Of a stretch of DNA of 64,000 nt, positions 1-64,000 are shown in pieces. The translations under genes were made by a program, and so were the position numbers. This DNA comes from Cenococcum geophilum 1.58. Lineage: Eukaryota; Ascomycota; Dothideomycetes; Gloniales; Gloniaceae. The notes under the pieces were generated by a model. That model did no database searches. It saw only the letters and a program-made list of their open reading frames with translations, and was not told the DNA's origin. Within the stretch, counting starts at the first letter, position 1, and every line of letters begins with the position of its first letter. Where the stretch lies: assembly GCA_001692895.1 (NCBI GenBank), contig KV748182.1:3104341-3168340 (forward strand). The letters run 5' to 3'.

Positions 1-394
1 TTTAGGCGGTTATAGTACTTTACTAGTACCTTTATAGCAGGGTTAGTATACTTTTTTAGTGCTAAGGCCTTCTTAATATTAGCTATAGTAACAGCGAAGA
101 TGGTATATTTAGGTTTCTTAGTAAGTTGCGCTAGTAGGATAGCTCTAATTATATAGATATTTAGGGTATTAAACTTGCTTAGATTATCTATAGTTTCTTA
201 TTTAAGTTTAGGTTTAGTATTAGGTATAGAGTTAGTATTAGATTTAGGTTTGGGTTCTTCAAAAATCCTTTTTATAGTAGAATACTAGTCCTTTTAGTAT
301 TTTTGTATATTAAGCTTAAGCTTCTACTTAGCTTAGGGCGGTGCGGTACTTAGTAATAACTTATAGAATTTAGTAAAGTTTTTAGATCCTTAGT

Positions 395-600
395 GGGTAT
401 CAGTAAAATTCCCATATTAGTAGAATTTAGTAGAATTCTTATGCTAGTGGAATCTGGTGGATTCCTTAGGCATAAAGTAGATATTAGTGGAAATCTTACG
501 TTAGTAGAATTTAGTAAAATTCCTAGGTTAGTGGAATTTAGTAAATTCCTTAGGTATAAGGTAGACAGTTATAGAAATTTTAGACTAGTAGATCTTAGTA
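395..600. repeat. Degenerate short tandem repeats inside Gypsy N
   Basis: Several imperfect copies of a roughly 20-27 bp unit built on GTGGAATTTAGTAAAATTCC. They create a short plus-strand open frame with repeated VEFSK-like words, which is a by-product of the repeat and not a gene. In the minus-strand Gypsy frame it falls between Gag and protease. Confidence 0.5.
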
Positions 601-2104
601 GATTTTTTAGATTTTAGATTTAGGTTTAAGTAATAAGTTATAAGGCACTTCTACTTATAACGGGAGGCGGTAAATAGAAGCTTAAGGTTGTTCTAATTAA
701 TAGTTACCTTATATAGCTTTATCTAGGGTTATTTAAGGATTACTAAGTAATCTAGGGTAGTAACGAAAAGTTTAATTAGTTCTTTATAGTTTAGGTATTA
801 AAGTCTTAGGTATACTATATAGGTAATTTAGCTTAAAACTATACGTTTGCCATTAAATCCAAATATGTTAATATGCCGGTTAAGGGGGGTTAAGGTAAAA
901 CTATTATCTTACGTAAAGGTCTTGTTAATAAATCCTATATTACTAGCTCCTATATTAATTAGGACTTAAATATTAGCCTATTAATTATTCTACTATAGAT
1001 AATAGTTAATAGTTATGCTACGCTTCTAAGAGTTAGGGTTTGTAATATCTAAAGCATTTAATAAGATCCTAAGGCAGAACCGTTCTAGAAAGCAACTTAA
1101 CTCTAAAATATACCTTTTAGTAGTAAGTGGGAAGGGGTTTCTATAGAATATTAGTTATAGCTTTATCCTTATAAGTAGTGCTTACTAGACACGGGGCTAG
1201 AACTAGGTAAAAATTAGGGATAGTAACAGGAAGATTAATACGGTAAATGGTTACTAGTATTAGCCGTTTATAAATAGTGTTTAGGTATAAGGATAGAGTA
1301 GTAGTTAGAGAAGTAGGAGTTACTTTTATATTTAAAGGACCCTAGTAGGGCGTATTCTAGGGTCCTAGTGTTAATATCTATAGCATTAGGGTGCTTAAGC
1401 TAAGATAACTTAGTAGACGTTCGCGGGGCTATTATATTATATTAAGGAGCGTATTTCGGTGTTAGGCGTAGTATATTATTATACCGTTTATTAATAACGT
1501 TTGCGTAGGCATTAAGGGCTCCTAGTAGGTCTACGCCTATTAGGGAGGTTTTTAGTTTAGGGCTTAAAGATTTAATAAGGCTGTTAACTAGTATAGAGTC
1601 GTTCTAGCCAGTTGTCTTTACGTAATAATTAAATTCGGAGAAGTATACTGGGAAACTCTTTATTCCTTAAGCTATATAGTTTATCTTTCTCTAAGTAGTA
1701 GCTTAGCGGTTTAAATCCCTATATATAGCTTTAAGAAGTATAACTAGGCTTTATACTAAGTTTAGTTAAAGGGGTTTAATAAGGTTAGCTACCTTTCCTC
1801 CTAGTTAGCTTAGGGTGTAGTAGAGTTAGTTAGCTTTAGTTAGGTAACGGTTAGCGTTACTAGTTAGCTTATTCTTAAGCTAGCTTAATAATTAGAGCTC
1901 TTGCCGTTTACTAGTAAATACTAGGGGGTTAGGTAATTATTCGATCGTTATAGTGCAATAGCTGGTTTAGGGTAAATAGCTATTATATGTTTAGGGCTTA
2001 TGTTCTATATATTTATCTCTAGGGATAGTATTTGGTCTTAAGGCCTTAATATAGATATCTTAAGCGTACGGATTTCTTCTTAGAGGTCCTTAATTAGTTA
2101 CTAG

Positions 2105-2307
2105 TGTGGTGGTGTAGATTGGACGTCGCCTACTATCTTAGCATTTTCCTATATTTATAAAGCCTTCGGCTTCCTTCCTTCTTCCCTCTATTATATATAT
2201 TACGACTCTACTAGTTACCAGAAATACACTCTTTTCTTTCTTACTAACTATTCTACTAACTAATTACAACTAACCGACTAACTGACCGACTGACTGACTG
2301 ACTAACA
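2105..2307 (-). repeat. 5' LTR of Gypsy N (left border approximate)
   Basis: In element sense it starts TGTTAGTCAGTCAGTC with GACT/GTCA simple repeats and ends near the CCACCACA at about 2105-2113. The right border (ACA at 2305-2307) is clear. The inner border is inferred from where Gag-like coding begins, since the partner LTR is outside the window. Confidence 0.5.
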
Positions 2308-4107
2308 GCACTATGACTTTCTCATCTTAGAGAGGTCGTACCCTCCTACACTAGTATTATGCTTCTTATTCGGCTTATTATTAATTTAAAGTGACTTAGT
2401 TTTATATAAGAGCGTTTATAAAAGACTTCTATATCTCTACTAGTTATTTTTAAAGTATAGATATAATGCCGGCGGCTATTATAGGGGTTTTAGAGTTGCT
2501 TTATATTTTAGTGGTGGTATATAAAGTTAACGTAATATAGTATTGCAGAGTAAGTATAAGCGGCGATAATATATAGCAAAGTAGATATTATTAAGCTATA
2601 TATATATAAACTATATAAGGAGGTTAAGACGTTGCGTAAGGAGAGAAGGTAGGAAAATGGGAAAAAAGGGCATATATTATTAACTTAGTTGCTTAGTTAA
2701 TATGTACATAGGGTAGAATAGGGTTTAGGTTATAATCCTAGCAGAACTTAGTAGAATTTAGTAGAACTTAGCAGAATATAGCAGAATGCCGTAGATTACC
2801 GTTAGATTGCTATTAGATTGCTATTAGATTACTATTTCGCGGTTAATTTCTAATTGCTAAGTCGGTAAAAACAGGTAGATGTGTACAAGATGTTATGGGG
2901 GTATCCTATAACAATATACTCCTAATCGTCGTTACTAAATACCTCTACACTAGTATAATAATTAATTACTGCTTAGGGCTTATCTTCCCCCTTTATTTAA
3001 TGCTATTCTCCTTAGGTAGATTAAGAAATTTCTATAGGCTTCCTATATTAAGAATCTAACTATAATAGTGCTAGGGTATACTACTTGCTATATTCTACGG
3101 ACCCTAACTTCTACTAACTAATTAGGATTTTCTATACCTGGTATAGAAAATTGCTATAGTTACGTAACTAGAAGACTGTATAAAAGAACCCTACTTTAAC
3201 CAGCGCCACTCTTCTTCTTCTTTCCTTTTTCTAGCTCTAGATCCTCGTTTATAGACAATCTAATTATACAGGCTTACGCGTCTCTCTTAATATATCCGTG
3301 CCTTAATTAACTAAGTCGCTAATAAGGAGGATATTGTGTTAAGGTATTGGTAATAGTTACTATAACTTTCTAAGACTATTAACTAGTTTATTTAGTATTA
3401 AAGCTTCTTCTTAAACTATATAATATTCGCTTTTTAACGCGGGCGAGGATATTAGTAATTATACTAGTCTTATAGAGCTTTACGGTAAACGTTAGTAATA
3501 CCCTTACGGCCTATCTTAAGAGTATACCGCAGTGTTAGTCAATTTAACATAATAAAAAATGGTGGTTTAGCAGCAATATATTAAATATTAGTAGGTAGGG
3601 TAATTTATAATGGACAAGTAAAATTTAATTAAGAATATTGCTAAATCGGGTATTGGTATAACGAGAGTTAACTATATTGTTGTAAGAGGTTAGTTTAATT
3701 AGAACGTATAATTATCTAATTAATAGTATTAAATAAGAGTTATAGGTAAGCCGAAGGTAAGTAAAAGGTAAGTAGAAGGTAGAATAAGCTTTACGTATTT
3801 AAAGGACAATTGCATTCTAACCTCTTCTATTTAGAGACTAATTGCTAATTCTTCTCTAAATGAGAACTAGCTCCCTTTATAATCCTTTTAAAACACTAAT
3901 AAAATATAAAAGTATATATATTGGGTCCCGCAAGAGTCGCGATAGATTCGCGATTAGTCTCTATTATTTTAGCTATATAGCGACGTAGTGCGGGACACGT
4001 TACATAAAACCTATTACCCCTTATTTACCTAACTATATCTTCTTTAGGATATTAGTAGGACATTAGTAAAACTTTTATTTATTTAACTACTATTTTATCT
4101 AATATAC
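2308..4107. other. RIPped AT-rich DNA, unresolved
   Basis: No gene recognised. It contains short A(G/T)CAGAA(C/T)TTAGT-type repeats near 2745-2800, the inverted pair TGTTATGGGGG/CCTATAACA near 2893-2916, and a TATA-like TATAAAAGAACC at about 3179 followed by a long pyrimidine-rich tract, as in an LTR promoter. GGTAAGTAGAA-type short repeats lie near 3745-3785, and an inverted GGGTCCCGC/GCGGGAC pair lies at 3925-3990. Probably one or more old LTR elements, but I could not define their ends. Confidence 0.5.
3124..3165 (+). repeat. Fragment of the shared palindromic 3' module
   Basis: Carries ATTAGGATTTTCTATACC, then GGTATAGAAAATTGC, the same hairpin found at 5409-5442, 15838-15875, 21210-21245 and 32757-32792. 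The stem is ATTTTCTAT/ATAGAAAAT. Orientation matches the copy in Gypsy A. Confidence 0.6.
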
Positions 4108-4279
4108 TGTCACGGAGCGCGGTCAGGAGGCTCTGGGAACGTCGTAGCATTGGCTATGTACACGACAGGATATTGCACGAAGGTGCAAAGAGGTGCGAAG
4201 GCACCGTGGCTCTATATACTGTGGGTGCCAAGGCTCGCTAGGCGAGCCCTTGGCGGTGCTACGGTCGGAATCCGTGATA
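4108..4279. mobile_element. Solo LTR, GC-rich, TSD TATAC
   Basis: A 172-bp GC-rich block in AT-rich DNA. It begins TGTCACGGA and ends TCCGTGATA, which are 9-bp near-perfect inverted ends and read as TG...CA apart from one RIP-type change. It is bounded by TATAC at 4103-4107 and again at 4280-4284, a 5-bp target-site duplication. No internal coding, so it is read as a solo LTR left by LTR-LTR recombination. It contains a GGCTCGC/GCGAGCC stem. The parent family is not otherwise present in the window. Confidence 0.75.
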
Positions 4280-4284
4280 TATAC

Positions 4285-5340
4285 CTTTTAGAAGAGCCTG
4301 TTATAAAGTTATAGTAATTATAAAAACTATAGTAGTTATAAATTATAAAAAGGGTTTAAAAATTATAATATAAATATTTTTTAACTTTAGTAAACATAAG
4401 TAATATATTATTATATTATATTATATTATATTAACTTATTTTACTTTTCTAATATTAAAAAGTAATATTATATTGGTCTAGCTAAAGGGTATATTAATAT
4501 ATAGTAGGTGAAGTTTAATTTAGGGTTGTTTATATAGTTCTATAGTTCTATATTAATTAGACTAATATATATAAGTTTTTTTAGCCGTCGCTTCCCTAGC
4601 GTTATAGGCTATATGGCCCCTAAAGACATATTACTAGACGTCTAATACTAGTATATTACAATATCTACTATAACTAGTCTATAGCTATTACGCTATAGAT
4701 AACCTCCACTATAACCAGTCTATAGCTATCGCGCTATAGACGACCTCTACTATAACTAGTATATAGCTGTCGTATTATAGACAACTACAACGCTATAGGC
4801 GCACGGTAGAGGTACCGTAGACGCACCGCAGACGCGCCGTAGACGCAGACAATAACTGCTACCACTATTACTAATTCCCTATCTATTTCTTAAGTAAGGA
4901 GAAGAAATAGGATATAGAATTAAAAAAGGTTATATAAAGGTAATTGGTGGCGCTTTAAAGCTAGCAAGCTATTAGGTTTCTCTTATTTTTATATATAAAA
5001 CTATTTTATTAAACTTAAAGTCTATTTTTTAGAGCGCTTTTTCTGCTCTAAAAACGGTAAAATATAGTAGAAATAGATAAAAGAGCTAGGATTCCCTTAG
5101 TACGAACTAGAACTCCTCGGGTAAAAATTAGGTAAGATTGTTTACTTAGCTACTAGTATATATTAAGTTGCCTAAAAAGGATTTATATATATAGAACTAT
5201 AGCGCTATAGCCTAGAGGCTGCATACGTAGTATTATATATAATAGTTATTAAAAGCCTTTTACCTATATACTAAAACTAAAACTACTAACCTTTATTACC
5301 TTAACTCTTACTTCTAGTATAGTATACCGCTCTTAGTATA
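4285..5340. other. RIPped DNA with a possible decayed coding stretch
   Basis: AT-rich; 4410-4430 is a run of TTATA/ATATT. From about 4605 to 5390 one plus-strand frame stays largely open apart from TAG/TAA codons of the kind RIP makes, starting near an ATG at 4613. I do not recognise the would-be product. It may be a decayed gene or part of the element whose 3' module lies at 5341-5462. Confidence 0.4.
4663..4785 (+). repeat. 41-bp tandem repeat, three copies
   Basis: Three head-to-tail units beginning CTCYACTATAACYAGT, each containing TATAGCT and a CGCTATAG-like palindrome. Units start near 4663, 4704 and 4745. It is followed by a short CCGTAGACGC/CCGCAGACGC repeat to about 4845. Confidence 0.75.
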
Positions 5341-5462
5341 AGGATTACTAGGTAGTAGGTTAAAAATATTAAAAGGGCTGCTAAGGCGCTGATAGTAAGC
5401 GAGCTAATAGCGATTTTCTATACTAGGTATAGAAAATCCTAATTAATTAGCTTATAAGTTAG
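5341..5462 (-). repeat. Partial Copia C-like 3' module, target of the hAT insertion
   Basis: Closely matches 32715-32810 in Copia C: GGGCNGCTAAGGC, TAGTAAGCGAGCTAATAGCG, then the ATTTTCTAT/ATAGAAAAT hairpin and AATTAA. The hAT interrupts it in TAAGTTAG, and GGTCTATA resumes at 17096 exactly as in Copia C. So an older Copia fragment lay here before the hAT arrived. Confidence 0.65.
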
Positions 5463-5599
5463 CAGACATAGCAATAACTATATAATTATAATCAGCCGTT
5501 TAATTGCGATTATTATATAATCACGAGAGGCGATTGCGATTTAATTGCGTAGTTATATTAATTACCTATATTTAGGGTTAGAATCTAATTTTTAATATA

Positions 5600-7645
5600 G
5601 TAGATAGCTCTATAGGGCTTACCTAGATCTTCCTACATTTACTTAAAATTAGTAATAGCCTCTTAGTGTTTAGGAAGGCTCTTAATTGTGCCAATCTTCC
5701 TTATTTAATACCTAGCTATTGCCTATATTATTACTACCCATATTACTAACTCCTCCCTTAATATTTAACACCTTAGCTACTACCTCTGCCGACATAAAAT
5801 TACTAGATTTAACGACTTCGCGTACCTAGCTTTTTAAGCACTTTATTTATTTAACTACCGTGGCTCTAAGCCTATATTATAACTATAATATCATTCGCTG
5901 TACACCCGAAAAGACTTGTTTTACTTTAGTAGATATTGCTAGTATAAAGAGGATATTAATAGCCATTTAAGAGAGCCTTAGATAGAGCTTTTACTAAAAG
6001 GGCTTAAGCTACTAAGTAAGGGAGAAGCCGGCAATTAATTGTAGAGGATTTGCCTATAAGAAGTTAGGTAGTATTATAAATATTAAAGGCAGATCTTACA
6101 GTAATAAATCGTTTAAATTTATCGTCATTAGATAGGCTCTTAAGCTCCCTTATATATTACCACCTCTTATATTTATTCTTAATTAGATCTAGATCTACTT
6201 GCCTAGTTAACCTACCATTAATTAGCTTAAACTTATATTCCTTCTACTATAGCTTTCGCGTAGCCTTAATCGCTTACTTAATTATACTAGGGTAACGCTT
6301 ATTAATCGTCTTCTAGCTTTTATTAAGATAGGCCCATTAAAGCGTTAAATTAAGTAGTAAGGCTACCGCATATACTAGTGTTTTATTAATTAAGGTATAG
6401 TACTTATTAAAAGCAAACCAAATCGTTAAAAAAGACGCTAAGAGGTAAGCGTTAAAGATATGCTCCTGCTGTATCTCTTTTATATATTTAATAAGGAAAT
6501 CTATACTCTAAAGAACCTTATTTAGAGTTATTAAATCGCCTTTTAAGGCCTTTATTATATCTTTAAACGGTAGTAAAATCGCGATTGTCTTATAGATTAT
6601 GTCCTATTTATCGCAACTAAGAGCATTAGCACTTATCTCTTTATAGTATAAATCTAAAAAGGCTTAAATTATAGTCTTAAGCTTTATTGCTAACTCTAGT
6701 ATAAGAAGCTATAAGTTCCACCTTATATTATTATCGCGCTTTAGTATCTTCTTAGCTAGCTTTAGGAAGGCTTAATATCGCTCTATTAAACGCCTTAACT
6801 ATACGGCGATATTATATATCTTACCTAGGGCTCCAATCTCTCGCCACTTCTCTTAGGTAGCTTCGTCTTAGTTATACTCTCCTTTAAAGTAAATATTTAA
6901 GTATTACTCCTCCCGCTGGAGTTCCTCTACTGCCTAAATTACAACTTTAATAGCTTCTTTGTCTTTATAAAAAAGGAAGGCTTATACTATAAGGTTAATA
7001 ATATAGCTAATATAGTGAATTCGGTGCTGTATAGTATTTTAAAAAGGGAAGCGCTTTTACAGAATTTAATAGAGCTTATTATTGCTACCGTAGTTATTAC
7101 CTAAATTAGGTATATTTAGTATAGAACTTAATAGTAGCAGAGGTAGGAAATAAAGCCTACTAGTAAGGTAACTAATTTAGCTCTTAGGAATCTCGTACTC
7201 CTTAATTACCTTTATTATTACCTCCGCCTACTATTTACCTCCATATACCTTTTTATGCTCTTTTAATACAATTATAGCTTTTAATAGCTGGTTTAATTTG
7301 TTTATAAAATAAGTAGTAACTACTTAGAAAGCTGTCTTATTTAGAGCCGTCTAACAGTTAATAGTAACGTAGATCTTTAACTTAGCTCTCTAGAGCCTTA
7401 ACTTTATATAATCCTTTAAAATTATAAACGTCTTGCTAATTAGAATAGGTACGCTCCTGCGAGATTTATATAAGGGCCTGCCCTCTTCTATTAACGTATA
7501 GTTACAGATTTATAAAAAGGCTTAAAACTCTAGCCACTTAATAATTATATGGGGGAGATTGCGAGTGACGATTAAGTATATAAGGGAGTTAAAAAAGGTC
7601 TTCTTATTTACCAACTCTTATAGGGCTTTTATAGTTCTTAGATCT
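5600..7645 (-). pseudogene. hAT transposase, C-terminal two-thirds
   Basis: Minus-strand decayed hAT transposase. The clearest landmark is near 6700-6760, where the frame reads a DNxTRWNSxxLMLERA-like motif (here IRWN...LLILEL), the conserved hAT segment before the C-terminal dimerisation domain. Upstream of it is an ERY-type helix with LAKKILKRD. The frame is crossed by many TAG/TAA codons at former CAG/CAA/TGG sites. Its 5' continuation is at 16277-16800, separated by the Fot1 insertion. Confidence 0.7.
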
Positions 7646-7651
7646 TACCTA

Positions 7652-7748
7652 CCCGTAGCGTTTTAATTTTTGTAAACTTTAACTAACACTACCTTACTAG
7701 CTTAGTGGCTGCTAGTACGGTATATAGGCCACTAAGGAACCCAGAAAA
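7652..7748 (+). repeat. Left terminal inverted repeat of Fot1 K
   Basis: Reverse-complement partner of 16187-16276 plus 9262-9271; the partner is split by Gypsy A. The outer end is CCCGTAGCG and the inner end is GGAACCCAGAAAA. Confidence 0.85.
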
Positions 7749-7779
7749 CAACTTTGAACTTTAACCGTGATAATTATAC

Positions 7780-9248
7780 CACAACTATAACTTCTAATTC
7801 TCTTAAAGATGAGGCTAAGGTCTAAAAGGCCTTTGCTGCCTATACAGCTAATAAGTTTCCTTCTATTGCTGCTGCTGCGCGCCATTTCTGCGCTAAATAC
7901 GACCGCGTTAAGAATCGCGTCAATGGACTCCCTGCATAGCTTAGACTACTAGCTTATAATCTACTACTTACTCTACATAAGGAGAAGGGCCTTATAATAT
8001 GGCTACATCGCCATGACGCGCTTAGAACGCGTGCGACAGTCTAGAAGCTTAAGTGGGAGTGTAATTATATACTTAAATCGCGTTACACCGGCCTAGAAGA
8101 ACCACCACTTTGTGGCGGCTATTAGACCAACAGATTTCTTAAGCGCTACCCTAAATTTAGCCTACGTACTAAGAATCCTAAGGAGCTAGAAAGGTAGGCG
8201 GTAGAAGACCTAATAGCGCTATCGCGCTAGTACGAGGACTATAATCGCGTGGTAGGGCTTTATAAAATTATAGTGGGAGATATATATAATTATAATGAAA
8301 TAGGCGTACGCCTAGGCGTAGGTAAGAAAGAGAAGGTAATTATAACTTTAAAGGCCTTTTAAATTACTGCTGTAAAGGATACCAGCCGCGAATTAGCTAC
8401 GGTCGCAGAGGTAATTTCTAGTGATGGAGTTATAGGGCCTCTACTTGTTATTTTAGTAGGTAAAACTATATAGATAAGCTGCCAGGCAATTACTTGCTAG
8501 CAGTAAGCAACACTATATATATTAACAATCAGCTACTATTAAAGTGGGCTATTTACTTTGAAAAGTGGTTTAAGAAGCGCTAAATTAGCAAAAATTGACT
8601 CCTTATCCTAGATGGCCACACCAGCTATTTTACTAGGCAATTTATACAGTTCTACGACGACTATTTAATTATCTTATTTGCTACAATTCCGTATATAACG
8701 CATATTTATTAGCCTCTTAATATTATAGTTTTTTTTAGCTATATAAGCACTAGTACGAGTAAGCTGTAGCTAGGGCCTTTTGAAATAGCTATATAGATTT
8801 TAATAAGATAGAATTTCTATAAGCTCTATATAAAGTTCGCCTTAACACATTTAAAAGAAGTATAGTCCTAAGCGCCTGGGCAAAATCAGGGCTAATTCCT
8901 TTTAATCCCGCTATTATACTAAGCTAAATTCAAATGCTATTACTATGGGCAATAACGCCTGTAGATGCAGGTTTTATAGAGAATCACCTTCTAGAGATAC
9001 TAGCTTGTGCGTGTACGCTTGCAGTACTAGCTAATCTACTAGATTAGGAGGAGGATGAGGATACATAGCATATTCCGTACGAAAAGTTTATATATAGTAG
9101 CCTAGCAATTGCGGTTATAGCTAAGGCTGCTAATAAGGTAATTAAGGCCTAGAAGCGTAAAGAAATAAATACGCGTAAAGTTATAAGGGCCTACAATAAG
9201 GCTAATAGAATTGTAGTACAGCGAGGGCCTTATAAAAAGAAGTAGTAA
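7780..9248 (+). pseudogene. Fot1/pogo transposase (element K)
   Basis: DDE transposase of the Fot1/pogo group. The N-terminus reads DEAKVQKAFAAYTANKFPSI, a pipsqueak-like helix-turn-helix, followed by a CENP-B-type DNA-binding region with a TNRFLKRYPKFSLR-like motif near 8130. The catalytic core shows GVRLGVGKKEKVI near 8305 and an LILDGHTSYFTRQF block near 8600, ending at IYQPLNIIVF near 8710. The C-terminus is basic (PYKKKQ). Several in-frame TAG/TAA codons fall where CAG, CAA or TGG is expected, so it is a RIP-killed pseudogene. The original start codon is not obvious. Confidence 0.8.
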
Positions 9249-9271
9249 ATATATCGTGATTTTCTGGGTTC

Positions 9272-9458
9272 TGTTACGGCACTGACCTAACGCATACTGT
9301 TTTATACTGTCTCGTACTATTCCCTACTATTGGCTGGCCCACCACTAGCGACTTAGCGGCCGGCCCTACTATTTGTATACAATACCCCCTTTCTACCTTC
9401 TTTCCCTCTTTATACTATAACGTAGTTATTTAGTCTACTTTATTGCAGCACTGTGACA
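9272..9458 (+). repeat. 5' LTR of Gypsy A
   Basis: 187 bp, TG...CA, nearly identical to 16000-16186. Confidence 0.92.
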
Positions 9459-12400
9459 GTTTATAGTATTTTTAATTTAGGCCCTGTCGCAATCACTAAT
9501 TCCCTATACTTTAGCTAATTGACCTCTACCCTAGAGTAATCGCGACCTATACGCGCCTCTACTAAAACTAATACGTCCCTAGTATAGTCCTAGAACAATC
9601 CTTAGTTTTTACCTAGCGCCTAAATAGGTAATACTAATAACGCCGAAATGGCTAAAACCTAGAACCCCTGCGACGTTTTTATAGACCTATTTATAGAGAC
9701 ATACCCCAATATCGCGTGGATAATCCGCCGCTCCCTACTATACTTTAAGACCTTTAAGCCTAGCAAAGCTTACCTTACCCTTGTTAACTATACTAATGAG
9801 TTCCTTAATAATATTAAAGTAGGACTATAGTGTATATATAATATAAACACCGCTAATAAGAAAGCTAACGAAAACCTTAGTGCCCTTATTACTTCCTAGA
9901 TAGGAACTATTAACTCCTANGNAGAGACTATTACCGTTCTAAAACAATTAACCCCTATAATAATGGTAGTAACCTAGCAGAAAAAATAGAGATCTAAAGA
10001 CCCGCTAATATTTAGCGGAAAAGGCACCCCGCTAGAATAATAAGCTAATTTTAAAACCTGGCATATTAAGATTAAGGGAGTCTTTAACTAGGACTGGGAC
10101 TACTTTAACATAGTTTAGTCCTAGATCCTTTATATCTCGGATATGCTAGAGGATAAGGCCTATGAGTTTATTAAGTAGGGCCTAGAGCTTATACACAAGA
10201 ACCCAAATAATATATTTGCGTGGAAATGGCCTACTAAGGAAGATATGCTTAAAGACCTTACTGCCTACTATGAGGTCCTTAATATAACCTAGGTTGCAAA
10301 GAATAAGCTTAACTATTTCCCCTAAGGCGAGCGTAATTACTAGTCCTAGAAGGGAGAGCTTAATAAGCTAATAGTCCGCGCTAAGAAGATAGATAAACAG
10401 AAGGTGGACCTACTCTAAAAGTTTATCTCTCTAAAGATAGAAGAGCTAGTACTTAAACTAGCCTATAAAATTAATAATAGTGACTATATAGGTTAGAGTA
10501 AGCAGATGGATATATTTGCTAAGAACTTTGTAAACTATACATACTAAGCCAACCTTAAGAAGAACGCTAACCACCGCCTACCTGCCTAAGCCTCTACCCT
10601 TATGTTAACCCTAACCCTAGCAATAACTAGAGAACCTATGGACCTTAATAGAATCTTAGACATAGAGTATAAGCGCCGTGTTAATAATAGACTATGCCTT
10701 GCCTATAGCCTGCCCAGCTATTAAAAGGATGCCTATAACCCCGCTAAGACAGTAAACCTAGTCCTAATACTACCCTATTAAACGACGTAAATAAATAACC
10801 GCGGACGTGGCGACCGTGAAGTCTATTATAGACGCGGCGACCGTGGAGCCTATTATGGCCGCGGCGGACGACCCCCCCCCTTTAACCCTATAGCTCAGTT
10901 ACTCTAAACTATGCCCTATATAGGAGCCTAACCCGTTAATAATGCCTAGTATTAGCGACTTTACGCTAGCGAATACGAACACGGCCATGTTATTGGTGAG
11001 GTATTATCTTCCTATACCCCGACTGAAATAAAGATAGACACCGCCAGCTAGATGGACACTGGACCGCCCTGCTAAGACAGCCCTATACCCTAGTTGTTAA
11101 AAGGTAGACCCTTAGACTAAGTTGCGCCTAAGGGTCTAAACCATATAAGGAGGAAGACGAGAAGATTAGGTCCCTATTACTAGATTAATTAGTCCTTTCT
11201 ATTAGTAAACTGCCACTTAATCTTAGATTAATAAATAGTAACAAAAAATTAATCCTTGTTTAAACCTAACTCTCCTTATTACGTAATCTATACCCCTAAG
11301 TTTATATTAATATAGTAAGCCTAGTGGACTCCGGTAGTACTATAATAGTATTTGCTAATATAGAGTCTATTATAAGAAAGTATAACGTTATAACTAAGAA
11401 GCTGCTAGCACCTAGGCCACTACGCCTCGTAGATAGTATTCTAACTTCGCTTATTACGGACTACTTTACCGCCTAAATGTTAATCGGCCTCTATACTAAA
11501 GCCATACTCTTTTTTATTACTAAACTCTCGCCTACTACCCTAATTATCCTAGGTATGCCCTGGCTTTAGAAGCATAAGCCCCGTCCTAGCTTTAGGAAAC
11601 TCAAGATCTGCTTTAACTTAAACTACTACTCTAGGCACTACCTCCTGTAGGGGATAGCCGACGTTAGTAGGGACGCCCTATATAGACACTTAGTACTACT
11701 AAGCCTAGTGCCTAGGACTATATATAAAGCCCTAATAGTAAAAGACGTTCCTAATAAAGGGGAGCCTATACAGCTGTAAAGAAATGAGATAGTGGAAAAC
11801 TGGACTAACCTAGCACTTAAGACTAAAATAATGGGCTAGCTAGCCCTGCTAAGACCAAGGAAGAAGGTCCGCTTTATGCCGCTACTACTAAGAAACTAAC
11901 CCTAACCCAGGTACTATTTAAACCCTAGCCGCCTAGCCTAATACCTAGAACTAAGCTATATGCTATATGCGCACACAACAGCTCGCGTTATAGTAAGGAT
12001 TAGCTATAGAACTACTAAGACCCGGATAATAAAAACCGCGCCACTGTAACGCCTAACCTTATACCCGTCTCCTGCGCGTACCATATAGGGCCGCCGCCTT
12101 ATTTCTGCCCCCCTGGGCTAACTAAGCTGTACTAGCCTAGCCGTAGTACTAGAGAGCCAGATATACCTTAACCTGGACAATATTAAATATACCTATACTA
12201 TTAATTTTACCCAGTTCTATAAATAAAAAGATATAAAGGTAATAAGGATCTATATAGCGGAGCTAGTAGAACTGGTTAAATAAGATAAGCACTAATAGCT
12301 GCTTAAAGAGCTGCCTATAGGCCTAATAGAAGTACCGAACCTATTAAAAAGGTCTTTCTGCTAGCTAGTAGAAGGCGACTATACAATAAAGGAAGCCCGT

Positions 12401-15400
12401 AAAGCGCTCCCCCCCTATTTTTACAACTTCCTTAAAATAAATCTAAAAACTAAACCCAAGCTTTTACATCAGAAGATAGTTAATACCGATATTAAAAAAT
12501 TCCTAAAAGGTAAACTAGGATTAACCCGCGAAGATATTTTATAACGCCTACTAAAGGAGTTTAGTAAATATATTAAGCACTTCCTCCCTAAGAATATAGA
12601 TAAGCTGCCCCCTTACCAACTATGGGACTATAAAATTAAGATTACCCCTGGAAACTAGGCCCTATATTATAAAAATAGACCACTCTTACCTGCTAAACTT
12701 AGGTGTATAAAGAAGTGGATTAATAAGATGCTAGATAAGGGTTTTATCCGCAAATCGACCTTACCAGCTACTATACTACTCCTCCTCGCTACTAAGCCTA
12801 GTGGTGGTGTATAAATCTACTATAACTACTAAGGCCTAAATATAGTTACTATTAAGAATTAATACCTACTGCTACTAATCCGCAAGACACTTAACGCACT
12901 TTATGGCGCTAAGTACTTTACTAAACTTGATATAATTACTGCGTTTAACTAGATCCGGATTGCAGAGGGCTATAAGTAGCTTATAGTATTTATTACCTGG
13001 TTCGGACTCTATAAGATACTAGTTATACTATTTAGCCTCTATAACGCACCCGCTATATTTTAGAACTATATTAACTATATTCTATATAACGCCCTTAACG
13101 ACTACTATACTGCCTACCTTAATAATATTCTTATCTTTTCTAAAACACGCGCCGAGTACACTAAGTATGTAAATGAAGTCATCTAAAAACTCGGCAATGT
13201 TAGACTTTAGATTAATATTAATAAGTCTAAGTTCTACTCTACTAAAACAAAATACCTCGGCTTAATTATCTTAACTAATAGTATAACTATGGACCCTAAG
13301 AAGATATAGGCCTTATAGGAATGGAAGGACCCGATATTAATTAAAGAACTATAATAATTTCTTAGCTTCGCGAACTTCTACTAACGATTTATCTAAGGCT
13401 ACTCTGCTATTACTACACCTATAATAAAACTTCTAAAGAAGGATATTAGATGGCTATGGGGACCAGAATAAGCTAAATCGTTTAAGGCCCTTAAGGGAGC
13501 CTTTACTTCAGCACTAATACTAGCATACTATAACTATACGAAGAAAACAGTAGTAGAGATAGATGTATTGAATTAGGCTTCTAGCGGAGTCCTTTCCCAG
13601 TATAATAATAATAGAAAATTAAAACCGGTCGCATTCTTCTTTGTAAAGCACTCCGCGCTGGAATATAACTATAAGATCTACGATAAAGAACTCCTAGCTA
13701 TTGTTAAGGCTTTAGAGAAATAGTGTCCTAAGCTATAAGGGACTAAGGAGCTGTTTAAAATTATTACCGACTATAAGAATCTATAGACGTTTATAACTAC
13801 TAAGTAGCTAAACTAGTGCTAAGTCCGGTGGGCAGAGTTCCTTTTATAGTTTAACTTTGTAATTATATATAGACCTAGCAGCAAAGCCACGCTCCCTAAC
13901 GCCCTAAGCCGGCTACTAGGAATAAGGCCTAAGGACGCTAATAATAAACGCCTCCGCCACTAAGCCTAAGTTATTATACCGCCCTAGAAAGTTAACCCTA
14001 TAATCTTAGAAGAATTACTATATAAGTCCCGTAACTCTAATAACGCGGAGTTTATAGCCGCTCTAGACCCTAAAATAGCCGAAAAGTTACTAGATAAGTT
14101 AATCTAGCTAGAATACTAGGAGAACGAACTTATAAGAGATATAGTAATAGCCCTACGTAATTGGAAAGCTCGCCATTAGCTAAAGAAAATTAGGAAATTA
14201 CTCTATTATAATAAGTTAGAATATAGTATTATTGACAGATAGATCTACTTCCACCAACGTCTCTTTATCCCTAACGCCCTAGACCTCCGCCTAGAAATTA
14301 CCTATTACTCTTATAGCAGCGGCCCCGCTGGTTACCCTAGCCGGGTTAAGACTCTTAACTTCTTAAACCAAACATACTAGTGGCTAGGAATCTCCCAGTT
14401 TATAGCTACCTTTATTAAAGACTATGCCCTATACTTTCGCACTAAGACCCCCTATTCTGCCCCGCCCGGTTTCCTAAAGCTACTAGAATTACCCGCCCGC
14501 CTATAGACCGATATCTTAATTAACTATATTATAACGCTGCTAGTATATTAACGCTATGGCAAGGTATATAAATATATCCTTATTATTATAGACTGCCTAA
14601 CTAAAATGTAATACCTCGTTCTAGTAACAGGACTCTTAATAAAGGAGTTAGTTAATGGCTTTATTAATAACGTATATAAGCTCCATGGTGCACTAAGCAC
14701 AATTATCTCCAATCGCGGCATATAATTTATTAGCGACTTTTAGCGATAACTAAGTAAATACCTTAAGATAACCTTGCAACTAAGCTTAGCCTAGCACCTA
14801 GAAACGGACGGCTAAACCAAAATTATTAACGCCGCCGTAAATAAATACCTTTATGCTTTTGTTAGCTTTATATAGGATGACTAGGTTAACTACCTACCGC
14901 TTACTAAGTTTACCACGAATAACCAAGTCAACGAGAGCATAGGCATCTCCCCGTTTTTTGCAAATTATGGCTTTAACCCTCACCTTAGAATTAAGCCTGC
15001 TGGCCCCTACCTACCGACACTATTAGCACAAGCAAAGAAGGAGTTCTTCTACGTAAACTCTGTGGCCAACCGCTTTAAGCGGATATTAATATAGCTTAAG
15101 GCCCTAGCCTGGATTTTATAGCAACGCTATAAAGATAATACTAATACCTATAAGGACGAGAGCGCGTTATTCTATGAAGGTAATATAGTTATAGTTAGCT
15201 TAGAAAATATAAAGACAAACAGACCTAAGAAGAAATGGGACAATAAATGGGACGGCCTATACCCCGTACTCGTAGTATACTAAAGGGCAGTTATAATAGA
15301 CCTCCCGGACCACATCTAAGTAAATAAATCCTTTTATACATCTAAGGTCCGCCTCTAGGCTACTAAAGAGATCCCTGGCTAAGCAAATATTAATACTATA

Positions 15401-15691
15401 AAGCGCTGTAATATACAAGGACGAGTAGTAGAGAGAGATAATAATAGCAATATAGAAGACAAATAGGAGTTTAAGAAAATCCTTAATATATATAACGAAG
15501 ACCCCTAGGGCCTAACTTATAAGATTAAATGGAAATATTATAAGGATATAACCTAGCAGCTAGAGGAAGACCTAAAGGGTTGCGAATAAGCTATACAGCG
15601 CTTTTATAAGCAACACCCTAAGAAGCTAGGACCCCTAGACTGGGTATAAGATAAGGAAAAGTCACGCTAAGGTCGCGGCCGACCACCGCAT

Positions 15692-15930
15692 TAAAATTTA
15701 TAGTAGTTAAGATGTTATAGAACTTTAACCGGCGGTCAAAGTTGTCTAATTAGCCAAATTCTTGCTAAGAAACGCCATACGGACCGATTTAGGTGGCGGT
15801 ATAGAGTTCTACCGACCTTACTCACTAAACTAACCAATTAGGATTTTCCATGCCCGGCATAGAAAATTGCTATTAGCTTAATTAAGGGCGGTAAGCGGAA
15901 CTAATATCTTTACGGTAGAAAATAAACAAC
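15692..15930 (+). repeat. Shared palindromic module in the 3' region of Gypsy A
   Basis: Lies between the chromodomain and the 3' LTR. Begins near GTTAAGATGTTATAGAAC, then the palindrome AACTTTAACCGGCGG/TCAAAGTT. Next come ATTCTTGCTAAGA, GGTGGCGGTATAGAGTTCTA and the hairpin ATTTTCCAT/ATAGAAAAT, and it ends GGTAAGCGGAACTAATATCT. The same order of motifs appears, in the same sense relative to the element, in Copia B (21165-21405, minus strand). Confidence 0.8.
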
Positions 15931-15999
15931 CCCGTACACTGCCTATTTTTAAGTTATTTATTTAGTTTAGGGACCAAACCATCTAGGGGAGAGGAGTAC

Positions 16000-16186
16000 T
16001 GTTACGGCACTAACCTAACGCATACTATTTTATACTGTCTCGTACTATTCCCTACTATTGGCTGGCCCACCACTAGCGACTTAGCGGCCGGCCCTACTAT
16101 TTGTATACAATACCCCCTTTCTACCTTCTTCCCCTCTTTATACCATAACGTAGTTATTTAGTCTACTTTATTACAGCACTGTAACA
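16000..16186 (+). repeat. 3' LTR of Gypsy A
   Basis: 187 bp, preceded by a polypurine tract at about 15985-15997 and followed by the TSD GGTTC. Confidence 0.92.
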
Positions 16187-16276
16187 GGTTCCTTAGTAGC
16201 CTATATACTGTACTAGCAACCACCAAGCTAGCGAGGTAGTGTTAGTTAAAGTTTACGAAAATTAAAACGCCACGGG

Positions 16277-16800
16277 TAGTTACTTATTTCTTAGCTTATT
16301 AATTAAATAATGTAGTAAGTATAGCTTTGGTATTCATATTAACTTTAAATCGCTTTAGTATAGTAAGGATTCTATATATATTCTTAAGGTGTTAACGGAA
16401 AGCAGTTATACTTAAGGAAGATTTTATAACACCATGATTGGAACACCACTTACAGTAAGAGAGCTCTTGTTTTAATTTGCCTCTTACTAGTAAGCCTACT
16501 AAAGCCTTATTAAGGGCGAATGATTAAAGAGCCTCATCCTCACGGGCGCACCGTCGCTTTAGTAGTGGCTCACTAATCTAGTAATTAGGATCCTCGCGAG
16601 CAGCTATAACATCATTAAACTTACGCAAATCGTAATCGCTGAGTATTGAGCTAGTAGTGGCTTCTTTATGGGTTCTCTTTTGGGTAGCAGGTGGTATAGA
16701 GGAATTAGCTAAGGGAGGTATAGCTTAAAGCGTAGGTAGTAAAGGTAAGGCAGATTAGTAGTAGATAAAAAGGTAAGGGAGCTATATATAGTACCCACGA
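16277..16800 (-). pseudogene. hAT transposase, N-terminal part with BED-like zinc finger
   Basis: Minus strand. One frame reads KQELSYCKWCSNHGVIKSS at about 16410-16470. The CKWC pair followed by NHG is a BED-type zinc finger position, as at the N-terminus of hAT transposases. Upstream is EPLLKRRCAREDEAL-like sequence. It continues into the block at 5600-7645 once the Fot1 insertion is disregarded. The product is broken by RIP-type stops. Confidence 0.65.
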
Positions 16801-17095
16801 CGCGTTATATACGCTTACTCTTCTACAGGCCCATATAGACGTATATTGTATATATTTTAATTAGTTTAGAGCTACGTATAGATATATAGATTACTACTAG
16901 CGATATATGCGCTAGATCTAGTACTTAACACTATAGCTCTCTTATTACTACTACCTATTCTTACCGCGGATAATTATATTATTATATCTACGTAACAAAA
17001 TCACTAGGTGCAATTATAATTCGATTAGTTATGTTACTATATAATTGAATATAACTGTAATTAACTAACTAATTATTGCTATGTCTGTAAGTTAG

Positions 17096-17925
17096 GGTCT
17101 ATAAAAAATAGTAAAATGCGATAATATAGTAGAATATAGTAGAATACGGTAATATAGCAGAATATAGCAGAATGTAGTAGTATCTTATTAGGTGTAAGAG
17201 CTTTGCTTAAGAATATTTAGTCGCTTTAGGGCAAATCCTTAGTATATTTAAGAGTTAGGTACTAGCAAAACCGCTAAAAACTAGCCCTAGAGTAGCCGTA
17301 TAGCCCTATACCTCCTAATTATATAGTTAAAAAAAATTATATTCCCTTATATAACTGCGATAGATAGATACTAGCGTTTATATATTACTTAATAGTATCT
17401 ATTTTAGTAATATATAATACTAAAACCTCCTATAATATTTGCGAATATTAAACGTAATTACTATATAGCTAATTTACTTTTCTTACCTACTATCCTTTAT
17501 ACTTAGTATATATTATATATAGATAGCGCTTTAAGGTAATTCTTTAATAGGTACTAGGAACTAGCAAAACCGCTAAAAACCTACTTTAGTGCGACTATTA
17601 TAGTTAGATAGCTTTATAGCTATAGGCTTATAGTTAGGGACATTTAGTTGCTTTAAGGCAAATCCTTAGCAGATTTAAGTGCTAGGTACTAGTACAACTG
17701 CTAAGAACTGGCCCTAGAGTGACCTTATAGCCCTATACCTCCCAATTATATAGTTATAAAAAAAAATCCCCTTACGTAACTACGATAGATAGATAACACT
17801 TATTAATTTTTAGTACTACTATTTATAATATTTATATTGTGATTTACTAGCTATAAAGGCTAGAAATAATAAGCTATAATATTATCTACGCCTCTTTACC
17901 AGTCGTATAAGATATTGACTAGGGA
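17096..17925. repeat. Pair of about 170-bp direct repeats, RIPped
   Basis: 17213-17385 and 17639-17805 share the ordered blocks GCAAATCCTTAG, TTAGGTACTAG, CTAGCCCTAGAGT or CTGGCCCTAGAGT, AGCCCTATACCTCC and CGATAGATAGATA. Together they are roughly 85% alike by eye. A third partial copy (GGTACTAGGAACTAGCAAAA) lies at 17549-17590. No coding was found between them. It may be a miniature terminal-repeat retrotransposon or a local duplication. 17110-17190 also holds ATAGTAGAAT-type short repeats. Confidence 0.6.
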
Positions 17926-19165
17926 CTAATATAACAAAAGCTCCTCCCTGCTTTGTTGCATCCCAAAATTCTTGGATTTTTGTTGGCTGGTATATCCAAT
18001 GAATGACCTTGGACCTAAAACTCCCAAGGAGCTGCTTTGACATATCGCAATCGTCTTCCCCTTGAGTGTACTTTAAAGCTTTGTTCCATTTAAAACGATA
18101 GGAGCATTTACTACCTATTGGTATGTTAGCTTCGCAATAAGTCCTTGCAAACCCTGCAGCAAAACAATTTGCAAAACCCCTAACAAGGGAACTTACAAAG
18201 CATCATTTTACAACCTCCGGTCTTTTGAATCGGCGCCCTGCATTGTGGACATAATCTTGTCCAAGTGATCTTCCAGTTTTCTGACTTCTTGCGCTGTTTA
18301 TTTATTTTCTTGACCTCGTTCTTATGTTGGTGCTCATACTGCTCACAGGTTTCTCCAGTGTGCCAGGTCACGTTATGTACTATACAGAATTGGGAATGAC
18401 AGTCCTGACATTCAAACATTGGACCATCAACTGTCGGCTTGTGAATCTGACCAGATGTGCAGCCTGCACGAAGACACCAGCGGACACTAGGATTTGCGCT
18501 GAAGGCTGCACGCTTAGCGAGTATACTATACCTGCTTACAGTCAATACTTAAATACTAGTGTGCATTAAAACCCATTCTAGATTTGTTTAACGCACCTGT
18601 CATACGTGTCTCTATCCGCGTGATTTTGCATATCATCTTGATGCAGACGGCTAGAACACTCTGGACATACAATCATGTCCCATCCTCTTTGTTGAAGCTG
18701 CGAGGCCAGCCAGGCTTGGATGCATGACTTGCAGGTGTATGTGTCGTGACTACAATGCTGGGTCACTTGCGATGGGAAGTGATCCTCTGACATGTCTTCA
18801 TCGCATACAATGCACCGCCTTGTCTTTTGTGGTGCCCTTTCAGGTCCGATTTCATGAGCAGCTGCCCATATCTGATGATTCTGCCCCTTACTCTCGGGAT
18901 CAGTTGCCCTACTACCCTCTTTACTTGACGGATATGGGTCCGGCGGCCTGCAATAGGTGATATTGCGCTCCGATCCGGACTCTGAAGCTGGGAGGATAGA
19001 ATCAATAGTCGAAACTTGCCTATTTGACAGTGGCTCGCCCTGGAAACCTAGGCTTGTGGGTGGTACCAAAAAAACAGCTTTTGTGTCTTGCGCTGTGTTT
19101 AGGAGTGCCAGTCGTGAACTTTCAGCCGTGGGGCCAAAATGGGGCCCAGGAGCGGTTGAAGTCAT
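17882..19165 (-). CDS. RBR (RING-IBR-RING) E3 ubiquitin ligase-like protein, 3 exons
   Basis: Predicted exons are 19165-18597, 18531-18197 and 18153-17882 (stop TAA), giving 391 aa. Intron 1 (18532-18596, 65 bp) has GTGCGT...CAG and joins TYD to RYSILA in frame. Intron 2 (18154-18196) has GTAAGT...CAG but is only 43 bp. The start is the first in-frame ATG (19165); the open frame extends upstream without another ATG. RING1 spans residues about 118-169 (CIVC...HCSHDTYTCKSC...CPEC), IBR about 195-255 (WCLRAGC...CQDC...FC...H...C), and RING2 starts at 284 (CPQC...TGGC297). RBR proteins pass ubiquitin through the RING2 cysteine in GGC, which is present. The usual following His-Met is Lys-Met-Met, and the second half of RING2 is not recognisable in exon 3. 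If intron 2 is retained, the protein ends at about residue 306 in CKFPC. No RIP signature. It may be a divergent, decaying or mis-modelled gene. Confidence 0.72.
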
Positions 19166-19547
19166 CGCTGTCGTCGGTGTAAAGTCTAGTAGTTTTGACA
19201 CCGGGTTGCGTGCAGAGAAAGGACTATTCAACCCGTTGCAGCCTAGGCAGAGATGAAATACTAATGCCTATCTTGTCTTGTTGGTGCTACATGTGACTCA
19301 GCTTCAGCCTACGCCAAGATCCCTAACGAATCTGATAGGTTGCTTATCTTTATCTTATAAATCAGACTTCGGTGAATCGTTGGTAGGTGCACTACGCGAA
19401 CGTGCGGGACCAGACCTGCGGAGGATAGATTATCCTATCTAGTCAGGCGGATAATGATCATATCCGAGGATAGCCCGGATATCGGATAATATCCGGATAA
19501 TATCTGGGTAAGGCTTGGCATCCATAAAATTTCAACTAAACTACATA
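19166..19547. other. Non-RIPped intergenic DNA upstream of the RBR gene
   Basis: Normal base composition. It contains clustered copies of GGATAATATCCGG, ATATCCG and GATATCGG at 19450-19505, giving overlapping small palindromes. They could be regulatory or a decayed short repeat. No other gene seen; it probably includes the RBR promoter. Confidence 0.5.
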
Positions 19548-20190
19548 CGAAGGCGCGCGACGGTGAAATCCGTCCATTTTTAATTGGCTACGCACGCGAA
19601 TCTAGAACACCAAAGAGACTATAGTAAATTGTATATAAAATAAAGTATTAACCATGAAATTCATTCCCTCCTTCAAACTCTGTAATAAGGTTATTGATAG
19701 CGGCCATTCTCGTAACTAAAGCACGTATCCTCTCTTGCGGAAACTTCTCCCACTCTGCTCTCCACGCGCGATTAGTCCATTCTATCATATGTGGGGCATT
19801 CCACTGCTATGTAATCTCTATTCTTAATGGCATCCATACCCCTTTAATTGCGTTCATTTCAAGAGAGTTACCAATGTGCTCAAGTAGGGGAATGCCCTCT
19901 TTTTGTAGCCTCCGTTGCGTCCTAAACGTCGGCAGCGGCATTCTTGATATCCGTAGCAGTCGATTTAGCAAGCCCTGCTCTGCGCGCAGCTTCAGCTTAA
20001 TGAACATAAAGCAAGTAAGTTAAGAAGATGGCCTTATCGACGTCCGTAGCATGCTTTCCCATAGCAAAAATGCTGAAAATGTAATTAATTAAGGTTGGTG
20101 GGGCGAGGAGAGTTTAGTGGGGTTCGCTAGGAAAAATCCTCGCTTGGGCAACCGGTGAAAATGGACGGATTTCACAGTCGTGCGCCTTCG
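19548..20190 (-). mobile_element. Tc1/mariner-type transposon, internally deleted (643 bp)
   Basis: Inverted ends CGAAGGCGC(G/A)CGAC, then GTGAAATCCGTCCATTTT (about 33 bp), flanked by TA at 19546-19547 and 20191-20192. On the minus strand an ATG near 20060 (MGKHATDVDKA) leads to a helix-turn-helix-like AEAARRAGLAKSTATDI segment. The frame then runs to the C-terminal end of a Tc1-like transposase: a NAIKGVW-like remnant of the N-x-I-E-x-x-W block, then QERIRALVTRM and EGGNEFH before 19650. The catalytic middle is missing, so this is a non-autonomous deletion derivative. Little RIP is visible, which fits its short length. Confidence 0.82.
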
Positions 20191-20233
20191 TAAAGGAGAG
20201 CCAATATATGATTTAAAGAAACAGAAATATATT

Positions 20234-20390
20234 TACTAAGGCCCTGCACGAAGCTCTGCGTACGGAGGCTCTGCACGACGGCTCTGCGTACGACGGCTCT
20301 ACTACGGAGGCTCTATATAAAAGCTTTGTACAGAGCTTTGCGCAGAGCCTCTATATACAAAGTTTTATATAAAGCCTTTATATAATATAA
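20234..20390. repeat. GCTCTGCGTACGGAG minisatellite
   Basis: Degenerate 12-15 bp units (GCACGAAGCTCTGCGTAC, GGCTCTGCACGACG), decaying rightward into AGCTTTGTACAGAGC and AAAGCCTTTATATA. It is the reverse complement of the array at 24170-24530 inside transposon T. Confidence 0.7.
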
Positions 20391-20399
20391 ATATATATA

Positions 20400-20825
20400 A
20401 CGTATTCCACCACCGAGCCGGCAGAACCACCGAGCCGGCAAGTCCATTTCCCCACTAAAAATCGTAAAAATCACAATATAATATCTTAACAACCACTTAA
20501 TAATAAATTTTAAAAATTTATATTTAGACTTTTATATACGCTTTGCAGCTTCTATTAAAGTTGTATAGTAATTAGTTGAGTGGTTTTTAAAATATTATAA
20601 TTTGGGGGCCAAAATATAGCCAAATTACTATATCTTAAAAACTACTAAACTAATTATTATGCAACTTTAATAGAAGCTGCAAAGCGTATATGAAAGTCTA
20701 AATATAAATTTTTAAAATTTATTATTAAGTGGTTGTTAAGATATTATATTATGATTTTTACGATTTTTAGTAGGGAAATGGACTTGCTGGCTCGGTGGTT
20801 CTGCCAGCTTGGTGGTGGAATACGT
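20400..20825. mobile_element. Foldback MITE, near-perfect 426-bp palindrome
   Basis: Two arms of about 205 bp are reverse complements over nearly their whole length (outer ACGTATTCCACCACCGAGCC, inner GCAGCTTCTATTAAAGTTG), around a short centre near 20605-20625. TA at 20398-20399 and 20826-20827 fits a TA target duplication. No coding capacity; an RNA copy would form one long hairpin. Confidence 0.85.
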
Positions 20826-20854
20826 TATAACTAATATACGTAATAGAGTTATAC

Positions 20855-21033
20855 TATTGGTTATATAGGGTGACTCACCAATAACGACTACTCGAGTAGG
20901 GTTACAGTGATATTGGTTAATAAAGCTTATTATTTAGAATTAGGGGGTGGGTGAGGAATTTAAGGTTCCTTACCACGCTAGTGCCGCGGCGACACGTGAC
21001 GACACGTGACGACCGCTTGCCTTATTCCCGACA
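20855..21033 (-). repeat. 3' LTR of Copia B
   Basis: 179 bp; the partner of 29462-29640. In element sense it begins TGTCGGGAATAAGGCAAGCG and ends AACCAATA. It contains two to three CACGTGACGA repeats. AAAGAAGAGTTGCCAG just before it in element sense is the likely polypurine tract. Confidence 0.9.
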
Positions 21034-21164
21034 CTGGCAACTCTTCTTTTGTAGTTACCATCTATATACACTTATAGATTGCTACCATATAAAGATACAA
21101 AGCTAAGGAGAAGAAGAAGAAGAAATGAAGGGGAAGAGGTAGCGTAGGTAGATGTACGGGTTCA

Positions 21165-21405
21165 TACGAAGATATTAGTTCCGCTTACCGCTCTTAGCTA
21201 AGCTAATGGCGATTTTCCATCCTAGGGATAGAAAATCCTAATTGGCCAGCTTAACAAATAGCGTTAGTAGAACTCTATACCACCACCTAAATTAATTAGG
21301 TGTAGCGCTCTTAGCAAGAATCTAACTAATTAAACAACTTTAACCGGCGGTTAAAGTTCTATAAGATTTTAACTTCTTTAAATTTCCCTTTTAACCTAAC
21401 CTTTA
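21165..21405 (-). repeat. Shared palindromic module in the 3' region of Copia B
   Basis: The reverse complement aligns motif by motif with 15692-15930 of Gypsy A: TTATAGAACTTTAACC, GGTTAAAGTT, ATTCTTGCTAAGA, GGTGGTGGTATAGAGTTCTA, the ATTTTCTAT/ATGGAAAAT hairpin, and GGTAAGCGGAACTAATATCT. It lies between RNase H and the 3' LTR. Confidence 0.8.
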
Positions 21406-22544
21406 ACTCGCATATATAGAGTATTTATATTAACAAACGTCTCTAGTGCCTTATTTGGGTTTACCTTCGTTATTATATCTACTGGGTTATCTTAGCTATT
21501 AATCTATTAGATCTTAAAGAGTTCTTAACGCTTATAAAACTACTAAAGTACTATAATATCGATTATAAGGCGCTTCTCCTTTATAGTACTAAGCTTAACT
21601 AAACACTCGTAGAGGGAATATAAGTTGGTGTATATAATTGTAGGGATAATAGGAAGTTTGAGTTAATCTATAATTATCTTAAGGGTAGTTCCAATTGTAA
21701 TTGCTATATTAACTCTACTAACTATTCTATATATCTCTAACACTAGAACACTTTAAGTAACATATTTACTCTTAGTTAAGCTCTAATAGATAAGATTGCC
21801 GTAGATTATAAAGTTATTCTCTTCAGTAGATTCGTTTGCTATAATAATTTTATATCCTAGCTAAGAGCTAAAATCTTTATTATTTATAAACGATCTATTA
21901 ATAAACACAAATAGCTTAGTAGTAGGAAGATTAATAGGCATATAGAGTAGTCCCTAATTAAGATAGTTTATTTACTAGGAAAGACGCTTATTTAGGTTAA
22001 AAATATTATCCTTAGTTGGTTCCTAGTGTTAGGCGGCAATAAAGAGATTAAAGAAAGCTTTAGGTTAATAGATAGAAGCTATATAAGCTCCATAAGCGCG
22101 TTACTCTATATATCCTTACTTTAAAGAATTAACGTTAATAACGTTAATCTTTTTGCCTTAACCTTTCTGGCGTAGGGCAATGGAATCCTTGTTTAGGGAA
22201 ATAATGCATCTATTAAAGAGTAATGGTATTATTAAATTAAGTCTTTCCTTTGGCTTTACTATAAGGTTTACCTTTACTAGCTCATCTTCTTTAAGAGCTG
22301 AAAATTAGTCATCTCCTAAGATAATTATATTGTTTATTTATATGCCGACGATTCCAAATGGAGTTCCTATAGCTATAATAAGGAAGCAGGGATTAAATAT
22401 AGAAGTAGTTATTAAAAGCTTCTCTTTATAGTGCTTGCTATAAGTAGCCTACTACATCGGCAAAATATGGTACCCTTTCAATGGCCTCAATGGTTGGTGG
22501 TTGACGCAATTGGCGCGCAGTTGAGGGCATTTGGCAACTCGACC

Positions 22545-22640
22545 GACTAGCCTATGTCGTGTTTTTTTGACACGCAGCCTGCGCGCAGCCTACGCGCAAC
22601 CTGCGCGCAACCTGCTAGTAATCTGCGCATTTGGCAACCA
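22545..22640. repeat. GCGCGCAGCCTGC short tandem repeats
   Basis: Four to five copies of CGCGCA(G/A)CCTGC near 22573-22616, between two copies of CATTTGGCAAC (about 22528 and 22627). Located in the left unique end of transposon T. Confidence 0.6.
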
Positions 22641-22764
22641 TAATTATATTTACCTCTTTTATACTAATAATATATTTTAAATAAATAAAAGCTATTTTAA
22701 AGCTATTTATAAGGCTAGCAAAATAAATATTATTATTTTAGATAATTTAATATAATACAGCGAT

Positions 22765-23165
22765 GGTTCTCTTCTACCTATCTACCTATTGACTTACCTA
22801 CCTGCCTGCATCGCCTACCTATTTACATCGCCTACCTATCTACATCTACCTACCTATCTATATTTACCTACCTGTTAGCATCTACCTACCTATCTGCATC
22901 TGCTTACCTATCTGCATCTACCTACCTATCTTATATCTACTTGTCGTGCATTTACCTACCTATTTATATCTACCTACCCGTCAGACATATACCTACCTAT
23001 CTATATACTCTGCTTGCCTAGTCATCGCATCTACTTACCTATCTACAGTCTGCCTGCCGCCTATCTATATCTGCTTACCTGTCTTGCATCTACCTACCTG
23101 TCTACATCTACCTACCCGTCAGCATCTACCTGTTTATGCCTACCTGTCTATGCTACCTTAATTCG
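22765..23165. repeat. Minisatellite 1 of T (CTACCTACCTATCTGCAT)
   Basis: Pyrimidine-rich units of about 17-20 bp, strongly strand-asymmetric, repeated about twenty times. Open frames here (YLPTYL-like) are repeat artefacts. Confidence 0.85.
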
Positions 23166-23185
23166 ATTGATCGATCGAATCGTTT

Positions 23186-24035
23186 ATAGTATTGGCTGGC
23201 TAGTCGTTGTCGTCATAGCTCTGGCGACGGTTGTCTAGTTCTAGCGACGGTGGTCGTCTAGTTCTGGCAACGGTCGTCTAGCTCTAGCAACGGTCGTCTA
23301 GTTCTGGTAACGGTTCGTCTGGTTCTGGCGACGGTCATCTAGTTCTAGTAAACGGTCGTCTGGTTCTGGCGACGGTCGTCTTAGTTCTGGTAACGGTCGT
23401 CTGGCTGGCGACGGTCGTCTGGTTCTAGCAACAGTCGTCTGGTTCTGGTAACGGTCGTCTGGCTAGCGACGGTCGTCTAGTTCTAGTAACGGTCGTCTGG
23501 CTGGCGACGGTCGTCTGGTTCTGGCGACAATCGGTCTAGCTCTGGCAACGGTCGTCTAATTCTAGTAACGGTCGTCTGGGCTGGCGACGGTCGTCTGGTT
23601 CTAGCGACGATCGTCTGGCTCTGGCAACGGTCGTCTGGTTCTAGTAACGGTCGTCTGGCTGGCGACGGTCGTCTGGTTCTTGGCGACGGTCGTCTGGTTC
23701 TGGTGACAGTCGTCTGGTTCTAGCGGACGGTCGTCTAGCTCTAGCAACGGTCGTCTAGTTCTAGTAACGGTCGTCTAGCTGGCGACGGTCGTCTGGTTCT
23801 AGCAACAGTCGTCTAGTTCTGGTAACGGTCCGTCTAGCTAGCGACGGTCGTCTGGTTTCCTGGTAACGGTCGTCTGGCTAGCAACAGTCGTCCTGGTTTC
23901 TGGCGACGATCGTCTAGCTTCTGGCAACGGTCGTCTGGTTCTGGCCAACGGTCGTCTAGCTGGCCGATAGTCGTCTAGTTCTGGTAACGGTCATCTGGTT
24001 CTGGCGACGGTCGTCCTAGTTCTAGCAACGGTCCT
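23186..24035. repeat. Minisatellite 2 of T (CGGTCGTCTGGTTCTGGCGA)
   Basis: About forty units of 20 bp with 16-bp variants lacking GGTT, about 850 bp in all. GG/AG and GA/AA alternation inside units looks like transitions. It has no spacers, so it is not CRISPR-like. Confidence 0.9.
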
Positions 24036-24169
24036 CTACTTAGCTGCCGTTCTGGTGCCTCCCTAGGTAGGGAGGGATATAAAGAAGGAAGGAAGGGTAA
24101 AAAATAAGGTGGCTTACATAGGGTTAGAGGCCACGTGTAGAGGCTATCGGGAATATAGCGGGGACCCGA

Positions 24170-24530
24170 TGCAAGAAGCTTCGTGTAGAGCCTCTGTACG
24201 CAGAGCCTTCCGCGCAGAGCCTCGTGCAAAGCCTCTGTACGCAGAGCTTCCTTCGCAGAGCCTTCGTGCCAGAGCCTCTGTACGCAGAGCTTCGCGCAGA
24301 CCCTCGCGCAGACCCTTCGCGCAAGACCCTCGTGCAGAGCTTCGTGCATGAGCTTCGTGCAGAGCCTTTCTGTACGCAGAGCTTTCGTGTAGAGCCTCGT
24401 GTAGAGCGCTTAAATGCGAAGCTTCGTGCAGAGCTTTGTGCAGAGCCTCTATGCGCAGAGCTTCGTGCAGAGCCTCTGTACGCAGAGCTTCGTGTAGAGC
24501 TTCGTGTAGAGCCTTATGCAGAGCCTCCAA
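24170..24530. repeat. Minisatellite 3 of T (GCAGAGCCTCTGTACGCAGAGCTTCGT)
   Basis: About 12-bp half-units GCAGAGC(C/T)T alternating CTGTAC and TCGT. Same family, opposite orientation, as 20234-20390 outside the element. Both strands give repetitive open frames that are not genes. Confidence 0.88.
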
Positions 24531-24542
24531 GTAATAAAGACT

Positions 24543-24590
24543 TATAAGATTGTATAAGATTGTATAAGATTGTATAAGATTATATATAAT
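24543..24590. repeat. Minisatellite 4 of T (10-bp AGATTGTATA)
   Basis: Four consecutive 10-bp units, the last two slightly changed. Confidence 0.85.
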
Positions 24591-24639
24591 AGTTAAATTT
24601 ATATAGTATATAACTTTACCTTAATCGCACGTTAAGAAA

Positions 24640-25075
24640 TTATACAGTTAGCTTTTAAAGTTGTTAAGTAGGTTAACTGCATATTAAGTTAGTTAAATTG
24701 ATATTTAAGTAGGTTTAACTATATATTAAGTAGGTTAACTGCGTGTTAAGTTAGTTAAATTATATATTAAGTAGGTTAACTACGTGTTAAGTTGGTTAAA
24801 TTGTATATTAAGTAGGTTAACTGCGTATTAAGTTAGTTAAATTGTATATTAAGTAGGTTAACTGCGGTGTTGAGTTAGTTAAATTACATGTTAAATAGGT
24901 TAACTACGTGTTAAGTTGGTTAAATTGCATGTAAGTAGGTTAACTATATGTTAAGTTAGTTAAATTGCATATTAAGTAGGTTAACTGCGTGTTAAGTTAG
25001 TTAAATTGTATATTAAGTAGGTTAACTGCGTGTTAAGTTGGTTAATTGCGTGTTGAGTTAATTAAATTGCATGTT
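24640..25075. repeat. Minisatellite 5 of T (about 41-bp dimer)
   Basis: About ten copies of a dimer: TTAAGTAGGTTAACTGCGTG, then TTAAGTTAGTTAAATTGTATA. Both halves contain GTTAA and differ regularly, so the array is a higher-order repeat. Confidence 0.88.
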
Positions 25076-28000
25076 AATTACGCGAAACGCGAAAACCAAA
25101 GTCTACTTAAATCTCATCCTGCGAATATTTTCCTGATGTAATAAGTTCCTGCCTTTACGATTTTATATAGTGGCTTAAGCACAACTATAATCGTATCTTC
25201 GGGATATTGGTGGCGAATTTGCTCTGGAAAGTATGCTAGTATTAAGCGCTAAAGGCGTATCTCTGATTGGGTATAGGCCTAGGTAATATTTTATAAATAA
25301 ACCGCTATTCTATTCTTTATTAAAGAGGGAGCTAGCGCAATAATAACTTGCTAACTAGCTCGTTAAATTATAGGGGATTATATAAAAATTACTTCCTTAC
25401 TATTATTGTTATAACCTTAAATAACTAGCCTTAACTTCTTAAATGGGGTATTGGTAGCTTTACCTTTAATCTTATTAATCATTCTTAACCTAAATATGCG
25501 AACCCTATTAAACTTAGTAGGGTTATACTTCTTAAACTTAAAGACTTTTCTTATAATAAGACCGTTAATCTCCTACTTATTAGATGCTTAGAAAGGAGCT
25601 TCTAAAGTTATAATACGGCCTTTCTTTTAAAGCTATTTTACGAGCTTAAAGTTAGCCTTCTCTTTAGCTATTATAAAGGCCATTAATAGCTTAACTCTAT
25701 TCTTGATGGTGGTAATGAGTTGCTCTTTAAAATTGATAAGGTATTAGCAGTTTTGTAATCCCTTCGGGCGACCTCTACTGCGTCATAGTTGCGGCGTATC
25801 TACTATAGTTATATTAGGGTTATAGTTGCCTTCTAGGGCACATTAATTGTGGTTCTCCTTTAGGGTATCTTCTAGGGTATCTTCTGGGGTATCCTATAAA
25901 GGCTTAGAACTATTATCTTTATAGTAAGGCTTAATGACAGTTAAATGGAATTAAGTAGGTTTATGGGGTATCTAAAAAGTATAAGTCTAACTATTAATTA
26001 TAATAAGTTTATATAGGCCTAACTATCCTCCCTTTTTACGCCATACGCATACCTTAGATTAGAGTGGTAGATTAAGTATAATTAAGGTATTTGGGCTATT
26101 TCTTATTCCTAGTACGTTATTAACCTGGCGCGTAGTGTAGAGACGTTATACCTCTTTTATTACCTTATAAATCGCCTTAGCTTATTGCATAATAGAGGGA
26201 GATAGTAGAGAATTGTTAGTTATTTAAGGGTAAGCGCTAAAGACTAGTAATGTAGGTATAAGCCCATCTGGGCTAGCGGTATTATTAACAGCCTTAACAG
26301 CCATTTATAGGATAAGCTCTTTGCTAGTACCCTCTAGTTTTAAAGAAATAATCTTATATATGCGGCGTAATGGCGTATGGTATTATTCTACCTTTTTAAC
26401 ACCATTATATACCTTAACAGGGACTTCCTTAACCTTAATTGTTATTACCTTTACCTATTATCGAAACTCTATAGATAAGAAGTTCTTTCCTATGTTATAA
26501 ACAATTTAATTAGGGGGTTCTAGGTAGACATTAATCTAGTATAATTAAAGAGTATCCTATATATTCCTAGCTAATATATCTTTTAAAAAGCGTACGGCTT
26601 AAAAGGAGGTTAAAAAGTTAATAACTTAGAGTACTGGCTTGCCGCTAAGATATATAACATCTATAATAATATAGAAGTTAAAGTTGTAGTTATTTTTAAG
26701 GGTAAACTTAAATCGGCCGGGGGACTTCTGGTTTATTTAGTAGTAATAATAGTACTTTATAAGATGTTTAATTGCCTTAACCTTAACTTTATAACCTGCT
26801 TATTAAAAAACCCTAAGTAGTTAGTAAACGGATAGGTGGCTAAAACGACGATATAGTTAATATAGCTCTAACTTGGTTAAGTGACTCTAAGCAACGCTCC
26901 TTTCTGGCTATTAAAGGAGCAACTAAGGGTGACCCTACTTGCGTACGACGGGCACCTAATTATCTCCCTAAACAAGTATATTCTTAAGGTTGTTAAGCTT
27001 AATACCTAATTTATCTATATCTTAGATATAGAATAGGAACGGGGTATTCGCGGGAATAATATAGAAAGTGATATATCCTAATGGGGTTTAGACCTTAATT
27101 GTGCCAAAAGAGATTATAGTACCCTTACTAAAGCGAATTGTATATTAGCCTACCGTTAATTAGTTAATCTAGATAGAACTATTAAGCTACTAAAGAGCTT
27201 AGACTTAAGGTTCTCCTGCTATAGATACTCCTGCGGCTCTAGTATCTGGCATAATACTATAAAAGACGTTTGCCGAGTATTTATTATTAAAAAAGAACGC
27301 GGAACTTTCCTTTAGCTTATTAAAGATATTTAACCTTATAATAGAATAGAGTATAGATTAGTCATTAAGGATAGCAATGGTTTGTGCGCCATTTACCTTA
27401 CTATACTTAGTAAAGTATTAGTTAAAAGAGTAGTCCTTAATTTCTATATCCATAAGGAGCTGTTCAGCCTCATTAATTTTACCCTTAAGATCTTCTTCGC
27501 CTTTATATTAAACCAAAAAGCTTTAGAAGTAGGCTATAGTAACTTCTTAGTTTCTAACGTTTTATATACTCTAGCGAAACTTATTATATGCCTTCTTTTA
27601 TCTATTAAGGGGGTATCTAGTTAACTAGCAATTTGGCTTCTTATAAACGTAGTATTTCTTCTACTAATTATTACAAAATAAACCTCTATAAGGACCTCTA
27701 TAATTGCTTTATAGTTAACATTAATTATACCCTCTACTATATCCCCTACTATAACTACTATATATTTAATCAGTTTAGTTATAATCGTGTTAGTCAGCTA
27801 GGTCAATTAAAGTAGGTTAGAGTTAGGCGTTAAATTACTATACTTTTTAAGAGCGTAGGGTAGTGCTAATAGAGGATCTTAATTAAGTATACACTCCTTT
27901 ATAAGTACTTATAGGGTTAAAGAGAGTAAGGTTATATTCTTTAACACCTTAATATACGCTAATAACTTAATCGCGTAAGCTAAAGTTCTCTTAATATAAT

Positions 28001-29461
28001 TTAGATAAACCACGCTAAATTATCTAAAGTTGATTAAAGAGCTTTTAAAGATAATTAAGTTAAGAGGCACCTAGGTTTATAGCAATAATTTTTAGGAAGG
28101 TAGTCTCTCTCTACTCTAACATATACTGCTGCTTATTCTCCTCTATTTTAAAGTAGTATCTTATTTTATATATTATTCGGTTAAAATTATATCCTTTTCC
28201 TACCAAACGATTATAATAGAAGGTACTAGCTCGGCCCTTAAGCATAACTAAATAAGTAATATAGTATTAATTAGGTTCTAGTCTAACCTTCTAGCAATAG
28301 TCGTAGAAGATACGTAACTTTAAATTAAGGATATTATACAGTTCTCCGCTAAACTTCTTCTCCTATTCTAAATAGAGCTTTATAAGCTCTATAAGTATTT
28401 TTAAGGTGCCTCTAATTAGTGTTTGGCTGTATTATATTATAGGCTACAATAGTAATATAGATCTAGTTGGCGGAGTTTAAAGGTTATTAGACCGCGAAGT
28501 AAGGGGATCTTACGCTTATTAGGGGTTGTTAATTAAGGCTATAGGTTAAGCTAGTTAATATAGGGGAGTTAAAAATAGAGGTAAAGGTGATAGATATAGA
28601 ATATTAGAACTTATGCCTAGAGCAATAGAGTTAGAACGTGTCTTTAGTAGTGTATTACTTAGGTTCTATTATAATTTAAGCTTCTTTATAGTATATAGTT
28701 AGTGCTTAATCTCTTATAGAGTCTATTTATACTCTTCCTTTATATTAATAACGTGTTCCTAAATATTGTCTTTAATACTACCCCCATCTATAGGGACAAA
28801 TACTCTATACTCTTAAAGGAAGTTACGGAAGTCCTATATAATATCTTTATTTATAGGAACCTATGTTTCCTTTATCTATCTAATAAAGTCCTCCTTTATA
28901 TAATACTATAGCGCGGTATTATTATATTTGCTGTCTTTATAGTGTTCTATACAGTATACTAAGAATCTATTTAGGTTCTATTACTTGGCGGTTATAAAGT
29001 TAGTTATAGCTCTGTCCTATATCTCCAGGTTAATATCTTTCTTATACTTCTTTAAATAGATTAACGCTATAGTAGGTAGAATCGACAAGGTGTTATATAT
29101 TAAAGATAGGCAGGATTTTCGGTTTTATAGAATCTCGTAGGTTTGCTATCTAAAGGTGGGCAATTTAAGATATTGTTTAACGCGTTTCGGACGTCAACTT
29201 AGGACTTTAGGTTTAGTAACACTTCTAACCTAAAGTACTCGACCAAATCTTTATAAACGTGATTGTTCTACATAATAGACGCAACTTGGTATCTCCTAGT
29301 ACTCAATAACACTTCTGTTACTAGTTTTCCGCAAGTCTAAGGTAGTATAGTATCGCTGGGATCTATACATATAAGCGCATATAGCACCCCTATATAAGAT
29401 TATCTCTTCTGTTAATAACCTAGCTGCTCTATAGTTGACTGTATATTCAACCACTGATTAG

Positions 29462-29640
29462 TGTTGGTTATATAGGGTGACTTACTAATAACGACTACTT
29501 GAGTAGGGTTATAGTGATGTTGGTTAATAAAGCTTATTGTTTAGAATTAGGGGGTAGGTGAGGAACCTAAGGTTCCTCACCACGCTAGTGCCGCGGCGAC
29601 ACGTGACGATACGTGACGACCGCTTGCCTTATTCCCGATA
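29462..29640 (-). repeat. 5' LTR of Copia B
   Basis: 179 bp; ends (element sense) TATATAACCAACA, followed by CTAATCAGTGGTTG, a plausible primer-binding region. Confidence 0.9.
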
Positions 29641-29644
29641 TATA

Positions 29645-30413
29645 CAGTCCCTCGTCAAAAGTGTCCGTGCCGAGGTCACGCTAAAAATGACACTTTTTGC
29701 TAAAATACTATATAAAAGTCACATAATTAATTCTAGAGCTTAAAAAAATATCTAAAGCTACTTACAGATATATAATCTAGTAATCGCGATACTTTTTTAG
29801 CATTTAAAATCTATAGTCCTTTATTAAAAGTCTCTAGGTTTTACCGACTTCCTACTAAAACTTACTACATTAAGCATATATTTTCTATTACTAGATATTA
29901 AAAATATTGCTTAAAAATTTAATATCTTATAGGGATTTGCTTTATTAAAACTCTCTCTATTTAAATTTTTAATTAAAAAGTATAAAAAATTATTATAAGG
30001 TTATAAACTTAAAAAAGAGTAAAAAAATGCAATTTCCCATACAAATTTGAAAAATTAAGGGTACAAAGGGTTATAATAAACTTTCACACTTTTAAAATAA
30101 AATTATAAGTAAAAAAAGTTATAGTAAACCTAAATATCTATAAGATATGAAATTTTTAAAAAATAATTTTAATATTTAGTAGTAGAAAATATATATTATA
30201 GATTTTAGATTTTAGGAAAGAATTAATAGGATTTCTAAAGGAGTTATAGATTTTAAATTTTAAAAAAGGGTATAATAGCTAGATTTTATATATAATATAA
30301 ACTTTAAATATTTTTTATAGCTTTAGAATTAATTATGTGGTTATTATATAGTAATTTAGCAAGGTAGGTTGTCTAAAAAATGCGCTCGCACGGAGACTTT
30401 TGACGAGGGACTG
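29645..30413. mobile_element. TA-flanked MITE with CAGTCCCTCGTCAAAAGT ends
   Basis: Inverted ends CAGTCCCTCGTCAAAAGT(G/C)TCCGTGC, TA at 29643-29644 and 30414-30415, 769 bp. The inverted similarity extends about 110 bp inward (ACTATATAA, CACATAATTAATTCTA). Very AT-rich centre, no coding. CAGTCCC ends with a TA target fit a Tc1/mariner/Fot1-driven MITE. The Copia B target duplication TATAC (29641-29645) overlaps its first base. Confidence 0.85.
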
Positions 30414-30415
30414 TA

Positions 30416-31480
30416 ATAGTTTAGAATATTAAAACTGCGCATAGACGAAATTTGGTAGGAACCGTTATACTTATACCGACCGTTATAACCCTATTACCTA
30501 CGTTACTTAGCTAATAAATATAATTTTTATAAAGATGAATATTTCCTTTATTATAGACATTTAGACCTCTTTAAGTTTTAAATAATTGCATACTAAAAAA
30601 TATGACTAAGACTATTTAAAAACTATTAGTTAATAAGTTTATTATCTAAAAAGGCTATTTAGCCTATCCTTTATAGGTTTAAGTTCTCTTTAATTCTAAA
30701 AGCCTTGATTTTTAAGGATTTATCTCTCTTTAGTCTATTTTATTTTATAATTATACTTTAATAGCTCCCTATCTATAAAATCCCTTTATATTATAATACT
30801 GTAAAGGATATTATTGCGGTTACCTTAGGTTGCCCTTAAGACAACCCCTAGGCATCCCTTAAATAGCGTTGATTATATGCCAGAGGTATATGCCTATAGT
30901 ATATAGTCTCTACAATCTTAGAGGCCTTACCCCCTTAAGGATTTATCTCCTCTATAATCTATCTATTCCTATAATTATACCTTATAGCTCCCTATCTATA
31001 AAGTCCCCTTATAAATACTACTTATAGCTAAGCTATAAATATATTTAAATATTTTACCACTTTATTAGTTAAACCGCTAATATATATATATAAAGCCGCT
31101 ATAGTAGTAGAATACGTCCACTACTTACTTAATAAAGAAATAACTACTTTTAATTAAATCTACGGCATAATATACCCTAAAACTAATACACGTAACATAG
31201 CTAGAAAGTCTTCGCAATATAAAAGGGTCGTAGTAGACTTAAAGGTAGGTCGATATATAGAAAGATATAATACTATAACAAACCTAATAGGGGGTGACCT
31301 ATATTAGGATTTTTTAGGCTAGTTTTTACAGTTTATAGCAAATTGCTACAAAATATAGGGTTGCGGCGGTCGTATATAGTTATTAGCGATTTGTGTAAAC
31401 CGCGTGTTTTATAATAAATTTGCAGTATCTAATAGTAAATTACGGTAAAACGCTTAATGACTACTAGACTATATTAGACT
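30416..31480. repeat. RIPped DNA with an 80-bp direct repeat
   Basis: 30707-30790 and 30935-31016 are copies about 230 bp apart (AAGGATTTATCTC, TATAATTATAC, ATAGCTCCCTATCTATAAA). Between them CTTAGGTTGCCCTTAAGACAACC forms a small hairpin at about 30822-30846. No gene recognised; 31000-31480 shows nothing more. Confidence 0.6.
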
Positions 31481-31484
31481 AGAA

Positions 31485-32321
31485 CCTTTTAAAATTATAT
31501 AAAGAATTTTACTAGTTATATTTAAGTTAAACCTACTAGCTAAAATAAAGATCTACCCTATATAGTATATTACGATACTAGAGCTATTATATAGGAATAT
31601 TAAGCCACTGGTTTATAAAGTAGATATATATAATGGGTAAGAAAAAGATAAATAGTAAGTTTTAAAGATTGTTAGTTATAAGGATATTAATAATAAAATA
31701 TAGTATAAGGTTAAGTAGATAGACTATAATAAAACTACCTAGGAGCTACTATATAACTTAAAAAACGCTATAGGAAAGGTATAGGAGTATTAGAAGAAAA
31801 TAGGTTATATAATATTAAGAAGGAGCTAAAACTAAAATAATTAATTAAAGATAATAGACGAGTTAGGGTATCTAGGGGATCTACTATTAATATATTAGTT
31901 ATTTCTGCCTTTTCTTAATTAGAATCCTTTTTAGCCTTTTTAGCCTTAAGTTTACGGAGACCTTATTTAGTAAGACGCTACTTTTTTAAGTATACCTTTT
32001 TAAAACGGACTAACTAAGTATAAGCAGTCTATTAAGCTTTAAATACTTTCTACTCTTTAGCATAAATCCGCTCCCTATTATCTTAAAGCTTTTATATTTT
32101 AGTAAGGGCTAATACTAGTTTATTCTTAAGGCGGGACGCCTTAAATTAAATATAAAACCCTAAAATAGATTAGATAAGGAACTAGATAGTTATAAAAAAT
32201 AATAAAACGTATATATTTAGCGTTAAGGACAGATTAAATATTATAGGACGATTTTATATTCGCTTTTATATACTTAGTATATAAAAAAGGCTAGTAACTA
32301 GATAGAGCCGCGATTATAATA
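31485..32321 (+). mobile_element. Gypsy O fragment: integrase C-terminus, chromodomain and 3' region
   Basis: About 31.49-31.64 kb reads like the end of a fungal Gypsy integrase (LPASIKIYPV-type motif). About 31.64-31.83 kb reads like a chromodomain (EEDKQQVLKIVSYKDINNKIQYKV). 31.83-32.23 kb matches the reverse complement of 54.25-54.48 and 51.53-51.66 kb in Gypsy G, so O and G are one family. Copia C interrupts its 3' end. A 5'-truncated fossil with multiple breaks. Confidence 0.7.
31835..32105 (-). other. Opposite-strand coding-like stretch downstream of the Gypsy O chromodomain
   Basis: On the strand opposite to pol, a lysine-rich, coiled-coil-like reading (with words such as LKAKKAKKDSN) is shared with 54255-54480 in Gypsy G, in the same antisense arrangement. 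Such basic helices also occur at the C-terminus of Fot1-type transposases, so an old captured fragment is possible. The function is unknown. Confidence 0.45.
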
Positions 32322-32326
32322 TATAC

Positions 32327-32543
32327 TGTTGGTTACACAAGGTAATATCACGTAGCTACGGTTCGTAGATAGTATAATAATTGTTCTTCTTATATCTTAA
32401 TAAGGGAGGGCAAGGAGTTTAAAGCTCCTCGCCACGCTAGTGCCGCGGCAACACGTAACGGCAACTTGCCGCACGTAACGGCAACTTACTATATATAACG
32501 GCAATATACCTTATATAGTAACTACTTGCCTTTATTCCTAACA
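32327..32543 (-). repeat. 3' LTR of Copia C
   Basis: 217 bp, with three to four repeats of a (CACG/TATA)TAACGGCAA unit. The internal side begins CTAGCAACTCTTCTTTT (polypurine on the minus strand). Confidence 0.9.
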
Positions 32544-32699
32544 CTAGCAACTCTTCTTTTATAGTTGCTATCTATATATATATACCGCTTAACTATTAAA
32601 ACAAATATTAATCCTCCTTATTTACTATTACCATTATAATATAAGTCTTACTATCCTAAAATTTGCCTCTTAGTACGTAGTGCTTTTTTACTTATAAGT

Positions 32700-32905
32700 T
32701 ATGGGTAGGTATTTTATTCGGAGGGCCGCTAAGGCACTAGTAGTAAGCGAGCTAATAGCGATTTTCTATCCTAGGGATAGAAAATCTTAATTAACTAGGT
32801 TAAGTTAGGGTCTATAGACTATTATACTCCCCCCTTTAAAAAAGTCTTAGTAAGAGAATCTAACTAATTAAATAACTTTAACCGCCGGTTAAAGTTCCTA
32901 GATAT
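32700..32905 (-). repeat. Diverged copy of the shared module in Copia C
   Basis: Keeps both palindromes: ATTTTCTATCC/GGATAGAAAAT at 32759-32788 and AACTTTAACCGCCGGTTAAAGTT-like sequence near 32873-32897. The stretch between them is replaced by different sequence. Confidence 0.7.
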
Positions 32906-35900
32906 TTTAAGACCTTACATAACTAAGAAATTTCTAGGGACTCCCTTTTAACCTAACCTTTAACTTTTACACGTAGAGTATTTATGTTAATAAACGTCTC
33001 TAGTGCCTTATTTGGGTTTGCCTTTATTATTATATCTACTAGGTTATCTTAGCTATTAATTTATTAAATTTTAAAGAGTTCTTAATACTTATAGGATTGC
33101 TAAAGTGCTATAATATCGATTATAAGGCGCTTCTCCTTTATAGTACTAAGCTTAACTAAATACTTATAAAGGGAATATAAGTCGGTGTATACGATTATAG
33201 GGATAATAGGAAGTTCGAGTTAATCTATAATTATCTTTAAGGTAGTTCTAATTGTAATTACTATATTAACTCCGCCAACTATTCTATATATCTCTAACGC
33301 TAAAACGCTTTAAATAACACGCTTATTCTTAGTTAAGCTCTAATAAATAAGGTTGCCGTAGATTGTAAAGTTATTCTCTCTAATAGATTTATTTGTAATA
33401 ATAATCTTATATCCTAACTAAAAACTAAAAACTTTATTATTTATAAACGATCTATTAATAAATATAAAGAGCTTAGCGGTGGGAAGATTAATAGGCATAT
33501 AGAGTAGTCCCCGATTAAGATGGTTTATTTACTAAAAAAGACGCTTATTTAGGNTAAGGATATTATCCTTAGTTAGTTCCTAGTATTAAGCCATAACAGA
33601 AAGATTAAATAAAGCCTTAGGTTAATAGATAGAAGTAATATAAGCTCCGTAAGCACGTTGCTCTATATATCCCTACTTTAGAGAATTAACGTTAATAACG
33701 TTAATCTTCTTACCTTAACCCTTTTGGCGTAAAGTAATGGAACCCTTATTTAGGGAGAGGATATATTTATTAAAGAGTAATAGTGTTATTAAATTAAGCT
33801 TTTATTTGGCTTTGCTATAAGATTTGCCTTTACTAGCTTATCTTCTTTAAGAGCTAAGAATTAGTCATCTTCTAAGATAATTATATTATTAGTCTATATA
33901 CCAATAATTCTAAACAAAGTTCCTATAGTTATAATAAGGAAGTAAGGATTGAATATAGATATAGTTATTAAAAGCTTTTCTTTATGGTGCTTATTATAGG
34001 TAGCCCACTAATAAGTTCCTACCTCTGCGATTTCGTATAATGGCTTAAGCATAACTATAATCGTATCTTTAGGATATTAGTGGCGAATTTGCTCTGGAAG
34101 GTGTGCTAATATTAAGTGCTAAAGGTGCGTCTTTAATTAGGTGTAGGCCTAGGTAATATCTTATAAATAGACCGCCATTCTATTCTTTATTAAAGAGAGA
34201 GCTAATATAATAATAACTCGTTAACTAGCTTGTTAAATTATAGGAGATTATATAAGAATTATCTCCTTACTATTATTATTATAACCTTAGATAATAAGCC
34301 TTAATTTCTTAAATAGGGCGTTAATAGCCTTGCCCTTAATCTCATTAACTATCCTTAACTTAAAGATACGAACTTTATTAAACTTAGTAGGGTTATACTT
34401 CTTAAATTTAAAGACTCCTCTTATAATAAGACCGTTAATCTCCTGCTTATNANATNCTTANAAAGGAGCTCNTAGGGTTATAATANNANCTTCNTTTTAN
34501 AGCTNTTTTNNNAGCTTAAAGTTAGCCTTCTCTTTGGCTATTATAAAGGCCATTAATAACTTAACTTTATTCTTAATAGCAGCAATAAATTGTTCTTTAA
34601 AATTAATAAGATATTAGTAATTTTATAATCCCTTTAGGCGACCTCTACCGCGTTATAGTTGTGGCGTATCTACTATAATTATATTAGGATTGTAGTCGCC
34701 TTCTAGAGCACGTTAATTATAGTTCTCCTCTAAAGTATCTTCTAGGGCATCCTATAAAGGCTTAGAATTATTATCTTTATAATAAGGCTTAATAACAGTT
34801 AAATGGAATTAAGTGGGTCTATAAGGCATTTAAATAGTATAAGTTTAACTATTAATTATAATGAGTTAGTATAGGCCTAACTATCCTCCCTTTTTACGCT
34901 ATACGCGTACTTTAGACTAAAGTGGTAGATTAAGCGTAGTTAAGGTATTTAGGCTATTTCTTATTCCTAGTGCGTTATTAACCTAGCGTATAGCGTAAAG
35001 ACGTCGCACCTCCTTTATTGCCTTATAAATAGCCTCGGCTTATTATATAATGGAGGGAGATAATAAAGAATTATTAGTTATTTAAGGGTAGGCGCTAAAG
35101 ACTAGTAATATAGGTATAAGTCTATCTAGGCTAGCGGAATCGTTAATAGCTTTAATAGCTATTTATAAGGTAAGTTCTTTGCTAGCATCCTTTAGTTTTA
35201 AAGAGATAATCTTATATATATGGCGTAATAGCGCATAATATTACTCTACTTTTTTAATACTATTATATGCCTTAACGGGGACTTCCTTAACCTTAATTAC
35301 TATTACCTTTATCTATTATTAGAACTCTATAGATAAGAAGTTCTTTTCTATATTATAGATAATTTAATTAGGGGGTTCTAAATAAATATTAATCTAGTAT
35401 AACTAAAGGGTATCCTATGCGTTTTTAGCTAATATATCTTTTAAAAAACGTGCGTCTTAGAAGAAGGTTAAGAAGTTAATAACTTAAAGCACTAGTTTAC
35501 CGCTAAAATATATAATATTAATAATAATATAGAAGTTAAAGTTATAGTTATCCTTAAGGGTAAACTTAAATCGGCTAGGGGACTTCTAGTTTATTTAGTA
35601 GTAATAGTAATACTTTATAAGATGCTTAATTACCTTAACCTTAACTTTATAGCCTACTTACTAAAGAACCCTAAGTAATTAATAAACGGATAGGTAGCTA
35701 AAACGATGGTATAATTGGCGTAACTCTAACTTAATTAAGTAGCTTTAAGTAATACTCTTTTCTAGTTAATAAAGGAGTAACTAGGGGTAACCCTATTTGC
35801 ATATAACGGGTACCTAATTATCTCCTTAAATAAGTACATTCTTAAGGTTATTAAGCTTAACGCCTAATTTATCTATATCTCTAATGCAAAATAAAAATAG

Positions 35901-37904
35901 GGTATTTATAGGAACAACGTAAAAGGTAATATACCCTAAAGGGGTTTAAACCCTAATTATGCTAAGAGAAATTATAGTACCTTTGCTAAAACAAATTATA
36001 TATTAGCCTGCCGTTAATTAGTCGATTTAAATAGAGCTATTAAGCTGCTAGAGAGCTTAAACTTAAGGTTCTCCTACTATAGATACTCCTATGGCTCCAG
36101 TATCTAGTATAATACTATAGAAGATATTCGCTAAGTATCTATTATTAAAGGAGAACGCGGAGCTCTTCTTTAGCTTATTAAAGATATCTAACTTTATAAT
36201 AGAATGGAGCGTAGATTAGTTATTAAGAATAGCAACAGTTTGTATACCATCTACCTTACTATACTTAGTAAAGTATTAGTTAGGTAAATAGTCCTCAATT
36301 TCTATATCTATAAGAAGCTATTTGGTCTTATTAACCTTACCCTTAAGATCTTTTACGCCTTTATATTAAACCAGGAAGCTTTAGAAGTAGGCTATAGTAA
36401 CCTTATAATTTTTAATATTTCTTATACTCTAACGGAACTTATTATATATCTCCTTTCGCTTATTAAGGGAGTGTCTAGTTAACTAGCAATTTAGCTTCTT
36501 ATAAATATAGCACTTTTTTTAGCGATTATTTTGAAATAAACCTCTATAAGGACCTCTATAATTACCTTATAGTTAATATTAATTATACCCTCTTCCGTAT
36601 TCCCTACTACGGCTACTATATATTTAATTAGTCTAGTTATAATCGTATTAGTTAGGAATACTTAGTTAGGTAGGGTTTTCGGTATAGAACTATTAAGATT
36701 CTTATATTTATATTATAGTACCTATAGCAAAGCGTAGCTTAGTATATACTCCTTTAAATATATCTATAGGTTTATATAGCGCNAANTTNNACTTANNAAC
36801 GNTATNGNATACTAAGATAANCTAGTCCCTTAGGNTNTTNTNNTTTTNGTANGTTTTNGTAANGCTATATTAGATTTTCTAGAGTTTATTAAAGAGTAGT
36901 TAAAGGCACTCTAAATAAGTCTTTATTAGGTTAGAAGTAATAACTCTNTANAANNTAGTCTNNNNCNATTTANATATATAAAGTTNNNNATTNTTATTAG
37001 TNTTAAAGTNGGCTNTAGTAAGCTAAAGTATTATATTAAAGTTATAGTTTTTACCCGTAATATAGTTATAATAGAATATTACTACCCGTCCCTTTAATAT
37101 AATGGAGAAAGCATAGTAGTACTAGTAGTATTAAATTCTAACCTTATTACAACAGTTATAAAAGACCTATAGTTTTGCTCTAAGCATATTATATAGTTCT
37201 CCTTTAAACTTCTTTTCTTCGTCTAAATATACCTTTATTAAATTTGTAACCTCTTATAATAGAGGCTTACTAGTTAGCTAGAGTAAAGGGGGTAAAGGCG
37301 AAGCAACTCTAAGTAGGAGAGCACCTCTAGGTAGGAGAGCAGCTTTAGGTAGGGGGTTAGCGTTCTAAGGGTTTTAATATAAATTAAAGTTGCCTTCTAA
37401 AGAATATAGGTTGTTTTTAGGTTTCCATAGTTAACGTATAATCTTAACTTCCGTCTATATTAGTTCTTCTATACTAGTAATAACGGCCTAAATATTACTA
37501 GCAATTAGGTTACTATTCTTAGTAATATATACCCTATTCCTATAGAGGAAGTCTTAAAAATCCTAAATAATATTAACGTTACTAAGTGCCTAGGTATTAG
37601 CAGTCCATCCTATAAAATCCTCCTTAAAATACTCCTATAGTTATAAATCGGCGTAGTATCTATTTCGGTAGAATATAATATAGTGTAAAAGAAAGCCGTT
37701 AACTTATTTTGCGGTATAAGTTGTTATATTAAAGGCGAATTCGTCCTAATCTTTATTAATAAGTTTTATGTGCTTAGCTACCCCTAGTAGTAAGGAGTCT
37801 TTCTAGTTATTTAAAGTAGGCGTAGCCATATTTTCGGAGGGAGGGAAGTATTATTAGTATAGGGATTGTCGTTTAGTATGCGTTTATAACATATATTTAC
37901 GGTT

Positions 37905-38085
37905 ATAGGGTTTAGGACTAGTTCTAGCCTTAAATTACAAAGACTTATAAAGCGTGTTATTCTACGTAATAAACGTAAAAATCTATAATCTTAGAAAGGC
38001 TTAGGACTAGTTTTAGCCTTTAGATCCTTAGATTTATAGAAGAGTTCTATTTAAGGTTTAGGACCAGTTCTAACCTTAAAAGACA
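37905..38085. repeat. Three leader repeats in Copia C
   Basis: GGNTTAGGACTAGTTCTAGCCTT recurs near 37909, 37996 and 38056, between the 5' LTR and Gag. Each copy is itself partly palindromic (AAGGCTAGAACTAG/CTAGTTCTAGCCTT). Confidence 0.6.
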
Positions 38086-38185
38086 GCTTCCTCTAGCATA
38101 AGTAGCACTAGTATAGTGGCTTATCTCTTCTTAGTGGAATACCTAGCTACTCTGTAGTATAATAGTAAAGTTAACTACTAATTAG

Positions 38186-38402
38186 TATTAGTTATATAAG
38201 GTAATATTACATAGCTACGGTTTATAGATAGTATAATAATTATTCTTCTTATATCTTAATAAGGGAGGGCGAGGAGTTTAAGGCTCCTCGCCACGCTAGT
38301 GCCGCGGCAACACGTAACGGCAACCTGCCGCATATAACGGCAACTTACCACATATAACGGCAATATGCCTTATATAGTGACCACTTGCCTTTATTCCCAA
38401 TA
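38186..38402 (-). repeat. 5' LTR of Copia C
   Basis: 217-bp partner of 32327-32543; ends at the TSD TATAC. Confidence 0.9.
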
Positions 38403-38407
38403 TATAC

Positions 38408-38626
38408 TAATTTTTTCTCTATATAATAAGAATAGAATAGTATAACTTTACTAAATAAAAAAATTATAGTTACTAGCTAATTATAATAGTTAGATATAAA
38501 AGATCTAATAAAAGGCATTAAAAATAATAAAGGTTATTAAATTAAAGATGGGAATACTATACCTATAAGGAACTAGGAGTTCCTAAGGTTAATATAGTAA
38601 AAAAAGGCTTAACTCGGTACGATTAG
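38408..38626. other. RIPped AT-rich spacer
   Basis: Nothing recognisable apart from GGAACTAGGAGTTCC, a 15-bp palindrome near 38560. It probably continues the element interrupted by Copia C. Confidence 0.5.
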
Positions 38627-38881
38627 TCAATAGAGGATACTATCTGTATTTAACATATTATAAACAGCTATCTCCTTACTAGAGCAGCTACTTATAGTTT
38701 TATCTAGCGCTATCTAGTTAGGACTTTACTAGATTAGGATAAAGCCTCTAATTAATCCAATTCTATTTATAGCTTAGACTAGATATACCTTGTTATTTTA
38801 ACTTAGGTCTACTTAGGCTCTATATAAGGCGGTAAGTCCTCCTCTGCTCTAATTATTACTAGATCGTTACTGTTTATAATA
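38627..38881 (-). repeat. Left direct repeat (putative 3' LTR) of Gypsy D
   Basis: Matches 44857-45116 with differences that are mostly C/T or G/A. In element sense it starts TATTATAAACAGTAACGATC. The outer border is uncertain by a few bases. Confidence 0.7.
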
Positions 38882-39799
38882 AAGCCCCCCTCCTTACGGA
38901 TTGCGACCCCGAAATCCTTAATATAGCTCTTTAAAAATTAAGCTTTCTTAGCTAAGAGGCTAGGGACTAGTGGCTTAGCACTATCTTATAAGATAGTTCT
39001 AGAATTTAAATCTTTAAGCTTTTTAGTTATTCTTTTATTAATCTTAGTGACTTATTCTTAGATTTTATCCTACCTTTAGTCTAATTTACTTCTCTCTAGC
39101 TCTTTATAAGCTCTTTTAGCCCTTACTAATAATTCTACTAATACTTCTAACCCTTATAGTCCCAAATATTCTAACTAACTTTAATTGGCGATGGTTTGCT
39201 TCTTTTTAGTTTTTTTTTCTCTTTTTTGTCTAGGACCTACTTGCCTAAGTCTATTATCCTTTAGCCTAATATAGTAGTAATAGAAGAAAGTTATGCCCAA
39301 ATCTATAATAATAAGTTAAAATAGACCCCAACGATTAACGGTTGCTATAATTATTTCTTAAAGTTCTTAAAGTGGCTTAAATGGTTCTAGAATAAGGAGG
39401 TTTAATAGTTTAATATAGTCTGTTCTATCTTTACTGCGGCCGGTCTTAATACGGCCCAGTTTGTTTCCGGTTTTTGCTATTATAGGTACTTTAGAGACAG
39501 TTTGCTTTATTACGGCTAGGTTAGTTCCTATTAAATCTAAATTATACCTTTTTAGTTAAGTGTTGCGCTTATTAGACTAACTAGTCCTATAGATCCCTAA
39601 ATACTTATTTAACTAATCTGTTAAATTTTAGAAGCTTGCTTAGGACCTAATTTTAGCTATTAACTAAAGAGATGCGGACTAGATTAAGACTCTTTAAGGC
39701 AATATAAATAGTGCTTATATAGTTTTAATAAAGGCGCTTTATACGTAAGTAATTTTTTCTAGTCCTTTTAGTTTCCTATTAACCCTAATAGCTACTATA

Positions 39800-40850
39800 T
39801 TCTTAAAAATAATAATCTTACGGCCTATATAGGCACTTATTACTTTAATAGGTCTAATAAGAAACTTCCGCGTTATAATTACTTTGTTAGGGCCGCTTTA
39901 GCTAAACACGGCGTTACTAAGGCGTCTTTTAGCTCTATTACCTTTGGTACCTTATTTACTACTTTTATACCCTATCTACCCTTATTTAGTAGTAAACGGC
40001 GCTATAAGGCTATACCTAAATATAAGCGGGTTAAAATTAACCTTAATTTTTCTAAAAAGGACCTTTCTGGAGTTAACAAGGTGATTATAACTAAGGTGCC
40101 CCATTTTAGCACTGCTAGGATCTATTTTAGCTTTTCGGCCGGATTTAGCTCTACTACTACTAAAAAGTCTTATACTATCTTATTTAACCCTATTACTCTT
40201 ACTAAGCCTAGTAAGTTGACTTTTACTCTATAAAGGGACATTTTAGCTCTTATCTTGTCCTTTCTATAAGAATTAGCTCTAACTTCTTTTAATAGGGTCT
40301 TATCTATTTAGTTAAACGGTGTATTAAATTTACTAAAATAGAACTCGGAACGTCTCTAGGAAGCTCTTACCACTATAGGTCTTATTAGTATCCTTTTAGC
40401 TATTCTTAATACTAATTAGTCTATTTTAGGTATAATATACTCTAGCTGCTCCTACTAAGGTTATTATAGAGCTTAATGGTTATACTAACCTCCTTTAGAG
40501 CCTTTTTTATAATATTAAGGACCTAGGGGCCCGGCTTAATTTTCTTAAAGGGAGTATAACTAGCATTAACACTACTTTATACCGTATTACCGACCGTTTT
40601 AATAATACGGAGCTTATTAGCAGCACTCTAACCCTTATAGCCCCTTCTATACTTTAAGCTAATCCCCTTAACTATCCTAAGCCAATTAGTGGCGATATAA
40701 CTTCTCCTAATACTTTAGGGAATCCTAAGCGTAATTCTAGTGCCAATATGGCTTATTTTTCTTTAGTTAAGGACGATTTAGCGAATAGCTTTAGTTTGGC
40801 GGGATTTAGTACTAGCGCTTAGTAAGTGGTCCTTTCTTGACCCTTTTTAG
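39800..40850 (+). other. Plus-strand coding-like stretch opposite pol in Gypsy D
   Basis: Downstream of integrase in element sense, but on the other strand, are long low-stop readings. One has a helix-rich part near 40.47-40.66 kb (words such as NIKDLGARLNFLKG) and one has a Ser/Thr/Lys-rich part near 39.85-40.23 kb. No family recognised. The minus strand is also fairly open here, so strand assignment is tentative. Confidence 0.35.
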
Positions 40851-43800
40851 CTAGGTTAATATCTTATAGGTCCCTTTAAGCGGCGGCCTTCTTTAATTTA
40901 GTTTCTTTTATTATATTTAGGTTAGTTGGCGAAAAATAGTAATAAGTTAGCCCTTTTCTTTTATACTTCTTACCTAGGTAGGTATAAACTGGCTCTTTTA
41001 GCTATATAGCACTATTAGTGCTCCCTAAACTAAATTCTACTATATTAGTTTTAATTTATTCCTAATTGCCTTATTATTCCAGTTAGACTAACTAAGTCCT
41101 TTTATAGTCTTACTAAAACCTATAAAACCCTATTTGGGGGGAAATTAAGAAAGAGTTACTATTTAGCGCCCTTCCTCTTTTTTAGGGGCCGTTTTAGTCT
41201 ATTATAGTTCTTGCTTTTAAGGTCTAAGTTATAAGGTAGTCTATAGCCTATTTTATTCTAAAGTGCGCCTATAAGCTCTTATTATAGTTTTTAATAGGTT
41301 TTCGGCTAGTTCCTATATATTATCTTCTAGACTATATCCTTTTTAATATATTTAGTACTTTATAATTCTATTTTTGTCTTCTATCTAGCCTAGAATGGCC
41401 TTAATATACTATTATTTTCATTTAGGTATATCTACAAAATAAAGTATAGGTTATTGTCTCCCGCTAACTATATTTGGTATATATTTTTCTAAAAGGGACA
41501 CGTAGAATATATTATAGATATTCTAATTTTTTGGCAATTTAAGCTAATACGCCTGCGTATTAATTACCCTTGTGACCTTAAAGGGTCTAAAGTTTTTATA
41601 ATTTAGCTTTTTTTGGGTCTACTTGTCCATATATACTTACCCACTAGCTATATATAGTCTCCTTCCTTAAATTCTATAGGTTTATAACCTATATTATAGT
41701 ATTTTGCTTAAAAGTCTTAAGCCTTAACTAAAGATTGCCTTAAATTGTTATAAATTGTCTTTAATTTATTGGCAAATTCTTTAGCGTACTTTAATATACT
41801 ACCTCTATAAGCTTCTTTTAGACTCTTGCCTTTAAATAGCGTTTTAGCCTTATTTACCTAAAATGGGGTTATTCCTATAAAGGCGTGGATTAAGTTGTTA
41901 TAAGTAAACTCCGCTATAGTAAGGAGACTGGCCTAGTTTGTCTGTTTAAAGTTATAAAATGTCCTAAGGTACTGCTCTATAGTTTAATTTTACCTTTTTA
42001 TCTGCTTATCTATTTAAGGGTAAAATATAATAGATAAGTTTTGCTTAATTCCTAAATAGAAGTATAGTAAAAACTAGAATTTAAAGGTTAGAATTAGTCC
42101 TTAGTCTAATATAATAAACCGTAGAACTTTATATAGTCTAATTACCTCTCTTATAAGTAGGTTCGCTAGACCTTAAGCCTTTAAGTCCCCTCTTATAGAA
42201 ATATAGTGGGCCATTTTTATAAATTGGTCTACTATTACTAGAACTATATTATACTAAATACCTATATACTCGCTTAGAGGTAGTTCCGTAATAAAATTAA
42301 GTGTAATATTTTCTTAGGGGCTTTTTAGGACTAGTAGGGGGTATAATACCCTATATAGTTGGTGTCTTAACGGCTTAATCTAGCTATAGGTATAGCAGCC
42401 TTAGATCTAATCTTTAACGTATTATCTTACTTCCAGCTAGTAGTACTAACATCAAACCAGTTCTAACGTTTTTATTATGCTAAAATGTCCTACTAGCTTG
42501 CCATTATAGTAACGCTATATTACCTTAAGCTGTAGTCTTTTACTTAGGATATATAGCCTTCCTTAGTGGCGGAGCATACCGTTATTATCCTTCCAATCTT
42601 TTAGCCAGATTAGGATAGTGTAATTACTCTAACTCTAGCTGCCCTATTAGCGCTTTTTCTCCTTTACTTTATCTAATTATGCCTAAATCTTTTAGGCTAT
42701 TAAATTGGTGGATAAGGCTTTCTTTGCCTCTTTTAAAAGTAAGTCTTTTAGGGTATATACCGTTTCGGACTCTTCTGCTACTATCCTAGCCAGTTTAGTC
42801 TATAGCGCTTAGTATTACGCACTACCTACACTAGTACGGCCCAATCGGCCTATAATTGCTCCTATTAATAGCTAGCCGCCTATTTTATTAGATTAGCTCA
42901 TATTAAGCTATAATTAAAGACTTTAAAAAATCGTATTTGGTTCTCTATTAGTAAGGGGGATAGTTTAGTCTATCTCCTTATAATTTGGTTACTATAATAG
43001 GGCGTCTACTGGGTTACTTGCGCCTTTTTAGTGCATAATACGGAAATTGAAGATAGCTAGCCATTTAGCCTATCTTATCTGTCTCTGTAATAGCTCTTTT
43101 ATTATTATAAAAGGCCGTAAATTAGCGTAATTGGTTATCAATTCGACCTAATATTGCGCCCCTTCTAAATAGTGTCTCTAGTGCTTAAAACTGGCTACTA
43201 TTACTAGCAACTCTGTATTATACATATTGTAGTTATATTCTGCCGCAATTAGCTTTCTTAAAAAGAATGCTACTGGGTGCTATTATAGCTTCCTATTAGG
43301 CCCTAGAGCTTGCTGGCTTAATATACCTAAGATTATAAATCTAAAAGCGTCCGTTTTAATTCTTATAGGTATCCCTAGCCTAAAATAGATCAATAGGGGG
43401 GTTAATTTAAACTGCTTCTTTAATAGTTTAAAGGCCTTTAACGCTTTTAGGTCTAGTTTAAGTTCCTTTAATTCTTCTTATCTCTGTCTCTAGCCTCCTT
43501 TAGCCGCGCCACGACTATATTTAGTTACTTTATTTAAGGGTGCTGTAATATAGGAGAAGCCCTTAATAAAACGGCGGTAATAATTGGCGAATTTAATAAA
43601 GATTCTTACTTCTTATATACTCTTAGGCATGGGCCATTCCTTAATAATTTAGACCCATTTAGGCTCTCTTATTACGCTATTTTAGGTTACTATAACCCCT
43701 AAAAAGTTTATATTATTCTTATGGAAGTTATATTTAGATAGTTTAGTATATAATTTATGTGCTTAGAGTCTCTCTAAGACCTCCTTTATATAGGCCTTAT

Positions 43801-44856
43801 AATTTTCTACCCTCTTAGAGAAGATTAGGATGTTATTAAGGTATATAATATAGGTTATATCTAATAGGTCTAATAGGGCGCTATTAATATACCCTTAAAA
43901 GGTGCTAGGGGTATTACTTAGTCTAAATAGGACTATAGTATATTTAAAAGGCCCGTATCTGGTCCTAAACGCTATTTTTTACTTATCGCCCTCTTTAATC
44001 CTAATGTAATAATACGCATCTCTTAGATCTAATTTAGTGTAGTAGGATGCCCTATATAACTGGTCTAAGGATTCCTAAATTAGGGGGAGTAGGTACTAAT
44101 TTTTTTCGGTAATTGTGTTTAACCCTTTATAGTTTATATAAAGACGTAAGCCTCTATTCTTCTTTTTAATAAAGAGGATTAGAGTACTAGCGGGAGATTA
44201 TAACTTGCGGATCTACCCGCGTTATAGACTCTTGTCTAGATACTCCCTTAAAACCTTTAGTTTAGCTTTTAAAAGGTTATATAGTGGATTAAATAGGGGT
44301 TGTTTACCTTTTATTAATTTAATTACTAGCTTATATAGACCGTGGTCTGGTAATAACCTAGCTTCTTTCTTATTAAATATATTTATATAGTCCTTATAGG
44401 CTTCCGGCAGAGTATCTACCGGCCCTTTAAGCGCCGTAATGGTTATATATATAATAAAAAGATCTAAGTCCGCGTATTATAGACTTGCTGTAAAGAATCT
44501 TAGTCCTTCTATTATAACCTTTTAGTATTTCTTATTCCCTTTGGCCCTTTAAAGCCGTAGAGTCTTCTATATAAAGCTTAAAATTGGGTCATATTTAGAC
44601 AACTAAGGCATACCTAGGACTATATTAAATCCGGCTACCTCTCCTATAAGAAAGGAGTCTACTCCGCCTTGCTTTAATCTAAACGAGTTAGTGACCTTAT
44701 ATAGTATACTAGCCGTTCCGTATATAGCTAGAGGTTAGTAGTTAGGGGTCTTATACCCTCCTAGCCTCTACCTGTTATAATTTAGTCCGCTACGTGCTAG
44801 TAAGGACGGGGTAATAATATTGGCTTCCGCTCTATAATCAATAAGGGTACAGACCG

Positions 44857-45116
44857 ATATATTAATAGAGGATACTGTCTGTATTTAACACATTATAAAC
44901 AGCTATCTCCCTACTAGAGCAGCTGCTCGTGGTTTTATCTAGCGCCGTCTAGTTAGGACTTTACTAGATTAAGGCAAAGCCTCTAATCGGTCCAATTCTA
45001 TTTATAGCTTGGACCAGATATACCTTGTTATTCTGACTTAGGTCCACTTAGGCTCCGTATAAGGCGGTAAGTCCTTCTCTGCTCCAATTATTACTAGATC
45101 GTCACTGTTCGTAATA
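44857..45116 (-). repeat. Right direct repeat (putative 5' LTR) of Gypsy D
   Basis: Partner of 38627-38881. Protease-like coding appears to run up to or into its inner edge, which is unusual for an LTR. Confidence 0.65.
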
Positions 45117-45453
45117 ATACCTCTAATAAATAACTTAAAGATAAAGAGAAGGGGGGTAGTATTATAGACCTTATATTAGCAGTAGTATAACTACTAAAAG
45201 ATATATAAATAGGTTAGTTAAAATAGTATAAAAGGTAGCTAAGTTATATAGCTAGTTACGTTATAAGTTTAAAATAAAAATATATATAAATATAGGAATA
45301 TAGAATATATTAACGTACTAATATACTAATATACTAATGTACTTAGTATATTTTATAGGTATAGTATTATATATTTAAAGAACCTTAATCTCTACTTAGA
45401 TAGTTCTCTTTTTAATAGTAAATCTTAAAATATAATTAGTGTTAATTTATTAG
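45117..45453. other. RIPped spacer, possible outer 3' end of Gypsy G
   Basis: AT-rich; ACTAATATACTAATATACTAATGTACT forms a short 11-bp tandem near 45318-45345. It becomes contiguous with 51499-51663 if Copia E is disregarded, so it may be the distal 3' part of Gypsy G. Confidence 0.4.
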
Positions 45454-45458
45454 GTAAC

Positions 45459-45676
45459 TGTATAATTACAGCACCTAGTATACGAACGCGTATTTACGCG
45501 TTTATGCACTAACCACCTACGTGCTAACTAATTAGGGGGGAGGCGCGTCAGTATATAGACTACGTAGTCTACCTTAATAGAATAGACAGTCACCACTATC
45601 CTAAAGAGCATACGATACTATACGTATTTCGTGCCCCGGGATATAACTTACTTATACTATTAAGTTAGTATAAACA
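45459..45676 (+). repeat. 5' LTR of Copia E
   Basis: 218 bp. It contains CGTATTTACGCG and GGGATATAACTTACTTATAC. Partner of 51276-51493. Confidence 0.92.
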
Positions 45677-48600
45677 CTGATTAGTAAGCGCGCATAGATT
45701 AGTAATTACTTAATACCTCCTACCAAGCGATATACGACAGCGACCACCCGTTTAGACTCCTAGTACGACCTACTAGAAGGTTAGAAGTCGGGGATTACGG
45801 ACCTATTACTAACTCTATATACTTATTTAAGTCTTAGTATAGTTTACTAGAAGTTTATAAACGCGAATACAGACCTTTACGAAACCCCCTATTTTTAACC
45901 CCCTTAAACCTTAAAACTTTTCGGACCTTACGGAAACCCCTTACCCTTCTATAAACTATTATAGACCCATTAATCGCCTTTACGGACTACTATAAGACCT
46001 CTTAAACTGTTATGGACCCGCTAATTAATTTTACGGACTGTTATAAGACCTCCTCCACCCGCTATAAGCTACTACTACCCGCTACAGCTTATATAGACAT
46101 ACTACGCTATATAATATGGCAGATATAACTAAGCAAATTAGTGAAGGTCAAAAGAAGTGGAATTAGGGAGTCGACCTTACGTCTACGGACGGCGTTAACG
46201 ACTATATTAATTTTAAAATCCTTAAATACAAATACTATAAGCTTCTAAATAATAACCTATAGGAGCAATATAAGGAAGACTTTGCGGACTTTACGGAAGC
46301 TATTCTTAAGGCTTATAACCCTACTACTATCCATAACCTACGAACCCTTTTACGTCACCAAGGTATATGGGTTAAAAAGGATAAATAAGTTACTATTATA
46401 TAGTCCTTATACAATACAATACAGAAGGAGGACCAAATAGAATAGACTAAAGAGGAAATCCTAGACTAGGTTAAAGCCACTAATAAACTCTTTACTTCTC
46501 CCAAACTTAATAGCATTGCTAGCCTTATACCTAACCTACTTAACTAAATTCGTCCTATAAACCTAAGCGATTTTAGAATTAATCTTACGGACTAAAGTAT
46601 ACCTAGTACTGAAGTTACGGACCGTAATACCCCCATAACCCAAATTACGGACTATAATACCCCCGCAAATTAAATTACGGACTAAACCCCTTCTATTATT
46701 TAAGTTATAGATCCGCAAACTACCTAAGTAAAGACCTACGGCAAGGAGCTAGCTAATTTAGCTAAGCTCTATACCAACGAATTTAAGTATAGCGGTGAAA
46801 ACGATAACTTTAACTTTAAACTGACCATCTTTATAGACCTCTGTTAGAAGGCTAACATTCCTAAATAGGAGTTTAGTCAAGCCTACTCTACTATACTACG
46901 CGGCCTAGCACTTAATTACTACTACACTAACCTTAAAAGCAACCCCCTTAGTATTCCCTTTAATAAACTATACAAAGCTATATATAACTACTTTAAAGGA
47001 CCGGAGTATAAGCGTGATATCCTTACCTAATGGAATGCAACCAAGTTACGGACCGTAATAGACAAGAATACTAAAAAATTGACTATAGAGTGCCTGCAAA
47101 TCCTTATTAAAGACCTCCGCTACCTATAGCACGGTCTTAATATTAAGCTTTAAACGGACGACTTCCTATATAATAAACTTATTACGGCTTACTAGGAAAT
47201 AGAACCCTATAAATACGCCTATTATAAGCCCGCAGACACTATAGCTAGCCTTATTAACGATTTACGGTCCTTTATTATAATGTACGAAGCCTTAAACCCG
47301 CTAGGCAGTACTTAAGCCTTTATTACGGACCTATAAAATCCATAAACTGACTTAGATGCCTACTTTACAGACCGCCGCTACCGCTAGCAGTACCCGCATC
47401 GACTAGGTCCTACCCGCAACCCCTATAATAACTCCTGTACAAAAATATACCCCCGTAGACAAACTAGCTAGAAGTGCTTCGTGTGCGGTAAGGAAGGATA
47501 TTAGTCTATAAGGCATACCCAAAAAGAACGTAACAAGTCTAGAAAGAGACTTAATAGCTATATTAACCAGTTTATTTTAGAGTACGAAGGAGAGGAAGTA
47601 GAGGAGTCTCTTAATAAGTTAATAGAAGCCCTTATAATTAACTTTAACTCGGATACTTAGGAATAAGAGACCTTAGAGACGTTCCTAACCACTTTTAGAC
47701 CTTTTATAGATAGCTAAGCCTTTAACACTATAACCGTATTAGCCGACCGCTCCTTTATATACTTAATTGCACCTAAAAACTAGCCCATAAATATACCCGC
47801 TAGACCCGTTATAGATGTTACGGACCGCGAATAAGACCTATTTACATATATTACTACGGAACGCTATACCCCTAAAGAATTCTATAGCGTTATAATCGAT
47901 ATAGGTGCCTCTAAGAAGTCTACTGTAGGTTATGGACAATACCTTATATATAAGACCACCGTAAATAATAATATAGACATTAATACTATGTAAACTGAGG
48001 CCATAAACGTCTAATTCGGCATTAGCTTAACCACATTAATTAAATTAGTTGCAGTTAAGACCCTAATTAGCCTAGTTAACTTCTATATAGTAAAAGCGGA
48101 CACCCCTTTTCTACTCTACCTTATAGACATAGATAGGCTATAGGGCTACTATAACAATGTTACGGATACCGTAATTGGCTCCATAACTGCCCTAGGAAGT
48201 AAGTATATTACCCTACTAATTATACAACGATTCGGACACCCGTTCCTTATATAGGGAGAGACTTTACGGACCTATATTTAGGAATCTTTTGACTATAACC
48301 TATACTACCTTACTAGTACTAAGATCTACCGCCTATACCGCTGCTTTGGCTACCTATTAGCCGAAAAGCTATATAGAGTCCTTAAACGTTCTAGATATAA
48401 TAACATTAATAGGAAGGCAATCAACCACCTAACTAAATACTACTCTTTTTGCTAGAAATACGGACGTTCCCTAGGCCAATTTAAGTTCACCCTTCGCAAG
48501 GACCTTAACTTTAACTACCTAGTATACGTGGACATTATATATATTAACGGCAGTCTAGTATTATATATAATTAACGAGGCAACCCGCTATTAAGCCGCCC

Positions 48601-51034
48601 GTTAGTTGCAAAATATATCTATAAAATATACTTAGGATATTTTACGGACCTATTAGATTAACATATACCTTAAACCTCCTAAGTATATTACCCACAACGC
48701 CGGTAGGAACTTTATTAGTAAGGAATTCTAACAGTATACTACGGCTATAGCTATTTTAACAAAAGCCGTTCTAGTTAAGGCGTACTAGTTTATTAGGCTT
48801 ATTAAGCGAGCTTACCTAGCTTTATAGAGAGCCTACTAGATTATTATAAACAAATGTAAGGATATTTAAAAGGAACTGGCTTTACAGATGGCCATAAAAG
48901 CGGTTAATAACACCACTAGCCCTAACGGACTAGTACCTACCCTCTTAGTTTACGGAGCCTACCCAAAGATAAGCAATCTAGGCCCTCCTACCCCATCTAT
49001 TACGGAACGAGCAGCTATAATACGGAAGGCAATAGCCGAAATAGTTAAATTACGGGCTAAACAAACTGTTAATAACGCTTTATACTACTGTAACGGACCT
49101 AATACAACCTTAGTATATAACCTCCCGCTTAATTCTAAAGTCCTTATATAGCGTAAGAGCGGCAATTAGACCGGACCTTATTATTTATTGGCTATAGAAG
49201 ACAAAATATGCTGCGTATAACTTCCTAGCGGACTAACTAACTTTAGAAGCACGTCTATAAAACCCTACTTTTAGTCCGAAAATACCTATACTATTAAACT
49301 AGACGAACTAGAAGCACCTCTACCTACTATAGAAGTTTCTTAGAAACCTACTAAACCTACTAAACCTGCCATAAAGCGTGGTCGAGGACGCCCCCAAAAG
49401 AACCCCGTAATGGAGAATTACCTAACCTCCGCAAGTATATTTATAAGGCAACCTCCGCCTACGGATATATTAGTTTTAGTATAGGAAAACCCTTTTATAG
49501 ACTTAAGACGCAAAGAGATTAACGGACTACTTAAAAAGGGGGTCTTTGCGGTTATAACGGAGAAAGACGTCCTATAAGGCGTCTATATATTCAACTTACG
49601 CTTTATTAATAAGATTAAGCACCCTAGTACTAATAAAGCCTTTAAGAAATTAAGGCTTATTATACAAGCTTATAACGACCAGGGAAAGGGCTTAGTCCTT
49701 ACGCAATCGTCTATAATTTAACGAGTCAGTTAACGGATTATACTTGCACTTATGCCTAGACTACAGCAAACTAGATCTATAGCCCTTTACTTACAGGATA
49801 TCTTATAAGCCTACGTGCAGTCTAATACTTACCTAAGTAGGGACATTTTTATACGACCACCGCTCGAGCTTAATTTATAACTAGGAATAATTTTACGGGT
49901 TATAAAACCACTTTATAGAGTACTAGAAGCTGGAAACCATTAGTTTAAAACATACCACTAGCACCACGTCCGTAAACTTAGGATAGAGCAGTCGACCTAT
50001 AACCCCTGCCTCCTATATACCCTATTAAACGGCCTTAGTATTATCGGACTCTAAATAAATAATACTCTCTTTTTAGCGGACTAGACTTTTACGGACGCTA
50101 AAGAAACTAAACTATAAAAGGCTAAGTTCTTAGTAAAGCTATAAGAGTAGTTAACTAAGTAGAATCTAATTAAGTTTAATAGAGGCCTAATTATATAAAA
50201 GGGTAACTTAATTAAGCTAATTTAGGAATGCCAAGCTTAAAACCTAAAGCCCGTTATAGTAAAGCCTACAGACCTTACTAGTTCCCGTAGAGAGACCTGT
50301 AAGACCGTAAATATAAAGGACTAATACGCTGTATAGCGTATAAGAGGCGCCTATATAGCTATAGTCTGCTAACCCAAATCTGCCTACAACTTATCCTTTG
50401 CGGCCCAGGCAGTAGATCTATAAGAAGAAAATATTAAGCAGCTTAATAAGCGCATTTAATAGCAAATTAATAACGCGATAAGAGGACTTACTTTTATACT
50501 ACTAGACCAAAATTCCCTTAGCGTAATGGTATTTACGGATACCTCTTTACTAATAATAGGGACCTATTATTATAAATTGGCTTTATAATTGTACTTATGG
50601 ACCATAATTAAGACGCAAATATACTATATTAGTCTTTAATTAAGTATAAACGAGTAACCCGTAGTGTACTAGCTTCTAAACTATATATACTAGCTTATAA
50701 ATTTGATATAGCAGCCGTAATTAAATTAACGGTCCAGAAGATTCTATAACTAGAGTAGTTACCCCTAGTTTTATACGCCGATTTAAAGTCCCTCTACAAC
50801 TACCTAGTTAAACTAGGTACGATACAAAAAAAGAGGCTTATAGTCGACCTAATGTGCTTATATTAGGCCTATAAACGACGTAAGATTATAGAGGTTAAAT
50901 AGATTAGCAGCGGAGACAACCTAGTAGACGCTATAACTAAGGCAAAGCTATACTAAGCTCTTAAAACCCTAATTAACATAAATAAGCTCAACCTAAAGGT
51001 TATAGAATAGGTAGAGCGAGACTAACGGAGCATT

Positions 51035-51165
51035 TATGGTTTAGTTACGGCCCGCCGGAAGGCCGTATAGTTTATTTACGGCCCATTAAAGGGCCGTATA
51101 GTTTATTTTACAGACCGTAAGCAGGACTTACGGCCAGCTTAAAGCACCGTTTAGGAGGCAGCCCA
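51035..51165 (+). repeat. Inverted-repeat-rich 3' region of Copia E
   Basis: ACGGCCCATTAAAGGGCCGT is a 20-bp hairpin, next to a second copy (ACGGCCCGCCGGAAGGCCGT) and GGACTTACGGCC. The block lies just before the 3' LTR and recurs twice in Copia F (53735-53830, 54090-54220). Confidence 0.75.
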
Positions 51166-51275
51166 GAAGGCACCTCAGGAGGGATTTCCTATATATTTCC
51201 TTACATGTTTTATAGTTCTATTAAGGCAATTACGGAGGCTGTATATAAGTGGTTTTATTTTCTAAGTACCGCTAG

Positions 51276-51493
51276 TATATAATTATAGCACCTAGTATAC
51301 AAACGCGTATTTACACATTTATGCACTAACCACCTACGTGCTAACTAATTAGGGGGGGGGTGCGTCAGTATATAGACCACATAGTCTACCTTAATAGAAT
51401 GGACAGTTACCACTATCCCAAAGAGCATACAATACTATACGTATTTCGTGCCCCGGGATATAACTTACTTATACTATTAAGTTGGTATAAACA
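51276..51493 (+). repeat. 3' LTR of Copia E
   Basis: 218 bp, followed by the TSD GTAAC. Confidence 0.92.
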
Positions 51494-51663
51494 GTAACCT
51501 ACTCTACTAGTTATATTTATATTATTAACTATTTTATACTATATACCTAGCCCATTAATAAGTCCACTATAGTATTTCCTATAACTCTTTATTATAAGTA
51601 GCTTATTTAATTTAAGGCCTCCTATCTTAAAGGTAAATTAGCCTTAGCCCTTACTAAGGTATA

Positions 51664-51853
51664 TGTCTGAACGAGTTCGAACAGGAATTTGTGGTCGCAG
51701 TCACGTGAGCTAAGCGAGCTCAGGAAACCCCTTAAATTCTACCACTTCATGTACGATTAGAAGAACAAGTCACCATCCAAACAAGCATACGATACTACAT
51801 GTATTTCGTGCCCGTGGATACGACTCACTCGTGCTATTAAGTTAGTACGAACA
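51664..51853 (+). repeat. 5' LTR of Copia F
   Basis: Begins TGTCTGAACG after the TSD GTATA and ends GTACGAACA. The second half is homologous to the Copia E LTR (GCATACGATACTA, GTATTTCGTGCCC); the first half is different. No intact partner LTR was found; the 3' side ends TTATACA at 54269. Confidence 0.7.
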
Positions 51854-52288
51854 CTGATCAGTGAGCGCGCACAGATCAGCAATCACTCGACACCTCCCCC
51901 GAGCGATACACACGACAGCGACCACCCGTTCAGACTCCTAGTACGACCTGCTGGAAGGTCGGAAGTCGGGGATTACGGAACTATCTCTAACTCTGTATAC
52001 TTATTTAAGTCTTAGTACGGTTTACCGGAAGTATAATAGACGCGAATACAGACCTGTACAGAACCCCTACCCTTAAACCTCGAACCCCTATTCCTACTAT
52101 ACCTCCCCCAACCTCTTTTCGGACCCCTTACGGAGACCCCCTACCCTTCTGCGAACCACTACGGACCTGTCAAGACCCCTTACGGAGACCTCCCACCCTT
52201 CTACGAACCGTTACGGACCCGCCAACCGCCTTTACGGACCACTACAAGACCCCTCCCACCCACTACGTACTATACTACACAATATAGT

Positions 52289-53680
52289 ATGGCAGACCTA
52301 AGAAAGCAAGTCGATGAAGGTTAGGAAAAGTGGAGGCAGGGAGTCGACCTTATGTCTATACCTAACGTTAACAACTACATTAAATTTAAAGTTCTTGAAT
52401 ATGAATATTTTAAGCTTATGAATGTTGACCTATAGGAGCAATACTAGGAAGACTTCGCGGACTTTACGGAAGCTATCTTTAAGACTTGCGACCGTATAGC
52501 TACCTATAACTTACGAACCCTTTTACGTTACCGAGGTGTATGGGTCAACAAGCGAGTTACCATTGCACAGTCTTTATACGATACACTGTGTGAGGAGGAC
52601 CAAACGGAATGGACTAAAGAGGAAGTCCTAGACCACATCAATACCAATGGATTCTTTGCCTCTATGAAACTTAACTGGATCTTTATAGGACCTTCAATAC
52701 TTATAAATCCACCATTGCCTGGAGAAATAGGACTTTTGCTATATACAACGTCAAAAGAAGAACTAGACGAGACGATAAAGGAAGAGACTATTGAAACGTC
52801 AGATAAGGACGAGACTCAGGTAGACTCTAGTGGAAATCGACAAGTGGACTCTGGTGGAAATCAACAAGTGGACTCTGGTGGAAATCGACAGGTAGACTCC
52901 AGTGGAAATCGACAGGTGGACTCTGGTAGAAATCAAGATCAAGCGACCGATCAAAAGGAGCTTAACCCTCAAGACGATAACGTAATAGGCCTATAAGCTC
53001 CGTCCGTATAAGCTCCGCCTGCGCAAGCTCCGTCTACACAAGCTCCGTCCGGACAAGCTCCGTCTACACAAGCTCTACCCGCACAAGCTCCGTCTGCGCA
53101 AGCTCCGCCCGCGCAAGCTCCGTCCCTACAAGCTCCGCCTACGCAACCTCCGTCCGCGCAACCTCCGCCTGCGCAAGCCTCGTCCGCGCAAGCCCTACCC
53201 GCACAAGCCCCGCCTATACAAACTCCGCCCGTACAAGCTCCACCCATACAAGCTCCGTCCGCACAAGCTCCGCCTGTACAAGCTCCGCCTGCGCAAGCCC
53301 CATCCGCGCAAGACCTATCCGCGCAAGCTCCGCTAGTCTTACCCTATTCGTTAACCAAGGCCAAGGAGCCACGGCAGCCAAGCTCGTACAAACCTCCGCA
53401 ACCTGCCCAGCAATCACTACCTGCGGCAACCGCCTCTACCCTCCCCCCACTGCATATGGACCAACCTATGTACGACCCCTGCCTTCCCCAAAACGAGCTA
53501 CATAAGGCAAAGCCTATAGCTAAGGAGCCCGTTATATGGGAGAAGGAACACTCCAGTCAAGGAGCATATACTACCTTCTTCACGGACCGCCGCTACCGCC
53601 AGCAGTACCAAAACCCACCGCCTGCACCGCCGTTTCGACCACCCGTCAGCCGAAAAGCCGTTCCAGTTGAGGCGTATTAG
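52289..53680 (+). pseudogene. Gag remnant of Copia F with repeat expansions
   Basis: Starts like Copia E Gag (MAD...EDFADFTEAI, LRTLLRYRGVWV). Then come a repeated QVDSGGNR block (52817-52935) and a long QAPxA-type repeat (52988-53330), and it ends with a proline-rich tail (YQNPPPAPPFRPP). A retrotransposon fossil, broken in a few places. It has far fewer RIP-type changes than its relatives. Confidence 0.7.
52988..53335 (+). repeat. 15-bp coding-type tandem repeat (CAAGCTCCGTCCGCG)
   Basis: About 23 units of 15 bp, each encoding QAPSA/QAPPA in one frame. Minus-strand and other-frame open readings here (GGACADGAC-like) are artefacts of the repeat. Confidence 0.85.
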
Positions 53681-53719
53681 CCCGTTAGGCTTATTAAGTG
53701 AGCTTACCTAGCTTTACGG

Positions 53720-54240
53720 AGTACTTATGGTTCATTTACGGCCTATCGGAAGGCCGTACGGTTTATTTACGGACCGTAAGCAGGACTTACAGCCAGCTTA
53801 AAGCACCGTTAGGAAGGCAGCCTAAACGGCACCTTAGAAGGAATTTCCTATGTATTTCTTTATGTTTTATAGTTTTATTTTTACGCATTTCTTTTATATT
53901 TTATGGTTTTATTTTTATATATTTTGCATTTTATGGTTTTATTAAAGCAAATTACGGAGGCTATATACAAGCGGTTCTATTTTTCAAGTACCGCCAGTGT
54001 ATAATTACAGCACCTGTTATACGGAGGAATTTTATATATATTTCTCGTGTTTTATAGTTTTATTTCTTGCGTATTTCTTTTATATTTTACAGCCTGTCAG
54101 AAGGCTGCATGGTTTATTTACGGCCCGTTAAAAGGCCGTACGGTTTATTTTACGGGCCGTAAGCAGGACTTACGGCCAGCTTGAAGCACCGTTTGGAAGG
54201 CAGCCTAGAAGGCACTCGGGAGGGATTTCTTATGTATTTC
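53720..54240 (+). repeat. Duplicated 3' region of Copia F
   Basis: Two copies (about 53735-53870 and 54095-54240) of the block with ACGGACCGTAAGCAGGACTTA, CAGCTT(A/G)AAGCACCGTT and GGAAGGCAGCCTA. Between them is a short piece of LTR start, TGTATAATTACAGCACCT, at 53999. Suggests tandem fusion of two deleted copies. Confidence 0.7.
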
Positions 54241-54254
54241 CTTTGTGCAATAAG

Positions 54255-54480
54255 TGCTATAATTATACAGTATAAAAGCTTTAAAATAATAGGAAGCGTA
54301 TTTATACTAAAAAGCAGCGTATATTTAATACTTAATTAGCTATTTACACTTAGTTACTCCGTCTTAAAAAGGTTTATAAAAAGGTTTATTTAAAAGAGTA
54401 AAAGCTTAAGGCTAAGGAGGCTAAAAAGGATTCTAATTAAGAAGAGATAGAAATAGTTTATACGCTAGTAGTGGATTCCT
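54255..54480 (+). other. Opposite-strand coding-like stretch in Gypsy G
   Basis: Homologue of the minus-strand stretch at 31835-32105 in Gypsy O, again antisense to and downstream of the chromodomain. Lysine-rich and helix-like. Confidence 0.45.
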
Positions 54481-56202
54481 CTAGTCCTATAGCTTCTTTA
54501 TTACCCTTAACTAATCCTCTTAATTTTAGCTCCTTCTTAATATTACTTAACCTATTTTCTCCTAATACTCCTATACCTTTCCTATAGCGCTTTTAGGTTC
54601 TATAATAGCTTTTAAGTAGTCTTATTATAGCCTATTTACTTTACCTTATATTATATTATTAATATCCTTATAACTAATAATCTTTAAATTTTTCTACTTA
54701 TTATCCTCTTATCCTCTATATATATTTACTTTATAAACTAGTAGCTTAATATTCCCGTATACTAGCTTTAGTATTATATTATGCTATATAGGGTAAATCT
54801 TTATCTTAGCTAATAGATCTAATTTAAACGTAACTAGTAAAATCCTTTATATAATTCTAAAAGGTCCTAGTCTAACATAATATAATTTCTTACTTAGTTA
54901 TTAACTCTTAAAACTTTTATATAGTAGCTATACTTTATCTCCCTCCTTAAGATCTAGTCCCTTAGACCTCTTAGTATTATAGTACCTTTTTATTCTATAT
55001 TATAGTACCTTAGCTATTTTAATAAGGTCTATATAAAGATTTATTAGTATCTTTATTCTTTTTTTATAGCTATACTACTTATTTTCTTTACTTATTATAG
55101 CGATAATAATATTCTAGGTTTATGCCTATAATATATCTTAAATACTAATATATTAATTTCTTTTTATAGTATTATATTATATATAAACTATATAACTAGT
55201 AATAGTGATATCTAATTATTCTATACGTAGTTTATATAATGCCTTAGATACTATTTTAATATCTAGTTTAGTCTCTCTGTTTAACTGCCCATTTATAGGT
55301 AATATATAATAGAAGTTACTACTTAAACCCCTTATTCTGCTAAGAATATCTCCTAAATTACTACTATAAATCCTAGGTCTCTATCTAATATAATTTTACT
55401 TAGTACTCTATGTCTTATAAACACTTCTTTAATATAGATTCTAGCGATATCTTCTATTAATATCCCTTCTATATATACTATAAAGTAGCCCTACTTAGTT
55501 AACTTATCTACTATTACTAAGATTAAGTTATAATCTTATCCTATAATAGGGCCTCTTAATTTTAAGAGCTTAATAATAAAGTCTTATAATATAACCTCCT
55601 ATAGTCTTTTTAGTATTTTAATAGGTTATAGCCCTCTATACGGCTTATACCTTATTAGTTTATTTCTTTAACAATCTAGATATTCTGTAACGTTTCCCGC
55701 CCTAACGTCGCCATATAGCCAAAAAGATACGGAATGCTCGCGAACTTATTTACAAGCGCGGCGGGATTTAATATATGTACTCTTACATATTCCTTTATAA
55801 CTTTTTATACTATGCCCTAGATTCTATTAATAATATACTCCTTTTAGAGTCTTAATACTAAGCCTATAGCTCTATTATATCCTTAGGTTATCCCCTTATA
55901 AAAATCTTCTATAAAATACTCTACTATACTTTTTAAGATATACTTCGCTTCTTAATTTTTATATATATCTATCTATAAATCTTTTAGATATACCTCTAAA
56001 ATTCTTTATACCTAAAAGCTCTTTAGTATTTTATAGATTCTTTCTACTTCTTTTTCTTAAGTTGCTGCTATTTTAGGGTAATTATATTTAATCGCTCTAT
56101 CCTTATCTTTACGTAGTATTACTTCTAATAGCTTCTTATTATTCTATAATTTGGCCTTTCTACTAAGCGCGTCAGCTCTTATTTTTTAGTACCCTTAGTA
56201 TA

Positions 56203-58053
56203 ACGTGATCTACAAGCTAGTGGCCTATATAAGCAAGTGGCCCACCCCACCAAACACGCGACGCGTTATTTAACTACCTAAATGGCAGCACCATAACAGC
56301 AAGAGGACCTTTTTCGAGAGGGCAGAGTTAACCTAGGTGTTTAAGCCTATAAGCTAGGCCAAATTACATCCTTGCGAGGTGTTAAGAGGGTATATAACGT
56401 ATCCCGAAAGATAGTTAAGTGACGCGTCAGCGGCATTAAACTATAGCGCGGTTCTACTGCCTTAAATCGCCGTCTTACACTAATATAAAAAGAGAGTCTT
56501 AAGCAGTAAATTCTATTAATAGATTAATATGGTATACCGCCTAGGATTGCGACCATATAGTAGATGGCTAGTATTCTAGCTACCTAATACACTAGATAAA
56601 CCGACCCTATTACTGTTAGCTAGAACTAGGTATAAAATTTTATTAACCGCTATAACAATCTAAAATCTAAATATAATTATAAGTACGACTATTAATGGGC
56701 AAAATGCGAGGATTCTGTGCTTATTTAAGCCTGGTTTAAATGCGTTTAAGATATAAAAATACAGTATAATATTCTAGATAATAATATCTAGAATTTTAAT
56801 AAAACCAGCTACTAAATAGGTGTTATTATAACTGTAAAAGTCGTTACTAGAACTAATAGGGCTGGCTAGCCTAAAACTATATAGCCAGGCAATTAAAAAT
56901 GGGTTATAATTATTAAATATATTAATGCCTAAGGGATCGCAATTCCACTACTTATTATCTTTAAGGTAGTAATATATTAGGCTGCTTAGTATAAAGATGA
57001 TATTATACTATACAACTAGTTAATTAGTATTAGTAACAATGGCTAGATAATAAATAAGATTGGTCTAACCTGGCTAATAGAGGTATTCTACAAGTATATA
57101 AAGGATCGCACTATTAGCACGCATTAGCTGCTAGTACTAAATGGCTATAATAGCCATATATCGCCTAAATTTAATTAGTTCTGCCTAGATCACTAGATAG
57201 TTATTCTTTATATACTAGCGTATTTATCGTATCTACTGCAGCTACTAGACATAGGCTATTTCTTAGTACTAAAGTAGGCCTATAGACACCTCGTTAAATA
57301 GATTATAAGCCGCGGCGTTAACTATATTAATAAACGCGAATTCCTACCTATATATAGGTAGGCCAGGTAGGTAGTAATACATTAGAATAATATATAGGCA
57401 GGATTTGCAACTACTAGCCTAGTTCTATACAATCCAGATTGCGTACTATTACTACTGCATACTAAATATTAGACACTATTACCCTAATATTCGCGATTAA
57501 ATGTATCCTAGGCAGCTGAAACACCCTATAATATTACTAAGCTATAAAAGTAGACGGTTCTGCTAAGGCGCTATCTCAAATAGCGTATATATAGTCCACT
57601 AAGTCTAATAGAGTAAGCCCTTACCTAGCTTATTAAGGGTTGCGAAATAGCAATATTAAGCGCTGTCCTGCTTGCAACCGAAAACTAAAAGCTATATATA
57701 GAAAACTAGCGCTAAAAACGAAAGAGGGTAACTAGGCGCACGTATATAGCTAGGGGGGGTGTTTTATCAAGAGTAGAAGGGCTATCTTATACACAAGCTG
57801 CCTAGAAGGGGGCAGTAGAGGGGGTAGCAGAGGCAGCGGCTAAGCGACCGCAATGGGCAGTGCGTAAGTATAGTATATGCAAATTAACAGAACACATAGC
57901 ACGTACGTGCCCTAGACGGCAGGTAGCTAGCTAGTATATAGCTACACCAAATATAGTTATTTGTGGTTGACTAATTACCTCGTTTTGCGATCGCGTGTTT
58001 GTTTAGTGGGGTGGGCCACTTGCTTGTGTAGGCCACTAGCTTGTGGATTACGT
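56203..58053 (+). mobile_element. Fot1-like DNA transposon H
   Basis: 1851 bp. Inverted repeats of about 50 bp (ACGTRATCYACAAGCTAGTG, then GCAAGTGGCCCACCCCAC) end at 56203 and 58053, with TA at 56201-56202 and 58054-58055. Inserted in the RNase H region of Gypsy G. It holds one transposase reading frame of full Fot1 length. Confidence 0.9.
56282..57970 (+). pseudogene. Fot1-like transposase (element H)
   Basis: ATG at 56282 to TGA at 57968-57970 is an exact multiple of three (562 codons plus stop), so no net frameshift. The N-terminus has the pipsqueak-like and CENP-B-type DNA-binding region. The DDE core shows QNFNKTSYQIGV (Fot1: FNFDETGFQMGV, so the catalytic Asp position now reads Asn-Lys), then GRPKAIQPGN-like and YINAQGIAIPP motifs near 56870-56950. 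A LVLNGYNSHISP block follows near 57135 (LDGHESH in active relatives). The C-terminus has a zinc knuckle CSICKLTEHIARTC near 57880. Many in-frame TAG/TAA codons at former CAG/CAA/TGG sites and changed catalytic residues make it dead through RIP. Confidence 0.85.
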
Positions 58054-59168
58054 TACTAGTTTTTAAAATAGTATTCTATAAGCATCTCTACCTATCTAAC
58101 TTATCTTTAATTAAGTTCCTTTATTATTAGGAACCCTATTAAGTTCTTATAATCCGGGTTTATTATAAATAGTTTCTTTATACTTTATAAGAATACTTTT
58201 TATTTCTTAAGTACTATAACTATACCTAATAACTCCTTGTCATGGATGTTATAGTTTAGTTTTAGTAGTGTTATCTTTTAACTATAGTATATTATTAGGT
58301 GCTATACGTTATAGTGCTTCTATAGTAAATATACTCCTAGTATAAAGTTTAATACACTCGTTTCTATAACTGTATTTAGCTTTAATTAATAGATCTTAAG
58401 GATTAGTTCCTAGGTAAATAACCTCTTTAGTTCTATAAATAGCTTTCTTTACTTATTTTCCTATACCTATAGTTCCTCTTTTTTAGTAACCCTTATAAAG
58501 GGTTTAATATTCTTTAACTACTATACTATAAACCTCTTATAGTAAATATAAAATCCTAGAAACGATCTTAACTATATAATATTCTCTAGTTCTTACTAGT
58601 TTATTATAGCTTTAACTTTCTATAGGTCTATACTAATATAACTTAGTTTAATAATAAATCCTATAAAATTGGTCTTCCTTATAAAGAACTTATATTTCTT
58701 AACTACTACTAGTATCTATTCTTTCTATAGCCTCTTTAAAACCTATTTAATATATTCCCTATATTCCTCCTTAGTCATTAAGTAGATAATAATAATAATA
58801 AAGTATTCTCCTAATATACTATTAATTTGCTTTTAAAACGTCGCTAATATATTTATAAACCTAAATTATATAACTAATAGTTTATATAGTCCTTCCTTTA
58901 ATCTAAAGGCTGCTTTTTATTTATTACCTTCCTTAATTCTAATTTAATAGTATTACTATTTTAGATCTATCTTTATAAAGATTTATATATTACTTATTCT
59001 ATTTTAGATTTTACTAATTAAGGGTAAAGGACATCTATCCTTTTTAGTAATGCTATTTAACTATCTACAGTTAATATATAGCCTAAGTTTTCCGTTTTTC
59101 TTTAGTATAAATAGTACTAAGTATCCTACTAATAACTATAATAGTTAGATATATCCCTTTTATAGGGG

Positions 59169-59194
59169 GGGGTTTTTTTTTTAAAAAAAAAAAC
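59169..59194. other. Homopolymer junction G8-T10-A11
   Basis: A run of about eight G, ten T and eleven A separates RIPped Gypsy G from non-RIPped island DNA. It could be a repair scar, a poly-A/T remnant of an insertion, or an assembly join. Confidence 0.6.
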
Positions 59195-59850
59195 CTCATT
59201 TCAACTACTGTATACAGTATAGCTTGCAAATTTGACACGCTTACCGATATGGAGGAGCTCCATATTCAAAAGTCGTTAGATCTACCGAACAACAGCCTCA
59301 TATTCAGGTCTGAGCCCCATTTCGGTTACAATGTGGGATGCAACCGAACGACCCCGAAAAACAGGTAAAAAATACGTTAAAATGGCCGTGCGTATTACTT
59401 CAAAAGGTATAAACTCCGCCGTTTGATCACCAAGATCAACACGCGCTTTCAACCGGATGCGCCAGGGCTTAAAGGGTGGGCGTGCTTCGAGTGTGATGGT
59501 AGTATTCCACCTTTACTTTCATTCCCCAGCTTAAGAGGTAAAGCAGTCCATATCCGGATATCAAAAGCTTATCTGGTGGAATTGTCATACAATGCTCCTC
59601 TCTGGGTCGACTTCCATCGAGTTGACAGCTGCCTTTTATCCTTCAACGTGCACCAGTGCCACGAAAACGGAACGCGACACGAACTCCTAGCTCATACCGA
59701 TTCGAACTCTGCAGCCGAAAGATGAAAATAACGCGAGATCGACTACAGGGTTCAAAGGCATTCAGCAACACGATTGCTAGAGTACATATTGGTCAGGTGG
59801 GCTAGGTGCAAAAGACCGCGTGTTACTGTAAGAATTCGCCAACAGGCGTA
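59195..59850. other. Non-RIPped host island, left half
   Basis: Normal base composition, no TAG/TAA excess. Contains GGAGGAGCTCC-type and CATATTCA repeats near 59250-59305 and the open frame below. Rejoins 62218-62436 if transposon I is disregarded. Confidence 0.6.
59375..59725 (+). CDS. Open frame without ATG, possible exon; unknown
   Basis: A frame open from about 59375 to a TGA at 59723-59725, about 115 codons. It contains no ATG; the first TTG at 59423 begins a 100-codon segment. The reading (FQPDAPGLKGWACFECDGS near its start, VHQCHENGTRHELLAH near its end) has six Cys/His-rich positions but matches no domain I know. It could be an internal or last exon whose upstream part was lost at the junction at 59169, or chance. 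Base use is like the RBR gene, unlike the RIPped DNA. Confidence 0.3.
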
Positions 59851-62215
59851 CTCGGGCCCCGTCGGGTTCTTCGAATGCTGCGCAGCCCCCACCTAGTGGG
59901 GGCCTACACCCTCAACACAAAAACACCCTCAATACAAAATTAATCCTATATATACAATCCTACACGTATTTTTACAGCCATAACCTTCCTGCGCACCCAA
60001 AATGACGAAACGGAAGGTTAATGCATATACTATTGAAGCTTAGAGGATTATAGAAATTGTAAAGGAGCTTAAGGCCCTGCCACATAAGCCCAATTTAAAG
60101 CAAGTTTTAGATGATTAGAAATGCGACTATAATAAGCTCTAGAGGGCCTATCGAGGCTATAACAGCAAGTCTACGCGTCGTGCACCTAATAGGCGCTTAG
60201 ATAATGTAGAGGAGCTTGCCTTAAAGCAATTTCTTAACCATATAGATAGTATTAGATTTGGAATTCGAAAGGAGATAGTGCGCAATACGGCCAATTTAAT
60301 TTTGGCCTAAAATTACACTACCCTATACAATAACAACGAACTTCCTCCACAGGTTGGAATATACTGGCTATAACGTTATCTGGATAAGTCCTTATATAAG
60401 CATACAAAGGCCAAGCCTATAGAGACTGCCTAGAAAAAGGCACAGGAGCCTACCTACATTAAAGGATAGTTTAATGACTTCTTAGTCTATTACCAAGAAC
60501 ATAAAATTATACCAGCTAATTTTTAGAACTTTAATAAGTGCGGCGTATGTCTTAGTATTATAAAGAATTAATTAGTTTGGACAAAGAAAGGATAAGAGAT
60601 ATTTATTCCTTATTTAAATAGTCGAGAGCTTATAACTCTAGTGGAAACTATACACTTAATTAGTGATTGTATTACTCTAATAATAATTATTTCTAGCCAG
60701 AATTTAATGGAGGAATGGTTTACGGACTTGCTAGCTAGCTATTTAGTAGCCAGATTAGAAACTGGTTACAGTAATAATAAATTAGCCCTTAATTATATAC
60801 GCCATTTTTATTACTAAATTAAGGGCTTAATCTAAGGCAGAAATCGGCTCCTCTTAATAGACGGTTACGGCTCTTATAACATATACGAAGTTATAATATA
60901 CGCTTAAGGCCATAGAATACATCTATATGGGCTACCCCCTCATACAACACATTTTCTGCAGCTATTGGATGTAGGTTGTTTTTAGCCACTTAAATATCAT
61001 TATAGCCAGGCTCTTAATACGGCAGCTCGGTATACCGGAAGGGAATTTACAAAAACTAAGTTCCTAGCAGCTATAGGCTAGATCCGTTATAAGACCTTTA
61101 CCTAGTATACTATTATAGGCGCCTGGCAGAAGACTAGAATAGTTCCATTTAAACCTAAGGTTATTCTTACGTGGCTATAGCGCTAAGAAGTATAAGTACA
61201 TAAGAAAGCTAAGCACCCATACGTCGATCCTTCCATCCTAGATAAACTAGAGAGGGCCTTAAAGGCCCTTAGAGGCCCTTCTATAGGGCAATCTAGCCCT
61301 AGAACGGATGATATATATTAGGTCCCCTAAGATATACAGAATTTTAACCGACGTATGGCCGAGGTAGGTAGAGGGCCTATACCTCCATCACCTGGCGGCC
61401 AAGGTTAGCATACTCCGTTAACTGTTTATATATTAAAGCGCCAATCTAACGCTCTTTTAGATGACAAGATTTGGCCTAAGTTACCTTATCGTTCGTTTAA
61501 AGCAATTAAGACGACTCTTAAAGGCGCCCGTGCATAAGCCTATACTAGCGCCTTATTTAAAGGAGAGCTATTAAAGACGCAGGCTGCGCAGGCTGCGTAT
61601 AATAGCCGTAAATTGGGCAGCCGGAAGATCCTCCTAGCTGGAGTGCCTGTATACGCTAAGGACGCTCGGCGTATGAAGAAATAACGCCAAAATAACGCTT
61701 AATAGGAAGAAGCTTTAGCTTTTATAGCTAAGCTAGAACTCTAAAGAAAAAGGGCCGAGCAAAAGTTCTATATAGAGGTTCTTCCTACGCTTATAAAGTT
61801 CACCCAGAAGAAACTCCAACCCGTATATATCTTTAAGGGCAATTACCGCCCTCTATCGCGCGTGTTTTAGGTGCATAACTATAGGCCCGAGGCCCTTCCT
61901 ATATGCACAAGGGGCTTTATACGTAAAGCTATGGGCCTAATAACCCAGGTAGGAAGAAAACGCGTAGCTAAGATAAAAGCGTACGCCGTGGTAAAACGGC
62001 CCCGAAGTGCAACACCAGAAGAAGATTAGATAGAAGGGACCCTTCCAATAGATTCGCCTTGCGAATAGCTTCAATTCTAACCTAGTTTGGTGGCAATTGG
62101 CCTAATATATATAAAGTTACGAATTATTTTGTATTGAGGGTGTTTTTGTGTTGAGGGCGTAGGCCCCCACTAGGTGGGGGCTGCGCAGCATTCGAAGAAC
62201 CCGACGGGGCCCGAG
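59851..62215 (+). mobile_element. Fot1/pogo-like DNA transposon I with 90-bp inverted repeats
   Basis: 2365 bp. Inverted repeats of 90 bp (59851-59940, 62126-62215), almost identical, starting CTCGGGCCCCGTCGGGTTC and containing the stem GCCCCCACCTAGTGGGGGC. TA at 59849-59850 and 62216-62217. Encodes one large transposase frame. GC-rich ends and few RIP changes in the repeats make it one of the better-preserved elements here. Confidence 0.92.
60002..62080 (+). pseudogene. Fot1/pogo-like transposase (element I)
   Basis: One frame holds from ATG 60002 to a TAA at 62078 (or TGA at 62135, inside the inverted repeat), about 690 codons. MTKRKVNAYTIEA leads into a helix-turn-helix with a CENP-B-like region (VGIYWL.RYLDKSLYKH near 60350). 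The DDE core shows LLLIDGYGSYNIYEV near 60855 (LLILDGHGSH in relatives) and GLPPHTTHFLQLLDVGCFQP near 60930. A long basic C-terminus follows (KRPRSATPEED near 62000). More than a dozen in-frame TAG/TAA codons fall at expected Gln/Trp sites, so it is a RIP pseudogene. The frame is otherwise unbroken. Confidence 0.85.
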
Positions 62216-62217
62216 TA

Positions 62218-62436
62218 TTGTATTAGTCGTTTGCAAAATGAATTAGAATCCTTGGCATGTAGATCCCCGATTTTTGCGCCCAACCTAATGTGTAAAACTG
62301 TGAGATAACTAACTCATTTCCACGTTAAACGCGCCTTATTATCGATATAACGTCCCTATTATTAGTTAGTAAGTTAAAGCCGACGTCGCCCTACTATTTG
62401 CCCTATCTTAACGTATTTCCTAGTGCTATAGTGCCT
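62218..62436. other. Non-RIPped host island, right half
   Basis: Normal composition to about 62340, then increasingly AT-rich. No gene recognised. Confidence 0.5.
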
Positions 62437-62648
62437 TGAATTTAATAAACTGAATGATATTAAATAAATGAATAAAGCTATAGAATCTGTCTATAAGGAA
62501 TATAGGCCTTAATATAGGCCTATATCTACGGGGTCCGGAGTGACTACTATGGATACCGAAGTAGTTGCTGCGGAGACTAAATAAGAAGGGACTCTGCTTA
62601 TGTAAGCAGGAGACGCATGTGGAGGACTCCTCTAGTACTATCGTTATA
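62437..62648 (-). repeat. 3' LTR of Copia J (borders inferred)
   Basis: In element sense it follows a purine run (CACTAGGGGG) and starts TATAACGATAGTACTAGAGG. It would end AGTTTATTAAATTCA at 62437. The partner LTR is outside the window, so the outer border is a guess. Confidence 0.45.
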
Positions 62649-64000
62649 CCCCCTAGTGCTCCACTAAAACAGAAGCAGATCCTTGCTAAATTAGTATTAA
62701 ACTTGTTTATATATAAAAGAAATACCTTATAATCCTCCGAGTGTATTATAGGTCCTATTTAACCTCTCCCTAATCTGTAATCAATTACTTATTATAAGCT
62801 CTACATCGTTCCCATCCCCTATTTAAAAGTCGTTAGCATTAGTTAGAGTTATTAAATGGCGTACCCTCCGAGGTTTTGCCGACCTATATATAATTTCCTA
62901 CTTAGGTTTAGTGTCTATATCGCATTAAATAAGGCCTAGCTGCTTAACAAAGTTCCTAAACTAAGTCGTTAATAGTAGCTTTATAACTAAGACTGTCTGC
63001 TACTATACTGCTTATAGAAACGTGCCATAAGTGGATTACGCCGCTTTAAACCTTGTTATAAATATAGTGCTAGTATAGCTTAAAGTGCTTAGTACGCGCG
63101 TGGTAGTCGTCGCTTTTAGTAAGGCTTATAGCTGGTTAATTATCGCCATATAAATATATCGGTAGTAAATCCTTTCCGGTGTAGCCTAAATTAGTAAGCA
63201 ATTAATAGAGCTATAAGGCTTCCTTAGCCGCATACGTTATTGCTACGTACTTAGCCTCTATAGTAGAGGTTGTAAGAATTAACTACTTATTTAATTTATA
63301 TAAAACTAGGCTACCTACTAGCTTATAAATATAGCTAGAAGTTAACTTTCTATCGACCGCATCTGCGAATACTGTATCGCTATAGCCGTGTAGTTATAGG
63401 TTAGGTATATTACCTAGTGCGCTTCCGCTATACTCCCTATTGTAATTAGGCATAGTATAGTCTATAGCTAACACTTTAGCGAAGGCTTTTAGAGGTGGCT
63501 GCTACCCTTAGGGTAAGCCAAACTCTATACCTAAGTCGATTATCCCTATATAGTAGGTGAGTATCTATATCGCGGCGTCTATATATAGTTTGGTAGGATT
63601 ATATAGAAACTAATAGAGCTTTCCTATAGCCTAGGCTATATTAGGCCGAGTCTAATTATATAGATATAGTAGAGAGCCTATTAGCAATTAATACCGTTTT
63701 ACTAGCTCTAGCGGAGCTTAATCCTTAAGCTTATGTAGCTTAAAGTCTACTATAAATGGGTAAATTAGTATAGAGGCTAGTACGTAGTCTTCTATATAGA
63801 ACGTATGTAGGATTTTTCTAATATAGGCGTCTTATACTAGTTGAGTTAATCGCGCCTAGCGGTTCCTTATAATTTGAATACTTAGGTAGTACGCAATTGG
63901 GCCTAAGTCTTTTACTTTATACTTATTCTTAAGTGCTTCTTTAAGCAGTTTATTTATCCGTATATCTCGTCTAATTAAGATAAAATTGTTAACGTAGACG
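62437..64000 (-). mobile_element. Copia J LTR retrotransposon, 3' part
   Basis: Minus-strand Ty1/Copia cut by the right window edge. Reading leftward: reverse transcriptase end from 64000 to about 63.75 kb (VNNFILIRRD-like, i.e. the Y-V-D-D box region, at the edge); connection with LIGSLLYLYN near 63.66 kb; RNase H about 63.4-63.1 kb (STIEAKYVAITYAAKEA, LYGDN); then non-coding and LTR. Many breaks; a fossil. Confidence 0.8.

Follow-up and report, generated by a model that had tools for sequence, protein, structure and literature searches.

A hairpin-rich 3′ module common to a Gypsy and a Copia retrotransposon in one fungal genome

The stem-loop s2m, which is 41 nt long and lies in the 3′ UTR (PMC10062133), is described as a presumably mobile element of unclear function that occurs in four RNA virus families (PMC3653767). 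In the fungal Copia elements of the GalEa type, a Conserved Hairpin Site has been described directly after the 5′ LTR, and an extended version of it is reported to be conserved between distant families in five species (PMC5445492). The mouse IAP element is described with the order pol, RTE, and ppt, the RTE recruiting the export factor Nxf1 via RBM15 (PMC2674570). In plant Sireviruses, Copia elements that have otherwise diverged are reported to keep highly conserved non-coding motifs, one of which is an inverted repeat surrounding the terminal polypurine tract; palindromic boxes with CGG-CCG cores are located at the env gene and, within the LTR, close to the TATA box (PMC2829016). LTR exchange between related retrotransposon lineages has also been discussed (PMC9744471). 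Among the matches listed from the titles and abstract openings of the open-licence literature, there was no report of a 3′ block common to Copia and Gypsy elements in fungi.

The block common to Gypsy A and Copia B

The sequence analyzed here is a 64-kb stretch of fungal DNA (the window), for which an earlier note had claimed that a segment of about 225 bp is common to a Gypsy and a Copia element in the same element sense. We found this to be the case (Table 1). The module of Gypsy A (15694-15910, plus strand) and that of Copia B (21385-21169, minus strand) can be aligned in identical element sense without gaps over 217 columns with an identity of 78.3%, the differences being 32 transitions and 15 transversions. 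Self-BLAST of the window returned the same pair with 218 columns, 80.3% identity, and an E value of 2e-40, and the local score is 217, while none of 300 dinucleotide shuffles scored above 26. Eight of the 15 transversions are concentrated in one island of 15 columns, without which the identity rises to 83% over 202 columns. The likeness thus extends past the hairpins, which answers the question raised in the earlier note of whether it is limited to them, and GGTAAGCGGAACTAATATCT is the same in both modules. The similarity is at chance level in the 5′ flank (equalled in 37 of 300 shuffles) and weakly above the mean in the 3′ flank (equalled in 7 of 300).

Table 1. Positions of the elements, module copies, and hairpins in the window
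Feature	Position	Strand	Details
Gypsy A, full-length Ty3/Gypsy	9272..16187	+	LTRs 9272-9459 and 16000-16187; TSD GGTTC
Module in Gypsy A	15694..15910	+	In-frame TAA at 15692, TAG at 15701 and 15704; ends 89 nt before 3′ LTR
Palindrome 1 in A	15721..15743	+	10-bp arms, one mismatch, 3-nt loop
Core hairpin (palindrome 2) in A	15842..15868	+	
Copia B, GalEa-like Ty1/Copia	20855..29640	-	LTRs 29640-29462 and 21033-20855; TSD TATAC (+ strand)
Module in Copia B	21169..21385	-	pol TAA stop 21380-21378, within the first 8 nt of the module
Core hairpin in B	21211..21237	-	
Palindrome 1 in B	21334..21360	-	
Copia C, pol block in common with B	32327..38402	-	LTRs 38402-38186 and 32543-32327; TSD TATAC (+ strand)
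Diverged module in Copia C	32745..32961	-	Tail to 32722 unlike A and B, matches that of copy D
Copy D, core and C-type tail	5374..5462	-	Profile E 5e-11
Copy E, core hairpin	3086..3157	+	Profile E 2e-10; TATAAAAG box at 3179, 21 bp downstream
Copia G, third GalEa-like element	45459-51493		pol stop 51023-51025
Other palindromes of Copia G, equivalent place behind pol stop	51040..51200	+	One hairpin passes the filter

The module had been placed just before the 3′ LTR; instead, its start lies where pol probably ends in both elements, and it stops short of the 3′ LTR by 89 nt (A) or 135 nt (B). In Copia B it starts 5 nt ahead of the pol stop. In Gypsy A its start coincides with three in-frame stops clustered at the end of pol, and we infer that the true stop lies there; in-frame stops are also present further upstream in this pol and are probably due to RIP. 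The module looks non-coding. In A as well as in B, each of its six frames contains 4 to 10 stops, and the changes between the two follow no codon pattern, so a coding origin was ruled out, with the caveat that RIP creates stops. A known RNA family or a tRNA was also rejected, as none of 4227 Rfam families matched anywhere in the window at gathering score and no tRNA was found in it. Exact-pattern scans of viral and prokaryote genome contigs, in which fungal DNA is not expected, gave no copy of the module.

The Pfam matches between the LTRs of Gypsy A are, in order, RVT_1, RT_RNaseH_2/RT_RNaseH, and Integrase_H2C2, which is the Ty3/Gypsy arrangement, the last one scoring 19 bits, under its cut-off of 25.5. 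The pol of Copia B resembles those of Copia C and Copia G, and both B and C are similar to the GalEa type of fungal Copia element. Near the end of pol, where the RNase H of GalEa elements ends with ADxxTK, we found VDIITK (B), VDIIIK (C), and VDAITK (G). The nine-base CHSeq1, which follows the 5′ LTR in the GalEa type as CTGATCAGT, CTAATTAGT, or derivatives, is present as CTAATTAGT in Copia C, and its position in Copia B holds CTAATCAGT, a derivative by comparison with the motifs given in PMC5445492. CHSeq2, complementary to CHSeq1, was not clearly visible by eye in B or C and is exact in a related element (51854-51879). GalEa elements have integrase ahead of RT; in the Copia pol examined here, integrase-like stretches followed by RT-like stretches were recognized by eye only; Pfam and NCBIfam gave no match for B or C, nor did PDB for B. 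The LTRs of B and C have the pattern TGT...CA, each terminal base being present in at least one LTR and the rest differing by RIP-type transitions. The target duplications of A, B, and C are 5 bp long. About 5 kb separates A from B, and the two are inverted relative to each other.

The two LTRs of Gypsy A are 96.8% identical and differ by no transversion. Taken together, the LTR pairs contain 0 transversions in 584 sites, compared with 15 in the 217 columns of the A-B module (Fisher P = 2e-9) or 7 in 202 when the variable island is removed (P = 7e-5), and the split between the two modules therefore predates both insertions. This disfavors a chimera formed on the spot by the neighbors A and B, which the earlier note had considered.

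Copia B and Copia C are mosaics. They share a near-identical pol block with 29 transversions in 3663 sites (11 in 876 third codon positions, counted in a 2.65-kb part of the block), the edges of which are sharp, one lying near 27790 and the other at the pol stop. Outside this block they differ in the flanking 5′ part, the 3′ UTR, and the LTRs, with 17 transversions in 163 sites of the module and 23 in 166 sites of the LTRs. Over the 164 three-way module columns, transversions group A with B in 7 columns, A with C in 2, and B with C in 2; for all changes, the corresponding counts are 21, 7, and 16. By transversions, the module of B is closer to that of Gypsy A than to that of Copia C, but these are few and the shared states may be ancestral.

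Other copies and the folding of the module

Copia C retains both palindromes with a different filler, as had been described, and its tail is different as well. A profile built from A and B revealed two further core copies, D and E, that were not listed earlier. The core palindrome is thus present in all five copies (A to E) and palindrome 1 in three of them. D and E consist of the core, joined in D by one tail. Both lie outside any definable LTR element. When the frames of their surroundings were compared with the pol of elements A, B, C, F, and G, no match was found except for two weak ones (E values 0.012 and 0.058) upstream of copy E, and three candidate LTR ends around E were chance-like and were set aside. 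Copy D is interrupted by a hAT-like element (5463-17087, TSD TAAGTTAG) and resumes at 17096 on the minus strand; that D is the 3′ UTR of this element was ruled out, since the element was inserted in D with an exact 8-bp duplication. The module is carried by only one of the two paired-LTR Gypsy elements in the window.

Across the five copies, 59 of 60 pair cells of the core hairpin are formed, a count that excludes a thirteenth pair at the tip (formed in two of the five), and one pair varies as G-C, C-G, and A-T. The covariation control of this hairpin is modest: in 500 shuffles, the score was equalled in 13, the number of paired cells in 22, and the number of pairs with both bases changed in 373. 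The window contains 26 hairpins with arms of at least 10, whereas three block shuffles yielded 3, 1, and 1; at least one of the 26 lies between pol and the 3′ LTR in each of A, B, C, and G. The module of B folds better than its own shuffles, with a z score of −4.7 in sense and −3.8 in antisense; the values are −0.92 (reached by 35 of 200 shuffles) and −3.05 for A, and −2.1 in sense for C. Since A folds no better than its shuffles in sense but does so in antisense, and the values of B are similar in sense and antisense, action as sense RNA is not proven. The structure of B has 73 pairs, of which A breaks 17 and alters just 3 on both sides (0 to 1 when slid), a count blurred by RIP damage. The arms beyond the core pair above chance in A (P = 0.001) and B (P = 0.0015), but not in C, D, and E (P = 0.15 to 0.18); C and D are better fitted by the arms of A or B than by their own. 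An extension of the core into a long hairpin, clear only in the first two, was rejected for the module in general.

Exchange between lineages and alternative origins

As the earlier note had reasoned, Ty3/Gypsy and Ty1/Copia are separate superfamilies and common descent does not explain the block, which requires some transfer. Exchange of the module between lineages is well supported. The explanation that we prefer, with evenly balanced confidence, is that the module is a non-coding, hairpin-rich 3′-UTR cassette that element families have exchanged through recombination and that probably acts in RNA through host machinery. Such a cassette would begin at about the pol stop codon and would have passed between retroelement lineages of one fungus. 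The simplest route would be template switching between element RNAs in reverse transcription, and recombination at the DNA level between older copies would be the alternative. That B and C are themselves sharp-edged mosaics makes template switching, as had been suggested, or another kind of recombination plausible. Because B and C carry the module, G has an analogue, and one of two paired-LTR Gypsy elements carries it, the direction may have been from Copia to Gypsy.

The function that we consider most likely is that of RNA stem-loops in the element transcript, which would recruit a host factor for export, stability, or 3′-end formation. Ty3/Gypsy and Ty1/Copia have no capsid protein or integrase in common, and the priming regions of the carriers were compared and found to be different. 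For this reason a host factor is favored. The role in packaging or priming put forward in the earlier note is a putative one, and the sharing of the module across different priming regions makes a host-dependent role seem likelier.

Against the preferred explanation stands that only one Gypsy element in the window carries the module. Against a role in RNA, a TATA-like box follows copy E at a short distance, which is compatible with a role in DNA. The palindromes could be sites for dimeric host proteins, such as transcription factors or an insulator protein, the module being a regulatory block that several elements kept or acquired, which we consider rather unlikely. This interpretation would fit the distance of only 21 bp from copy E to TATAAAAG, the symmetry and short loops, the CCG-N-CGG center of palindrome 1 (identified by eye), the antisense folds that are about as stable as the sense folds, and the Sirevirus boxes with CGG-CCG cores near the LTR TATA box (PMC2829016). 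However, the module lies outside the LTRs and only near the 3′ end in A, B, and C, and the variable core pair, complementary as three different pairs, suits pairing better, although it is one pair only.

It is unlikely that the module is a small non-autonomous DNA element or SINE-like element inserted separately behind pol in the Gypsy and Copia ancestors. Short elements rich in palindromes are common in genomes of this kind, and the core copies D and E lie outside definable LTR elements, in surroundings without a pol match bar the two weak ones. However, the modules of A and B agree in sense and in place at the likely pol stop, their ends (45 nt each) are not inverted repeats (P = 0.50 for A and 0.76 for B), no target duplication was seen by eye at their edges, and none of the five copies in the window is a free-standing full-length one; the diverged version at the same place in C leaves no empty site to compare. 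The noninverted ends led us to reject an inverted-repeat transposon, and the ends and the lack of free full-length copies also speak against the self-mobile cassette with its own target duplication that had been proposed, the duplication having been sought by eye only.

Independent capture of one host sequence by both elements, for example a structured non-coding RNA gene or the 3′ UTR of a gene, would account for sharing across superfamilies without co-packaging and for D and E outside known elements, but we regard it as improbable, given that the window contains no Rfam match at gathering score and no tRNA and that two captures agreeing both in place and in their 217-nt limits are unlikely. 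Gene conversion after insertion, by which one module would have been copied over the other, is scarcely credible even though A and B are physically close and fungal repeats can convert each other, since the module has 15 transversions and the LTRs have acquired none in 584 sites since insertion (P = 2e-9, or 7e-5 without the island).

Comparison with mobile and conserved hairpins

Our results suggest that mobile elements of very different kinds can exchange such hairpin-rich tails. A 217-nt block common to Copia and Gypsy in place and sense would mean that RNA parts cross the limits of superfamilies, and the module would offer a natural test for telling those 3′ signals of LTR retrotransposons that the host reads from those that the elements' own proteins read. 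It also brings a caution for repeat annotation, as 3′ sequences can join unrelated families.

Among the known systems, the Conserved Hairpin Site is similar in being a palindromic non-coding hairpin in the same kind of element. However, it follows the 5′ LTR, where none was seen by eye in Gypsy A, whereas the present module lies behind pol and also occurs in a Gypsy element. The Sirevirus motifs differ in being limited to one Copia genus, and sharing with Gypsy is not mentioned in the sections of PMC2829016 considered here. The RTE (RNA transport element) of mouse IAP lies behind pol, as does the present module, whose export role is putative; the comparison of its sequence with RTE and related retroviral export elements consists of the Rfam scan alone. 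Rfam presumably includes an s2m family, and the window has no Rfam match at gathering score. Like s2m, the module is a hairpin-bearing 3′-UTR element present in carriers of different families, and s2m is thought to be mobile; unlike s2m, which has 41 nt and belongs to RNA viruses, it comprises 217 nt with several hairpins and belongs to LTR retrotransposons. We therefore propose, only tentatively, that it could be a putative mobile RNA cassette, a counterpart of s2m for LTR retrotransposons, which would spread among Copia and Gypsy elements in one fungal genome through an advantage that it gives to the carrier transcript via host machinery.

A segment common to a Gypsy and a Copia element

The earlier note had claimed that the same palindromic 3' segment occurs in the Ty3/Gypsy element Gypsy A and in Copia B, one of the GalEa-like Ty1/Copia elements, and the alignment bears this out. 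The two copies of this hairpin-rich module align over 217 ungapped columns and are 78.3% identical, the differences being 32 transitions and 15 transversions; their local alignment score is 217, compared with a maximum of 26 among 300 shuffles. A 15-column island holds 8 of the 15 transversions, and the identity elsewhere is 83%. The 5' flank of the match is at chance level (reached by 37 of 300 shuffles), and the 3' flank shows a weak likeness (reached by 7 of 300). In Copia B, the match starts 5 nt upstream of the pol stop codon (TAA at 21380-21378) and ends 135 nt before the 3' LTR; in Gypsy A, it starts where three in-frame stops cluster (15692, 15701, and 15704) and ends 89 nt before the 3' LTR. 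Because the pol frame of Gypsy A contains earlier stops, which were probably made by RIP, the true pol stop of this element is one that we infer.

The module of Copia C is diverged: its palindromes are both retained with different filler, as had also been noted, and its tail differs as well. This tail resembles a piece of the Gypsy A LTR (80% over 35 nt, E = 0.004); the likeness may be another trace of exchange across the superfamily boundary, or it may be chance. A search of the window with a profile of the A and B modules also found the core, the hairpin of palindrome 2, at two further places, copies D and E. A hAT-like element flanked by an exact 8-bp TSD interrupts copy D, which matches C over 97 columns when joined across the empty site. 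A profile of five copies, which necessarily recovers its own sources, found in the window these five and their own reverse strands, with no sixth site below an E value of 1; the reversed window gave one match (E = 0.6). Profile searches of the window did not find the module in Gypsy F or Copia G.

Host elements, module copies, and other features of the window
Feature	Position	Strand	Remarks
Gypsy A	9272-16187	+	LTRs 188 bp; TSD GGTTC
Copia B	20855-29640	-	LTRs 179 bp; TSD TATAC
Copia C	32327-38402	-	LTRs 217 bp; TSD TATAC
Gypsy F	38620-45117	-
Copia G	45459-51493	+	TSD GTAAC; CTGATTAGT after 5' LTR
Module in A	15694-15910	+
Module in B	21385-21169	-
Module in C	32961-32745	-
C tail and Gypsy A LTR piece	32722-32760; 16055-16089
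Core copy D	5374-5462, resumes at 17096	-
Core copy E	3086-3157	+
Nested insertions	5463-17087		hAT-like element (ends CAGACATAGCAATAA; TSD TAAGTTAG; weak Pfam Dimer_Tnp_hAT, under cut-off) containing a pogo/Fot1-like element (weak DDE_1, under cut-off; inverted ends close to positions 7649 and 16279), which contains Gypsy A
GC-richer island	17950-19400	-	Lacks RIP signature; may encode, on the minus strand, a RING-finger protein (zf-RING_2, E = 0.0017, under cut-off)
Near-perfect palindrome	20396-20829		210-bp arms, 94% complementary, 14-nt spacer; adjoins Copia B 3' LTR
Minisatellite arrays	22773-25080		Several in Copia B pol, with unit lengths that include about 18, 20, and 41 bp; absent from C
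Long inverted repeat	29639-30418		Ends CAGTCCCTCGTCAAAAGT; adjoins Copia B 5' LTR; perhaps, as a guess, Tc1/mariner-like or MITE sequence
Near-identical pol block	B 21386-27794; C ~32942-36652	-
Inverted repeats before 3' LTR	B 21034-21059; C 32544-32570; G 51248-51275
Full Conserved Hairpin Site	51854-51879		CTGATCAGT with ACAGATCAG, A/A mismatch included; in a second G-related element
Tandem palindromes	51040-51200; 53715-53800, 54080-54190		Behind G pol; in derivatives
Gypsy F hairpin	38976-39001		11-base arms

Class of the host elements

The window is AT-rich and bears heavy RIP-type mutation, with a TpA/ApT ratio of 1.68 overall versus 0.81 in the gene-like island (17950-19400). Together with the GalEa marks described below, RIP suggests a host in Pezizomycotina. 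The Pfam matches in Gypsy A run RT, RNase H, and then an integrase zinc-binding domain (the last under its cut-off), which is the domain order of Ty3/Gypsy. Copia B and C gave no match in Pfam or NCBIfam, and Copia B none in PDB; the class assignment of B and C therefore leans on other marks. In the nine bases following the 5' LTR, B has CTAATCAGT and C has CTAATTAGT, both of which agree with the Conserved Hairpin Site described for fungal GalEa Copia elements (PMC5445492). The pol of both closes with VDIITK or VDIIIK, which is near the ADxxTK described for GalEa elements (PMC5445492), and shares about 28-31% of its residues with that of Copia G (E = 1e-133 or lower, in the best frames with stops read as X). 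Separately from these marks, Copia B, C, and G each have an inverted repeat around the stretch directly before the 3' LTR, ending in AG ahead of the LTR (in B and G by eye); these recall the plant Sirevirus repeat around the polypurine tract (PMC2829016).

Palindromes and folding of the module

A filter that required arms of 10 or more, loops of 3-6, and no fewer than three G or C in each arm kept 26 palindromes in the window; three block-shuffled controls gave 3, 1, and 1. Modules A, B, and C have two each, D has one, and the 3' UTR of Copia G has one, with more visible there by eye; E is missing because its arms are G/C-poor. Palindromes stand behind pol in all three GalEa-like Copia elements defined with both LTRs (B, C, and G). 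They are of two unrelated sequence types, one of which is carried by Gypsy A. The tandem palindromes of Copia G and its derivatives are built around TTTACGGCC/GGCCGTA, and by eye their unit number seems to vary between copies. Gypsy F has one palindrome that passes the filter, a hairpin about 90 nt upstream of its 3' LTR.

Of the 60 pair cells in the core hairpin, 59 are paired; one pair is G-C, C-G, or A-T depending on the copy, and an extra pair at the tip is formed in just two of five copies. The shuffle control of the core was modest (shuffles reaching the observed value: covariation score, 13/500; cells paired, 22/500; pairs changed on both sides, 373/500). The fold z of the whole module was −4.7 in sense and −3.8 in antisense for B, −0.9 and −3.1 for A, and −2.1 in sense for C. 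Among the 73 pairs of the B fold, A has 48 unchanged, 5 kept via one change, 3 kept via two, and 17 broken. The conserved palindromes are well supported, and the module may act as sense-strand RNA.

Age of the sharing, exchange, and possible function

Transversions were chosen as the clock, because RIP produces transitions. Across 584 sites, the paired LTRs of the three elements A, B, and C differ by no transversion, versus 15 in 217 between the A and B modules (P = 2e-9), or 7 in 202 with the island removed (P = 7e-5). The modules therefore diverged before either element inserted, and this disfavours the explanation that the neighbours A and B were made alike by gene conversion after insertion. 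Between B and C, there are 29 transversions in 3663 sites of pol (third positions, 11/876 in a 2.65-kb part), compared with 17/163 in the modules (29 gap columns) and 23/166 in the LTRs (64 gap columns). The near-identical block has a sharp 5' edge near 27790, with 6-32% transversions per compared interval upstream, in the LTR and what position suggests is gag, and 0-2% downstream. Copia B and C are therefore mosaics. They share one pol block in which transversions stay under 1%, flanked by 5' and 3' ends that have diverged strongly, which is a recombinant pattern. Among 164 three-way columns, the transversion splits favour A with B (A+B 7, A+C 2, and B+C 2); with transitions added, the splits are 21, 7, and 16. 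These counts are low, and some of them may reflect ancestral states.

The data fit a 3'-UTR cassette exchanged between element lineages. Template switching would be one candidate route, requiring both RNAs in one particle, and DNA recombination between old copies would be equally sufficient. Gypsy A carries a purine tract of its own ahead of the LTR, and a hairpin site of the GalEa type was not seen in it, so it is not obvious that a function tied to element-specific priming or packaging would be of use to the two elements alike. A function read by the host (export, stability, or 3'-end formation) would be the simplest common use of the module. A DNA-binding role is also possible, in part because copy E sits 21 bp upstream of a TATA-like box.

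Among the matches listed from the open-licence literature, none reports a non-coding block common to fungal Copia and Gypsy elements. For wheat retrotransposons, LTR transfer via template switching or conversion has been discussed (PMC9744471). In behaviour, the nearest parallel is s2m, a stem-loop scattered across four RNA virus families (PMC3653767). In position, it is the RNA transport element (RTE) of mouse IAP, where the order is pol/RTE/ppt (PMC2674570). In host and element, it is the GalEa Conserved Hairpin Site, the extended form of which can be common to distant families of one species (PMC5445492).
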